A stretch of DNA of 49,855 bases from Candidatus Pelagibacter sp. (GTDB taxonomy: Bacteria > Pseudomonadota > Alphaproteobacteria > Pelagibacterales > Pelagibacteraceae): contig NZJW01000001.1 of NCBI GenBank assembly GCA_002692055.1, forward strand, positions 1-49,855. The letters run 5' to 3'. Each line of letters begins with the position of its first letter. The first letter of the stretch is position 1. A program made the translations under genes and the position numbers. The notes below the pieces were generated by a model that saw nothing but the letters and a program-made list of their open reading frames with translations, had not been told where the DNA came from and searched no databases. Positions 1 to 49,855 of this stretch are shown one piece after another.

Positions 1-309
<309 letters not shown>

Positions 310-490
310 ATGCACTGAAAAAATTTTTCAAAAAATTAATTAATATTTTTATTAAATTAATATTAGAATAAAATATTGAATTATTGTTCAATTTTGTAAA
401 AACCTAAATTGCCACTTAAATCAAATTTTTATTTTGTTTAGATTGTAAAAATTTACAGTTTGGTATTAATAAAGCCATTGTAAATGACAT
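310..490. other. A+T-rich spacer between 23S rRNA and the first island gene
   Basis: This 181-base spacer holds no ORF, tRNA or 5S rRNA. It contains an imperfect inverted repeat, GTAAA (445-449) facing TTTAC (452-456), about 35 bases before the first start codon, and a TATTAAT box at about 464-470 that could be a -10 element. There is no clear -35 box or terminator. It is the junction where the rRNA operon ends and the island begins. The regulatory reading is weak. Confidence 0.35.
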
Positions 491-1390
491 ATGAGATTTA
501 AAAATATTATACATATTGGCATGCAAAAAACAGCCACATCTTTCTTCCAAGAAGTGGTTTTTAAGGAACTAAGTAAATACTCTAAATATAGATATATTAG
601 CCCTCATCAAACTAGAAAAATGATTAAATTGAGTCCATTTAAAAGTATCGAGTTTAAGTCACAGTATATTAATTTAAAAAATTTAAAAAAACTCTATTTG
701 AGAAATAAAATAATTTCTCAAGAAAATCTTATAGGTGAAAATCCTAGATTTTGGGAAAAACACTCGGAGGTTAATGAAAAGATTTTTGGTTACAACAATA
801 AAATTTTTATTACTATTAGAAAGCCAAGTGATTATGTATACTCTAAATATATTCAATTAGTTAAAGATTATAATTTTATAAGCTTAAATGATTTTTTAAA
901 TAATTATTTTTCATTAAATCATTTCGATTACAGGAAATTAATAAATTTTTATAAAGCCCGATTTAAATCAACTAAAATTTTAAAATTTGAAAATTTATTT
1001 GATGATGCTAAACTATCAAGTATTTTAGAGATTAATTCTTCAATAATTCAAAACTTTAAAAAAAACAACTTAGCGTTTGTTCTAAAAAAGAAAAGCAATG
1101 TAAGTTTAAGTGGGTTTTCTTATAATTTGAATAAAGGTCTTAATAAATTTTTATTGTATTTTGATTGTTCTCTAGAAGATTACAATAATAAGATCAATTC
1201 TATTAGATCTAAGAATAAATTTTATAATAATTTATTAACAAATTTTAATACTTTCAATTTTACAAATAAATTTGATTTGATTTTAAAAAAACTCATGATT
1301 TATAAAAAGCCGAAATTAAAATTTTCGAAAGATCATAAACGTAAATTAAAAAAACTTGATTATATTTATAATAATTGTATTTTCGATTAG
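491..1390 (+). CDS. Sulfotransferase-like protein
   Basis: The N-terminus HIGMQKTATSFFQ (residues about 8-20) matches the 5'-phosphosulfate-binding loop of PAPS-dependent sulfotransferases, usually written as a hydrophobic strand followed by GxxKTGTT. A second motif, FITIRKPSDYVYSKY (about residues 105-119), resembles the 3'-phosphate-binding segment with its conserved Arg and Ser. The length (299 aa) is normal for the family. The likely role is sulfation of a surface glycan, which fits the island, but the acceptor cannot be told from sequence. The rest is Lys/Asn-rich and poorly conserved. It is the first gene after the rRNA and is separated from the next gene, which is on the opposite strand, by 14 bases. 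Confidence 0.72.
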   Translation: MRFKNIIHIGMQKTATSFFQEVVFKELSKYSKYRYISPHQTRKMIKLSPFKSIEFKSQYINLKNLKKLYLRNKIISQENLIGENPRFWEKHSEVNEKIFGYNNKIFITIRKPSDYVYSKYIQLVKDYNFISLNDFLNNYFSLNHFDYRKLINFYKARFKSTKILKFENLFDDAKLSSILEINSSIIQNFKKNNLAFVLKKKSNVSLSGFSYNLNKGLNKFLLYFDCSLEDYNNKINSIRSKNKFYNNLLTNFNTFNFTNKFDLILKKLMIYKKPKLKFSKDHKRKLKKLDYIYNNCIFD

Positions 1391-1404
1391 TATAATAAAT
1401 TTAA

Positions 1405-2331
1405 CTACAATTTAGCTTCTTCTCTAAAAGTCTTTTGTTTTTTAAACCACTCTATAGTTTTTTTTATTCCATCTTCAGTTCTAGTGAATTCAAATCCTGA
1501 TAACTCAATGAACTTTGAATTATCCATGCTTTTTCTCATCACTCCGCTTGGTTTAGATCTGTTATAAGTTATCTGGCTCGAGTCTAATCCGATGTTTTTT
1601 GAAATTATTTCTACTATTTCTTTAATTGAAAGTTCCTCATTTGATCCAACATTAATTATATTCTCACTAGTATAATTTTCATAACACCACATCATTGCTT
1701 TCGCCATATCGTAAGAATAGGTATATTCTCTTAGAGGTTTTCCATCACCCCAAACCTCTAAATTTTTTTTATATTTAAAGGCATGGTCTGCCCTTTTTAT
1801 AATTGATGGTAACATGGGAGCGAAGTCCGAAAAATTGTCATTTGGTCCAAAGATTCCATTAGGCACACAGCCAATAATATCCATTCCATATTGCTGTCTG
1901 TAAGATTTTATAGCTGGTTCAAACATTCTTTTGGCATAAAAATAACCGTAAGAACTTTCATGAGCTGGACCGTTATGTACATCATTTTCTAAGTATGGCA
2001 TTTTTGTGTTTGGAGGATACATTCCTGAAGATAATACCAGTAATATTTTTTTTATTTTAAATTTACGCGCGTTGTCTAAAATATTAATTAACATTAAGAT
2101 ATTATCTCTGAGTAAAGATGCTTGATATTTTGGTCCAGAAAAGCCCATTCCACCAGAGACTGCCGCCAAATGTATGATACCTGAGAAACTATTTTTATTA
2201 AAATAATTTTCAACATCTGTTTGTGAGGTAAGGTTAAGCTCCTTCCTTCCTTTAATAGGATGAAGTTGCTTGCCGTAAAGATCACAAAAAGCTGATCCGA
2301 GAACCCCTTTTGCACCTGTTAGTAGTATCAT
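1405..2331 (-). CDS. GDP-L-fucose synthase-like NAD(P)-dependent epimerase/reductase
   Basis: An extended short-chain dehydrogenase (308 aa). The Rossmann glycine motif TGAKGVLGSAF is at residues 5-15. The catalytic YFYAK (YxxxK) is near residue 130, preceded by VLSSGMYPP, the Ser/Tyr strand typical of Fcl/WcaG. Further family marks are FGPNDNFSD, WGDGKPLREYTYSYD and the C-terminal KPSGVMRKSMD. Members convert GDP-4-keto-6-deoxy sugars by 3,5-epimerisation and/or 4-reduction. In Campylobacter and Yersinia, relatives reduce GDP-6-deoxy-4-keto-heptose. Because a GDP-heptose set lies just downstream, a role on a GDP-heptose derivative is as likely as GDP-fucose; no GMD-type 4,6-dehydratase is seen in the window. 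It is transcribed against its neighbours. Confidence 0.85.
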   Translation of the reverse strand: MILLTGAKGVLGSAFCDLYGKQLHPIKGRKELNLTSQTDVENYFNKNSFSGIIHLAAVSGGMGFSGPKYQASLLRDNILMLINILDNARKFKIKKILLVLSSGMYPPNTKMPYLENDVHNGPAHESSYGYFYAKRMFEPAIKSYRQQYGMDIIGCVPNGIFGPNDNFSDFAPMLPSIIKRADHAFKYKKNLEVWGDGKPLREYTYSYDMAKAMMWCYENYTSENIINVGSNEELSIKEIVEIISKNIGLDSSQITYNRSKPSGVMRKSMDNSKFIELSGFEFTRTEDGIKKTIEWFKKQKTFREEAKL

Positions 2332-2402
2332 AAATTATATATTAGCTAATTGTTATAATATAAATTAACTAACAAAAATAATGTAATTTAACAACTTTAA
2401 TT
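2332..2402. promoter_or_regulatory. Divergent promoter region between the fcl-like gene and the downstream glycosyltransferase
   Basis: These 71 bases separate two start codons on opposite strands, so promoters for both should lie here or just inside the genes. A TATAAT hexamer at 2354-2359 on the + strand could be a -10 box for the rightward genes. No convincing -35 element is visible and no ribosome binding site is obvious. The identification rests on position and one hexamer only. Confidence 0.3.
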
Positions 2403-3518
2403 ATGAATTTAAAAAATTTTTTACATTACACAAAAAAAATATTATTTATAAATGTACTTAAGAGTATTTATAAAGAACTTAGTACAAGAATTATTGTATT
2501 ATTTTTTTCTAGCAAAAAAAAAAAATTCAGTAATTTATCAAATTCAAAAAATCAAATATTAATTATTAGACAAAGGTATTTTGATAAAAGATCTAAGCAA
2601 GAAAATGACGATAAAGTTATAAATTATTCTCTAGAAAATTTAGAATATATTAAATACGAATTATTTTTTTTTGATGAAAACAACAATAGTGGCATCATCA
2701 GATTTACCTATAATTTGTTAAATATTTTAAATACCAAGAAATTTGATTTTATTATTCTATCTCAATTTGGTAACAATTATCCCGTTTCACCTTTTTTTTT
2801 CGTTTTTCTAAAAAAAAAAATATAATCTTAAGATTATTAATATATGGTGGGATAGTTGTTATAAAAAAATATCTAATGATTTAAAAAAATATTTTTTTGC
2901 TGATTGTCATTTAATTCAAGATAATCAAAAAAATATTTTGTTGAAAATAACATAAATACCTGCTTCACAAGGCCAGCTGTTAATTTCGCTTGGTTAAAAG
3001 AATTCAAAAACAAAGAGACCATTAAACTTGCTCAAAGAGAATATGACTTTTTTTTTATTGGTATGGCCGCACATTATAGAGACTATCGAAATGTTTTTTT
3101 TAATAAATTTTTTAAGTCACAATATATAAGTTCACTTAATTATTTTGTGAGATTATGGAAAAGTAGAGAGGAAATGCTTTCATATTCTTATGAAAATTTT
3201 TATAAAATTATGAAAAATTCCGAAATTGCTTTTAATTTTTCAAAAAGTGTAGATTGTGATCAACTCAAAGGGCGTGTAGCTGAAATAATTTCAAATAAAA
3301 CACTCTTATTTGAAACCGAAAATGATCAAATAAAAAATTTTTTTATCCCAGAAAAACATTATATTCCATTTAACCAAAATAATTTTGAAGAGAAGCTCAA
3401 ATATTATTTGAATAATCCAAATGAGGCTCAAAATATAGCGTCCAATGCTTATAAGCATTTAAATCAATTGTATGATGAGTTGCCTTATGAATGGCAAAAG
3501 CTTATAAACAAAATTTGA
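2403..3518 (+). pseudogene. Glycosyltransferase with C-terminal GT1/CgeB-like domain, interrupted by two compensating frameshifts
   Basis: Read straight, this splits into a 140-aa ORF (2403-2825) and a 151-aa ORF (3063-3518) in the same frame. The middle is coding in a neighbouring frame: IINIWWDSCYKK follows the A11 run at 2810-2820 (one extra base), and the frame returns at the A7 run near 2927-2933 (one base short), giving NTCFTRPAVNFAWLKEF. Restored, it is about 371 aa. The C-terminus, with GRVAEIISNKTLLFETEND and LKYYLNNPNEAQNIASNAY, resembles the C-terminal donor-binding domain of GT-B glycosyltransferases (Glyco_trans_1_2/CgeB type). The likely job is adding a sugar during glycan assembly. 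Two opposite single-base errors in homopolymers suggest sequencing indels rather than decay. Confidence 0.68.
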
Positions 3519-3519
3519 T

Positions 3520-4085
3520 ATGAGAGAATTACTTAAAATTAAAATCAACTCAGCAATAAATTCGTTTTTAAAATTAGGTGATAGCGATTTGCTATCTGAC
3601 ATTTTAATTTCCACAAATATTGCTATCAAAGCTTTAAAAGCAAAAAAAAAAATAATTTTCTGTGGTAACGGAGGCTCAGCTGCGGATAGCCAACACTTAT
3701 CTGCTGAATTAGTCGGAAAATTCAAAAAAAAAAGAAAAGCTTTAAATTCTATCTCGTTAACTACAGATACATCAGCAATAACGTCTATTGGTAACGATAT
3801 GGGTTTTGATAAAGTGTTTAGCAGACAACTTGAAGCAGTTGGGGAAAAGGGGGATGTATTATTTGCATTAACAACTAGTGGTAAAAGTGCAAATATTCTT
3901 AATGCATTGAAAGTTTCCAAAAAAAAAAAATTAAAACTATTTTACTATCTTCAAAGTTTGCAAAAAAAACAAAATTATGTGATGTCAATATAAGACCTAA
4001 TGCAAACAGAGTTGATAGGATCCAAGAGCTACATATAGCTATAGGACATTTAATATGCGAAATGGTAGAGCAAGAGTTGACGTAA
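3520..4085 (+). CDS. gmhA: Phosphoheptose isomerase (sedoheptulose-7-phosphate isomerase), frameshifted at a poly-A run
   Basis: A SIS-domain protein with the GmhA signature [20 protein letters not shown] (about residues 47-66) and later [16 protein letters not shown]. It isomerises sedoheptulose 7-phosphate to D-glycero-D-manno-heptose 7-phosphate, the first step of ADP- and GDP-heptose synthesis. The straight ORF ends at 3993, but after the A12 run at 3919-3930 the family C-terminus continues in another frame ([19 protein letters not shown]), ending at 4083-4085. Restored length is about 189 aa, close to the usual 190-195. It overlaps the next gene by about 31 bases and starts 1 base after the upstream gene. 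A sequence indel is the simplest explanation for the shift. Confidence 0.88.
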
Positions 4086-5290
4086 ATCAAGCTGTTGTTC
4101 TGTGCGGTGGATTAGGTACAAGACTTGGTAAAATTACAAAAAGAACTCCAAAACCATTAATAAAAGTAAACAATAAAGCTTTTTTAGATTATGTTTTATT
4201 AAATTTAACGAGATTTGGTATTAATGAAATTGTATTGCTTTGTTCTTATAAATCAGCCATTTTTTTTAAAAAATATAATAATAAAAAAATTAATAATGTA
4301 AAAATTATTTGCGTTAAAGAAAAAAAATTGATGGGAACTTATGGCGCCTTATTGAATGCAAAAAAAAAGCTAAATAATTTTTTCTTTTTGTTAAATGGAG
4401 ATACATATTTTAATGTAAATTTAAGAGATTTTCAAAAAAAATATAATCCTAATTATTTTTGCTCCATCGCATTGTCAAAGCAAAAAAACATATCAAGATA
4501 TACTGCAGTTGAAAAAAATAAAGTTGACACAATAACTAAAATTAATAAAAAAGTTAAAAAAAAAAAATTTGTTTTTATTAATTCAGGTATAAATATTATA
4601 AACAAAAAAATATTTAATATTAGGACACTAAAAAATAAATCATCATTAGAAAAAGAAGTTTTCCCCTATTTAGTAAAAAAAAAAAAAATTCAGGGAATTT
4701 ACTCGAAAAATTATTGCGATTTTATAGACATAGGTGTTAAAGCCGACCTTAAAAAATCACATAATTTTATTAAAACAAAAATTATAAAACCAGCAATTTT
4801 TTTAGATAGAGATGGAGTAATTAATGAGGATTTAGGATATGTGTTTAAGAAAGAAAATTTTATTTGGAAAAAAAATATTTTTAAGGCAATTAAGTGTATT
4901 AATGATAATAATTTTTATGTTTTTGTAGTTACAAATCAATCTGGTATTGGGAGAGGTTTTTATAATGAGCATGACCTTAATGTTTTGCATTCATGGATGA
5001 ATAAAAAACTTAATACCACTGGCGCATATATTGATGATTTTTTTTATTCTCCTTATTTCAAAAGGTCAAAGAAATATTCATCAATAAAATATTTTAATTT
5101 ACGAAAACCAAGAATCGGCATGATTAATCTTGCCAAAAAAAAATGGGTAATTGACTTAAAAAAATCTTGGGTTATAGGTGATCAAATTACAGACATTAAA
5201 ATGGCTAAAAATGCAAAATTGAAATCTGTATTGATACAAAAAAAAGATGATATTTTTAAAATTATTAAGAAAAAGTTAATTAAATCATAA
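4055..5290 (+). CDS. hddC-gmhB: Fused D-glycero-D-manno-heptose-1-phosphate guanylyltransferase (HddC) and heptose-1,7-bisphosphate phosphatase (GmhB)
   Basis: Residues about 10-230 form a sugar nucleotidyltransferase: VVLCGGLGTRLG, TPKPLIKVNNK and the metal-binding LLNGDTYF. Residues about 245-411 form a HAD phosphatase of the GmhB type: FLDRDGVINEDLGYV, VVTNQSGIGRGFY and WVIGDQITDIKMA. GmhB removes the 7-phosphate from heptose 1,7-bisphosphate and HddC transfers GMP to the 1-phosphate, so the fusion carries two consecutive steps to GDP-D,D-heptose. HddC (GDP) rather than HldE (ADP) is preferred because an HddA-type kinase is in the same cluster. The ATG at 4055 is the furthest upstream usable start and overlaps gmhA. 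Separate proteins are the more usual arrangement. Confidence 0.88.
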   Translation: MRNGRARVDVNQAVVLCGGLGTRLGKITKRTPKPLIKVNNKAFLDYVLLNLTRFGINEIVLLCSYKSAIFFKKYNNKKINNVKIICVKEKKLMGTYGALLNAKKKLNNFFFLLNGDTYFNVNLRDFQKKYNPNYFCSIALSKQKNISRYTAVEKNKVDTITKINKKVKKKKFVFINSGINIINKKIFNIRTLKNKSSLEKEVFPYLVKKKKIQGIYSKNYCDFIDIGVKADLKKSHNFIKTKIIKPAIFLDRDGVINEDLGYVFKKENFIWKKNIFKAIKCINDNNFYVFVVTNQSGIGRGFYNEHDLNVLHSWMNKKLNTTGAYIDDFFYSPYFKRSKKYSSIKYFNLRKPRIGMINLAKKKWVIDLKKSWVIGDQITDIKMAKNAKLKSVLIQKKDDIFKIIKKKLIKS

Positions 5291-5308
5291 AAAATGCAAA
5301 AAATTAAA

Positions 5309-5333
5309 GCGACATAATTTTATCGCAATTTTT
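5309..5333 (+). terminator. Possible weak hairpin after the hddC-gmhB gene
   Basis: GCGA (5309-5312) pairs with TCGC (5323-5326) around a 10-base A/T loop, followed by AATTTTTA. It sits in the 68-base gap before the transketolase gene. The stem is only four base pairs and the T run is short, so it may be chance; it may equally attenuate rather than end transcription. Confidence 0.2.
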
Positions 5334-5358
5334 ATCAATAAATTAAAAAAAGAACAAA

Positions 5359-6183
5359 ATGAATAATGAAAAATTAAACAAAGTTAAGAACAAAGCTCAA
5401 TTTATTCGTAAACAAATTTTAGAGACTGTAATTAATAAAGGAGGTCATTTAGCGACTTCCTTTTCATGCGCTGATATCCTTACGACCCTATATTACTCTG
5501 GTATAATGAAGTATGATAATAAGAATGAAAAGTGGAACAAGAGAGACAGATTAATAATTAGTAAAGGCCACGCTGAAACTATAATTTATAATATTTTGTC
5601 TGATTTAGATTTTTTTCCAAAAAATTGGTTATTGAAACACTATAGATCCGGAAAATATCTTATGGGAGGTCATATTGACTCAAAAATACCTGGTATTGAA
5701 TTTAGCACTGGTTCTCTGGGACACGGTCTAAGTTTAGCATCTGGAATGGCTTTAGGTATGAAAAAGAGTAAAAATAGATCTAACGTATTTGTTTTGATGA
5801 GTGATGGTGAATGCACGGAAGGTTCAGTTTGGGAGGCAGCGATTTTTGCCAGCAAAAATAAACTTAATAATATCATAGCCTTTATTGATAATAACCAAAT
5901 ATCTGCAACAGATTTTTTAAAAAACTTTACAGACATTGGAAATCTCAAAGAAAAATTTACTGCTTTTGGGTGGAATTGTTTTAGTATTAATGGTCATTCA
6001 ATTAAAAAAATTTATACTACAATAAATAAAATTAAAAATTTAAAAAATAATAAGCCAAATATTGTTATAGCTAACACAATCAAAGGGAAAGGCTTAAATT
6101 CAATTGAAAATGACCCGGCAAGACACACCAAAGGCTTGAGTAAAATGGAAATAAATGATGCAAAAAAGCAATTTAAAATCTAA
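5359..6183 (+). CDS. Transketolase, N-terminal (TPP-binding) subunit
   Basis: 274 aa, matching the first half of transketolase. Thiamine diphosphate motifs are visible: GGHLATSFSCADILTTLYY (28-46), SKGHAETIIYNIL, GSLGHGLSLASGMALG and the Mg/TPP motif SDGECTEGSVWEAAIF ending in IDNNQ. The C-terminal partner follows with a 29-base overlap, so the two probably form one enzyme. Split transketolases transfer a two-carbon ketol unit. In this place it may make sedoheptulose 7-phosphate for GmhA, or may add a two-carbon branch to a keto sugar, as proposed for some branched-chain sugars. The first role is established chemistry; the second is speculation. The substrate cannot be read from the sequence. 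Confidence 0.9.
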   Translation: MNNEKLNKVKNKAQFIRKQILETVINKGGHLATSFSCADILTTLYYSGIMKYDNKNEKWNKRDRLIISKGHAETIIYNILSDLDFFPKNWLLKHYRSGKYLMGGHIDSKIPGIEFSTGSLGHGLSLASGMALGMKKSKNRSNVFVLMSDGECTEGSVWEAAIFASKNKLNNIIAFIDNNQISATDFLKNFTDIGNLKEKFTAFGWNCFSINGHSIKKIYTTINKIKNLKNNKPNIVIANTIKGKGLNSIENDPARHTKGLSKMEINDAKKQFKI

Positions 6184-7117
6184 TCTTAAGATAAAAAATA
6201 CTAATTTCTTAAGAGATACTTTTATTGACACACTTTTTAAGAGAGCTAAAAAAGATAAAAAGATTATTTTAATATGTAATGATCAAGGCGCTATAGCTTT
6301 AGATAATTATAGAGCTAAACTCCCCAATCAGTTTTTGAATGCAGGAATATCAGAGCAAAACATAATAAGTACTGCAGCCGGTTTAGCTAAAGAGGGGTAT
6401 AAATGTTTTGTGTATAGTATTTCATCATTTATTTTAACAAGGGCTTACGAACAAATAAAACTAGACTTATGTGTTGCTAAAGCTCCAGTTAAAATTTATG
6501 GAGTTGGTTGCGGTTATTCATATGCAATTGATGGCCCTACTCATCATTCTACTGAAGATACTGCTATTTTAAACGTTTTGCCTAATATTGAAATTTTTTC
6601 ACCCTCAGACAATGCCTCTGTAGAAAAAATTGTAAATTATCATATAAATTCAACATCACCATCTTATGTCAGAATTGATAGAGAGTCTCCTGGGCTAGAT
6701 TTTAAAAAATTAATAAATTTGAATCAAGGTTTCAGGGTCATTTTAGATAATAATAAGAATTACATTATAAGTACAGGCAACTTTCTATTTAGACTTTACG
6801 GGATGAAAGACATTTTTAGAAAAGCAAATATTGGAATTATAGATCTTTTTAAACACAAACCAATAAATAAATCTTTTATAAAAAAAATAGCTAAATGTAA
6901 AAATATTTTTTCAATCGAAGAACACAATCAAAATGGAGGTATAGGTGATATTATAAGCTCTATAATAACAAGTAAAAAACTAAAAATTAATCTATATAAG
7001 ATGAGTCTTAAAGATAGTTCTACTTTTGATTACGGATCTAGAAATTATTTGTTACGTAAAAATAATTTAGAAATATATCAGATTTTGAAATTTATAAAAA
7101 ATAATTTAGGTAAATGA
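6155..7117 (+). CDS. Transketolase, C-terminal subunit
   Basis: 320 aa covering the pyrimidine-binding and C-terminal domains. The catalytic region LNAGISEQNIISTAAGLAKEG carries the invariant Glu (SEQ) that activates TPP, and YAIDGPTHHSTEDTAILNVL and SYVRIDRESPG follow the family pattern. The C-terminal domain has SIEEHNQNGGIGDIISSII. It overlaps the N-terminal subunit by 29 bases, and its own end overlaps the next start in an ATGA, which implies translational coupling. Two ATGs (6155 and 6158) are equally possible starts. Together with the upstream gene it forms a heteromeric transketolase-like enzyme dedicated to this cluster. Confidence 0.9.
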   Translation: MMQKSNLKSNLKIKNTNFLRDTFIDTLFKRAKKDKKIILICNDQGAIALDNYRAKLPNQFLNAGISEQNIISTAAGLAKEGYKCFVYSISSFILTRAYEQIKLDLCVAKAPVKIYGVGCGYSYAIDGPTHHSTEDTAILNVLPNIEIFSPSDNASVEKIVNYHINSTSPSYVRIDRESPGLDFKKLINLNQGFRVILDNNKNYIISTGNFLFRLYGMKDIFRKANIGIIDLFKHKPINKSFIKKIAKCKNIFSIEEHNQNGGIGDIISSIITSKKLKINLYKMSLKDSSTFDYGSRNYLLRKNNLEIYQILKFIKNNLGK

Positions 7118-8070
7118 AGAATAAATTTAATTTATCAAATATTACTAAGCTTGGCTTTGGTTGTTGGGGATTAGGTGGTGACAGCTACGGAAAACTTAAT
7201 CACCAAAGAGCAATACAACTTATAAAATTTGCAATTAAAAAAAAAATAAATTTTTTTGATACCTCAAATATTTATGGTGATGGAAAATCAGAGATTAGAA
7301 TTGGTAAAGCTTTAGAAGATTTAAATAGACAAAAATTATTTATCGCATCAAAAATAGGAATGATTCCACACAAACCTACTCAATGGAAAACACCGCAAAA
7401 TTTTAATATAAGTTATTTAAAAAAATCTTTTTTTGAATCCTTAAGAAGACTTAATACTAATTATATAGATCTCATACAACTTCATAGTCCTCCAATCGAG
7501 TTAATCAAACATAAAAGTAAGATGAAAAAAATTTTAACTTTATTAAAAATTTTAAAAGCTGATGGACACGTTAGATATTTTGGTGTGTCGGTCAAATCAC
7601 CAAAAGATGCTTTGATGGTTATTAAAAATTATAAAGAGTTTAAATTTATACAATTAAACTTTAACTTAATGGATCAAAGAGCTATAGATTATGATATTTT
7701 TAATCTTGCACAAGAGAAAAATATAAAGATTATTTCAAGAACCCCCCTTGCTTTTGGTTTTTTGTCAGGGAAGGTAAAATTCAAAAAAAAAGATGATCAT
7801 AGAAAAAAATGGAGTCGAAAACAAATAAACATTTGGCAAAACGGTAAAAGTATATTTAATAATTGTATTAATAGAAAAAATATTAATATAAATTTGATTG
7901 CTTTATTGTTCTCTGTTTTTCATAAATCTGTTATTGCTACCATACCCGGCATGATGTCTGAAAAAGAAATAGTTCAAAATAGCAATTTTTTAAAAATTAA
8001 AAAATTGAATAAAAAAGAAATAAAAAATATTAGATTGATTTATAAAAAAAATAATTGGGTGGTTAAATGA
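7114..8070 (+). CDS. Aldo/keto reductase
   Basis: 318 aa, an NADPH-dependent (alpha/beta)8-barrel reductase. The catalytic tetrad is visible: Asp and Tyr in FFDTSNIYGDG (about residues 48-58), Lys in IASKIG and His in LIQLHSPP. The C-terminal nucleotide-binding loop includes IPGMMSEKEI. It overlaps both neighbours by 4 bases (ATGA), placing it firmly in the GDP-heptose operon. In sugar clusters such enzymes reduce a keto group on a nucleotide sugar or branch. Because a ColD-like dehydratase and a transketolase lie next to it, reduction of a 4-keto or branch keto group is a reasonable inference. Confidence 0.85.
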   Translation: MKNKFNLSNITKLGFGCWGLGGDSYGKLNHQRAIQLIKFAIKKKINFFDTSNIYGDGKSEIRIGKALEDLNRQKLFIASKIGMIPHKPTQWKTPQNFNISYLKKSFFESLRRLNTNYIDLIQLHSPPIELIKHKSKMKKILTLLKILKADGHVRYFGVSVKSPKDALMVIKNYKEFKFIQLNFNLMDQRAIDYDIFNLAQEKNIKIISRTPLAFGFLSGKVKFKKKDDHRKKWSRKQINIWQNGKSIFNNCINRKNININLIALLFSVFHKSVIATIPGMMSEKEIVQNSNFLKIKKLNKKEIKNIRLIYKKNNWVVK

Positions 8071-9051
8071 TAGTATCAAAAACTCCTTTTCGAATTTCTT
8101 TTTTTGGAGGTGGCACAGATTACCCTAAATGGTATTTAAAATACGGTGGACGTGTGATTTCAACAAGTATTGACAAATATTGTTATATTTCATGTAGAGA
8201 GTTGCCTCCTTTTTTTTCTCATAATCACAGGATAGTTTATTCAAAAATTGAAAACGCAAAAACAATTAATCAAATTCAACATCCTGTTGTCAAAGCAATA
8301 TTGAAAAAATTTAACGTTAAAAAGGGACTTGAAATACACCACGATGGAGATTTGCCGGCAAAGTCTGGTATAGGATCAAGTTCAAGCTTTACAGTTGGTA
8401 TGCTAAACGCGTTGTATGCAATGGCAAATATGAAAGTGACCAAATTTCAATTAGCAAACCAAGCAATATTTCTGGAGCAAAAAACTCTGAAGGAAAACGT
8501 TGGATCACAAGATCAAATTGCAGCTGCTTATGGGGGATTTAATTACATACAATTTAATAAAAATAGTACATTTGAAATTTTAGAAAATAATTTTCAGAAA
8601 AAAAATATTGAAAATATTGAAGAGAGTATTGTGCTTTGTTACACAAGTTTATCAAGAATTTCAGGTCATGTCGCAAAAAAAAAGCTTTCTAATTTTAAAG
8701 TAAAAAAAATTAAATTTGAAAAATTGAACTATCTTACTTTGGAAGCCGATAAATTACTTTCAAGTAAAAATTTTATACTGAAAGATTTTGCTAAATTAGT
8801 CACAGAAAGTTGGATGATTAAAAAATCTTTAGCAAATGAAGTTTCAAACAACTATATTGATGAAATATTTGAATTTTCTTTAAAAAACGGTGCTCTTGGC
8901 GGTAAACTACTTGGTGCTGGGGCAGGAGGATTTTTAATGTTTATAATCTCTAAAAATAAAAAAAAAAGAATTTATAAATAAGATGAAAAAACTAATCTGT
9001 TTTGGTATATCTTTTGATAATAAAGGATCTCAAATTTTAAATTTAAAATAA
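8067..9051 (+). CDS. hddA: D-glycero-alpha-D-manno-heptose-7-phosphate kinase, frameshifted near the 3' end
   Basis: A GHMP kinase with N-terminal TPFRISFFGGGTDYPKWY, typical of HddA, the glycine-rich ATP loop DLPAKSGIGSSSSFTVGM (about residues 95-112) and C-terminal GGKLLGAGAGGFLMF. It phosphorylates heptose 7-phosphate at O1. The straight reading stops at 8979-8981, but past the A10 run at 8958-8967 the other frame gives EFINKMKKLICFGISFDNKG, the expected C-terminal strand, and stops at 9049-9051, three bases before the next start. Restored length is about 328 aa, typical for the family. One extra A in the run explains the shift. HddA rather than HldE implies the GDP branch of heptose synthesis. 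Confidence 0.87.
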
Positions 9052-9054
9052 TAT

Positions 9055-10230
9055 ATGACATATAAATTTCCATTAATGAAAAATAATATTTTAAGAGAAG
9101 ATTTGAATAAAGTTATTAAATATTTGAAAAAAAAAGACCCTTTTTTAACACAAAAATTCAATGTTAAAGAATTTGAAAAAAAATGGTCTAAATGGCTTGG
9201 TGTCAAATACAGTGTATTTGTAAACTCTGGGTCATCAGCAAATTTATTATCTATTGCTTTATTAAAATTAAAATATCCTCAAGGTGGAGAGGTTATCGTG
9301 CCACCATTAACGTGGGTTTCAGATATTTCATCAGTGATACAAAATAATTTTAAGCCAATATTTGCTGATATAAATTTGAATAATTTGGGTATGAATGATG
9401 TAGAAATAAAAAAAAAAATTACTCAGAATACGAGAGCAGTGTTTTTAAGTCATATACAAGGTTTTAATGCTCTTTCAAAAAATCTAATAAATTTACTAAA
9501 AAAAAAAAAAATTTTACTTATAGAAGATGTTTGCGAGTCCCATGGCGCAAAGTTTTTAAATAAGAAACTCGGGTCATTTGGTTGGACTTCAAATTTTTCT
9601 TTTTACTATGCTCATCACATGAGTACAATTGAGGGAGGAATGGTTTGCACCAATGATAAAAATGCTTATCTAGATTTGTTACGTTTAAGATCACATGGAA
9701 TGCTAAGAGAAGTGAGAGATCATATAAACTATAAAAAGATTTTAAAAAAGTATAAAAATTTAAATACTGATTTTATATTTTCATATCCGTCATATAATCT
9801 CAGGAGTACAGAAATAAATGCAATAATTGGATTAAATCAATTAAAAAGATTAGATAAAAATATAGTTCAGAGAAATTTAAATTTTAAATTTTTACTTAAA
9901 AATCTTGATAAAAGTAAGTATTTTACTGAATTCAAACTTACCGGCTCAAGTAATTATGCGTTTAATATAATAGTTAAACCTAAGTATAAAGAAAGGATTG
10001 ATATTTTGAAAAAATTACTAACAAAGCACAAAATTGAGTTTAGAATGGGTAGCGCAGGGGGTGGAAATCAGTTGAGACAACCATACTTAAAAAACCACGT
10101 AAAAAAAGATTATTATAAAAAATTTCCAGTAACTGAACATATTCACAATTATGCAATGTATATTGGTAATTACCCTGAATTAACAAAAAATAATATTTTA
10201 TTTATTTGCAAGGTTTTAAATAAAATTTAA
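9055..10230 (+). CDS. colD: ColD-like PLP-dependent 3-dehydratase of a GDP-4-keto-deoxy sugar
   Basis: 391 aa, aspartate-aminotransferase fold of the DegT/DnrJ/EryC1 family. The residue that is the PLP-binding Lys in aminotransferases is His here: SFYYAHHMSTIEGGMVCTND (about residues 183-202). This His for Lys replacement is the hallmark of ColD and E1-type 3-dehydratases, which remove the C3 hydroxyl instead of transaminating. The length is close to ColD, and no iron-sulfur cysteine cluster is visible, which favours ColD over E1. ColD makes GDP-colitose precursors from GDP-4-keto-6-deoxymannose. Here, with gmhA/hddC/gmhB/hddA around it, the substrate may be a GDP-heptose derivative. The C-terminus SAGGGNQLRQPYL also fits the family. 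Substrate assignment is inference. Confidence 0.88.
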   Translation: MTYKFPLMKNNILREDLNKVIKYLKKKDPFLTQKFNVKEFEKKWSKWLGVKYSVFVNSGSSANLLSIALLKLKYPQGGEVIVPPLTWVSDISSVIQNNFKPIFADINLNNLGMNDVEIKKKITQNTRAVFLSHIQGFNALSKNLINLLKKKKILLIEDVCESHGAKFLNKKLGSFGWTSNFSFYYAHHMSTIEGGMVCTNDKNAYLDLLRLRSHGMLREVRDHINYKKILKKYKNLNTDFIFSYPSYNLRSTEINAIIGLNQLKRLDKNIVQRNLNFKFLLKNLDKSKYFTEFKLTGSSNYAFNIIVKPKYKERIDILKKLLTKHKIEFRMGSAGGGNQLRQPYLKNHVKKDYYKKFPVTEHIHNYAMYIGNYPELTKNNILFICKVLNKI

Positions 10231-10288
10231 CAAAATATAAGAAATAAATAGACATCAGTCAAATTGATGGATAATTAAAAATATTATT

Positions 10289-11227
10289 ATGACAAAAAAC
10301 ATTTTAGTGACAGGAGGAGCTGGATATATTGGTTCGATATTTGTACCAGAATTGATAAAATTAGGTCATAAAGTTACTGTGGTTGACAATTTTTGCTTTA
10401 AGCAAACAAGTTTGAATCACCTGTGTAATCTTAAAAATTTTAATGTGATTAATGGTGATGTGAGAGATAGAAAACTCATTAGCAGTTTATTGAAATCATA
10501 CGATATTATTTTTCCACTTGCTGCTTTAGTGGGAGCTCCTTTGTGTAAAAAAAAACCCGATGAAGCAAAAAGTGTAAACTACGACTCAATTATGACTATG
10601 TTAAAAGACTTATCAAAAGATCAACAAGTTATCATGCCCACTACTAATAGCGCTTATGGTACTGGTGATAAAAATAATTTTTGTGATGAAAACAGTCCTT
10701 TAAATCCAATCTCTCAATATGCAAGCGAAAAAGTTGAAGTAGAAAAAGCATTAATGAGTAGAGAAAACTCTATTAGCTTAAGACTTGCCACTGTTTTTGG
10801 AATGTCTCCAAGAATGAGATTAGATTTACTTGTTAATGATTTTACATATAGAGCTGTATACGATGGAGCGCTTGTACTTTTTGAGGGACATTTTAAAAGA
10901 AATTATATTCACGTAAGAGATGTTTCTCGAGCTTTTATTCATTCATTAGATAATTTTTCTACTATGAAAAATAATGTTTACAACATAGGTTTAAGTGATG
11001 CGAACTTATCAAAGATAGAGTTATGTGAAGAAATTAAAAAAATTATTAAAAACTTTTATTTCATAGAAGCAAGTAATCAAAAAGATCCTGATCAAAGAAA
11101 TTATATTGTATCAAACGACAAAATTGAAAAAACAAAATTTAATCCGTTATATAAATTATCTAGTGGTATAGAAGAATTAATAAAGGGTTATAAGATGATA
11201 AAAAATAGTATATATGCAAATATTTAG
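10289..11227 (+). CDS. NAD-dependent sugar epimerase/dehydratase (extended SDR)
   Basis: 312 aa. The Rossmann motif TGGAGYIGSIFVPEL is at residues 8-22, the catalytic YASEK (YxxxK) is near residue 150, preceded by PTTNSAYGTGD, and HFKRNYIHVRDVSRAF marks the substrate domain. It belongs to the large UDP/GDP-sugar epimerase family but has neither the Asp-Glu active-site pair of 4,6-dehydratases nor the Fcl pattern, so C4-epimerisation or keto-reduction is more likely than 4,6-dehydration. It follows the ColD-like gene by 58 bases and its end overlaps the convergent gene by 4 bases. It may act on the product of the ColD-like enzyme. The specific reaction is unknown. Confidence 0.8.
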   Translation: MTKNILVTGGAGYIGSIFVPELIKLGHKVTVVDNFCFKQTSLNHLCNLKNFNVINGDVRDRKLISSLLKSYDIIFPLAALVGAPLCKKKPDEAKSVNYDSIMTMLKDLSKDQQVIMPTTNSAYGTGDKNNFCDENSPLNPISQYASEKVEVEKALMSRENSISLRLATVFGMSPRMRLDLLVNDFTYRAVYDGALVLFEGHFKRNYIHVRDVSRAFIHSLDNFSTMKNNVYNIGLSDANLSKIELCEEIKKIIKNFYFIEASNQKDPDQRNYIVSNDKIEKTKFNPLYKLSSGIEELIKGYKMIKNSIYANI

Positions 11228-12159
11228 ATATTTATTATAGAATTAAAATATGCAACAGAATTTTTTATACCTTCTTTAATTTCAGTAAATTTAAAATTAG
11301 TAAATGTTTTTTTAAAATTCGAATTATCAAGAATTTTAATTGGAGCGCCATCTTGATATTTTTTATCAAAAACAATCTTGCCTTTAAAATTGATTTCTTT
11401 GCTAATTAGTTTCGCTAGAAATTTAATTGAATAACCTTTTTTTTGACCTAAATTTATTGGATAGATAAATTCTCTTTTAGACTTAATACAAATTTCGATA
11501 AATTTTATGAGGTCATCAATATAACACCATTCTCTAACGGGTCTACCTGAACCCCAAATGTGAAATTTAGATGCATTTAAAATTTTAGCTTTTATCATTC
11601 TAATTATTAAACCGTCTAAAGCGTGAACTTTTTCAGTATCTAAATGATTTCCTGGACCATAAATACCCGGAATAATAAAATTTTTCGAAATTATTTTGTA
11701 TTGAGATAAATATCCTTCTGCAACCACGTGTGTTAATCTTCTACTTGCCCCAAAACTTAAAGCGGATTTATGAGGCATGCCATTCCACCACTGACTTTCT
11801 TTTTGTATTTTGGCATTACCATCATAAGAACAATTAGCTAGTAGATTAATAATTTCTGGACTTTTTTTTAAATTTCTAGCAGCATTATAAATATTTAATG
11901 TACAGATAATATTATCATGAACAATGTCGGCTGAATTTTTTATTACGTAGTGTAAGCTACCAGTATTAGCAGCACAATTAATTATGGCATCTGGTTTAAT
12001 ACTATTCACTTTTGTTTCAATTTTTTTTTTATCCAGTAGATTTATTCCAGTGCTTTTAGATAAGCCGTAAACCTTATATTTTTTATTAACTAAATATGAA
12101 TAAAGTTTTTTTCCAACAAATCCTGTGGACCCTACAATTAAAATTTTCTTTTTATTCAT
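11224..12159 (-). CDS. GDP-fucose synthase-like extended SDR with altered active site
   Basis: 311 aa. The N-terminal NAD(P) motif GSTGFVGKKLY is normal, and GIYGPGNHLDTEKVHALDG, WGSGRPVREWCYIDD and the GAPIKILD tail match Fcl/WcaG-like enzymes. The position of the catalytic YxxxK reads FGASR (in SALSFGASRRLTHVVAEGY), so both Tyr and Lys appear replaced, by Phe and Arg. The enzyme may use another proton donor, act as a pure epimerase or binding protein, or have lost activity. It is transcribed leftward with the next SDR, overlapping it by 8 bases, so the two probably form a small operon and could act in sequence on one nucleotide sugar. Confidence 0.78.
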   Translation of the reverse strand: MNKKKILIVGSTGFVGKKLYSYLVNKKYKVYGLSKSTGINLLDKKKIETKVNSIKPDAIINCAANTGSLHYVIKNSADIVHDNIICTLNIYNAARNLKKSPEIINLLANCSYDGNAKIQKESQWWNGMPHKSALSFGASRRLTHVVAEGYLSQYKIISKNFIIPGIYGPGNHLDTEKVHALDGLIIRMIKAKILNASKFHIWGSGRPVREWCYIDDLIKFIEICIKSKREFIYPINLGQKKGYSIKFLAKLISKEINFKGKIVFDKKYQDGAPIKILDNSNFKKTFTNFKFTEIKEGIKNSVAYFNSIINI

Positions 12160-12964
12160 AATAGTTTTTAAAAGTTTTAAGAATATTTACTTTTTTTATA
12201 TTAATAAAATTGTAAAGTTTTTTATAACATAATTTGTAATTTCTTTTATCAATATTACTATAATCTATATCATAATTAAGATTAAAAAAAATTTTTTTTA
12301 AATTATCAATTATTTGTAATTTATTTATATTAAATTCTTTTAAACCTAAATTATAAATACCTTTTATACTATTTTCCTCTATTAACATAATCATAATTCT
12401 ACAAAAACTATTTATATCAATATATGGTCTAAAATTATTTGGATTAAAAATTTTAATACTTTTATTTTTTTTTACACCTTGAACAAGAGTATCTATGATA
12501 TTTAGGTGGGGAGATGTTTTCTGATTTCCAAAACAAGTTGCCAATCTTAATATTAAATTCTCTTTTCTTTTTAACAGCTCTTCCTCAGCCATTAATTTTG
12601 TTTCTGTATAAAAATTAGTAATCTTAGTACTAGATCTTTCATTACATATTTTATCCTGGTAACCATAAACAGATGCACTTGATGTAAATATTATTTTTTT
12701 AAAATTTAATTGATTTATTTCTTTATTAAGATCTACATTTACTTTGTATGAATAGTTTTTATTTTCCTCACAGCTTTTACCAATTATAGAAGCAAAATTT
12801 ATACATATAGAGTTTTCCTTTATTTTTTTTGGAAAGCGGTACTTATTTCCAATATTTCTTTTAATCTTTATAATTTCAATATTTTGAAGTTTGCTATTTT
12901 TAAAAAACTTATGGAGACTTTTACCTAAAAATCCATTACTACCAATAATATAAACTGTTTTCAT
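12152..12964 (-). CDS. NAD-dependent epimerase/dehydratase (extended SDR)
   Basis: 270 aa, short for an extended SDR. The nucleotide motif GSNGFLGKSLH is at residues 8-18, the strand IIFTSSASVYGYQD leads to the catalytic YTETK (YxxxK), and LRLATCFGNQ plus FRPYIDINSF match sugar-nucleotide reductases. It is the upstream gene of a leftward pair and overlaps the following SDR by 8 bases. Its ATG lies only 8 bases from the ATG of a rightward gene, leaving no room for ordinary promoters between them. The specific substrate is not recognisable. Confidence 0.78.
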   Translation of the reverse strand: MKTVYIIGSNGFLGKSLHKFFKNSKLQNIEIIKIKRNIGNKYRFPKKIKENSICINFASIIGKSCEENKNYSYKVNVDLNKEINQLNFKKIIFTSSASVYGYQDKICNERSSTKITNFYTETKLMAEEELLKRKENLILRLATCFGNQKTSPHLNIIDTLVQGVKKNKSIKIFNPNNFRPYIDINSFCRIMIMLIEENSIKGIYNLGLKEFNINKLQIIDNLKKIFFNLNYDIDYSNIDKRNYKLCYKKLYNFINIKKVNILKTFKNYYE

Positions 12965-12972
12965 TTAATAAA

Positions 12973-13641
12973 ATGTATTTTAATTTTGAGAAATATTACA
13001 ACAAAAGAATTCCAAAAGATGCAATTTTTTTTGATGTAGGGGCTAACAAAGGTGATTGGTCTTTCAAAATAAAAAAAAAATATTCAAATGCAAAATTTTA
13101 TTGTTTTGAGCCAATACCAAAAATTACAAAAAAATTTAAAAATCAAATTTTGTATAATGTTGCTGTAGATAAAAAGTCTTCAAAAAAAAATAATTTTTTT
13201 ATTACAAAAGAAAATGTTACATCATCTCTATTGTTACAGAATAGATCAATAATTAATAAATTTATAACTTTCAAAGATAGCAAGGGATTAATCCACAGAA
13301 AATCTGACTATAACATAGTAAAAGAAATATCTGTTGAAACAGTAAGGCTAGATCAAATTATCAGGCAAACGAAAATTCAAGAAATTCATTACCTAAAAAT
13401 TGACGCCGAGGGAAATGATTTAAATGTATTACAAAGCCTTGGCTCGTCTATAAATAAAGTTTGGGGTTTTGAGTTAGAAACATGGAATAGTAAAAATACT
13501 TTATGGAAAAATCAAAAATGGTTAGGAAAATGTATTAAATATATAAAATCAAAAAAATTTGTTATTGCAGAAAAGTTTGTACATGGAAAAGGCTTAAGCA
13601 CTGATTTATTATGTGTACGTAAAGATTTATTTAAAAGATGA
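12973..13641 (+). CDS. FkbM family methyltransferase
   Basis: 222 aa. The SAM-binding motif FFDVGANKGDWSFKI (about 19-33), the acidic CFEPIPKI after strand 2 and the late motif YLKIDAEGNDLNVLQSLG (about 140-157) are the three diagnostic FkbM segments. Members methylate hydroxyls on sugars and other small molecules. Here it most likely caps or decorates a sugar of the surface glycan. It stands alone on the + strand between two leftward units, with 8 bases to the divergent start on its left and 3 bases to the convergent gene on its right. Confidence 0.88.
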   Translation: MYFNFEKYYNKRIPKDAIFFDVGANKGDWSFKIKKKYSNAKFYCFEPIPKITKKFKNQILYNVAVDKKSSKKNNFFITKENVTSSLLLQNRSIINKFITFKDSKGLIHRKSDYNIVKEISVETVRLDQIIRQTKIQEIHYLKIDAEGNDLNVLQSLGSSINKVWGFELETWNSKNTLWKNQKWLGKCIKYIKSKKFVIAEKFVHGKGLSTDLLCVRKDLFKR

Positions 13642-13644
13642 GAA

Positions 13645-15498
13645 TTAAGAATTTAATTTAATTAACCATGCGTGACCTCGAAATCTATCGTAATCACTAA
13701 TTTGTTTTAATATTATATTTCTATAACTTGTAACTTCACTTTCATTAACAAAGTATTTACTTGATCCCATGGTTTTAAATTTCCTCAACACTTGTACATT
13801 TTGAAATTTGTCATCAATTAGTGAATTTAAATATTCATCTTCATCAAAATCACCATTTTTAATTGCGTATTTTTCGCTTTCCATAAATAAAGATTTAGAA
13901 GATGTGTTAGGGATTAGAATTATCTTATCTCTAAGTTTCTTAATAGATGATACATATTCTACTTTAAAATCATTTGGAAAAATATTCATTATAGCTTTTA
14001 TAAATGCATCATTATATGCATTATCATATGTATATATTTTGTTAATTTTTTTTTTTATTAAATAATTTGCTATCTTATTCGCTGATGTTCTACATGGAAT
14101 AGAGTCACTAAATAAAGTGAAAATAGTAAAAATAAATTGCAAAAAGATAGAGGCAATTACAACAAAATAAATAACCTCTGTTTCTTTAAGGATGATGTTT
14201 AAAGAGTAGCTAATAAGAATAAGCATAGTTGGTAAAACAGAAAAATAAGCTTTTGCAACTTTTAAACCTTTGGTAAATTCATGAATAAAAATTGGAAATA
14301 TCGATAATAAAAAAATTAGAATTAAACTTAAAAGATTGTCAATATCTAAATTGATTAGCAATTTACATATTATAAAACCAATTGCAAAAATATAGATTAG
14401 ATAAATAATTGGAATATATAAAAGTAAAATTTTGTGTATCCATATCAAACCACCACCCCTAAAATTACTTGGTATTATATGTTTAAAAATTCTCATTTGA
14501 TCATCTTTATCATACGCTCTAAAATGACTTGCCCATTCAGTAACATTTAGCCAGGATATATGTTTTTTTAAATTTAAAATAAAATCTTTTTTTGGAAAAA
14601 AAATATGAATCATAGTTATAAAAAAACCAAAAAATAAAAAAAATAATGAATTTATAAATAAATAATTAGTTTGAAAAAAAAGAAATTTAAGAATAATTAT
14701 TATTAAAAATAAATTGATTAAGCTTAAAATGGTATCAGTATACTCTTTAAAATAACTATTAATTTTTTTTTTTAAAAAAAAAATACATCCATAAAAAATA
14801 AATAAAAAGAAATATATGTCTTTATCTAATTTAATATTTTCAAGAAAAAAATCAAATTCGATAATTTGACTGTGTTCGATAAATAATGCGATGAAAATTA
14901 AATAGACGTATTTTCTAGATGCGCTAGAGGAAAAATAAGATACACCAGTGCAAAAACCAGCAAAAAATATTAATAAATTTTCGTATGAGGAAAAAGAACT
15001 ATGAAAGCTTGTTTGTATTAATAATATAGAGATTAAAAAAAAGGTTTGTGAAAGCAATATATGCCCGATATAAATAGAAATATAATGAGACCAAAGGCTC
15101 GTAACGTAAACTAAAGATATTAAAAAACCAATATTAGGATTAAAATAATTTGAAATTATAAAATAAATTAAAATTGGTGAAAAAAAATTCGAAATTAAAG
15201 CTAGTAAAATATTATTAAAGTCTGATAAATCTTTTTTGTTTAAAAATTTTAAAATTAACCTCAAAAAAATTGCCCAATACTCCCTTTGCTGACTTCTATT
15301 AAAATTTATAGCATGCATTTTAGACGGCCAATCAAATAGATTTATCTTTGAGGCTGCCAAGACCATTTTTTCATTGTCCGTTCTTAAAGGTGCTCCCCAA
15401 TAACAGTTTTTCTTTGTTGAAAAATACAGGATACAAAAAAAAAAAATAGATAGTAAACTAATTATAAAAATATGTGTTATAATATTTAATTCAATCAC
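13645..15498 (-). CDS. Large polytopic membrane protein, possible GT-C glycosyltransferase or polymerase
   Basis: 617 aa. Residues about 1-470 contain roughly a dozen hydrophobic segments (for example FIISLLSIFFFCILYF near the N-terminus, and IYFVVIASIFLQFIFTIFTL near 440-460). The last about 150 residues look soluble (TYDNAYNDAFIKAIMNIFP). An early loop WGAPLRTDNEKMVLAASKIN contains acidic residues, as in the first periplasmic loop of GT-C glycosyltransferases, but I cannot assign a family with confidence. It is the only gene between the FkbM gene and the start of the long rightward operon. A role in polymer assembly at the inner membrane is inferred from topology and location. Confidence 0.6.
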   Translation of the reverse strand: MIELNIITHIFIISLLSIFFFCILYFSTKKNCYWGAPLRTDNEKMVLAASKINLFDWPSKMHAINFNRSQQREYWAIFLRLILKFLNKKDLSDFNNILLALISNFFSPILIYFIISNYFNPNIGFLISLVYVTSLWSHYISIYIGHILLSQTFFLISILLIQTSFHSSFSSYENLLIFFAGFCTGVSYFSSSASRKYVYLIFIALFIEHSQIIEFDFFLENIKLDKDIYFFLFIFYGCIFFLKKKINSYFKEYTDTILSLINLFLIIIILKFLFFQTNYLFINSLFFLFFGFFITMIHIFFPKKDFILNLKKHISWLNVTEWASHFRAYDKDDQMRIFKHIIPSNFRGGGLIWIHKILLLYIPIIYLIYIFAIGFIICKLLINLDIDNLLSLILIFLLSIFPIFIHEFTKGLKVAKAYFSVLPTMLILISYSLNIILKETEVIYFVVIASIFLQFIFTIFTLFSDSIPCRTSANKIANYLIKKKINKIYTYDNAYNDAFIKAIMNIFPNDFKVEYVSSIKKLRDKIILIPNTSSKSLFMESEKYAIKNGDFDEDEYLNSLIDDKFQNVQVLRKFKTMGSSKYFVNESEVTSYRNIILKQISDYDRFRGHAWLIKLNS

Positions 15499-15543
15499 TT
15501 TAAAATATATTAAAAATAATAATTATAACAAATATAACAATTC
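15499..15543. promoter_or_regulatory. Divergent spacer at the start of the long rightward gene array
   Basis: These 45 A/T-only-like bases separate the leftward membrane-protein gene from the rightward glycosyltransferase gene. They are the last place before the window end where a gene gap between opposing units exists, so a promoter for about 34 kb of rightward genes should lie here or inside the flanking gene. I see no ops/JUMPstart-type element and no clear -35/-10 pair. Confidence 0.25.
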
Positions 15544-16569
15544 ATGGATCTTACAATAATAATACCAACTAAAAATAGGCCTCAGTTTATTAAAAAACAG
15601 TTGATATATTATCGTAATCAAGATTTTAAAGGTAACATCCTTTTTTTAGATTCTTCATCAAAAGAAATCTTTAACAAAACAAAAAAATTTATTTTTAAAA
15701 ATAATTATACAAAAACAGAGATTTTTAACATAGAGGGTACGAGTTTTGATACATTTAAATCGAAAGCTTCAAAAGTAAGCACAAAGTATATTCTATTTTC
15801 AGGTGATGATGATTTTTATATAGTAAAATCTTTAATAAAAATGATTGGTAATTTAGAAAAATCACCAAAAATAATTGGAATTACGGGCAAAGCTTTTCAA
15901 ATAGAAACCGGCGGCATTAATAATGACAAAGTATTGTCATATAATTTTTACAATATCAGACCAAGTATGCATCAAAATCCTTTAGAAAGATTAAAAAAAA
16001 TAACTAAAAATTATAGTGTTGTACTGTTTTCAATATTAGAGACTCAAAAATTCTTAGAAGTTGTAAACAGGATACCCACTTCTAAAAAAATGCATTTTAC
16101 TTTTCAGACTGAACTTTTGCCATGTTTCTTAATTGTACTTAGTGGAAGAATAAAAAAAATTAATCAATTATTTTTATTTAGATTAGTAGGGCATAGTAGA
16201 GTGCAACATAAAACCTGGGATCAATTAAAAAAAAATAGATTTTTTAACAATTCATATTTAATGAGTATAAATATCATTATTAATTTTATTAGAATAAAAA
16301 AAAAAAATACAAAAAAAATAAAGTCTGATGTAAAAGATTATATTGACTCATACTTTTCACACTCAAACGACATTCAGCAAAAAAATCAATATAAAAAAAT
16401 TTTTACTAAAATTACCTCAAGAATATTAAGATTATGCTTTGGTGAATATTTTTATTTCAAATTGAAAAATTATTTGTATGGTAATGACGCTTATCAAACT
16501 TTAAAAAATAATAGTAGTTATAAGAAGCATTTTAATTATTTAAAAAATAATATTATTAAAAATGGTTGA
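15544..16569 (+). CDS. Glycosyltransferase, GT-A fold
   Basis: 341 aa. It opens with LTIIIPTKNRPQFIKKQLIYY, the nucleotide-binding start of GT2-like enzymes, but continues with ILFLDSSSKEIF instead of the usual D(D)GS motif. That is a pattern known from a GT-A subgroup annotated as TIGR00180-family glycosyltransferases. The metal site YILFSGDDDFY is near residue 85. It probably transfers one sugar in building the repeat unit. Its end overlaps the ABC transporter gene by 8 bases, linking glycan synthesis to export. Confidence 0.78.
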   Translation: MDLTIIIPTKNRPQFIKKQLIYYRNQDFKGNILFLDSSSKEIFNKTKKFIFKNNYTKTEIFNIEGTSFDTFKSKASKVSTKYILFSGDDDFYIVKSLIKMIGNLEKSPKIIGITGKAFQIETGGINNDKVLSYNFYNIRPSMHQNPLERLKKITKNYSVVLFSILETQKFLEVVNRIPTSKKMHFTFQTELLPCFLIVLSGRIKKINQLFLFRLVGHSRVQHKTWDQLKKNRFFNNSYLMSINIIINFIRIKKKNTKKIKSDVKDYIDSYFSHSNDIQQKNQYKKIFTKITSRILRLCFGEYFYFKLKNYLYGNDAYQTLKNNSSYKKHFNYLKNNIIKNG

Positions 16570-18280
16570 AAAAAATTTTTTAACACAGCTAATTAAAGAG
16601 TTTTTCTTTTCAAATTATATATTTAGACCAAAAGATAAAGTTAAAATTTTAATTTTAATTTTTATGATAATTATTGCAACCGCTGTTGAACTTTTTAGTA
16701 TTAGCTTATTTATCCCTTTAATTTCCTCCATATTAGGGGGAGATATCGGTAAAAATTATCTTAATTTTTTTAATAAGTTATTTAATATAAATCAGTACTC
16801 GCCAATCTTTTTTGTAATAGTAATATGTTTTATATACTTCATTAAATTTTTATATTTAAGTTTTTTAAACATATTTAAAAATAATTTTTTATTCAGTTTT
16901 AATTTCTATTTATCATCGGTTCTTTCGAAAAATTATATATCGCAAAATTATTTATTTTTTTTAAAAAATAAATCAAGTGAATTAATAAGAAATGTCTTAG
17001 TTGAAACTAATTTTCTAACTAGTAGAGTACTTTCATGTAGTATTCAATTAATTTCAGATTTATTTTTATTGATAACTTTTTTTACATTTCTTTTGTTTAT
17101 TGAAACTTTAGGCACTATTATAGTTACAAGTATCTTGATTTTTAGTTGTACAATTTATTTTTTATTAATTAAAAAAAAATTAGCCATTTGGGGAAACACC
17201 AGATTTATTGAAGAAGGCAAACGATTAAAATTTTTACAAGACATATTTTTTCCAATAAAGGAAATTAAAATTCTACAGGGCGAGAATTTTTTTTTAAACC
17301 GTTTTCTCACCTCGCACAAAAAAACTAATACAATCTCTAAGTATGATAGTATAATAGGAAGCCTTCCAAGATTAGCATTGGAATTTTTATTTATTATTGG
17401 TTTTACAATTTTGATCTTGATAATGTACTCAAGTTTAAAAAACTCAGAACAAATTTTAATTACGTTGGGTATATTTGCCATAGCAGCTTTTAAATTACTA
17501 CCAACATTCAATTCAATATTAAATTCTGTTCAAAAAATTAGCTTAGGTAAAGTTTCGTTCTTTAAAATATTAGAACAATTAAAAAATTCAAATTATATCA
17601 GTAAAGATTTTATCACAGATAAACCAATAAATTTTAATCAAGTAATTGAATTAAAAAATGTGGAGTTTAGCTACGGTGATGAAAAAATTAAAAATTTAAA
17701 AAATACAAACATTTTTATAAAAAAATCAACTATACATGGCATTTACGGTAGGAGCGGTGCTGGAAAAAGTACAATCTTAAACATCATTGTTGGTTTATTA
17801 GAACCTTCTAAAGGAGAGGTCTTAGTTGATGGAATATCAATTTATAATAACCTCAAAGCCTGGCAATCAGTTATTGGCTATTTACCACAGGATACTTTCT
17901 TACTTAATGATAAAGTAAAAAATAATATTGCCTTAGGAATAAATGATAATGAAATAGATAATGATATTTTAAAAGAAGCAATGAAAAAATCTAATTCATA
18001 TGAGTTCATACAAAAACTACCTAAAGAGGAAGAAACAATAATAGGAGGTGAAGGAGATGGTTTATCAGGTGGTCAAAAACAAAGAATTGGTATTGCAAGA
18101 ACTTTATATCGTAATTCAAAATTATTAATATTCGATGAATCTACAAGCTCCCTCGATTCTGATAATGAACAAATGGTATTGAATACTTTATACAAACTTA
18201 AAAGTGAAAAAACAATAATCATAGTTTCTCATAAAAAGTCTTCATTGGATATCTGTGATGAAGTGACAGAAATTAAATAA
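16562..18280 (+). CDS. ABC transporter, fused permease and ATPase (MsbA/PglK-like lipid-linked glycan flippase)
   Basis: 572 aa. Residues about 20-330 hold the transmembrane domain with around six hydrophobic helices. Residues about 345-572 form the ATPase: Walker A GRSGAGKST, Q-loop YLPQDTF, signature LSGGQKQRIGIARTLY, Walker B LLIFDES and switch His in IIVSHKKS. The half-transporter plan matches MsbA and PglK, which flip lipid-linked oligosaccharides across the inner membrane. Its position amid glycosyltransferases supports flipping of an undecaprenyl-linked glycan. It overlaps the upstream glycosyltransferase by 8 bases and shares one base of a TAATG with the next gene. Confidence 0.92.
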   Translation: MVEKNFLTQLIKEFFFSNYIFRPKDKVKILILIFMIIIATAVELFSISLFIPLISSILGGDIGKNYLNFFNKLFNINQYSPIFFVIVICFIYFIKFLYLSFLNIFKNNFLFSFNFYLSSVLSKNYISQNYLFFLKNKSSELIRNVLVETNFLTSRVLSCSIQLISDLFLLITFFTFLLFIETLGTIIVTSILIFSCTIYFLLIKKKLAIWGNTRFIEEGKRLKFLQDIFFPIKEIKILQGENFFLNRFLTSHKKTNTISKYDSIIGSLPRLALEFLFIIGFTILILIMYSSLKNSEQILITLGIFAIAAFKLLPTFNSILNSVQKISLGKVSFFKILEQLKNSNYISKDFITDKPINFNQVIELKNVEFSYGDEKIKNLKNTNIFIKKSTIHGIYGRSGAGKSTILNIIVGLLEPSKGEVLVDGISIYNNLKAWQSVIGYLPQDTFLLNDKVKNNIALGINDNEIDNDILKEAMKKSNSYEFIQKLPKEEETIIGGEGDGLSGGQKQRIGIARTLYRNSKLLIFDESTSSLDSDNEQMVLNTLYKLKSEKTIIIVSHKKSSLDICDEVTEIK

Positions 18281-19218
18281 TGAAATTTAGATTAAGTATA
18301 GTCGGAGCAGGAGTAATTGCACAAGAATACTTAAAAGTTTTACAGGAAATTAAAAATTTAAAAGTTGTAGGCATTCATAGCAGAACAAAAAAGAAAGCAA
18401 TAGATTTAAAGAAGAAATTTAATATAAAAAAAGTTCATTCAAGTATTGAAGAAATGTATGAAGCAGAAAAGCCACACGGAGTAATTATCACCACATCAAT
18501 AGAGGAAACAAAAAATGTATTAAAAGAATGTATTAAATTTAATTGGAAAATTTTAGTTGAAAAACCAGTTGGTTACAATTTGGAAGAATTTTATAAAATA
18601 AAAAAGTTAATTAAAAAAAAAATTCAAAATGTTTATGTAGCAATGAATCGAAATCATTTTGAAAGTACATTAATGCTGAAAGATGAAATAAAAAATAGAA
18701 AAATAAAAAGGATAATATTTGTACAAGATCAAGAAAATAATCTATTTAAAAAAAATGAATATCATAAAAAGGTTATTAAAAATTGGATGTATGCAAATTC
18801 AATACACCTAATTGACTATTTTAGAATGTTTGGAAGAGGCCAAATTAAAAATGTTAAGACCACTCATACAAAAATTTCTAAAAATAAAAAAATTGTTAAT
18901 GCAGAAATAAATTTTTCGTCTGGCGATCTAGGGATTTATAAATGTTTTTGGAATTTAAATTCTCCTTGGGCGGTAAGTATAATTTATGAAGATCAGAGAT
19001 TTGAATTAAAACCTCTTGAAATTATGAATTATTATGTAAGAAATTCAAAAATAAAAACTTTTAAACCAAAAAAAAACGATCTTAAGTTCAAACCTGGTTT
19101 TAAGTTACAAATTGATAAATTTTTAAAAAAAATTCAAGGATCGAAAAATAAACTTTTACCTGATATTAGAGATAGTGAATTTACAATGAAATTAATTAAT
19201 CAAATTTATAAGAAATGA
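18280..19218 (+). CDS. Gfo/Idh/MocA family sugar oxidoreductase
   Basis: 312 aa. The N-terminal Rossmann domain has LSIVGAGVIAQEYLKVLQEI (residues 4-23), and the family motif WKILVEKPVGY holds the conserved EKP. NSIHLIDYFRMFG supplies the catalytic-type His. Members oxidise or reduce sugars or nucleotide sugars with NAD(P). It starts at TAATG within the end of the ABC transporter and overlaps the RmlD-like gene by 4 bases. The nearby reductase suggests the pair modifies a nucleotide sugar in successive redox steps, but the substrate is not identifiable. Confidence 0.85.
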   Translation: MKFRLSIVGAGVIAQEYLKVLQEIKNLKVVGIHSRTKKKAIDLKKKFNIKKVHSSIEEMYEAEKPHGVIITTSIEETKNVLKECIKFNWKILVEKPVGYNLEEFYKIKKLIKKKIQNVYVAMNRNHFESTLMLKDEIKNRKIKRIIFVQDQENNLFKKNEYHKKVIKNWMYANSIHLIDYFRMFGRGQIKNVKTTHTKISKNKKIVNAEINFSSGDLGIYKCFWNLNSPWAVSIIYEDQRFELKPLEIMNYYVRNSKIKTFKPKKNDLKFKPGFKLQIDKFLKKIQGSKNKLLPDIRDSEFTMKLINQIYKK

Positions 19219-20128
19219 AAAAACTAAAAGTGTATATTACCGGGGGATCTGGTTTATTATCTGTAAATCTGGCAACACTATTAAATAAAAAATTTGAAAT
19301 CTTTCTAAATCTACATAAAAAAAATATCAAAATTAATAATACTAAAAACGTTAAAATAGATTTAATGAATTACTCTAAAATTAAATTTTTTTTTTTAAAA
19401 TATAAACCTGATGTTATCATACATACAGCAGCTATATCAAATATTGAATATTGTGAAATGTATAAAAAAAAATGTAAATCAGTCAATATTGAAACGACAA
19501 AAAATATCTCAAAAGTATGTAAATTGCTAAATATTAAATTAATATTTATATCTACTGATCATTTATTTTCTGGTGTCAAAAAGTTTTATAAAGAAAGTTC
19601 AAAATGTAAACCTCTAAATTATTATGCTAAATCCAAACTTATATCTGAAAATTTTATTAAAAAGTATTTAAAGAATTATTTGATATTAAGAACCAATTTT
19701 TATGGCATAGGACCTAAATATCGAAGTTCATTTAGTGACTGGATAATTGAAAATTTAAAAAAAAACAAAAGATTTTAATGTTTAAAGATGTATTTTTTAC
19801 TCCTATTTTAATTAATGATTTTTCTGAAATTTTACAATGTTTAATTAAAAATAATATAAACGGTACGTTTAATGTTTCTGGGCAAGAGAGAATTAGTAAA
19901 TATAAATTTGCTATTAAGTTAGCAAAAATATTTAATTATGAACCTAATCTTATAGAAGAAGCTAGTATAAAACAGACAAGATTAGTACGTAGGCCGTTAG
20001 ATATGAGTTTAGATAATAAAAAAATAAAAAATGTTATGTCAAAAAAATTTAAGACTATTAATCAGTCATTAAGATATTTAAAAAAAATTACTAATTCTAA
20101 TTATTATAGAAAAATAAAAAGTATTTAG
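19215..20128 (+). CDS. RmlD-like (dTDP-4-dehydrorhamnose reductase family) sugar reductase, frameshifted
   Basis: Read straight it breaks into 187 aa (19215-19778) and 116 aa (19778-20128). The A9 run at 19757-19765 is one base short. Restoring it joins NLKKKQKILMFKDVFFTP, where the second half continues the RmlD fold, for about 305 aa. Motifs are TGGSGLLSVNLATLL at the N-terminus, PDVIIHTAAIS, FISTDHLFSG and the catalytic YYAKSK, then LRTNFYGIGP and the C-terminal FNVSGQERISKYKFAIKLA. RmlD reduces dTDP-4-keto-rhamnose, and relatives reduce other 4-keto sugars. No rmlABC genes are seen here, so the sugar may not be rhamnose. Confidence 0.82.
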
Positions 20129-20132
20129 CTTA

Positions 20133-20957
20133 ATGATAACTAAAATTTATAATAAAATATTTGTTTTTTTTATAAGTACAAAGTTTTATTTTTTTGAAAA
20201 ATTTTTATATTTTTTAAACAAAAAAAAATTACCAGCGCTAATTCAAAAAGAAACTCCATTAATTTCTATAATTTGTCCGACTTTTAATAGATCTAAAATG
20301 TTAGAAACTAGATCTGTTCCGTCTGTTTTAAGTCAAACATATAAAAATTTTGAAATGTTAATTATTTGTGATGGATGTACTGATAACTCAAAAGAAGTTT
20401 TAGCAAAATTTAATGATAATAGAATTAGAGTATTCGAAATCGATAGAAATAAGAAGAGATATCCTCCTACTGTTGAAAATCATTGGTTTGCAGGACCCGT
20501 AATGGCTAATAATAAAGGTTTAAAAAATGCTATCGGGGATTGGATAGCAAGAATTGATGATGATGATATATGGACAAGCAATCATCTAGAAGATCTTTTG
20601 AAACATGCAAAACATACAGAATCTGATTTTGTATCAAGTTCTTATTTATTAAAAAAAAATAATGAAGAAAAAATCATAGACGTAAAAAACGATATACCAA
20701 GAATAGGTGGTGTTCAAACATGGCTGTATGCTGGTTATTTAAAATTTGCTAAGTATAATATTAATTGTTGGAGAAAATCCTGGGATAAAGTAAATGATAT
20801 TGATTTACAATATAGGTTATATAACTGTGGTGTTAAAATGAGTTTTCTCGAAAAAGTAACTTGTATAATTGAACCAAGACCAAATGAAACAGAAACCGGA
20901 ATAAAGGCGTATAAAAATTCAAAAGAGGAATATAAAAAAAAATATGAGTTCAAATAG
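20133..20957 (+). CDS. Family 2 glycosyltransferase
   Basis: 274 aa. A hydrophobic, basic N-terminus (residues 1-30, with IFVFFISTKFYFFEKFLYFL) may attach it to the membrane. The GT2 core follows: LISIICPTFNRSKMLETRS, the nucleotide motif IICDGCTDNSKEVL and the DxD-type metal site WIARIDDDDIWTS. It probably adds a sugar to a lipid-linked glycan on the cytoplasmic face. Its end overlaps the pentapeptide-repeat gene by 14 bases. Confidence 0.87.
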   Translation: MITKIYNKIFVFFISTKFYFFEKFLYFLNKKKLPALIQKETPLISIICPTFNRSKMLETRSVPSVLSQTYKNFEMLIICDGCTDNSKEVLAKFNDNRIRVFEIDRNKKRYPPTVENHWFAGPVMANNKGLKNAIGDWIARIDDDDIWTSNHLEDLLKHAKHTESDFVSSSYLLKKNNEEKIIDVKNDIPRIGGVQTWLYAGYLKFAKYNINCWRKSWDKVNDIDLQYRLYNCGVKMSFLEKVTCIIEPRPNETETGIKAYKNSKEEYKKKYEFK

Positions 20958-21546
20958 AAAAATTATAAAGAACAAAGAATTAAATGAAAAAGATTTTTCT
21001 AATCAAAAATTTTTAAATCAAGATTTTCAGGATTGTCTCCTTAAATGGTCCAATTTTGAGAATACAAAATTCACAAATATTAATTTCGTTAAATGTGATA
21101 TTGGTGAAAGTAACTTTAAAGGTAGTAATTTTACAAACTGTAATTTTAATTTAGTTAAAGCATTCCATATGGATTTTTCTGGTTCACTTTTTACAAATTG
21201 TATATTTCAAGAATTTGATATGCGAGACTCCGAACTCGATAGTATTAATATTCAAAATAGTACTTTCAAAAAATCAGTATTAAGAGGTTCTCACTTTAAA
21301 AATTCAATCCTAATTAATAATAGTTTTGATAAGTGTGATATGAAAAAAAGTATTTTTAATAATGCAAAGTTTGATTCTATTTCATTTCAATCAAGTGATT
21401 TATTTATGTCTAAATTTGAGCAAAATATTTTTAAAGAAACTGTAATAAAATCGTGCAATATAATGTTTGCATTATTTAAAGGAGAAAATTCTGATAAGAT
21501 TAAAATAGTAAATTGCAATAAAGAAAGAACAAAGTTTGAAAATTAA
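20944..21546 (+). CDS. Pentapeptide-repeat protein
   Basis: 200 aa made almost wholly of five-residue repeats with a central Phe or Leu/Ile: SNFEN-TKFTN-INFVK-CDIGE-like blocks from about residue 15 to 175. Such proteins fold as a right-handed quadrilateral beta-helix. There is no signal peptide or membrane segment. Known members mimic DNA or act as scaffolds, and the biochemical role of most is unknown. Placement between a GT2 gene (14-base overlap) and a radical SAM gene suggests a part in glycan modification, perhaps as a scaffold, but that is only context. Confidence 0.88.
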   Translation: MSSNRKIIKNKELNEKDFSNQKFLNQDFQDCLLKWSNFENTKFTNINFVKCDIGESNFKGSNFTNCNFNLVKAFHMDFSGSLFTNCIFQEFDMRDSELDSINIQNSTFKKSVLRGSHFKNSILINNSFDKCDMKKSIFNNAKFDSISFQSSDLFMSKFEQNIFKETVIKSCNIMFALFKGENSDKIKIVNCNKERTKFEN

Positions 21547-21585
21547 CTTGCAACGACTGGATTTGATGATAAACCCCTTACTATT

Positions 21586-22491
21586 ATGAGACCTTTATCA
21601 GAAATGTCTGTCATTCAAATAGAGGTGACAAATGCATGCTTTTTAAAATGTGCTAATTGTACAAGACATGTTGGTCATCATAGAAAACCTTTTTTTATGG
21701 ATTTGGATTACGTTGAAAAGGCAATTGATTCTTTAGAGGGATTTGAAGGAAATATTGGAATGATGGGCGGAGAACCAACTCTTCATCCTAAATTTGACGA
21801 GATATGCAAAATTTATCAAAAAAAAATACCCAGAAGAAAAAGGGAATTCTGGACAGCTGGTTGGCAGTGGAGCAAAAAAAAGGAAATCATCTTGGATACC
21901 TTCGATAAAGATAGAATAGCCTACAACGAGCACTCTACACCCGGAGGAAAGCATACACCTCTTTTAGTAAGTATTGACGAAGTTGTTGAAGATAAGAAGT
22001 TGATGTGGGAAATGATTGATAATTGCTGGATCCAAAGTCAGTGGTCAGCAGCCATAACTCCTAAAGGAGGATTTTTTTGCGAAGTGGCTGCATCTTTAGA
22101 TTATTTATTTGAAGGACCAGGAGGTTATGACATCAAAAAAGGTTGGTGGAAAAAAAATCCAAAAGAATTTCAAGATCAAGTCAAAAGATATTGCACAGGT
22201 TGCAGTGGAGCTTTACCGATGAAAAGTGAGAGTGATGGTTTTGGCGGAAGAAAAGGTCCTGCTTATGATACTGTATCACCCGAAAATTTAAAAAAATTGA
22301 AAAAAATTGGATCGCCAAAAGCTTTAACTGATCATGTCAAAATATTTGATAAGAAATATACAGAAAAAGATTTAGAAAATAATTTGGAAGATTGGAATCC
22401 ATCTCATTTTAAACCTTTTGTTTCTCACGATCCGAAAGACTATGAAAATAAAGATAAAAAAGTTGATCCAACAAAAAGTGGGAAGTTTTAA
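21586..22491 (+). CDS. Radical SAM protein with C-terminal Cys motif
   Basis: 301 aa. The CFLKCANC motif (CxxxCxxC, residues about 18-25) binds the [4Fe-4S] cluster that cleaves SAM, and GMMGGEPTLHP is the family GGE motif. In the second half, GGFFCEVAASLDYLF and RYCTGCSGALP provide further cysteines, like a short SPASM-type auxiliary cluster. The C-terminal 60 residues are highly charged. Codons are slightly less A/T-skewed than the neighbours. In-frame codons continue upstream of ATG 21586 to a stop at 21544, so a non-ATG start is possible. The substrate is unknown; related proteins occur in glycan clusters. Confidence 0.85.
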   Translation: MRPLSEMSVIQIEVTNACFLKCANCTRHVGHHRKPFFMDLDYVEKAIDSLEGFEGNIGMMGGEPTLHPKFDEICKIYQKKIPRRKREFWTAGWQWSKKKEIILDTFDKDRIAYNEHSTPGGKHTPLLVSIDEVVEDKKLMWEMIDNCWIQSQWSAAITPKGGFFCEVAASLDYLFEGPGGYDIKKGWWKKNPKEFQDQVKRYCTGCSGALPMKSESDGFGGRKGPAYDTVSPENLKKLKKIGSPKALTDHVKIFDKKYTEKDLENNLEDWNPSHFKPFVSHDPKDYENKDKKVDPTKSGKF

Positions 22492-22506
22492 TTTTTAAAA
22501 AAAATT

Positions 22507-23511
22507 ATGAAGTCTGTTTTAGTTACTGGAGCAGAAGGATTTATTGGATCTCATCTCGTTCAAAAATTGATATCAAAAAAAATAAAAGTAAGAGCATTCG
22601 TCCAATACAACTCATTTAATAACTGGGGTTGGTTAGAGGACCTGAAATCTTCAGAAAAAAAAAAATTAGATATCTACTTAGGTGATATTAGGGATATTAA
22701 TTCAGTTAAAAAATCTTTAAAAAATTGTGATGCAGTTGCTCATCTTGCTGCACTAATAGCAATTCCTTACTCTTATGTATCGCCGGACACATATATTGAC
22801 ACTAACATAAAGGGAACAACAAACATTTTACAATGTTGTAGAGAAATGAAAATCAAAAAGATAATTCACACATCTACAAGCGAGGTTTATGGAACAGCTA
22901 AATATATTCCAATTGATGAAAATCATCCCTTACAAGGTCAATCTCCTTATGCTGCAACGAAAATTGGAGCGGATCAAATAGCGTTATCGTTTTACAGATC
23001 ATTTGATTTACCAATCGTTATTTTAAGACCATTTAATACGTTTGGTCCAAGACAATCAGCAAGAGCAATTATACCTACAATTATTACCCAAGCCTTAAAA
23101 AAAAATAAAATTAAATTAGGTAATTTAACACCCACCAGAGACTTCAATTATATAGATGACACGGTTAACGCATTTATTAAGTGTTTACTATCTAAGAAAA
23201 ATTTATCAGGTGAAGTTATTAACATTGGATCAAATTATGAAATATCAATTCAAAAAACTGTACATGAAATTTTAAAAATTTTAAAAATTAATAAAGATGA
23301 TATTTTATTAAATGATAAAAATAGGCATAGACCAAAAAAAAGTGAAGTTGATAGATTGTGGTGCAACAACAAAAAAGCCAAAAGACTATTGAATTGGAAG
23401 CCCAAATATAGCGGGATTCATGGTTTCAAAAAGGGTTTATTAAAAACTATAGATTGGTTTAGAAAAGAAGATAACCTTAAAAAATATAAAGCTGACATTT
23501 ATAATGTATAA
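22507..23511 (+). CDS. legB: LegB-like nucleotide-sugar 4,6-dehydratase (legionaminic acid pathway)
   Basis: 334 aa, extended SDR. The N-terminus VTGAEGFIGSHLVQKL and the segment RAFVQYNSFNNWGWL are characteristic of LegB. The active site has HTSTSEVYGTAKYIP (Thr/Ser-Glu) and the catalytic YAATK. RPFNTFGPRQSARAIIPTII and the RPKKSEVDRLWCNNKKA tail also match. LegB removes water from UDP- or GDP-GlcNAc to give the 4-keto-6-deoxy sugar, the first committed step to legionaminic acid. It is followed after 2 bases by LegC. A PtmE-like nucleotidyltransferase downstream makes the GDP-linked version as in Campylobacter plausible. Confidence 0.9.
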   Translation: MKSVLVTGAEGFIGSHLVQKLISKKIKVRAFVQYNSFNNWGWLEDLKSSEKKKLDIYLGDIRDINSVKKSLKNCDAVAHLAALIAIPYSYVSPDTYIDTNIKGTTNILQCCREMKIKKIIHTSTSEVYGTAKYIPIDENHPLQGQSPYAATKIGADQIALSFYRSFDLPIVILRPFNTFGPRQSARAIIPTIITQALKKNKIKLGNLTPTRDFNYIDDTVNAFIKCLLSKKNLSGEVINIGSNYEISIQKTVHEILKILKINKDDILLNDKNRHRPKKSEVDRLWCNNKKAKRLLNWKPKYSGIHGFKKGLLKTIDWFRKEDNLKKYKADIYNV

Positions 23512-23513
23512 AT

Positions 23514-24683
23514 ATGTTGAATTTAGCTAACAAAATTATAAACGAAATTAAAAAGACGCTAAAAAAAAAAAAATCTGGAATCCATGAGCCTGTTTTTTCA
23601 AATAAAGAAAAACAGTATTTAAATGATTGTATCAACAAATCTATTGTTTCATCAACTGGCTCAAGTTCCAATAGCTATTCAAAAAAATTTATATCTAAAC
23701 TAAAGTCTATCACAAAATCAAAATATATTATTTTAACAAATACAGGAAGTGCAGCTTTGCATGCTTCTTTTCTTGTTTCTGGTTTGAAAGAAAATTATGA
23801 AATACTGATGCCGTCACTAAATTATATCTCCAATGCAAATAGTTTGTTATTATGTAAAGGTATACCGCATTTTATTGAAATAGATGAGTTATCTCTAGGC
23901 GCAGATATTCCAAAATTAGAAAAGTACATATCTAACATAGCAAAAGTGAAAAATGGTAAACTCTATAATAAAAAAACAAAAAATAGAATTTACGGTTTAC
24001 AAGTTCTTCATACTTATGGAATGCCGTCTAATATTGACTTGATAATAAAGTTTGCAGAAAAGTTTAAACTATTTGTTATTGAAGATTCTGCTGAGGCACT
24101 TGGGTCGTATTATAATAAAAAGCATGTCGGAACATTTGGCGATATAGCGGCATTAAGTTTTAATGGTAATAAAATAATTACCACAGGTATGGGTGGAGCC
24201 ATAATGACAAATAATTTCAAACTTTACAAAAAGGCAAGCAGTGTCATTCAATTGTCAAAAAAAGATCATAAATGGAAGTATGAATATAGTGATATAGGCT
24301 TTAATTATAGATTACCGAATATTAACGCAGCGATTGGACTTGCTCAAATTGAAAAATTGGAAATTTTTTTGAAATTAAAACTAAAACTATCGATGAGATA
24401 TAGAAAATGTTTTACTAAATTTAGTAAAGAATTAAAATTTTTTGAAGAAAGTAAGAATTGCAAAAGCAATAATTGGCTTAATACAATAATTTTAAATAAT
24501 AACTATAAAAAATTTAGAGATAAAATTTTGGAAATTTCTAACAAACAGGGATTAGGCATGAGAGGGCCATGGCAGCTTTTACACAAGGTACCACATTTAA
24601 AAAAATTCCCCAGAATGAATTTGAAAGTTACTGAAAATTTGTCAAAAAGAATAATCAACCTTCCAAGTTCTGCAAATTTATAA
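23514..24683 (+). CDS. legC: LegC-like PLP-dependent aminotransferase
   Basis: 389 aa, DegT/DnrJ/EryC1 fold. The PLP Lys is present in LSFNGNKIITTGMGGAIMT (about residues 216-234), in contrast to the His of the ColD-like paralogue in this window. IEDSAEALGSYY carries the Asp that contacts the PLP ring nitrogen, and LTNTGSAALHASFLVSG lies at the cofactor phosphate. LegC transfers an amino group to C4 of the 4-keto sugar made by LegB. It follows legB by 2 bases and precedes the PHP gene directly. Confidence 0.9.
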   Translation: MLNLANKIINEIKKTLKKKKSGIHEPVFSNKEKQYLNDCINKSIVSSTGSSSNSYSKKFISKLKSITKSKYIILTNTGSAALHASFLVSGLKENYEILMPSLNYISNANSLLLCKGIPHFIEIDELSLGADIPKLEKYISNIAKVKNGKLYNKKTKNRIYGLQVLHTYGMPSNIDLIIKFAEKFKLFVIEDSAEALGSYYNKKHVGTFGDIAALSFNGNKIITTGMGGAIMTNNFKLYKKASSVIQLSKKDHKWKYEYSDIGFNYRLPNINAAIGLAQIEKLEIFLKLKLKLSMRYRKCFTKFSKELKFFEESKNCKSNNWLNTIILNNNYKKFRDKILEISNKQGLGMRGPWQLLHKVPHLKKFPRMNLKVTENLSKRIINLPSSANL

Positions 24684-25412
24684 ATGCAAACTAATTTGTT
24701 TGAAAACATATTTGATGACTTATCAAAAAATATAACACCACCTTTGGATATGCATGTTCATACTAATTGGACAGATGGTAAAAATTCAGTAAGCGAAATT
24801 TTTAAAGCAGCAGACAAAATCAATTTAAGTCATATTTTTTTCAGTGAGCATAGCAGACAGGAGAGCGGAGATTGGTTTTTAGATTTCAAAAAAGAGGTGA
24901 CTGATAATAATAAAAAAAATAAATGTATAGGAATAGTAGGCACTGAAGTAAAAGTATTAAATTATAATGGAGATCTAGATCTTTCTAAGTTAATATTGAA
25001 AAATTCTGAATTAGTCATGGCAAGTGTACATAGGTTTCCAGGGGAGAAAGGCAATATATTAAATAATACAAAAAATTATGACAAAGATGAAGTTATAAAA
25101 ATTGAGTATAATTTATCTATGGCAGCTTTAGAGAACCCTCAAACAAATATCTTAGGTCATCCTTTTGGAATGTCACTAAAAAGATTTAAAATAATACCAC
25201 CAATAAAACTTTTTGAGCAATTAATTAAAAAATCAGCTATTGAAAAAAAAGCATTTGAAATAAATATTAGTTATCACCCAAATATAGTTGAATTAATACA
25301 AATCTGTTTAAAAAATAATTGCTTAATTTCTATTGGTTCGAATGCTCACACAGATAAAGAGGTTGGAAAAATAAATTTGTTTCTAAAAAAGGAATATGAA
25401 AAAAAAAATTAA
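24684..25412 (+). CDS. PHP-domain phosphoesterase-like protein
   Basis: 242 aa. The full set of PHP metal ligands appears in order: MHVHTNWTDG (HxH), FSEHSR (H), GTEVKVL (E), ASVHR (H), ILGHPFG (H) and GSNAHTDKEVG (N/H/D). PHP proteins such as histidinol phosphatase and YcdX hydrolyse phosphoesters with three metals. Lying between LegC and an ATP-grasp gene, with a 17-base overlap into the latter, it probably serves the nonulosonic acid pathway. It might be a phosphatase for a sugar or acyl precursor. No LegH acetyltransferase is present. The exact substrate is unknown. Confidence 0.87.
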   Translation: MQTNLFENIFDDLSKNITPPLDMHVHTNWTDGKNSVSEIFKAADKINLSHIFFSEHSRQESGDWFLDFKKEVTDNNKKNKCIGIVGTEVKVLNYNGDLDLSKLILKNSELVMASVHRFPGEKGNILNNTKNYDKDEVIKIEYNLSMAALENPQTNILGHPFGMSLKRFKIIPPIKLFEQLIKKSAIEKKAFEINISYHPNIVELIQICLKNNCLISIGSNAHTDKEVGKINLFLKKEYEKKN

Positions 25413-26439
25413 TATACTTATTACGGGTGCAGGAAGTGCTGTTGGGCAAGGTATTATAAAGTGTCTTTGCAAAAGAAGATCTAAATTAAATTTAATACCC
25501 TCAGATATCTCTCCGTTGAACGCTGGTTTATATTTTTTAAAAAAATCAATTATAATTCCCAAAGTAGAACAAAACGGTTCACTAAATAAAATTATAATGT
25601 TATTAAGAAAAATCAAAGCAAAAGCATTGTTTGTTGGTTCGGAGTATGAAATTGAGTTTTTCTCTAAAAATAAAAATATTATTGAAGAAAAAACCAATAC
25701 TAAAATCTTTGTTTGTAATTATGAAAACGTAAAAAAAGGTAATGATAAGTATAAAACACATTTATTTTTAAAAAAAAATAATTTTTTAACACCTGAAACT
25801 TTTGAATTAGAAAAAAAAAATAATTACAAAATCTTTAAAAAAATAAAATTTCCATGCTATGCTAAACCAAAAATAGGAACATCGTCAAGGGGTGTATTTG
25901 TAATTAAAAGTTTAAAAGATTTTCAGGATTTAAAACTTGATAACAAAAAGTACGTAATACAAAATCGGGCAGGTGATAAAAATAAAAAGGAAGAGTATAC
26001 TGCCGGTTTATTTATAGATAAAAATAAAAAGATATTTGGTCCAATTATTATAAGAAGAATAATTAAGAATGGTACAAGCTGGACCTCAGAAGTAATCAAA
26101 AATAAAAAATTTTCAGAATATTTAAGAAAAGTTTCGTATAAATTCAATTCAGAGGGTAGTGTAAACTTTCAGTTTTATGAAAAAAAAGGTTTACCAGAAA
26201 TTTTTGAAATAAATCCTAGAATTTCAGGAACTTGTTCGATAAGATCTTATTTTGGCTTCAATGAACCTGAAATGTATATTGATCATTTTTTAAATGATAT
26301 AAAACTCAAAAAACCTGAAATTAAAATGGGCATGTGTTTGAGGTTTAATCAAGAAATATTTATTGATAATTTTAATTTTAAAAAAATTAAAACTAATAAG
26401 GGAAAAAAAGTAAATGCAAAAATTAAACAATGGTTCTGA
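25396..26439 (+). CDS. ATP-grasp ligase (carbamoyl-phosphate-synthase-like)
   Basis: 347 aa. The N-terminal pre-grasp domain begins with ILITGAGSAVGQGIIKCL. The ATP-grasp fold includes FPCYAKPKIGTSSRGVFVI, which binds ATP phosphates, and the metal site LPEIFEINPRISGT with Glu and Asn ligands. Members join a carboxylate to an amine through an acyl phosphate. Because LegC leaves a free 4-amino group and no acetyltransferase is visible, ligation of an amino acid or other acid to that amine is an attractive inference. It overlaps the PHP gene by 17 bases and the next SDR by 26 bases, so the three are translationally coupled. Confidence 0.86.
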   Translation: MKKKINILITGAGSAVGQGIIKCLCKRRSKLNLIPSDISPLNAGLYFLKKSIIIPKVEQNGSLNKIIMLLRKIKAKALFVGSEYEIEFFSKNKNIIEEKTNTKIFVCNYENVKKGNDKYKTHLFLKKNNFLTPETFELEKKNNYKIFKKIKFPCYAKPKIGTSSRGVFVIKSLKDFQDLKLDNKKYVIQNRAGDKNKKEEYTAGLFIDKNKKIFGPIIIRRIIKNGTSWTSEVIKNKKFSEYLRKVSYKFNSEGSVNFQFYEKKGLPEIFEINPRISGTCSIRSYFGFNEPEMYIDHFLNDIKLKKPEIKMGMCLRFNQEIFIDNFNFKKIKTNKGKKVNAKIKQWF

Positions 26440-27259
26440 TGTTTTACTTTTTGGCTGTTCAGGCTTACTAGGCCAGTATATTGTTTATGAGTTAAACAAA
26501 AAAAAAATAAATTATTTCTCTTTTTCACGAAAAAAACCTCGCAACGTTGAAAGGAAAAAATGGTATTCATTACATTTAGAAGAAAAAATTAATGAAAAAA
26601 ATTTAAACAAGATTAAACAAGCAAAGTTTGTAATTTTGAATGCAGCTTTAAAACCAAACCTAAAAAATAAAAAATATAGTGAATATAGAAAATGCAATGT
26701 TGATTTTATAAATCAAATTTTGATATTGCAAAAGAAATATAAATATAAAATTATTTATATTTCGAGTATATTCAAAAATAGACAATTTTATAAAAAAAAA
26801 AAATTAACTGACCAAAATGTATTTTATTTAAGAAGTAAGCTAAGTGCAGAAAATCTTATAAAACAAAAAAGTAAAAAAAATCGATATTTAATAATAAAAA
26901 CGACATCAATTTATGGTTATGGTTTAGATAAACATAAATTTATACAAAAAATGATAAAAAATAAGACTTCAAATAATAAATATTTTGATAAAGAGATTTA
27001 TAATTTTATACATGCCTATGATATTGCGAGTTTTATAGTTAATTCAATAAAAAAAAGTTATTATGGAATAAGGTATTTAGTAGGCGATTATATATCATTT
27101 GAACAAATTTATAACTTAATTAATAATAATAAGTATTATTATGCTACAAATATTGAAAAAAAAAAATCTTTTTTTTATACAAAAAGCAAATTTAACTTTA
27201 AAAGAAAAATTAATCTAAAAAAAGGAATAAATTTATTAAAAAATAATAAATTTTTATAA
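26414..27259 (+). CDS. Extended SDR (NAD-dependent epimerase/dehydratase-like)
   Basis: 281 aa. The nucleotide-binding motif LLFGCSGLLGQYIVYEL starts near residue 11. IIYISSIFKNRQFY provides the Ser strand, and the catalytic YxxxK reads YLRSK. LIIKTTSIYGYG and NFIHAYDIASFIV follow the RmlD/Fcl plan. It overlaps the ATP-grasp gene by 26 bases and ends directly before LegI. It is not a standard member of the legionaminic pathway, so it may reduce or epimerise an intermediate specific to this strain. The sequence is very Lys/Tyr-rich and divergent. Confidence 0.72.
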   Translation: MQKLNNGSDVLLFGCSGLLGQYIVYELNKKKINYFSFSRKKPRNVERKKWYSLHLEEKINEKNLNKIKQAKFVILNAALKPNLKNKKYSEYRKCNVDFINQILILQKKYKYKIIYISSIFKNRQFYKKKKLTDQNVFYLRSKLSAENLIKQKSKKNRYLIIKTTSIYGYGLDKHKFIQKMIKNKTSNNKYFDKEIYNFIHAYDIASFIVNSIKKSYYGIRYLVGDYISFEQIYNLINNNKYYYATNIEKKKSFFYTKSKFNFKRKINLKKGINLLKNNKFL

Positions 27260-28267
27260 ATGACAAAAATTATAGCAGAAGTTGGTATAAACCATAATGG
27301 AAGCTTATCAATTGCAAAAAAATTAATAGATAATGCTAAATCTGCAGGAGTGGATATAGTTAAATTTCAAACTTTTGTTCCTGAAGAAGTAGTTATTGCA
27401 AATTTAAAATTAGCACCATACCAAAAAAAAAATTTACCTCTAAATAAACAGCAATCAATGTTAAATATGATTAGTAAGTATTTTCTTAATTTTCAAGACC
27501 AAAAAAAACTTTTTAATTATTGTAAAAAAAAAAAAATTCAGTTTTTATCATCTCCATTTGATAAGCAGAGTGCCGAGTTTTTACTAAAAGAATTAAAATT
27601 AAAAGTAATTAAAATACCAAGTGGGGAGATAACAAATTACCCATTACTAAAATATATTTCAAAATTTAATGTAAAAATAATATTGTCTACGGGAATGAGT
27701 AGATTGGATGAAATAAAAAATGCGATTAATATTTTAAAAAAGGGTAGAAAAATAAAATTAAAAAATATTTGCATTCTCCATTGTCATACTGATTATCCTA
27801 CTAAATTGAGCGACTGTAATCTTAATTCAATTAATTTTATAAGACGTCACTTAAATGTTAAAGTCGGCCTTTCTGACCATACAAATTGTAATAATGCAGC
27901 TTTTTTAGCCGTTGCCATGGGCGTTGAATACATTGAAAAGCATATAACATTAAATAAAAATATGAAGGGTCCTGATCATAAGGCTAGTCTTGAAACTAAA
28001 GATTTAATTGACCTAGTCAGAATGGTGAATAAAGCTAAACAAATTTTAGGTACATTTCATAAAGAACCAACAAAAAATGAATTAAAAAATATTATTTTTG
28101 CTAGAAAATCAATAGTTGCATCAAGGCCTATAAAAAAAGGAGAAATGTTTAGTGAAGAAAACATGACAACTAAAAGGCCTCTTTTGGGAAAGCCAGCATC
28201 TGATTGGAAAGAATATATTGGTAAAAAAGCTAAAAAAAACTTTAAGAATGATGAGTTTATAAAATGA
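27260..28267 (+). CDS. legI: Nonulosonic acid synthase (LegI/NeuB family)
   Basis: 335 aa. The NeuB barrel starts with IAEVGINHNGSLSIAKKLID, and has VKFQTFVPEEV, KIPSGEITNYPLL, STGMSRLDEI, LHCHTDYPT, GLSDHTNCNNAA and EKHITLNKNMKGPDHKASLE. The C-terminal SAF (antifreeze-like) domain, residues about 275-335, contains RKSIVASRPIKKGEMFSEEN. It condenses a 6-carbon N-acyl amino sugar with phosphoenolpyruvate to make a 9-carbon nonulosonic acid such as legionaminic acid. Length is normal. It sits in the expected order with LegG downstream, overlapping by 4 bases. Confidence 0.94.
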   Translation: MTKIIAEVGINHNGSLSIAKKLIDNAKSAGVDIVKFQTFVPEEVVIANLKLAPYQKKNLPLNKQQSMLNMISKYFLNFQDQKKLFNYCKKKKIQFLSSPFDKQSAEFLLKELKLKVIKIPSGEITNYPLLKYISKFNVKIILSTGMSRLDEIKNAINILKKGRKIKLKNICILHCHTDYPTKLSDCNLNSINFIRRHLNVKVGLSDHTNCNNAAFLAVAMGVEYIEKHITLNKNMKGPDHKASLETKDLIDLVRMVNKAKQILGTFHKEPTKNELKNIIFARKSIVASRPIKKGEMFSEENMTTKRPLLGKPASDWKEYIGKKAKKNFKNDEFIK

Positions 28268-29412
28268 AAATCTTGGTAGCTAGTAGTTCAAGAGCAGATT
28301 ATGATTTGCTTCATCCGATAGTATTAGAACTTAACAAAGTAAAAAAAATTAAATGTGAATTTTTAATCACAGGTTCACATTTTAGTAAGTTACTTTCAAC
28401 AAAACTAAATAAAAATACAGATAATAAAATTGTAAAAAAATACCTAAATATTTTAAATAAAAAAAAAACTAACACTGAGTTAATTTTTTCTAATGCAATA
28501 AAAAAATTTAGTGGGTATTTAAATAGAAATAGACCGGATATTTTGATGGTACTTGGCGATAGATTTGAAGTTTTTTCCTTAGTAATTTGTGCAACTTTTA
28601 AAAAAATTCCAATTGCACATATTTCTGGAGGAGAACTCACCGAAGCCAGTATGGATGATTCTATTAGGCATAGCATTACTAAGCTCTCTCACTTTCACTT
28701 CGTTGCGAATGATATATATAAAAAAAGAGTTATTCAGTTAGGTGAAAATCCTAATCAAATTTTTATTACTGGTGGCACAGGTATTGATAATATAAAAAAT
28801 TTAAATTTTTACAGCAAAAATCAACTAGAGAAAATTTTATGTTTTAAATTTAAAAAGTATAATTTTATCCTAACTTATTTACCTGTAACTTATCTAAACA
28901 ATCAGACTTCACATAAAAAGGAAATAAATACTATAATATCAGCACTAGCTAGTTTTAAGGATTGTAATATTTTTATAACTTATCCCAATCTTGATGAAGG
29001 AAGTAGAGAGATAATTAAAGAAATAAAAAATTTTAAAAAAAATAATAAGAATATTAAAGTTTTTAAAACCTTAGGAAAAGCAAGATATTTATCTATTTTA
29101 AAACATTTTGACTGTCTTATAGGAAACTCATCTAGCGGTATAACCGAGGCTCCTTATTTGGGTATTCCAACAATTAATATTGGAGACAGACAAAAGGGAA
29201 GGTTAAAATCCAAAAGTATAGTTGATTGCAATCCAAATCGAATGGAAATTATTAAAAAAGTAAAAAAAATACTTAATAAAAAATTTAGACATAAAATACA
29301 AAATCAAAAAACCTATTACGGCAGTGGTAATTCAAGTAAAAAAATTGTAAATATAATTAGAAGAATTAGTTTAAAACATATTCTTAATAAAAAATTTTAT
29401 AATATTAAATGA
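28264..29412 (+). CDS. legG: Hydrolysing nucleotide-sugar 2-epimerase (LegG/NeuC family)
   Basis: 382 aa, GT-B-like fold. Diagnostic segments are SSSRADYDLLHPIV, VLGDRFEVFSLVICAT, HISGGELTEASMDDSIRHSI and GNSSSGITEAPYLGIPTI. NeuC and LegG invert C2 and release the nucleotide from UDP- or GDP-linked N-acetylated sugars, giving the free mannose-configured sugar used by LegI. The start overlaps the LegI stop in ATGA. The gene is complete. Confidence 0.93.
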   Translation: MKILVASSSRADYDLLHPIVLELNKVKKIKCEFLITGSHFSKLLSTKLNKNTDNKIVKKYLNILNKKKTNTELIFSNAIKKFSGYLNRNRPDILMVLGDRFEVFSLVICATFKKIPIAHISGGELTEASMDDSIRHSITKLSHFHFVANDIYKKRVIQLGENPNQIFITGGTGIDNIKNLNFYSKNQLEKILCFKFKKYNFILTYLPVTYLNNQTSHKKEINTIISALASFKDCNIFITYPNLDEGSREIIKEIKNFKKNNKNIKVFKTLGKARYLSILKHFDCLIGNSSSGITEAPYLGIPTINIGDRQKGRLKSKSIVDCNPNRMEIIKKVKKILNKKFRHKIQNQKTYYGSGNSSKKIVNIIRRISLKHILNKKFYNIK

Positions 29413-30524
29413 GTCAGAAAGAAATTTTTTGGTGTAAAAATTGTGTAGTTATGTCTACAAGACCCAGAACTACGTTTGATGAGAGAGGCTTTTGTTCAGC
29501 TTGTCAATGGTCTGAAGAAAAACAAAATTTAAATTGGAAGCAAAGGGAAAAATTATTAGAAAATCTGTTAAACGAATATAGATCAAATGGAAAAAAATAT
29601 GATTGTATTACAACTGTAAGTGGAGGTAAGGATGGTTCATATGTTTCTTATAATTTAAAACATAAACATAAGATGAATCCATTGGCTGTTACTATCAGAC
29701 CTATAATGGAGACTGAATTAGGAATTAAAAATCTAACATCTTTTGTTAATAGTGGCTATGATCATATTCATGTCACGCCTAACGCTGAAGCTATGAGAAA
29801 ACTAAATAAAATTGGCTTAATAGAAATGGGTTTTCCTTACTATGGTTGGTTAATCGCAATACACTCTGCAGTTTTAAGAGTGGCTGTTCAGTTTAATATT
29901 CCATTAGTTTTTTATTCTGAGGATGGTGAGGTTGAATATGGTGGTGATGCAAAATATAAAAATGACGGATTGTACGGTGTAGATTATATGATTTCCCGAT
30001 ACTTAGAATCGGGTTACGAAAAAGTGTTAAAAGAAGCTAATTTAACGGAATTAGAAAAATATTGGTTCAAAATGCCAGAGCCAGAAGAGTTAAAAAAATT
30101 GAAGCTGACTGTTACACATTATGGTTTTTATGAAAACTGGGATCCTTATAGAAACTACGAAATTGCAAAAAAATTTTGTGGGCTACAAGAAAATGAAGAT
30201 TTAAATGAGGGAAGTTATACAAATTTTGCTCAAACAGATCAAAAAATTTACGCGTTACACGTATACTTCATGTATTTAAAATTTGGGTTTGGAAGAACAA
30301 CTCAAGATGCAGGCATAGATGTAAGACGTGGAGCAATGACACGTGAACAGGCTGTCCAATTAGTAAAGATGTATGACAATATTTATCCCGAACAATTATT
30401 TGAAGAATATTGTGAATATTATCAAATGGATATGAAAGATTTTTTAGATAATATTGATAACTGGGCCAATAAAGATCTATTTGAGAAAAAAAACATTTGG
30501 ATACCAAAGTTCGAAATTAAATAA
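29409..30524 (+). CDS. N-acetyl sugar amidotransferase (PseA/WbpG/PtmG type)
   Basis: 371 aa. Two Cys pairs at the N-terminus, WCKNCVV and FCSACQW, suggest a zinc ribbon, followed by the PP-loop ATP pyrophosphatase motif TVSGGKDGSYVSY (about residues 67-79). The family uses ammonia and ATP to turn an acetamido group on a sugar or nonulosonic acid into an acetamidino group. HisH- and HisF-like genes follow and would supply ammonia from glutamine, as in Pseudomonas O-antigen (WbpG with HisH2/HisF2). It shares an ATGA overlap with LegG. This implies an amidinated nonulosonic acid. Confidence 0.92.
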   Translation: MSQKEIFWCKNCVVMSTRPRTTFDERGFCSACQWSEEKQNLNWKQREKLLENLLNEYRSNGKKYDCITTVSGGKDGSYVSYNLKHKHKMNPLAVTIRPIMETELGIKNLTSFVNSGYDHIHVTPNAEAMRKLNKIGLIEMGFPYYGWLIAIHSAVLRVAVQFNIPLVFYSEDGEVEYGGDAKYKNDGLYGVDYMISRYLESGYEKVLKEANLTELEKYWFKMPEPEELKKLKLTVTHYGFYENWDPYRNYEIAKKFCGLQENEDLNEGSYTNFAQTDQKIYALHVYFMYLKFGFGRTTQDAGIDVRRGAMTREQAVQLVKMYDNIYPEQLFEEYCEYYQMDMKDFLDNIDNWANKDLFEKKNIWIPKFEIK

Positions 30525-30529
30525 TAAAA

Positions 30530-31159
30530 GTGAAAAAAAAAATTCATATTCTTGACTGTGGATTCGGTAATATTGAGTCCGTAAAAAACGCTTTAGATTA
30601 TTTAGAAATTGATAATCACATTTTAGATAATCTTAACAATATTAAAAATATATCGCATTTAATATTACCTGGAGTTGGTAATTTTAACACATGTATAGAT
30701 ATACTCAAAAAAAAAGAATTGATACATCAAATAAAAAATTACGTAGAAAAGAAAAATTTTTTACTGGGCATTTGCGTAGGCATGCAATTATTATTTGAAT
30801 ATGGTGATGAGGGTGGAGGTACTGAAGGTATTAAGTTATTTAAAGGTAACTGTAAAAGACTGGAAAACATCAATAATTTACCTTTACCACATATTGGATT
30901 TAATGTCGTAAAAAAACCAAATAGCTTAATGTGGAAAGATATAAATGAAAACTCAAATTTTTATTTTGTACATGAATATGGTATTGATGAAAATCAACTA
31001 AAAGGAGAAGCAGATATTAAATATGGTGTTACAAAATATACAAATAAATTTATTTCTTACGTAGAAAATAAACACGGGAATATTTTTGGTGCTCAATTTC
31101 ACCCCGAAAAAAGTCAATCAAACGGTCTAAAATTTTTAAGAAATTTTTCAATTTTATGA
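30530..31159 (+). CDS. hisH: HisH-type glutamine amidotransferase for acetamidino sugar synthesis
   Basis: 209 aa, GTG start at 30530 just after the amidotransferase stop. It is a class I glutaminase: the nucleophile Cys in LGICVGMQLLFEYGDEG (about residues 78-94) and the His-Glu pair in FGAQFHPEKSQ near the C-terminus are present, and LILPGVGNF makes the oxyanion region. It hydrolyses glutamine to ammonia, channelled through the HisF-like partner encoded next (ATGA overlap). Context with the sugar amidotransferase makes a role in glycan synthesis far more likely than in histidine synthesis. Confidence 0.92.
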   Translation: MKKKIHILDCGFGNIESVKNALDYLEIDNHILDNLNNIKNISHLILPGVGNFNTCIDILKKKELIHQIKNYVEKKNFLLGICVGMQLLFEYGDEGGGTEGIKLFKGNCKRLENINNLPLPHIGFNVVKKPNSLMWKDINENSNFYFVHEYGIDENQLKGEADIKYGVTKYTNKFISYVENKHGNIFGAQFHPEKSQSNGLKFLRNFSIL

Positions 31160-31950
31160 TTAATAAACGCATTATTTTTTCACTTTTATATGCCGATGGC
31201 TTTTTTCATTTAAGTAGAAATTTTAGGTTACAAAAAGTTGGAAATGTAGAGTGGATAAAAAATAATTACGGTTTTGGGGAGACCTGTAATTTTATTGACG
31301 AGTTAATAATAACTTTTGTAAAAAGAAATCCAACATTTGAGGACTATATTCAATATTTTGATGATATAAATAAACTAAGAAAGAAAATATTTGTTCCCAT
31401 TATACTTGGAGGAAGAATAATGAGCTTCAAAAATGTTAAAAACTGTTTTTTAAACGGTTCAGATAAAGTTCTGATAAATACTTTATTTTATAACGATCCA
31501 GGAAAAATTACAGAGTTTTCAAATTATTATGGTAAGCAGGCAATATCTTTAATGGTTGATTATAAAATTATAAATGAAAAAGATAAGTTGAAATTTATAT
31601 CTTATAAAAACTGCGGTCAAGATGTTGGCGAGAATATTGATGAAAAGTTTATTAATAAAATCAATAATTTGCCATGTGGAGAAGTGATATTTAACTCAAT
31701 TGATAATGACGGAAATGGATCAGGTATTAATCTGGATATAGTTAAATTGCTAGCAAATATTAAAAAACCATTGCTAATGATGGGTGGTGCAGGAAAACCT
31801 GAGCATATAAGTAAAACTTTAAAATTAGAAAAAGTGAGCGGCGTAGTTACAGCCAATTTATTTAATTTTCTTGGCACTGGATTAAAAAAAGCTCGAGAAG
31901 AATGTTTTGTGAGTGGAATAAAACTTCCAATTTTTGATGAAGAAATATAA
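31156..31950 (+). CDS. hisF: HisF-like subunit for acetamidino sugar synthesis
   Basis: 264 aa, (beta/alpha)8 barrel related to imidazole-glycerol-phosphate synthase subunit HisF. VPIILGGRIMSFKNVKNCF, GSDKVLINTLFYNDPGKI and GGAGKPEHI follow the HisF phosphate-binding pattern, and MVDYKIIN keeps one active-site Asp. The residue that aligns by eye with the N-terminal catalytic Asp of HisF (KRIIACLD in Thermotoga) is Leu here (KRIIFSLL). That fits paralogues that serve only as ammonia channels for WbpG-type enzymes. It overlaps HisH by 4 bases. Confidence 0.88.
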   Translation: MINKRIIFSLLYADGFFHLSRNFRLQKVGNVEWIKNNYGFGETCNFIDELIITFVKRNPTFEDYIQYFDDINKLRKKIFVPIILGGRIMSFKNVKNCFLNGSDKVLINTLFYNDPGKITEFSNYYGKQAISLMVDYKIINEKDKLKFISYKNCGQDVGENIDEKFINKINNLPCGEVIFNSIDNDGNGSGINLDIVKLLANIKKPLLMMGGAGKPEHISKTLKLEKVSGVVTANLFNFLGTGLKKAREECFVSGIKLPIFDEEI

Positions 31951-31961
31951 TAAAATATTTT

Positions 31962-33008
31962 ATGAGATCTTTTTTAGTTAAAAAAAAAAATACTCTTAAA
32001 GAGGCATTAAAATCAATAAATAGTAATGGCAATAAGTGCGTTGTGGTCGTTGATGAAAAAAATAAGCTTTTAGGAACACTTAGTGACGGTGATATAAGGA
32101 AAGCTATAATAAAAAAAGTAAATATAAATTCAAGTATTGAAAAATATTTTAATAAAAAATCTTATTTTATTAACAAAAAAAATACTAAAAATCGTCATCA
32201 CATTCAAAATCTATTTTTAAAGAAACATATAGATTTGATACCTGAAGTTGATGATCAAGGAGTAGTAAAAAAAATTATTACATGGTCTAATTTTTTTGGA
32301 AAAGAAAAAAAATTTAAAATAAAAAAAACACCAGTAATTATCATGGCAGGAGGTCAAGGAAAAAGACTAAAACCGTTTACAAATATTTTACCTAAACCTT
32401 TAATACCCATTAAGCACAAACCTGTTATTGAATATATTTTGGATAAATTTACATCTAATGGTTATGATAATTTTTATATCACCATTAATTATAAATCACA
32501 AATTATTCGGTCGTATTTCAATGACATAAAAAAATATAAAAGAATTAAATTTTACGATGAAAAAATACCTAGAGGGACAGTAGGATGTTTGAGTGATATG
32601 AATTTACCAAATTGTAAAAATTTTTTTATCACAAATTGTGATATTATTTTAGATATTGACTATGCTGATTTAATGAAATTTCATACTAAAAATAAAAATC
32701 ATCTTACACTTGTTGCTTCAGCCAAAGAATTCAAAATCCCTTATGGAGTTTGTCAGCTAAACGACAATGGCTCGCTAGAAAAAATAAAAGAAAAACCATC
32801 ATATGATTTCTTAGTAAATGCTGGATTATATTTATTGAATTATGACATTAAAAAAATGATACCTAAAAATAAATTTTTTGATCTAACTGATCTATTAAAT
32901 ATTTTGATTAAAAAGAAGTATAAAATTGGAGTCTACCCTGTAAATGATACACAATGGATAGATATTGGACAATGGAGTGAATTTAAAAAAGCATTAGAAA
33001 ATCTGTAA
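31962..33008 (+). CDS. ptmE: CBS-domain sugar-1-phosphate nucleotidyltransferase (PtmE-like)
   Basis: 348 aa. Residues about 1-115 form a CBS pair (VVVVDEKNKLLGTLSDGDIR, LIPEVDDQGVVKKIITW). Residues about 120-348 form a nucleotidyltransferase: VIIMAGGQGKRLKPFTNILP, PKPLIPIKHKPVIEYILDKF and the metal-site ITNCDIILDIDY. This domain order matches Campylobacter PtmE, which makes GDP-glucosamine for legionaminic acid synthesis. Finding it with LegB/LegC/LegG/LegI supports a GDP-linked pathway here. The CBS pair may sense nucleotides. It starts 11 bases after the HisF-like gene. Confidence 0.88.
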   Translation: MRSFLVKKKNTLKEALKSINSNGNKCVVVVDEKNKLLGTLSDGDIRKAIIKKVNINSSIEKYFNKKSYFINKKNTKNRHHIQNLFLKKHIDLIPEVDDQGVVKKIITWSNFFGKEKKFKIKKTPVIIMAGGQGKRLKPFTNILPKPLIPIKHKPVIEYILDKFTSNGYDNFYITINYKSQIIRSYFNDIKKYKRIKFYDEKIPRGTVGCLSDMNLPNCKNFFITNCDIILDIDYADLMKFHTKNKNHLTLVASAKEFKIPYGVCQLNDNGSLEKIKEKPSYDFLVNAGLYLLNYDIKKMIPKNKFFDLTDLLNILIKKKYKIGVYPVNDTQWIDIGQWSEFKKALENL

Positions 33009-33908
33009 GTGAAAAAAAATTTTTTAATCTATGGTTATGGAAATATTGGAAAAAAACATCATAGATTGTTAAAAAAATATACTAACTCAAATATTTATAT
33101 TATCTCTGCGAGGAAAAATAAAAATTTTTTTTTACCTAAAGAACTAAGTAAATTAAAATTTGTTAAATTCCAACTAATTATAATAGTAAACGATACAAAT
33201 TTACATTTACCCACATTAATAAAAATTAGAAAGTACTTCAAGTCCACTCCAGTTTTAGTAGAAAAACCTTTACTTATTAGCAATAAAATTAATCATATTA
33301 ATAAAAATATTTTTATAAACTTTAATTTAAGACTACATCCTTTAATAAAAAAGTTAAAAACACTAGTTAATAAAGATAAATTCTTTTATTGCAATATTAC
33401 CTGTTTTTCTTTTTTACCTACATGGAGAAAAAAAAATTATAAGCATTTTTATAGTTCTTCTGCAAAAAGAGGAGGTGGTGTTTTGTATGATTTAAGTCAT
33501 GAATTTGATTTAATGAATTTTTTATTTGGAAAATATAAAGTTACTCATTCAGTAAATAAAAAAATTTCGAATTTAAGTATTAATTCTGATGATTACGTTC
33601 AAGCCGAAGGGCAATTTTATAAAAAAAGTAAATATTTTAATATAACACTTTCTTATTTTAGCAGGATACAAAAAAGAGAGATTTATTTAGAGGGAAAAAA
33701 TATATCAATACATGCTTGTTTATTAAATAATAGAATAACAATTATAAATAATAAAAAAAAGAAAATTTTAAATTTTCAAAAATTTAACCTTGAAACAACT
33801 TTTGAAGATACTTACAAATGTATACTAAATAAAAAAAGTCATTTATTATGCAATATCGATGATTCAGTATTTTTAACGAATATTTTTAAGACGATTAAGG
33901 GTAAATGA
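33009..33908 (+). CDS. Gfo/Idh/MocA family oxidoreductase (PtmF-like)
   Basis: 299 aa, GTG start immediately after the preceding stop. The Rossmann start FLIYGYGNIGKKHHRLLKKY and VLVEKPLLI (EKP motif) identify the family, and RGGGVLYDLSHEFDLMNFLF is the conserved catalytic-region segment. Its place next to the PtmE-like gene matches the ptmE-ptmF arrangement of Campylobacter legionaminic acid loci, where the function is thought to concern precursor supply. A second, broken member of the family lies at 35375. Substrate not established. Confidence 0.84.
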   Translation: MKKNFLIYGYGNIGKKHHRLLKKYTNSNIYIISARKNKNFFLPKELSKLKFVKFQLIIIVNDTNLHLPTLIKIRKYFKSTPVLVEKPLLISNKINHINKNIFINFNLRLHPLIKKLKTLVNKDKFFYCNITCFSFLPTWRKKNYKHFYSSSAKRGGGVLYDLSHEFDLMNFLFGKYKVTHSVNKKISNLSINSDDYVQAEGQFYKKSKYFNITLSYFSRIQKREIYLEGKNISIHACLLNNRITIINNKKKKILNFQKFNLETTFEDTYKCILNKKSHLLCNIDDSVFLTNIFKTIKGK

Positions 33909-33912
33909 TTAT

Positions 33913-34614
33913 ATGAAAGTATTATGTACAATATGTGCCAGAGGTGGTTCAAAAGGGCTAAAAAATAAAAATATAAAAAAGTTACTAGGTAGTCCCTTAA
34001 TTTGTCATACAATAAAGCAAGCACAGGATGCTAAAATATTTCATAATATAGTTGTGAGTACAGATTCTAATAAAATACAAAAAATTGCTAAAAAGTTTAG
34101 AGTTTCTAGCTGGTATTTGAGGTCAAAAAAATTATCTAATGACTATTGTTCAAAATTATCAGTTATAAATGATACTTTGATAAAATCTGAAAAAAAATAT
34201 GGTATTAGATATGATTATATATGTGATTTAGATGTTACATCTCCGTTAAGGAAAATAAATGACATCATCATATCATATAAAAAAGTTAAAAAAAAAAATA
34301 TACAAAACCTAGTATCTGTTTGTTTCTCAAAAAAAAATCCATTTTTTAATATGATTATTAAAAAAAAAAAGGGCTATGAGATTGTTAACTCGTATAAAAA
34401 ATACCTAAGAAGACAAGATGCACCTTTATGTTACGACGTGAACGCATCTATATATTTTTGGAAAAGATCCGCATTAATTAATAATAAAATGCTAATAGGG
34501 CCTCAAACAAACATACATATTATGCCACAAAATAGATCTATTGATATTGATACTAAAGATGATTTTGAATATGTAGAATATTTGTTAAAAAAAAATGGAA
34601 AAACTAGACTTTAA
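33913..34614 (+). CDS. legF: CMP-nonulosonic acid synthetase (LegF/NeuA family)
   Basis: 233 aa. The N-terminus CTICARGGSKGLKNKNIKKL is the CTP-binding motif of acylneuraminate cytidylyltransferases, and YICDLDVTSPLRKINDII contains the metal-binding Asp residues. VCFSKKNPFFN and RRQDAPLCYDVNASIYFW also match the family. It activates the nonulosonic acid with CTP for transfer by a glycosyltransferase. It follows the Gfo/Idh gene by 4 bases and overlaps the next SDR by 20 bases. Confidence 0.92.
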   Translation: MKVLCTICARGGSKGLKNKNIKKLLGSPLICHTIKQAQDAKIFHNIVVSTDSNKIQKIAKKFRVSSWYLRSKKLSNDYCSKLSVINDTLIKSEKKYGIRYDYICDLDVTSPLRKINDIIISYKKVKKKNIQNLVSVCFSKKNPFFNMIIKKKKGYEIVNSYKKYLRRQDAPLCYDVNASIYFWKRSALINNKMLIGPQTNIHIMPQNRSIDIDTKDDFEYVEYLLKKNGKTRL

Positions 34615-35368
34615 AAATAAAAAAATTTTTGTAATTGGAGGGTATGGGTTGATTGGAAATGCCGTTGCAAATTTGTTAAGTTACAATGGGGCCGAAGTTT
34701 TTATTTTAGAACAAAATAAGTTAAAAGTAAATAACTTCAATTTTTGTAAGTTTAAAATTACTGATCAGCTTTCATCCATAGAAAAGAATTTAGAAAAAAT
34801 TTTTAAAACTCATGGTGTTCCACATGGTATGATAAATTGTTCTTATCCTAAAAATAAACTTTGGAGTAAAAGTTCTTTTAAAAATATTAAACCTTCCGGC
34901 TTTAACGAAAATATTGATTTACACCTTAAATCATACACTTGGATTGCAAAACTTTTTGCTGAGAAAATGAAATTAAAAAAAATTAAAGGAAAAATTGTTC
35001 AGTTAACATCTATATACGGAATTCTGGGGCAGGATTTAGAAGTCTATAAAAATACAAGAATGGACGAAAATATCATTTATCCATTAATCAAAGGTGGTAT
35101 TTCAAGTTTCACTAAACAATTAGCCTCATACTTTGGCAAACATCAAATATCTATTAATAATCTTTGTCCAGGTGGCGTTTTAGAAAATAGAAAAAATAAG
35201 AAAAAACAAGAAAATAATTTTTTAAACAATTATAAAAAAAAGGTTCCATTTAAAAGATTGGCTAAAAACGAGGAAATTGCTAAAGTTGCTGTTTTCTTAC
35301 TTAGTAACTACTCCGATTACATAACTGGTCAAGATATCATTGTAGATGGCGGTTGGAGCATTATCTAA
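34595..35368 (+). CDS. ptmA: Short-chain dehydrogenase (PtmA-like)
   Basis: 257 aa, classical SDR. FVIGGYGLIGNAVANLLSYN is the cofactor loop, IVQLTSIYGILGQD has the catalytic Ser, YPLIKGGISSFTKQLA holds the YxxxK, and the C-terminus YITGQDIIVDGGW is the standard SDR ending. Similar genes (ptmA) lie in Campylobacter legionaminic acid loci beside ptmB, ptmE and ptmF, as here. The reaction is uncertain but is thought to concern an amino-sugar precursor. It overlaps the CMP-synthetase gene by 20 bases. Confidence 0.86.
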   Translation: MEKLDFKNKKIFVIGGYGLIGNAVANLLSYNGAEVFILEQNKLKVNNFNFCKFKITDQLSSIEKNLEKIFKTHGVPHGMINCSYPKNKLWSKSSFKNIKPSGFNENIDLHLKSYTWIAKLFAEKMKLKKIKGKIVQLTSIYGILGQDLEVYKNTRMDENIIYPLIKGGISSFTKQLASYFGKHQISINNLCPGGVLENRKNKKKQENNFLNNYKKKVPFKRLAKNEEIAKVAVFLLSNYSDYITGQDIIVDGGWSII

Positions 35369-35374
35369 AATTTT

Positions 35375-36316
35375 GTGAAAAAAAAAATACTACTCATTGG
35401 GGCTGGAAATATTGGATTTAGGCACTTACAATCTTTGATGAAATTAAAACTCGATCAAATTGATTGTTTGGAAATAAACAAAAAGAGAATTACAAATTTG
35501 GAAAAAGTTTTTATTAAAAGTAAAAATATTAACTTTTTTAGTAATATTAATTATTTAAAAAAAAATATGATGTAGCAATTGATGCAACCACTTCAAGTAC
35601 TAGATTTAAAATTTTAGATAAAATTATAAATAAATCAAAAATAGATAATCTTTTAGTTGAAAAATTTTTATTTCAGAATTTTAAAGTATATTTTAAATTT
35701 CAAAATATAATAAAAAAAAAAAAAATTAAAACTTTTATAAATTGTCCAATGAGGACGTATGAAGCTTTTTCATTTATAAAAAAAAAATTAGTAAAAAAAA
35801 TTTTGTTCTTAAAGTAACAGGCTCTAATTGGAATATGTGTTCAAATTCAATTCATTATTTAGACTTATTTAATTTTTTCGATAACGATAAAAATATACAA
35901 CAATATCTTTTTTAGATAATAAAATAAAAAAGTCTAAAAGAAAGCACTTCATTGAATTTAACGGTAAAATATATATAAGTTCAAGGAAAAATCATTTATT
36001 GTTAGAGCATAACAAAGAATTTAAATATAACGAAAAAATAGAGGTATTTTTTAAACATTCTAAAATCGAAGTCTCATTTATTAATAATAAAGTAAATTTA
36101 ACATTAAAAAGTAAAAATAAAAAAATCAAAAAATATAAATTTAAATTACCTTTTCAAAGTGAGGAAACTCGTAAATTTGTAGAAAATAAAATGAAAGTTA
36201 AACTATTAAATTATAATATGTCGTCCAAATTGCATATTATTTTGTTAACCGAGTTTATGAATAATTATAAAAAAATTAAAAAATCAGATAATATAATTAA
36301 CTGTCCAATTACTTAA
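35375..36316 (+). pseudogene. Gfo/Idh/MocA-like oxidoreductase interrupted by three frameshifts
   Basis: A GTG start at 35375 begins KKILLIGAGNIGFRHLQSLM, a Rossmann start of the Gfo/Idh family, but the straight reading stops at 35575. Coding continues in other frames: KKYDVAIDATTSSTRFKI after the A9 run at 35557-35565, VTGSNWNMCSNSIHYLDLF after a run between 35778 and 35804, and DNKIKKSKRKHFIEFNG after the T6 run at 35908-35913, merging with an ORF that ends at 36316. Each break is one base short in a homopolymer, and the three sum to a full codon. The restored protein would be about 315 aa. NSIHYLDLF is the family His motif. Either sequencing deletions or a recent pseudogene; I favour the former. 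Confidence 0.7.
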
Positions 36317-36318
36317 TC

Positions 36319-37893
36319 ATGAAAGATGAAATAATATCAGGTCACAATATTCACCAAAGTAAAAATTATGATAAGGATTATTATTTATTCTTAAAAAAAA
36401 TTGTAGAATTAAATACAGAGCAAATAAATTATTATGCATCTAAAAGGTTGAAAAAAAAATTTGGTAACAAATATTACAATACTTTTAAACAATTTTTTTG
36501 TTCAAATATAAATAGTAAAAATTTTAATACAGAATATTTTATATCTATTTCACGCGGAAAAAAAATTATTTATCCATTGCCTTTAATTATTACAAATTTG
36601 TTTCAGGTAGGGAACATCGAATTTAATAAATCATTTTCATCAATCTATTTTTTTTTTAAATGTCTCAAAAATCTTATTAAATCTGTAGTAAAAATTATTT
36701 TGATATTTTTCGAAAAAGACAACTTCCCAGTTAGGGAACAGAATTCAATATTTTTTGCAGATTTAAAAATTTATTTTTTTCCTGTAAATAAAAAAGATAA
36801 TGATTTTAGTTGCATTGGTTGGTTTTTAAAAAACGAGATTAAAAAAACTGATATTAGTTTCATACTGCATTCTGAAAAAAGATTTAATGATAACTCTATT
36901 TATAAAGATAAAAAATTTTTATATAGAAAAAATTTGATACCGCCAATTAATAATTTTTTTTCAAGATTATTATTTTTAAAGCAGAGTTGCACTGAATTAT
37001 TCTTCTGTTTTTTTAATTTATTAGTAGGAAAATGGATTGATTGTTTATTCATAGAGCATGTAATAGATTTTGTAAAACTGAATAATATTGAACAAAAAAA
37101 ATTACCTTCAAAATATTATTTTTCATCATCATATGAGCTGGTTAGACCTCTTTGGACTTATTTTTTAAAAAATTCCAAATGTGTGTATTTTAATTATGCT
37201 GCTTCAATCCCTGGCTTCTTTTATAATGAAAGGAGAGATTATGATTTTTATAATAGGTTATTATATTGGGATGAAGAATTGCATTGGTCAAAATATTTTG
37301 TAAGTTATTTGTCAAAAATAAAAAAAAATAAAAAAAATATTAGATTAGTCAATTATATATATGGGCAAGATTCAAATAAGAAAATTAACTTGAATTTTAA
37401 TGAAAACAGAAAAAAAATTTCTGTATTTGATATTACTCCTCCCTTTGAAAAAAATAGTGTAACTAATAACATTACAAACTTAAATTATCATAGTGCACAA
37501 AATATAATTAAGTTTTTAGATGATATTTGTTTTTATGCTAAAGAAATGAATTATGATATTTTATGGAAACAAAGGTGGGATACGACAAATTACACTTATC
37601 ATAAAAATAAAAAAATTCATGATAAAACATATATTGAATATTCAAAAAATTTAGTTCTTAGAGAAAACGTTTACAAGTTTCATTCATATATTCCTCCCTT
37701 AAAGCTCATAAATATTTGTGATTTATGCATTTCCCTTCCTTTTACGAGCACTTCTTTAATTGCTGACAAGTTTAAAAAAAAAAGTATATTTTACGATCCG
37801 ATGTCAATTTTAAGTAGTAGTGATATAGCATTACAAGGTGTAAGGTTAATATCTGGCCCAGAACAATTAAAATTATATTTGAAGAATTTGTAA
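36319..37893 (+). CDS. Polysaccharide biosynthesis PFTS-motif protein
   Basis: 524 aa. The C-terminal segment LCISLPFTSTSLIADKFKKK (about residues 470-489) carries the PFTS motif that names a family found in Leptospira and marine bacterial polysaccharide loci, followed by FYDPMSILSSSDIALQGV. Upstream, KYYFSSSYELVRPLWTYFLK and FNYAASIPGFFYNERRDY look like a GT-B-type fold. It may be a glycosyltransferase, but no reaction is known to me. There is one hydrophobic patch near residues 112-135. It starts 2 bases after the broken oxidoreductase and shares a TAATG with kdsA. Confidence 0.75.
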   Translation: MKDEIISGHNIHQSKNYDKDYYLFLKKIVELNTEQINYYASKRLKKKFGNKYYNTFKQFFCSNINSKNFNTEYFISISRGKKIIYPLPLIITNLFQVGNIEFNKSFSSIYFFFKCLKNLIKSVVKIILIFFEKDNFPVREQNSIFFADLKIYFFPVNKKDNDFSCIGWFLKNEIKKTDISFILHSEKRFNDNSIYKDKKFLYRKNLIPPINNFFSRLLFLKQSCTELFFCFFNLLVGKWIDCLFIEHVIDFVKLNNIEQKKLPSKYYFSSSYELVRPLWTYFLKNSKCVYFNYAASIPGFFYNERRDYDFYNRLLYWDEELHWSKYFVSYLSKIKKNKKNIRLVNYIYGQDSNKKINLNFNENRKKISVFDITPPFEKNSVTNNITNLNYHSAQNIIKFLDDICFYAKEMNYDILWKQRWDTTNYTYHKNKKIHDKTYIEYSKNLVLRENVYKFHSYIPPLKLINICDLCISLPFTSTSLIADKFKKKSIFYDPMSILSSSDIALQGVRLISGPEQLKLYLKNL

Positions 37894-38768
37894 TGAAAAA
37901 AATAAAAATTGGATACGGAACTGTAAATAAATTTGAAATAAGCAACGCTTCCTCTTTAAGCTTTATAGGTGGGCCGTGTGCTATAGAAAGTAATGATCAT
38001 GCTCTTTATATGGCAGGAAAAATTGATGAGATATGTAAAAAGTTAAAAATAAATTGGATATACAAATCATGTTACGATAAAGATTGTAGATCTTCGCTTA
38101 ATAGTTTTCATGGTGTTGGAATAGAAAAAGGTCTTGAAGTTTTATCAAACGTAAGAAACGAGATATCAGTACCAGTTATTTCAGATTTTTCAAACCCTGA
38201 CTGGGCAGAACAAACTGGTAGTGTTTGTGATCTTGTTCAAGTTCCAGCATATTTATGTAGACAAACATCAATTTTGAAAGCGGCAGCTAAAACAAAAAGA
38301 CCAATATTATTAAAAAAAGGGCAATTTATGAGTCCTTGGAATATGAAAAATTCTGTGAGAAAGATTGAAGAGTCGGGTAATGATCAAATCATTTTAGCTG
38401 ATAGAGGAACTTTCATGGGATACAATATGTTAGTTAACGATATGAAATCATTCCCAATAATGTCAGAAACTGGATATCCGGTATGCTTTGACGCCACGCA
38501 CTCTGTACAATTGCCTACATCTATGGGAAATGTGTCTGGAGGACAAAGAGAATTCATTCCTGCATTAGTCCGTGCTGCAGTAGCATGTGGGATACAGGTG
38601 CTTTTCATGGAGGTTCATGACAATCCGAAAAAAGCACTATCTGATCCCAATACAGTTTTAAATATAAAATATTTAGAAGAAGTCTTGGAACAGGCATTAA
38701 TTATTAATGATGCAAGAAACAAAATTTTGACTAAGATTGGAGAAGATAAAGTTCATTTAAATGATTAA
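37893..38768 (+). CDS. kdsA: KDO-8-phosphate synthase family protein (KdsA-like)
   Basis: 291 aa. SFIGGPCAIESNDHALYM, VCFDATHSVQLPTSMGNVSGG and GGQREFIPALVRAAVACGI are conserved KdsA motifs. The Cys of GGPC marks the metal-dependent class. The signature usually written KANRSS reads KDCRSS here (KSCYDKDCRSSLNSF), so the Asn that contacts substrate is Cys. KdsA condenses arabinose 5-phosphate with PEP to KDO 8-phosphate. The altered motif could mean a different aldose acceptor and a KDO-like ulosonic acid. A CBS-only protein (8-base overlap) and a KdsB-like gene at 43236 complete the module. Confidence 0.87.
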   Translation: MKKIKIGYGTVNKFEISNASSLSFIGGPCAIESNDHALYMAGKIDEICKKLKINWIYKSCYDKDCRSSLNSFHGVGIEKGLEVLSNVRNEISVPVISDFSNPDWAEQTGSVCDLVQVPAYLCRQTSILKAAAKTKRPILLKKGQFMSPWNMKNSVRKIEESGNDQIILADRGTFMGYNMLVNDMKSFPIMSETGYPVCFDATHSVQLPTSMGNVSGGQREFIPALVRAAVACGIQVLFMEVHDNPKKALSDPNTVLNIKYLEEVLEQALIINDARNKILTKIGEDKVHLND

Positions 38769-39159
38769 AAACAAAGATATAATGATTAAGGTTGGAGCTT
38801 TTCCAATTGTAAAAGAGAATACTATTTTTAAAGAGGCTATTGAAAAAATGTCAGAGTTCAATCTTGGTATTTTATGCATAGTTGATAATAAATTTGAGTT
38901 AAGAGGTATTATCACAGATGGAGACTTGAGAAGAATGTTATTAAATATTCAAAAACCATTTTCAGCCTTTTTTGTTGATGATATCATTAAGCATTCAAAA
39001 AAAAATCCCATTACATCATTTCCTGACGAAGATATTAAAAAAACATTAATTAAAATGAATTTATCAAAAGTATGGGATATTCCGATTATAGAAAATCATA
39101 AATTAGTCGGGCTAGTTCATTTGCATCCAGCAATTAAAAATTTAGTATCAAAAATATAA
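38761..39159 (+). CDS. Stand-alone CBS-domain pair protein
   Basis: 132 aa consisting of two CBS motifs: VKENTIFKEAIEKMSEFNLG leading to LRGIITDGDLRRML, and FPDEDIKKTLIKMNLSKVWD leading to KLVGLVHLHPAI. The sequence resembles the C-terminal CBS half of arabinose-5-phosphate isomerase (KdsD), but there is no SIS isomerase domain. It overlaps kdsA by 8 bases and ends directly before a methyltransferase gene. It may regulate KdsA or a separate isomerase by binding a nucleotide, or be a remnant of a former kdsD. No stop-containing SIS remnant is seen next to it. Confidence 0.84.
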   Translation: MIKNKDIMIKVGAFPIVKENTIFKEAIEKMSEFNLGILCIVDNKFELRGIITDGDLRRMLLNIQKPFSAFFVDDIIKHSKKNPITSFPDEDIKKTLIKMNLSKVWDIPIIENHKLVGLVHLHPAIKNLVSKI

Positions 39160-40233
39160 ATGAGAAAAGACTATATTTATGATAAACATGTTGAGTATTT
39201 CATTTCTAAATGTGAAGGTTTTTTAAGCCAAAGTTCAGATAAAAAAATAGATCAGAAACACGAAAATCTTTTAGAAGAGTTTAAAAAAATTTATAAAAAA
39301 GATAAGAAAAGTTTTATCAATAATTTAAGAAACTGGTCTCATCATGGAGATTTATCATGTCCTCCCCAAATTACATTTATGCATATAAAATATTTAGGCT
39401 TTATAAAAACTATTTTTACGTTTATTAAAAAGAAAATAAAATTTTTTGATTTAAAATTTTTCAATCAATCATTTTTTGATGATATAGAAATTTTAAAAGT
39501 AACTGGATCGTTAGAAATTTTAAAAAAAAATCCAGTTCATAAAACACCACAGTGTAATGATTTTTATTATTTTGAAAAAACATCATCAAATTATAGATGG
39601 AATCGATATGCTTATTTATTAAACAAAATTAGACAGGAAAAGTTAATTACAGATAATTGTAATTTTGTTGATATCGGTAGCTTTTACGGTGGTTTTCAAA
39701 GTTATTTAAAAAACTTTTATCCAAAAGTTAATCTAATTCTATTAGATTTTAACCATCAATTATGTAGAAGTTATGTTTTTTTAAAAAATTTATTTCCTGG
39801 CTCACAACATACTTTACCTGATGAAATTATCGACTTAGACTTTTTAAATAAAAATCAAAATCAAATTGTATATTTGCCGATAGAAAAAAGAAGTTTATTG
39901 AAAAAATTAAAAATTCAATTAACTACTAACTTTTTCTCTTTTGGTGAGATGAAACGTGAGATGTTTAGTGAATATTTTAAATTAATAGACCATTCAAAAT
40001 ATATTTATTCAGTAAATAGGTTTGTAAGTTCACCTTTTTTTGAAAAAACATATGATTCCGACTTAGATGTAAGGGATTATTTAAAAAATAATTATAGCAC
40101 TCTTTATTTTGACATATTTCCAATGCATCATTATTTAAATATTAAGAGAAAACTATTAAATAGATATGCAAATAGACCAATAGGCTCACCCTATTTTGAA
40201 TTAATACTAAAAAAAAATGAAAACAGGCGATAA
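39160..40233 (+). CDS. Putative sugar O-methyltransferase
   Basis: 357 aa. A SAM-binding region NFVDIGSFYGGFQSYLKNFY (about residues 165-184) with acidic LILLDFNHQL after strand 2 identifies a class I methyltransferase. The large N-terminal part (SHHGDLSCPPQITFMHIKYL) and the segment SFGEMKREMFSEYFKLID resemble the putative sugar O-methyltransferase family often found in O-antigen clusters. It likely methylates a glycan sugar, perhaps a terminal one. It overlaps the next methyltransferase gene by 17 bases. Confidence 0.75.
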   Translation: MRKDYIYDKHVEYFISKCEGFLSQSSDKKIDQKHENLLEEFKKIYKKDKKSFINNLRNWSHHGDLSCPPQITFMHIKYLGFIKTIFTFIKKKIKFFDLKFFNQSFFDDIEILKVTGSLEILKKNPVHKTPQCNDFYYFEKTSSNYRWNRYAYLLNKIRQEKLITDNCNFVDIGSFYGGFQSYLKNFYPKVNLILLDFNHQLCRSYVFLKNLFPGSQHTLPDEIIDLDFLNKNQNQIVYLPIEKRSLLKKLKIQLTTNFFSFGEMKREMFSEYFKLIDHSKYIYSVNRFVSSPFFEKTYDSDLDVRDYLKNNYSTLYFDIFPMHHYLNIKRKLLNRYANRPIGSPYFELILKKNENRR

Positions 40234-40930
40234 TATAAAAAGTAAAAATGCAAGTTGGTCCTTCAGAGGAGAAGTGTTTAAAAATTTTGACAAACATATT
40301 CAGAAATCGGTCCCAATGTATCAAGAATGTAGAAGTTTGTTTCTTTTTTTATCTGACTTTTTTATACAAGAAAACTCTAAAATTTATGATTTAGGATCAT
40401 CAACAGGAACTTTTTTAAATATGATATCAAATCGTCACGATTTAAAGAAAAAAAAAATTAAATGTATTGGTATTGATAGCGTTGAAGAGATGGTGAAATA
40501 TTCAAAAAGAAATAATAGCAAAAATCAAAACATACTTTTTAAAAATTATAATATTTTAAAACAAAGTTTTAAAAATAGCTGTATAATTAGTTCATTTTAT
40601 ACAATACAATTTATCTCGCCGTCTAAAAGGCAATTTTTGATAAATAAAATTTATAAAGATCTAAATTGGGGTGGTGCATTTTTTATGGTTGAGAAAGTAC
40701 GCGGTCCAGATGCAAGATTTCAGGATATTTTAAATCAATTTTATATAGATTACAAAATATCAAAAGGTTATTCTGCTAATGAAATAATTTCTAAATCAAG
40801 ATCGTTAAAAAGTGTTTTGGAGCCATTTTCTTCTAAAGGAAATTTAGATATGCTAAAAAGATCAGGCTTTAAAGATATTACAACAGTATTTAAATACGGA
40901 AATTTCGAAGGTTTTTTGGCAATAAAATAA
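40217..40930 (+). CDS. CmoA-like class I SAM-dependent methyltransferase
   Basis: 237 aa. The start NASWSFRGEVFKNFDKHIQ and KSVPMYQECRSLFLFLSDFF recalls the N-terminal region of CmoA, and the SAM motif is KIYDLGSSTGTFLNMI, followed by GIDSVEEMVKYSK. MVEKVRGPDARFQDILNQFY is the later substrate segment. CmoA makes carboxy-SAM for tRNA modification. This copy lies inside a glycan cluster, overlapping its neighbour by 17 bases, so it may instead serve sugar methylation or supply an unusual donor. A CmoB partner is not seen. Confidence 0.75.
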   Translation: MKTGDNIKSKNASWSFRGEVFKNFDKHIQKSVPMYQECRSLFLFLSDFFIQENSKIYDLGSSTGTFLNMISNRHDLKKKKIKCIGIDSVEEMVKYSKRNNSKNQNILFKNYNILKQSFKNSCIISSFYTIQFISPSKRQFLINKIYKDLNWGGAFFMVEKVRGPDARFQDILNQFYIDYKISKGYSANEIISKSRSLKSVLEPFSSKGNLDMLKRSGFKDITTVFKYGNFEGFLAIK

Positions 40931-41719
40931 ATGATTTCTAAAAAAATAAATAAAGAAATAAAAAAAAAATTAATAGATAGAAAAACTATTTTTGGAGGGT
41001 GGATGTCTTTTTCAGACCCAAGTATAGCAGAAATGTTTTCATCTATTAATTTAGATTTTGTTGCAATTGATATGGAGCATACATCTATTTCTTTAGAGCA
41101 AGCAAAAAATATAATTTCAAATTGTAATTTATATAATAAACCCTGTTTTCCAAGACCATCATCTTACGATAAGAGTAATTTAAAACCTATTTTAGACATT
41201 GGTTCAAATGGTTTAATTGCAACTACTATAGAAAGTTGTGATGATGTTGAGAACTGCTTAAATAATTTAAAATACCCACCAATTGGTAATAGATCATATG
41301 GAGTGAATAAGGCTCAAAATTATGGATTAGCAGAAAGAGAATATTTTAAAAATTGGAATAATTATTCAAGTTTAATCTTACAGATTGAAACAGTAAAAGG
41401 TCTGAATGATTTAGAAAATATTTTGGTGAATTTTAAAAAATATATTGATGGTATAATGATTGGTCCATACGATCTATCAGGATCTATGGGTATTCCCGGT
41501 AATTTAAATAGTCCAAAAATTATAGAAGCCGAAAAATATATTATTAATTTATGCACAAAAAACAAGATAAGCTGTGGCACTCAATTATCAAGTTTTGATA
41601 ATAAAATAATAAAAAACAAAATTAAATTTGGATATAATTTTTTAATACTTGGTTCAGATTTGTTTATTTTAAAAAATTGGTGCTTAGAAACACAAAAATT
41701 AATACAAAAAGTAAAATGA
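40931..41719 (+). CDS. HpcH/HpaI family aldolase
   Basis: 262 aa. FGGWMSFSDPSIAEMFSSIN, FVAIDMEHTSISLEQAKN, ILQIETVKGL (the metal-binding Glu) and IMIGPYDLSGSMG (the metal-binding Asp) are the canonical motifs of this class II pyruvate aldolase family, at normal length. Members cleave or form 2-keto-3-deoxy acids from pyruvate and an aldehyde. Beside a KdsA variant and SDRs, it may help make or recycle an ulosonic acid precursor. It directly follows the CmoA-like gene and overlaps the next SDR in ATGA. Confidence 0.88.
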   Translation: MISKKINKEIKKKLIDRKTIFGGWMSFSDPSIAEMFSSINLDFVAIDMEHTSISLEQAKNIISNCNLYNKPCFPRPSSYDKSNLKPILDIGSNGLIATTIESCDDVENCLNNLKYPPIGNRSYGVNKAQNYGLAEREYFKNWNNYSSLILQIETVKGLNDLENILVNFKKYIDGIMIGPYDLSGSMGIPGNLNSPKIIEAEKYIINLCTKNKISCGTQLSSFDNKIIKNKIKFGYNFLILGSDLFILKNWCLETQKLIQKVK

Positions 41720-42502
41720 AAAAATACATAAAACAATATTTTGACTTTAGATCGTCTCTTAAAAACAAAGTTGCTGTAATTACAGCAGGTGGCGGACACT
41801 TGTGTAGTGTCTTCGCTTTAGCGCTAGTTAATCTTGGTTGCAAAGTAATTATAGTGGATATACGTGAGAAAAAATTAATAGATATAAAAAAAAAAATTAA
41901 TAATAAAAATTTAATTTTTTATACTTGTAATTTATTAAATAAATACGATGTCGACAAATTATCTTTACAAATCTATAAAAAATTTAAAAAAATAGACATT
42001 CTAATAAATGGTGTTGGAATTAATTCTCCTAAAAAGTTCGAACAAATATCGAAATCCGATTGGAATACTGTATTTGAAAGCCATTTGTTGAGTACATTAT
42101 TTGGCTGTCAATCATTTGGAAAATATATGAAAAAAAAAAAATAAAGGTTCAATTATCAATATTTCATCTGCTTCTGCAGGTCCTCCATTATCTAAAGCAT
42201 TTGCTTATTCTGCAGCAAAAGCAGGTATCAAAAATTTAACGCAAAATTTAGCTAGAGAATGGGCAAAATATAATATTAAAGTAAATTGCATAAGACCTGG
42301 TTTTTTCCCTACAAAATGGAATGAAAAAAATTTTCTAGATAAAAAAAGGGTAAAAAAAATCATGGAACATACTCCAATGAAAAGATTTGGTAAACCCATA
42401 GAATTGAGCGGAGCGATTATCTGGTTGTCATCTGATAGTTCATCATTTGTAACAGGTAGCGAAATTGTAATCGATGGCGGTTTCTCATGTATGACAATTT
42501 AA
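41716..42502 (+). CDS. Short-chain dehydrogenase, frameshifted at a poly-A run
   Basis: The ATG at 41716 overlaps the aldolase stop (ATGA), which I prefer to an upstream start at 41677. VAVITAGGGHLCSVFALALV is the cofactor loop and ILINGVGINSPKKF the following strand. The straight reading ends at 42144 in the A12 run at 42130-42141. Dropping one A gives GSIINISSASAGPPLSKAFA, the catalytic YSAAK, and the SDR tail GSEIVIDGGF, ending at 42500-42502. Restored length is about 262 aa. It oxidises or reduces a sugar or keto acid. A second SDR follows with a 16-base overlap. Confidence 0.84.
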
Positions 42503-43239
42503 ATTCAAAAAAAAGTATAATTATTACTGGCGGGAACAAGGGTATTGGATTAGAAATTACAAAAAACTTCTTAGAAAAAAATTATATAGTAATTGTTGGC
42601 GGTAGAAGCCATTTAAAACTAAAAAATAAAAATTTATTTTTTGTCAAATGCGATTTGACTAAGTATTCATCGCATGAAAAATTAGCAAATATTGCACTTA
42701 AGAAATCATCAAATTTAGTTGGTTACATTAATAACATAGGAATTTCAGAATGGCGAAGTATTGAGAAAGTAGATAATAAGTTTTTAAATAAAATGATCGA
42801 TACAAATTTAGTTAGTTATTTTTGGGGATGCAAGGTTGCCAAAAAATATATAAAGAAAGGCTCAATAGTTAATATTTCTAGCATCGCTGGAAAGCGAGGA
42901 TCAAAAAATAATTCCGTTTATTCCGCTTCTAAATTTGCAGTTAATGGATTAACTCAATCTCTAGCTAAAGAATTTGGATCTAAGAGCTTAAGAGTGAACG
43001 CGATATGTCCTGTATTAATTAAAACTCCAGGATTAATTAGGGCGTTGAGAAAGAAAGACTCACCAGGCTATCCAAATGTGAATTCTTTTTTAAATAAATT
43101 CAAAAAAAATAATGTTGCATTACAGGATTACCCAAAAGCTAAAGATGTCGGTGATTTATGTGTATTTTTAATATCAAATAAGTCAAATTCAATAACCGGC
43201 CAATGTATAAATTTAGACTCTGGTGTTTTCCCACAGTGA
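42487..43239 (+). CDS. Short-chain dehydrogenase/reductase
   Basis: 250 aa, classical SDR. IIITGGNKGIGLEITKNFLE is the TGxxxGIG cofactor motif, GYINNIGIS the NNxG-type motif, SIVNISSIAGKRGSKNNSVY contains the catalytic Ser, followed by YSASK (YxxxK), and SITGQCINLDSG is the usual ending. It overlaps the preceding SDR by 16 bases and the KdsB-like gene by 4 bases (GTGA). A two-SDR arrangement next to KdsA/KdsB homologues suggests redox adjustment of an ulosonic acid or its precursor. Confidence 0.88.
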   Translation: MYDNLNSKKSIIITGGNKGIGLEITKNFLEKNYIVIVGGRSHLKLKNKNLFFVKCDLTKYSSHEKLANIALKKSSNLVGYINNIGISEWRSIEKVDNKFLNKMIDTNLVSYFWGCKVAKKYIKKGSIVNISSIAGKRGSKNNSVYSASKFAVNGLTQSLAKEFGSKSLRVNAICPVLIKTPGLIRALRKKDSPGYPNVNSFLNKFKKNNVALQDYPKAKDVGDLCVFLISNKSNSITGQCINLDSGVFPQ

Positions 43240-43991
43240 AAATTGGTTGCATTATACCCGCACATTTAAAATCTGTGCGATTCCCAAAAAAGATTTTATT
43301 TAAAATTAAAGGATTGGAGATGATAGAGCATGTTCGAAGAAGAGCTTTATTATCATATCATTTACAAAATAAAGTTTACGTTGCTTCAGGTGACTCTCAA
43401 ATTCTAAGTATAATAAAAAAAAACAATGGTAAAACAATTAAAACTTTTAAAAATCATCTTAATGGTATGTCCAGAGTTGCCGAAGCAATTAAAAAGACTG
43501 ATTTTACTCATGTAATTATTTTGCAAGGAGATGAACCACTAATATATCCAGAATATATTAATAAATTTATTCAGCAAATTAAAAAAGATAGAAAAAATAA
43601 CATTGATAGTTGGAATTTAATTTCACCAATTAATAATTTTAAAGATCTTAAAAAAAAATCCTTTGTAAAAACAAAATTAAGTAAATATAATCACGTAAAA
43701 AGTTTAGATAGAGTCTATAATGAAAAAAATAAAAATAAAGTATATAAAATTTTAGGTTTAATTGCATTAAAGAGAAAAGCGTTATTTAAATTAATTAGGT
43801 TAAAACCAACTATTAATGAAAAAAAAAAATATATTGAGCAATTAAGGATTATAGAAAATAATATGACTTTAAAAGGTGTAAAAGTACAACTGGCATTACC
43901 ATCCATAAACGAAAAAAAAGACTTAAAAAAAGTCTTAGAAGTATTGTGTATTAACAAAGTTCAAAAAAGAATATTTAACAAAATTTTTTAA
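43236..43991 (+). CDS. kdsB: KdsB-like CMP-ulosonic acid cytidylyltransferase
   Basis: 251 aa with the GTG start at 43236, which gives a GTGA overlap with the SDR before it. The ATG at 43203 would add 11 residues unlike the family. The N-terminus KIGCIIPAHLKSVRFPKKIL is a variant of the KdsB motif IPARxxSxRLPGKxL, with His for Arg. GMSRVAEAIK and VIILQGDEPLIYPEYI are standard, the latter with the metal-binding Asp. It activates KDO or a similar acid with CTP. The departures from the norm support a KDO-like rather than standard KDO substrate. Complete, with a Lys-rich end. Confidence 0.86.
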   Translation: MKIGCIIPAHLKSVRFPKKILFKIKGLEMIEHVRRRALLSYHLQNKVYVASGDSQILSIIKKNNGKTIKTFKNHLNGMSRVAEAIKKTDFTHVIILQGDEPLIYPEYINKFIQQIKKDRKNNIDSWNLISPINNFKDLKKKSFVKTKLSKYNHVKSLDRVYNEKNKNKVYKILGLIALKRKALFKLIRLKPTINEKKKYIEQLRIIENNMTLKGVKVQLALPSINEKKDLKKVLEVLCINKVQKRIFNKIF

Positions 43992-43996
43992 ATTAG

Positions 43997-44920
43997 ATGA
44001 AAAAAATATCAATAATAGTTCCAGTTTTGAATGAGGAAAAAGTTATCGAACATTTTCATAAAATGCTTAGAGTTGAACTAAATAAAATTAATAACTATTT
44101 ATTTGATATCAAATATATTTTAGACAAGTCTAAGGATAGTACCAAAGAGAAAATTATAAAAATTGTTTCCGAGTCAAAAAATACTAAATTAATAAGTTTG
44201 TCAAAAAGATTTGGTCATCAAATTTCATTACTTGTTGGCATTGATCATTCTTTAGAAAGTGACGCAGTTATTATGTTAGATAGTGATTTGCAACATCCAC
44301 CTCAAGAAATTAAAAATTTAATTAAATTATACGAAGATGGATACAATATTGTTAATACTTCAAGAACTGATAAATTTAAAAAAACGTTTTTTAGCAATTT
44401 TTTCTCTGCATTATTTTATAAATTTTATAGATTACTAACATCAAACGAAATTAAGAATTTTTCAGCTGACTTTAGATTAATCAGCAAAAAAGTTAATCAA
44501 GTTATATCTAAAAATTATAGGGAAAAAAATATTTTTTTAAGGGGTATAGTGAATACAATCGGTTTTAGTCAAGTTTATCATAATTATAATGTGGGCGATA
44601 GATATGCGGGAAAATCAAAATATAACATTTTAGAAAAATTTAAATTTGCTTTTAAAGGTATAATTTCATTTGGGCCTAGGCCACTATATCTTTTATCCTT
44701 TTTATCGTTACTTTTATTTATATTAGTTTCAACAGTTGCAATTTTAAAAGTAGAATTTTTTATTAACCATTTTATTTATTTTTTATCATTTTACTTAATA
44801 GTCTTAATTTTTCTATCAACAATGATAGGCATCTACGTTGGGGCATTATATGAAGAAAATAAAGATAGACCCTTATATATCGTTGAAGAAATAATCGAAA
44901 ATATTGATGATAAAAAATAA
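43997..44920 (+). CDS. GtrB/DPM1-like polyprenyl-phosphate glycosyltransferase
   Basis: 307 aa. A GT2 domain (ISIIVPVLNEEKVIEHFHKM, SKRFGHQISLLVGIDHSLES, MLDSDLQHPPQEI) is followed by SADFRLISKKV and RGIVNTIGF, all typical of GtrB. Two transmembrane helices occupy about residues 228-250 and 257-285. The usual DDGS motif reads LDKSKDS. Such enzymes load a sugar onto undecaprenyl phosphate, which is flipped and used by a periplasmic GT-C enzyme. The next gene is a polytopic protein that could be that partner; the two overlap by a few bases. Confidence 0.9.
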   Translation: MKKISIIVPVLNEEKVIEHFHKMLRVELNKINNYLFDIKYILDKSKDSTKEKIIKIVSESKNTKLISLSKRFGHQISLLVGIDHSLESDAVIMLDSDLQHPPQEIKNLIKLYEDGYNIVNTSRTDKFKKTFFSNFFSALFYKFYRLLTSNEIKNFSADFRLISKKVNQVISKNYREKNIFLRGIVNTIGFSQVYHNYNVGDRYAGKSKYNILEKFKFAFKGIISFGPRPLYLLSFLSLLLFILVSTVAILKVEFFINHFIYFLSFYLIVLIFLSTMIGIYVGALYEENKDRPLYIVEEIIENIDDKK

Positions 44921-46679
44921 AATAAATTTTTTTATTTATTTCATACTATTTTTTACATTTCTTATAAATTTTTTTATTATTAATCATTTTAATAATTTAG
45001 GTTTAGTTGCATTTATTTCTAATGACGAAATTTATTTAATTGAACAATTACTTATTAAAATTAAAAAGAACTATATAGCTTTCAATGCCGATATTGCAGA
45101 GTATGGAATAGAATTTATTTATTTTTCTAAGATTATTTCATTCTTTGATTTATTTTTTGAATTTAAAGAAATAACAATCTATAAAATTATTACAACTATT
45201 CACTTATTATTTTTTGTAGGATTAAACTTATTAATTCTTAAATTATTTGATTTGCTGAAAATTAATAATAAGTTAGCTTTTCTTATTATTTCTTTTAATT
45301 GTTTAAATACAATATTTATTCAAAGCTTTACATCTTTGAAACCTGATTTCAATATTGTGTACTTTTTTATAATATTATCTTTCTACTTTTTGATCCAATT
45401 TAATTTAACTAGTAAAATCAGATTTTTAAACATCTCTATTTTTTGTTCAAGTATTGCATTTTGTATAAAAATCTGGGGATTCATCATGATAATTCCAATA
45501 ATTTTTTGTCTAATTAAGTATAAAAAAAAAAATTATGAATTCTTCCCTTACAAAAATTTTTTATTATTTTCAATAATTTTATTTTTATACTTTTTATACT
45601 TTGTAAATTCTTTTGAAAACTATTTTTTTAATCATCCTGAATATAGTTCTATATTTCAAAACATTATTTTATTAAAAAATTTTACATTTTTTGATATTGT
45701 AAGTACTGCAAGGGATAAAATATTTTTAATATCTTTTATATTTTTACTATATTTATTTTTTTTATTATTGTTATTTCGCACAAAAAAAAAAAAAACTAAG
45801 ATAAATTTACCTATAAATGTTTGTTTAAAATTTGTTATATTTTCATCACTATTGTTAATACCTTATGTAGTAGATTTTGAAAAATTAATTAAATCAGTAT
45901 TTTTTTTTTCAAATAGTTTTATTTTTGTACAAAATTTTAATGACATATTTTATTTAAATTTTTTAAAAATTTTTAAAAATTTTTTAAATATAAATTATAT
46001 TTATTTAATTTCTTACGTTATCATTTTTAAAATATATATAAAATTTGTTTTAAAAAAAAGTATGATATTTTCAAACGAATTTTTAATTTTTTTTATTGCT
46101 TCTACGCAAATTTTTATTTTTTATTTAGCTTACAAAAAATTTAATATTGGTTCAAATATTTCAATTTCTTTACTCTTAGCAGCATTAATTATACTATTAA
46201 ATGATAATAAAATTTTTTTTGAAAATAAAAAAAAATATTATTTGGTTAACATTATTGCAATAATAGTAATCCTATTTTCCATTAAGAGTAATTTCATCAA
46301 CTTTTATTATAATCAAATTACTTCATTTAAAAAAATTAATTTATTAAAAAATAATATAAATTCATATTTAAGCAGTGAAAAGATGCATAATTACCAAATA
46401 TTAATCTGTAGAAAAAATCTATCTTTTTTAAAATCAGTTAATATTACAATCTTAAAACACGATGAATGTAAAAAAATAGGAAAATTAGCTAATTCAAAAA
46501 AACAATTATTAATATTAAGAAGTGACCAAATTAGAGATCATTACGGCAAAGAAATTAATGATTTAATCAAAATAAATTATGCCAGTTTTTTGAAGAGCTT
46601 TAATTATTCTATTAAATGGAGTAATTATACTTATAATGAACAAATTAATATTTACGAACTAATGCATGGACAGAAATAA
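44907..46679 (+). CDS. Polytopic membrane protein, probable GT-C glycosyltransferase
   Basis: 590 aa from the ATG at 44907; a TTG at 44904 is also in frame. About 11-12 hydrophobic segments fill residues 5-460 (for example FFIYFILFFTFLINFFIIN near the start), and the last 120 residues are soluble. The first loop has SNDEIYLIEQLLIKI and FNADIAEYGIEFIYFSK, with acidic residues like the catalytic loop of GT-C enzymes. Placement after a GtrB-like enzyme fits a periplasmic transferase using the polyprenyl-sugar. The family is not recognised with certainty. It overlaps the next gene by 14 bases. Confidence 0.68.
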   Translation: MIKNKINFFIYFILFFTFLINFFIINHFNNLGLVAFISNDEIYLIEQLLIKIKKNYIAFNADIAEYGIEFIYFSKIISFFDLFFEFKEITIYKIITTIHLLFFVGLNLLILKLFDLLKINNKLAFLIISFNCLNTIFIQSFTSLKPDFNIVYFFIILSFYFLIQFNLTSKIRFLNISIFCSSIAFCIKIWGFIMIIPIIFCLIKYKKKNYEFFPYKNFLLFSIILFLYFLYFVNSFENYFFNHPEYSSIFQNIILLKNFTFFDIVSTARDKIFLISFIFLLYLFFLLLLFRTKKKKTKINLPINVCLKFVIFSSLLLIPYVVDFEKLIKSVFFFSNSFIFVQNFNDIFYLNFLKIFKNFLNINYIYLISYVIIFKIYIKFVLKKSMIFSNEFLIFFIASTQIFIFYLAYKKFNIGSNISISLLLAALIILLNDNKIFFENKKKYYLVNIIAIIVILFSIKSNFINFYYNQITSFKKINLLKNNINSYLSSEKMHNYQILICRKNLSFLKSVNITILKHDECKKIGKLANSKKQLLILRSDQIRDHYGKEINDLIKINYASFLKSFNYSIKWSNYTYNEQINIYELMHGQK

Positions 46680-47355
46680 AGTAGACTTTGATTACTTTGC
46701 AGATAATTATAACAATACAATTATAAAAGCATCAGAGTTTATATCGAAATCGAACTTTGACTACTTTGCAAAATATAAGATTAAAAGATTAAAATCCAAA
46801 ATTAAATTTTCTCCAAAAAAAATTTTAGATTATGGATGCGGTATCGGTAATTTGATACCAGAAATAAAAAAAAATTTTCCTAAAAGTGATATATACGGTT
46901 ATGAAGTTTCTGAAAAAAGTTTAAATGTTGCCTTATCACGTTACCCATATTTAAAAAAATTTGATGCAAGTAATCAATATGACTTAATAATTTTTTGCGG
47001 TGTTTTTCATCATTGTAGTGAAGACGAACAAATTGAAATTTTTAATACTTTAAATATTGTTGCAGATAATTCGACAACAATTGTTGTTTTCGAGCATAAT
47101 CCAAAGAATTTTATCACACGTAGAATTGTGAAAAATTGTGAGCTCGATAAAGACGCTGTTTTAATAGAGTCCAAAGCATTAATTAATAAGTTTGAGAAGC
47201 AAAGTTATAAATGTAAGAAATGCGAATTTATCTTTTTTTTACCACCTGCATTAAGAATTTTCAATTTTATTGAATATTTGTTCAAAAAAATACCTTTCGG
47301 ATGTCAATATTTTACAATATATAATAAGAAAGATAGCATAAATGATAATAAATGA
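46666..47355 (+). CDS. Class I SAM-dependent methyltransferase
   Basis: 229 aa. ILDYGCGIGNLIPEIKKNFP (about residues 49-68) is SAM motif I, followed by YGYEVSEKSLNVALSRY, then DLIIFCGVFHHCSEDE as motif II and a typical FEHNPKNFITRRIV. The C-terminal KCKKCEFIFFLPP has a CxxC pair. Members of this type methylate or otherwise modify lipid-linked or glycan sugars; the substrate is unknown. It overlaps the preceding membrane protein by 14 bases and the next oxygenase by 14 bases. Confidence 0.85.
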   Translation: MDRNKVDFDYFADNYNNTIIKASEFISKSNFDYFAKYKIKRLKSKIKFSPKKILDYGCGIGNLIPEIKKNFPKSDIYGYEVSEKSLNVALSRYPYLKKFDASNQYDLIIFCGVFHHCSEDEQIEIFNTLNIVADNSTTIVVFEHNPKNFITRRIVKNCELDKDAVLIESKALINKFEKQSYKCKKCEFIFFLPPALRIFNFIEYLFKKIPFGCQYFTIYNKKDSINDNK

Positions 47356-48145
47356 TGAACATTACAATTTGGAAAGTAGAAAGGACGAATTTTTAAATTC
47401 TAAACCCTTCCCGCACCTTCAACTAAAAAATTTTCTTAAAAAAGATTTTTTCGAAGATTTTCAAAATACAAAAGAAGATACAACATCAAAAAATTCTGGA
47501 AAAAATTTTGAAACGGATGTTGAAGATAAAAAATGGATAAGTAAAAACTCTGAATTGTCGTCTATTACAAAAAAAATAATCGATGAATTATCGTCTGATC
47601 TTTGGGCAAAAAATTTAAGAGATTTGACCGGTATTTCAGATCTCTTTTGTACGACTGTAGGCAATACAGACCTTGCAAATTATCATGAAATGAAACCAGG
47701 TGGGCTGTTAGCACCACATGTAGATCACTCATCAGAACCTAAAACTGGTTATCCTCATGTATTAAATATAGTCGTATACTTAACAAAAGAATGGGACACT
47801 AGCTGGGGAGGCGGCACTGATTTACTAAATAATAAAGGGAGTAAGATCATAACCAAAGTTCCTTATCTGCCCAATTCAGCAGTAATATTTTTGCATACAC
47901 CTTTTAGTTTTCATGGCGTCAGCAGAATAAATGAAAAGGCAAAATTTGTACGTAAGTCTATTTATATTGATTATTATTCTCAATCTTTTGATCCTTATAA
48001 ACACATAAATTTAGATTTTAAAAATAAGTGGTTTGAACACGGAACTACATTCGTGCTACCAAAATTCAATTCGTATTTTAAAAAAGAAAATTCTTTGTAT
48101 AGAAAAATTAAATTAGATTATTTAATAAATAAGTTTTTTAATTAA
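47342..48145 (+). CDS. 2-oxoglutarate/Fe(II)-dependent oxygenase
   Basis: 267 aa. The iron ligands are HVDHS (HxD, near residue 131) and the distal His in SFHGVSRIN; the Arg in VRKSIYIDYY binds 2-oxoglutarate. YHEMKPGGLLAPHVDHS and VLNIVVYLTKEW are the conserved strands of the double-stranded beta-helix core. It hydroxylates a substrate using oxygen and 2-oxoglutarate. In LPS clusters, related enzymes hydroxylate sugars (for example KDO to Ko by KdoO) or lipids. With a KdsA/KdsB-like module nearby, ulosonic acid hydroxylation is one possibility. It overlaps the methyltransferase by 14 bases. Confidence 0.85.
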   Translation: MIINDEHYNLESRKDEFLNSKPFPHLQLKNFLKKDFFEDFQNTKEDTTSKNSGKNFETDVEDKKWISKNSELSSITKKIIDELSSDLWAKNLRDLTGISDLFCTTVGNTDLANYHEMKPGGLLAPHVDHSSEPKTGYPHVLNIVVYLTKEWDTSWGGGTDLLNNKGSKIITKVPYLPNSAVIFLHTPFSFHGVSRINEKAKFVRKSIYIDYYSQSFDPYKHINLDFKNKWFEHGTTFVLPKFNSYFKKENSLYRKIKLDYLINKFFN

Positions 48146-48154
48146 TCAAAACTT

Positions 48155-49573
48155 GTGACTAAGTTTTTAAAAAGAAATTTTCTTTTATCTTTCTTTTTCT
48201 TAATAATAATTTTATCTACATTAGATAACCAAATTATTTTAATAGATAATATTCTTTTTAATAATCTTGGCATAAACAGAATCAATATCAAATGGGTTTC
48301 ATTCCTTTTTACAATCTTTTTAGCATGTTATTTATTAGCTGATGAAAAAAAATATTTTTCTTATATATACGATCAAAAATATTTCATTATTTTTATACTT
48401 TATATCTTTACTTATTCATTAATAAATTTTTTTATATTTTATGAACCTATCCTAAATAACTTTGAAAAGATAAAATTTATATTTAAATTAAATGCAAAGT
48501 TATCAATTTATATATATTTTTTTTCTAAAATTATATATTGGTTAAGTCTTTTAACGATTTTTTTTCTTTTTTTTATTATAATAGAAAAATATAATAAATA
48601 TCAAATTGAAAAATATTTTTTAATATTTTTTTTAATATTTTTATTCTTAAATATTTTTTACCAGTATTCTTTGTTAAATGATTTAAATTATATAATAAAA
48701 TATCTAGGATCTTATAGTAGAGATTTTGTAGCTGAAAATTTTGTAGGAAAAAAGGTATTATTTGAAAATGAAAAAATTATATTTTCCAACGTTCTTCATG
48801 AGAGGTACACAGGTACTTTTAGGGAGCCTTCATATCTTGCATTTTACTCAAGTATAATTTTTTTTGTTTCGTTTAGTAAAAAGATAAATAACACATTGGT
48901 AATTTTGATGAGATTAGTTGCAGCACATTTAATTTTTGCAACAGTTTCAATGAAAATTCTTCCTCTTTTTTTATTGTTAATTTTATATTTGAGTATAATT
49001 GTAAAATCAAAGAAAGTTATTTTTTGGAATTATTTAAGCCCCATTTTTTTGGCGTTTATTATTAATTTAGTCTTTTTTGATCATGTGTTCAATTTGATCA
49101 CAAAAAGCTTATATTATATTAATGCATTTTTTCCTGATATTTTCACATTAATTGCCAGTTTATTATATAAATCAAATATTAGTGTTCTAGTTGGTAACGT
49201 TGACGCTGTAGACAAATTAGCAACCGGAATTGTAATGAAAAGCGAAAATTTTGAACACGTTGATTTTATAAAAATCATTTTTGGATTTTCTTATATTACA
49301 GATAAATTAGAAAATTTTTACCTGTTATTTCTAGGTAAATCGGCTGTTATCCATACATTTTTTGTTAGTGGTATTTTTGTTTTTTTAATTTTGTATCAAT
49401 TTTACAAAAATATCTTAATTATCAATAAAAAAGAAATTTCACAAAACTTAATTTTATTAATATATATTTTTCAATATGTTTATTTTACAAAAGACACATT
49501 TCAAATAGATTTAATTTTAATATATATAATTGCGTATTTAAATAGTAAAAATGAATTTAAATATTTTAAATAA
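48155..49573 (+). CDS. O-antigen polymerase/ligase-like membrane protein (Wzy/WaaL)
   Basis: 472 aa, GTG start at 48155. About ten to twelve transmembrane segments run through the protein (for example FLLSFFFLIIILSTL near the N-terminus). The central motif RYTGTFREPSYLAFYSSIIF (about residues 222-241) resembles the RxTGxFxEPSxxA pattern of the O-antigen ligase/polymerase family, in which the Arg is important. It likely polymerises repeat units or ligates the glycan at the periplasmic side of the inner membrane. Its end overlaps the next ORF by 23 bases. Confidence 0.78.
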   Translation: MTKFLKRNFLLSFFFLIIILSTLDNQIILIDNILFNNLGINRINIKWVSFLFTIFLACYLLADEKKYFSYIYDQKYFIIFILYIFTYSLINFFIFYEPILNNFEKIKFIFKLNAKLSIYIYFFSKIIYWLSLLTIFFLFFIIIEKYNKYQIEKYFLIFFLIFLFLNIFYQYSLLNDLNYIIKYLGSYSRDFVAENFVGKKVLFENEKIIFSNVLHERYTGTFREPSYLAFYSSIIFFVSFSKKINNTLVILMRLVAAHLIFATVSMKILPLFLLLILYLSIIVKSKKVIFWNYLSPIFLAFIINLVFFDHVFNLITKSLYYINAFFPDIFTLIASLLYKSNISVLVGNVDAVDKLATGIVMKSENFEHVDFIKIIFGFSYITDKLENFYLLFLGKSAVIHTFFVSGIFVFLILYQFYKNILIINKKEISQNLILLIYIFQYVYFTKDTFQIDLILIYIIAYLNSKNEFKYFK

Positions 49574-49855
49574 GAAACTACAAAACTTTTCAAAGAAAAA
49601 TTGTTCAGATCCATATTTAATATGTAATCCTTATTTGTTCATAATAAAGGATCATTTAAACGAAAAGAAAAAATATTTAATTAATGAAAATGGCTTATTA
49701 AAAAATAACATAACTTTTCTGAAAAACTTAACAATGAACTTACTACAAAACCTTTATTATTTATTAATATGTATCTTTAAAAAAGATAATAATAACTATT
49801 ATAATTTTTTAAAAAAAAAAAAATAAAAATAATTTTTTAATTATATCTCATTTAA
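49551..49855 (+). CDS. Partial gene running off the window, probably frameshifted at a poly-A run
   Basis: Straight reading gives 91 aa ending at 49826 within the A13 run at 49811-49823. Skipping one A, the next frame reads NKNNFLIISHL up to the window edge, which resembles the opening strand of a polysaccharide biosynthesis protein or glycosyltransferase (hydrophobic strand then SHL). The N-terminus is MNLNILNKKLQNFSKKNC, with a hydrophobic LLQNLYYLLICIF near residues 64-76. The gene overlaps the Wzy-like gene by 23 bases. The family cannot be fixed from the part shown. Coordinates end at the window edge. Confidence 0.45.

Follow-up and report, generated by a model that had tools for sequence, protein, structure and literature searches.

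The question raised by this locus is which sugar acid it makes. By default, a KdsA homologue is given the annotation of an enzyme for Kdo, the hallmark sugar of lipopolysaccharide (LPS). The window (the whole 49,855-nucleotide stretch of Candidatus Pelagibacter sp. DNA that was analysed) had been read beforehand from its letters, and every part named in that sequence-only reading between positions 37893 and 43991 was found in place (table 1): a KdsA variant with KDCRSS (here KdsA*), a KdsB variant carrying IPAHLKSVRFPKK, an HpcH/HpaI aldolase with two SDRs, and a CBS-only protein akin to the regulatory half of KdsD. The first SDR proved to be frameshifted, and two methyltransferases in the module had been overlooked. 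The module had been called the second of its kind, rightly so, as NeuB/NeuC/LegX/PtmF/NeuA/PtmA-like genes, named by inspecting translations rather than by a family scan, lie at 27260–35368.

Table 1. Features of the locus, with positions in the window and the basis of each assignment.
Feature	Position	Strand	Basis
PFTS-motif polysaccharide protein, predicted GT-B glycosyltransferase	36319..37893	+	TIGR04417 97 bits, cut-off 100
KdsA*, KDO8P-synthase paralogue	37893..38768	+	TIGR01362 326 bits; monophyletic clade; clade-specific positions
CBS-only protein	38761..39159	+	Pfam CBS; TIGR00393 match limited to positions 155–268
Putative sugar O-methyltransferase, NanM type	39160..40233	+	TIGR04371 97 bits, cut-off 44
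CmoA-like SAM methyltransferase	40217..40930	+	TIGR00740 154 bits, below cut-off 193; alignment
HpcH/HpaI-type pyruvate aldolase	40931..41719	+	PF03328; active-site residues intact
SDR1, D-mannonate-oxidoreductase/KduD-like, NAD-type (Asp48)	41716..42502	+	Frame broken in this assembly
SDR2, FabG/glucose-dehydrogenase-like, NADP-type (Arg40)	42487..43239	+	Profile matches; residue alignment
KdsB-like cytidylyltransferase (IPAHLKSVRFPKK)	43236..43991	+	GTG start; NF003952 155 bits, below cut-off 193; PF02348

The 74 loci that yielded KdsA* are spread over many phyla. In a tree with 31 canonical enzymes its sequences were monophyletic and sister to KDO8P synthase (support 1.0, branch 0.60). The metal ligands (Cys, His, Glu and Asp) and the PEP/phosphate lysines and arginines were kept across 72 KdsA* sequences, and the RSS phosphate motif was retained. 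Around the arabinose-5-phosphate (A5P) pocket, every KdsA* copy departs from the canonical enzymes. KANR[ST]S and His100 were present in 31/31 canonical sequences, and KDCRSS/KDSRSS and SDFS-type motifs in all KdsA*, so that the KANR[ST]S plus TD[VI]H signature of KdsA is missing from the clade; in the window copy KDCRSS, SDFS and LPTSMG replace KANRSS, TDVH and LPGGQG. The changes specific to the clade are A64D, N65C, H100S, F120Y, G209T and G210S; the metal and PEP residues alongside them are invariant. Judged by their spacing, N65 and F120 match Asn57 and Phe112, two residues that line the A5P portion of the Neisseria meningitidis site or make contact with it, and positions 209–210 fall in the L7 substrate loop (PMC6650799). 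Since the KDCRSS-type motif is uniform across phyla, selection rather than drift is indicated. Phage and plasmid relatives of KdsA* were sought by tblastn, which gave only matches below 60% identity, none of them close, and an origin from either was dropped.

The carriers of KdsA* are unrelated, mostly marine bacteria, including SAR11, Prochlorococcus, SAR116 and marine Flavobacteria. Distances among the module genes were correlated (Mantel r 0.72–0.92), and the gene set recurs at dozens of loci whose phyla are unrelated, which together exclude a chance pattern. The cassette never carries an isomerase; a KdsC-type HAD was found in 16 of the KdsA* loci. Thirteen genomes with KdsA* had no canonical KdsA, no KpsF SIS domain (A5P isomerase) and no WaaA. 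The isomerase-less genomes are MAGs or single-cell assemblies, in which gene gaps are possible, but the joint absence of three Kdo genes in 13 genomes makes gaps an unlikely cause. Five further genomes with KdsA* as their only KdsA carry KpsF, and these have WaaA too, hence Kdo-LPS. Within Prochlorococcus, an A5P isomerase was present in 13 of the 14 genomes whose KDO8P synthase is not KdsA* (KANR[ST]S in every case) and in 0/5 with KdsA* (Fisher p 5e-4); KdsA* thus lacks the association with an A5P isomerase that is expected of KdsA. The KdsA* clade passes the cut-off used for annotation, but it is found in organisms for which no supply of the Kdo precursor can be recognised, so Kdo annotations given on its basis are probably wrong.

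The reading preferred here, for which sequence comparison gives a moderate balance of support, is that the partner which KdsA* condenses with PEP is an aldose phosphate, but not A5P, and that the cassette is horizontally spreading and dedicated to a CMP-activated 3-deoxy-2-ulosonic acid other than ordinary Kdo. What the cassette makes is probably a Kdo-related acidic sugar of the cell surface that has yet to be described. The earlier suggestion, that the set may start from a different aldose phosphate and make an acid like KDO, is thereby supported indirectly, by the distinct clade, the A5P-pocket changes, the lack of an A5P isomerase in other carrier genomes and the window genome's own standard Kdo genes. 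Those standard genes, an ordinary kdsA, kdsB, KpsF/KdsD and waaA, are on other contigs of the same assembly. The sequence-only reading had named the lack of any other kdsA among the things that would count against it, and a standard kdsA is there.

The main alternative is that KdsA* is an ordinary KDO8P synthase tolerating a changed pocket, and that the cassette serves a capsule by providing more Kdo, or a derivative of Kdo formed by its SDRs and aldolase, much as kpsF and kpsU do for group 2 capsules in E. coli. The window copy does score above the KDO8P-synthase cut-off (TIGR01362, 326.4 bits against 314), which is the counterpoint to a non-Kdo product, its phosphate motif, metal and PEP residues are conserved, and many carriers also hold a full Kdo pathway; isomerase-less carriers may possibly draw A5P from a non-homologous source. 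Against this stand the cassette's constant lack of an isomerase, the 13 carrier genomes without A5P isomerase and canonical Kdo genes, the tracking of the isomerase in Prochlorococcus with KANRS and not with KDCRSS, and a motif whose uniformity across phyla marks it as selected, and we regard this alternative as rather unlikely.

The CBS-only protein had been taken to replace a full isomerase, a role that its domain content rules out. It is a 132-aa tandem CBS pair that matches only the C-terminal half of KpsF/KdsD (profile positions 155–268), it has no SIS isomerase domain and so cannot be part of an isomerase, and a full KpsF-type isomerase is encoded elsewhere in the genome. Its gene follows KdsA* in 71/74 loci, and we infer that it is a regulatory partner of KdsA*.

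The KdsB-like cytidylyltransferase fell below the cut-offs of the KdsB equivalog (TIGR00466, 89 bits against 155.2) and of the NF003952 subfamily (table 1). In its nucleotide-binding N-terminus IPAR is absent and the window copy has IPAH, whose His10 was found in 27/34 loci containing HpcH and in 0/25 other loci. The two signatures are separable, KDCRSS belonging to the whole KdsA* clade and IPAH going with the HpcH–SDR1–SDR2 extension.

The aldolase belongs to the HpcH/HpaI superfamily (PF03328, 65 bits against 25), its catalytic Asp47, His50, Arg75, Glu153 and Asp181 being invariant in 41 sequences, and scored far below the HpaI, GarL and RhmA equivalog cut-offs (118, 109 and 93 bits against 369, 407 and 441). 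It accompanies KdsA* in 40/74 loci, nearly always with SDR1–SDR2–KdsB. HpcH* was found in 3/151 Prochlorococcus genomes, all three carrying KdsA*, and 396 Flavobacteriales genomes gave one close match, in the KdsA* carrier among them, too few for statistics. Cousins at 34–37% identity adjoin KdsB or NeuA cytidylyltransferases without KdsA in the stretch examined, suggesting by gene neighbourhood that this type of aldolase may build ulosonic acids itself.

These observations bear on a second alternative, in which two C3 condensations follow one another: the KdsA* ulosonate would be converted by an SDR to a terminal aldehyde, to which HpcH would add pyruvate, and the longer di-ulosonic acid so formed would be CMP-activated in turn. 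Co-occurrence of HpcH* with KdsA*, the cousins beside KdsB/NeuA and the intact aldolase active site are in its favour; secondary alcohols are, however, the usual substrates of SDRs, and SDR1 resembles keto-sugar-acid reductases in its profile matches, which leaves this course improbable. That the module is a relic decaying in this strain, or an assembly artefact, with the broken SDR1 as its mark of death, is very improbable, since the break lies in an A12 run (about 42130–42141), a homopolymer like those at other apparent breaks across the window, the remaining module genes are all open, and SDR1 is intact in relatives.

Under the preferred reading, with a substrate other than A5P, the candidate favoured is possibly ribose 5-phosphate, the C2 epimer of A5P, which is present in every cell. 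KdsA* would join it to PEP to give the C5-epimeric 3-deoxy-octulosonate 8-phosphate, from which the phosphate would be taken off by a KdsC-type HAD, either in-locus or housekeeping. SDR1 (NAD type) would then oxidise and SDR2 (NADPH type) reduce the product, remodelling a hydroxyl, and HpcH would make or re-make a pyruvate-derived C–C bond; KdsB with IPAH would form the CMP donor, and a GT-B enzyme (the PFTS-type protein here, a family of about 500 aa after kdsB elsewhere) would transfer the sugar to a surface glycan. The CBS protein would tune KdsA* by sensing a nucleotide, which may be CMP or the CMP-sugar. The parts given to the SDRs, HpcH and CBS sensing are taken from family chemistry only.

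The PFTS-motif protein, directly upstream of KdsA*, is a candidate transferase for the product (AF2 pLDDT 85, GT-B matches). Both it and the family of about 500 aa are GT-B by fold, and their generic matches (UDP-GlcNAc 2-epimerases, many glycosyltransferases and one polysialyltransferase) do not give the donor class. The two methyltransferases are variable cargo, the NanM-type one being shared by few relatives. Arg199 of CmoA (E. coli numbering) binds the Cx-SAM carboxylate; its equivalent is missing from the alignment, with a Ser, Met or Thr/Lys region in the window and in loci L012 and L077, and carboxymethylation by the pair was therefore set aside as a leading idea.

If KdsA* uses another aldose phosphate, an enzyme family that has been studied well would gain a new C–C bond-forming specificity. 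Ocean bacteria that are abundant (SAR11, Prochlorococcus, SAR116 and marine Flavobacteria) would also gain a new acidic sugar on their surface, and sugars of this kind may influence grazing and the attachment of phages. More tentatively, at somewhat less than even chances, the product would be a so far undescribed natural ulosonic acid. It could be an octulosonic acid that starts from ribose 5-phosphate, or from some other aldose phosphate than A5P, and is remodelled by the two SDRs; or it could be a di-ulosonic acid of greater length, built by two successive C3 condensations, with KdsA* acting first and HpcH second. In both cases the CBS protein, standing alone, would act as the sensor in feedback on a KdsA-type enzyme. 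No description of a KdsA*/HpcH/KdsB cluster was found in the open-access subset of the literature, in searches covering KANRS/Asn59 work, HpcH+KdsA+KdsB clusters and unusual ulosonic acids.

Among known systems, canonical KDO8P synthase shares with KdsA* the fold family and the PEP, metal and phosphate-site residues (about 45–50% identity over the full-length alignment), but has KANR[ST]S, TDVH, TPAF and LPGGQG where KdsA* has KDCRSS, SDFS, VPAY and LPTSMG, and KdsA* occurs without A5P isomerase and with a fixed CBS partner. In the E. coli group 2 capsule cluster, kpsF and kpsU are accessory Kdo genes besides the housekeeping copies, so that, as in the cassette, extra ulosonic-acid genes lie within a polysaccharide cluster; kpsF, however, has a SIS domain, and HpcH aldolase, SDR pair and second KdsA are absent. 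The Shewanella Kdo8N pathway (KdnA, KdnB, KdsB) makes a modified Kdo ahead of CMP activation by a dedicated cytidylyltransferase, an order that the cassette resembles; the conserved core of the cassette has no aminotransferase and iron-type alcohol dehydrogenase next to kdsB, and has SDRs and an aldolase instead. Legionaminic/pseudaminic clusters (NeuB, LegX/PtmE, PtmF, PtmB, PtmA), one of which lies just upstream in the window, follow the same CMP-ulosonic acid logic and include a nucleotidyltransferase with a fused CBS pair, but use a NeuB-type synthase for C9 acids where the cassette has a KdsA-type one. Finally, the pyruvate aldolases HpaI, GarL and RhmA have catalytic residues and fold family in common with the cassette HpcH, which stands apart from these equivalogs in score and lies in a CMP-sugar rather than a catabolic operon.

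The KdsA variant of the window (KDCRSS in place of the canonical KANR[ST]S), the neighbouring CBS-only protein and the remaining ORFs of the sequence-only reading were all found at their places, and family scans concurred; two methyltransferase genes had been overlooked. The module is part of a long polysaccharide region and comes shortly after a NeuB/NeuC/LegX/PtmF/NeuA/PtmA-like nonulosonic set, so its earlier designation as a second ulosonic-acid module is fair. The nonulosonic set, whose genes were named by inspection, looks complete and is also accompanied by hisH/hisF-like and PseA-like amidotransferase genes. The frame of SDR1, the first of two SDRs, is interrupted in a stretch of 12 A, and GmhA-like and RmlD-like ORFs of the window both stop early, at or near homopolymer runs, which suggests assembly indels or phase variation. 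CmoA-like and NanM-type methyltransferases are paired in several polysaccharide loci (the window, L012, L027 and L077); Arg199 of Escherichia coli CmoA is absent from the CmoA-like protein in three of these four and kept in L027.

Features of the window, with positions and basis
Feature	Position	Basis or remark
GmhA-like ORF	~3990-4055	apparent frameshift
RmlD-like ORF	~19778-20133	apparent frameshift
NeuB/NeuC/LegX/PtmF/NeuA/PtmA-like set	27260-35368	inspection
KdsA-like	37893-38768	TIGR01362, 326 bits (cut-off 314)
CBS-only protein	38761-39159	family scan
Two methyltransferase genes	39160-40930	
HpcH/HpaI aldolase	40931-41719	family scan
SDR1, broken frame	~42130-42141	remainder in other frame, to 42502
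SDR2	42487-43239	family scan
KdsB-like	43236-43991	family scan

The window makes up contig 21 in an assembly of 871 kb (86% complete), and the closest matches to the variant among named genomes are in Pelagibacteraceae single-cell genomes. Whether the core genome holds a standard kdsA, kdsB and kdsD had been left as a question, and such genes are present: another KdsA on contig 9 (KANRTS; 242 Pfam bits, against the variant's 209), another KdsB-like gene on contig 14 and a full-length KpsF/KdsD isomerase on contig 3 (177 bits, below the 203.7 cut-off, covering profile positions 1-267). With WaaA on contig 7, the variant is therefore no replacement of the housekeeping Kdo route. Some KdsA match was obtained in 305 of 347 genomes of the order; among the matches listed, only two genomes have a close variant and the others are at canonical-level identity.

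Searching the variant against 84,980 species genomes gave 74 loci at 59-73% identity, in Alpha-, Gamma- and Betaproteobacteria, Bacteroidota, Prochlorococcus, Leptospiraceae, Nitrospirae, Magnetococcales and Latescibacteria. Nearly all have KDCRS[SA] as the motif, five have KDSRS[SA] and one has KDGRSS; KANRS was found in none of the 74. The CBS-only gene follows in 71, the exceptions being L043 (contig edge), L078 (partial match) and L076 (other arrangement). The HpcH/HpaI-type aldolase (HpcH) occurs in 40 loci, mostly followed by SDR1, SDR2 and KdsB in that order, and loci without it mostly have a short form, variant-CBS-KdsB. A KdsC-like HAD phosphatase family is present in 16 loci. Pairwise distances of six cassette proteins correlate (Mantel r 0.72-0.92, permutation p 0.001, 31 loci), as expected if they moved together; common descent of the organisms may add to the correlation, but does not account for close relatives across phyla. 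The cassette is widely transferred and, in the open-access literature searched, undescribed. Two proteins of about 265 aa without confident Pfam match (clusters c16 and c12; L023:6355-7970) lie directly upstream of the variant, and the pair has relatives in about ten loci, of Bacteroidota and others.

KDO8P synthase requires arabinose 5-phosphate (A5P), the source of which is the KdsD/KpsF isomerase. Most of the 45 genomes carrying the variant also have canonical KdsA. Among 30 examined further, 13 contain the variant but neither canonical KdsA nor WaaA nor any SIS domain of KpsF (five Prochlorococcus, two Bacteroidetes, two Devosia, two Flavobacteriaceae, one Balneolaceae and one Latescibacteria: G003, G004, G006, G008, G010, G016, G020, G021, G027, G031, G035, G040 and G044). 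G012 has WaaA and lacks KdsA and KpsF. The five genomes with KpsF in which the variant is the only KdsA all have WaaA as well, so the isomerase is accounted for by Kdo-LPS. Prochlorococcus is the cleanest comparison: of 14 genomes that have other KDO8P synthases, 13 encode the isomerase, in most cases only a few kilobases from kdsA, versus none of five with the variant (Fisher p 5e-4). Those other synthases have KANR[ST]S and TD[VI]H in 14/14. Gaps in the assemblies make any one absence less certain, but leave the overall pattern standing. Cyanobacterial LPS is described as being without Kdo (PMC4515613). A second, divergent KDO8P synthase type of Prochlorococcus (L119, L121-L128), with KANR[ST]S and an altered L7 region (HSLQxR instead of HSVQxPGG), was found with KpsF and is possibly capsule-type.

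In HpcH the aldolase catalytic residues are kept in 41/41 sequences. Both SDRs keep Ser-Tyr-Lys; Asp48, a residue typical of NAD use, is invariant in SDR1, and SDR2 has Arg40 in 97%, typical of NADP use. The nearest models of SDR1 are D-mannonate oxidoreductase and 2-keto-3-deoxygluconate 5-dehydrogenase. Judged from these residues, the pair may oxidize a hydroxyl and then re-reduce it. KdsB has IPAH in 27/34 loci with HpcH versus 0/25 without (p 1e-10, inflated by related sequences), consistent with an altered substrate at the last step. The HpcH type of the cassette is present in 3/151 Prochlorococcus genomes, all carriers of the variant; in a fourth carrier the contig ends directly after the CBS gene. 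In three further Flavobacteriales genomes, more distant HpcH relatives (34-37%) adjoin a cytidylyltransferase, KdsB or NeuA, and the stretch retrieved contains no KdsA; such neighbours without KdsA point to a biosynthetic role of this aldolase type. A double C3 condensation is conceivable in the window's module. In L113, L114 and L115 an HpcH/HpaI aldolase adjoins KdsB or a NeuA-type cytidylyltransferase, a D-2-hydroxyacid dehydrogenase is close by and the stretch contains no KdsA or NeuB; such loci may make CMP-ulosonic acids by a route that starts with the aldolase.

In more than 20 loci KdsB is followed by a member of a family of about 500 aa that has no Pfam match; the AlphaFold2 model for this family has a GT-B fold (pLDDT 92). 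This family (L023:14674-16167, >20 relatives) has conserved TYEGHxWERL, IRLHP and YRGST motifs. The PFTS-motif protein directly upstream of the variant in the window was also modelled as GT-B (pLDDT 85); both are candidates for the transferase.

The finding is genuine and of more interest than two odd motifs, and the favoured reading is a product other than ordinary Kdo. We lean towards the full explanation, in which a cassette for a CMP-activated, non-Kdo ulosonic acid has a KdsA variant using an aldose phosphate other than A5P; our view of the exact aldose phosphate and of the HpcH/SDR chemistry is inferential. In the tree, 72 variant sequences stand apart from 31 canonical ones (support 1.0, branch 0.60). 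Fixed differences from canonical KdsA include S60C, A64D, N65C, R73H, H100S, F120Y, L146M, A147S, D150N, S174F, G209T, G210S, P253N and N254T (window numbering); the metal ligands, the PEP-site residues and the RSS after the altered pair are unchanged. This pattern would fit a new aldose part of the substrate with PEP and phosphate kept, and annotation as Kdo-8-phosphate synthase is probably wrong. The Asn of KANRS reportedly recognizes the C2 hydroxyl of A5P (Parker group). Matched by residue spacing, residues 65 and 120 of the window's variant correspond to Asn57 and Phe112 of the Neisseria meningitidis enzyme, and residues 209-210 lie in loop L7; in that enzyme the A5P pocket includes Pro110, Phe112 and Leu113, hydroxylated ligands touch Asn57 and Arg58, and L7 has a role in A5P binding (PMC6650799).
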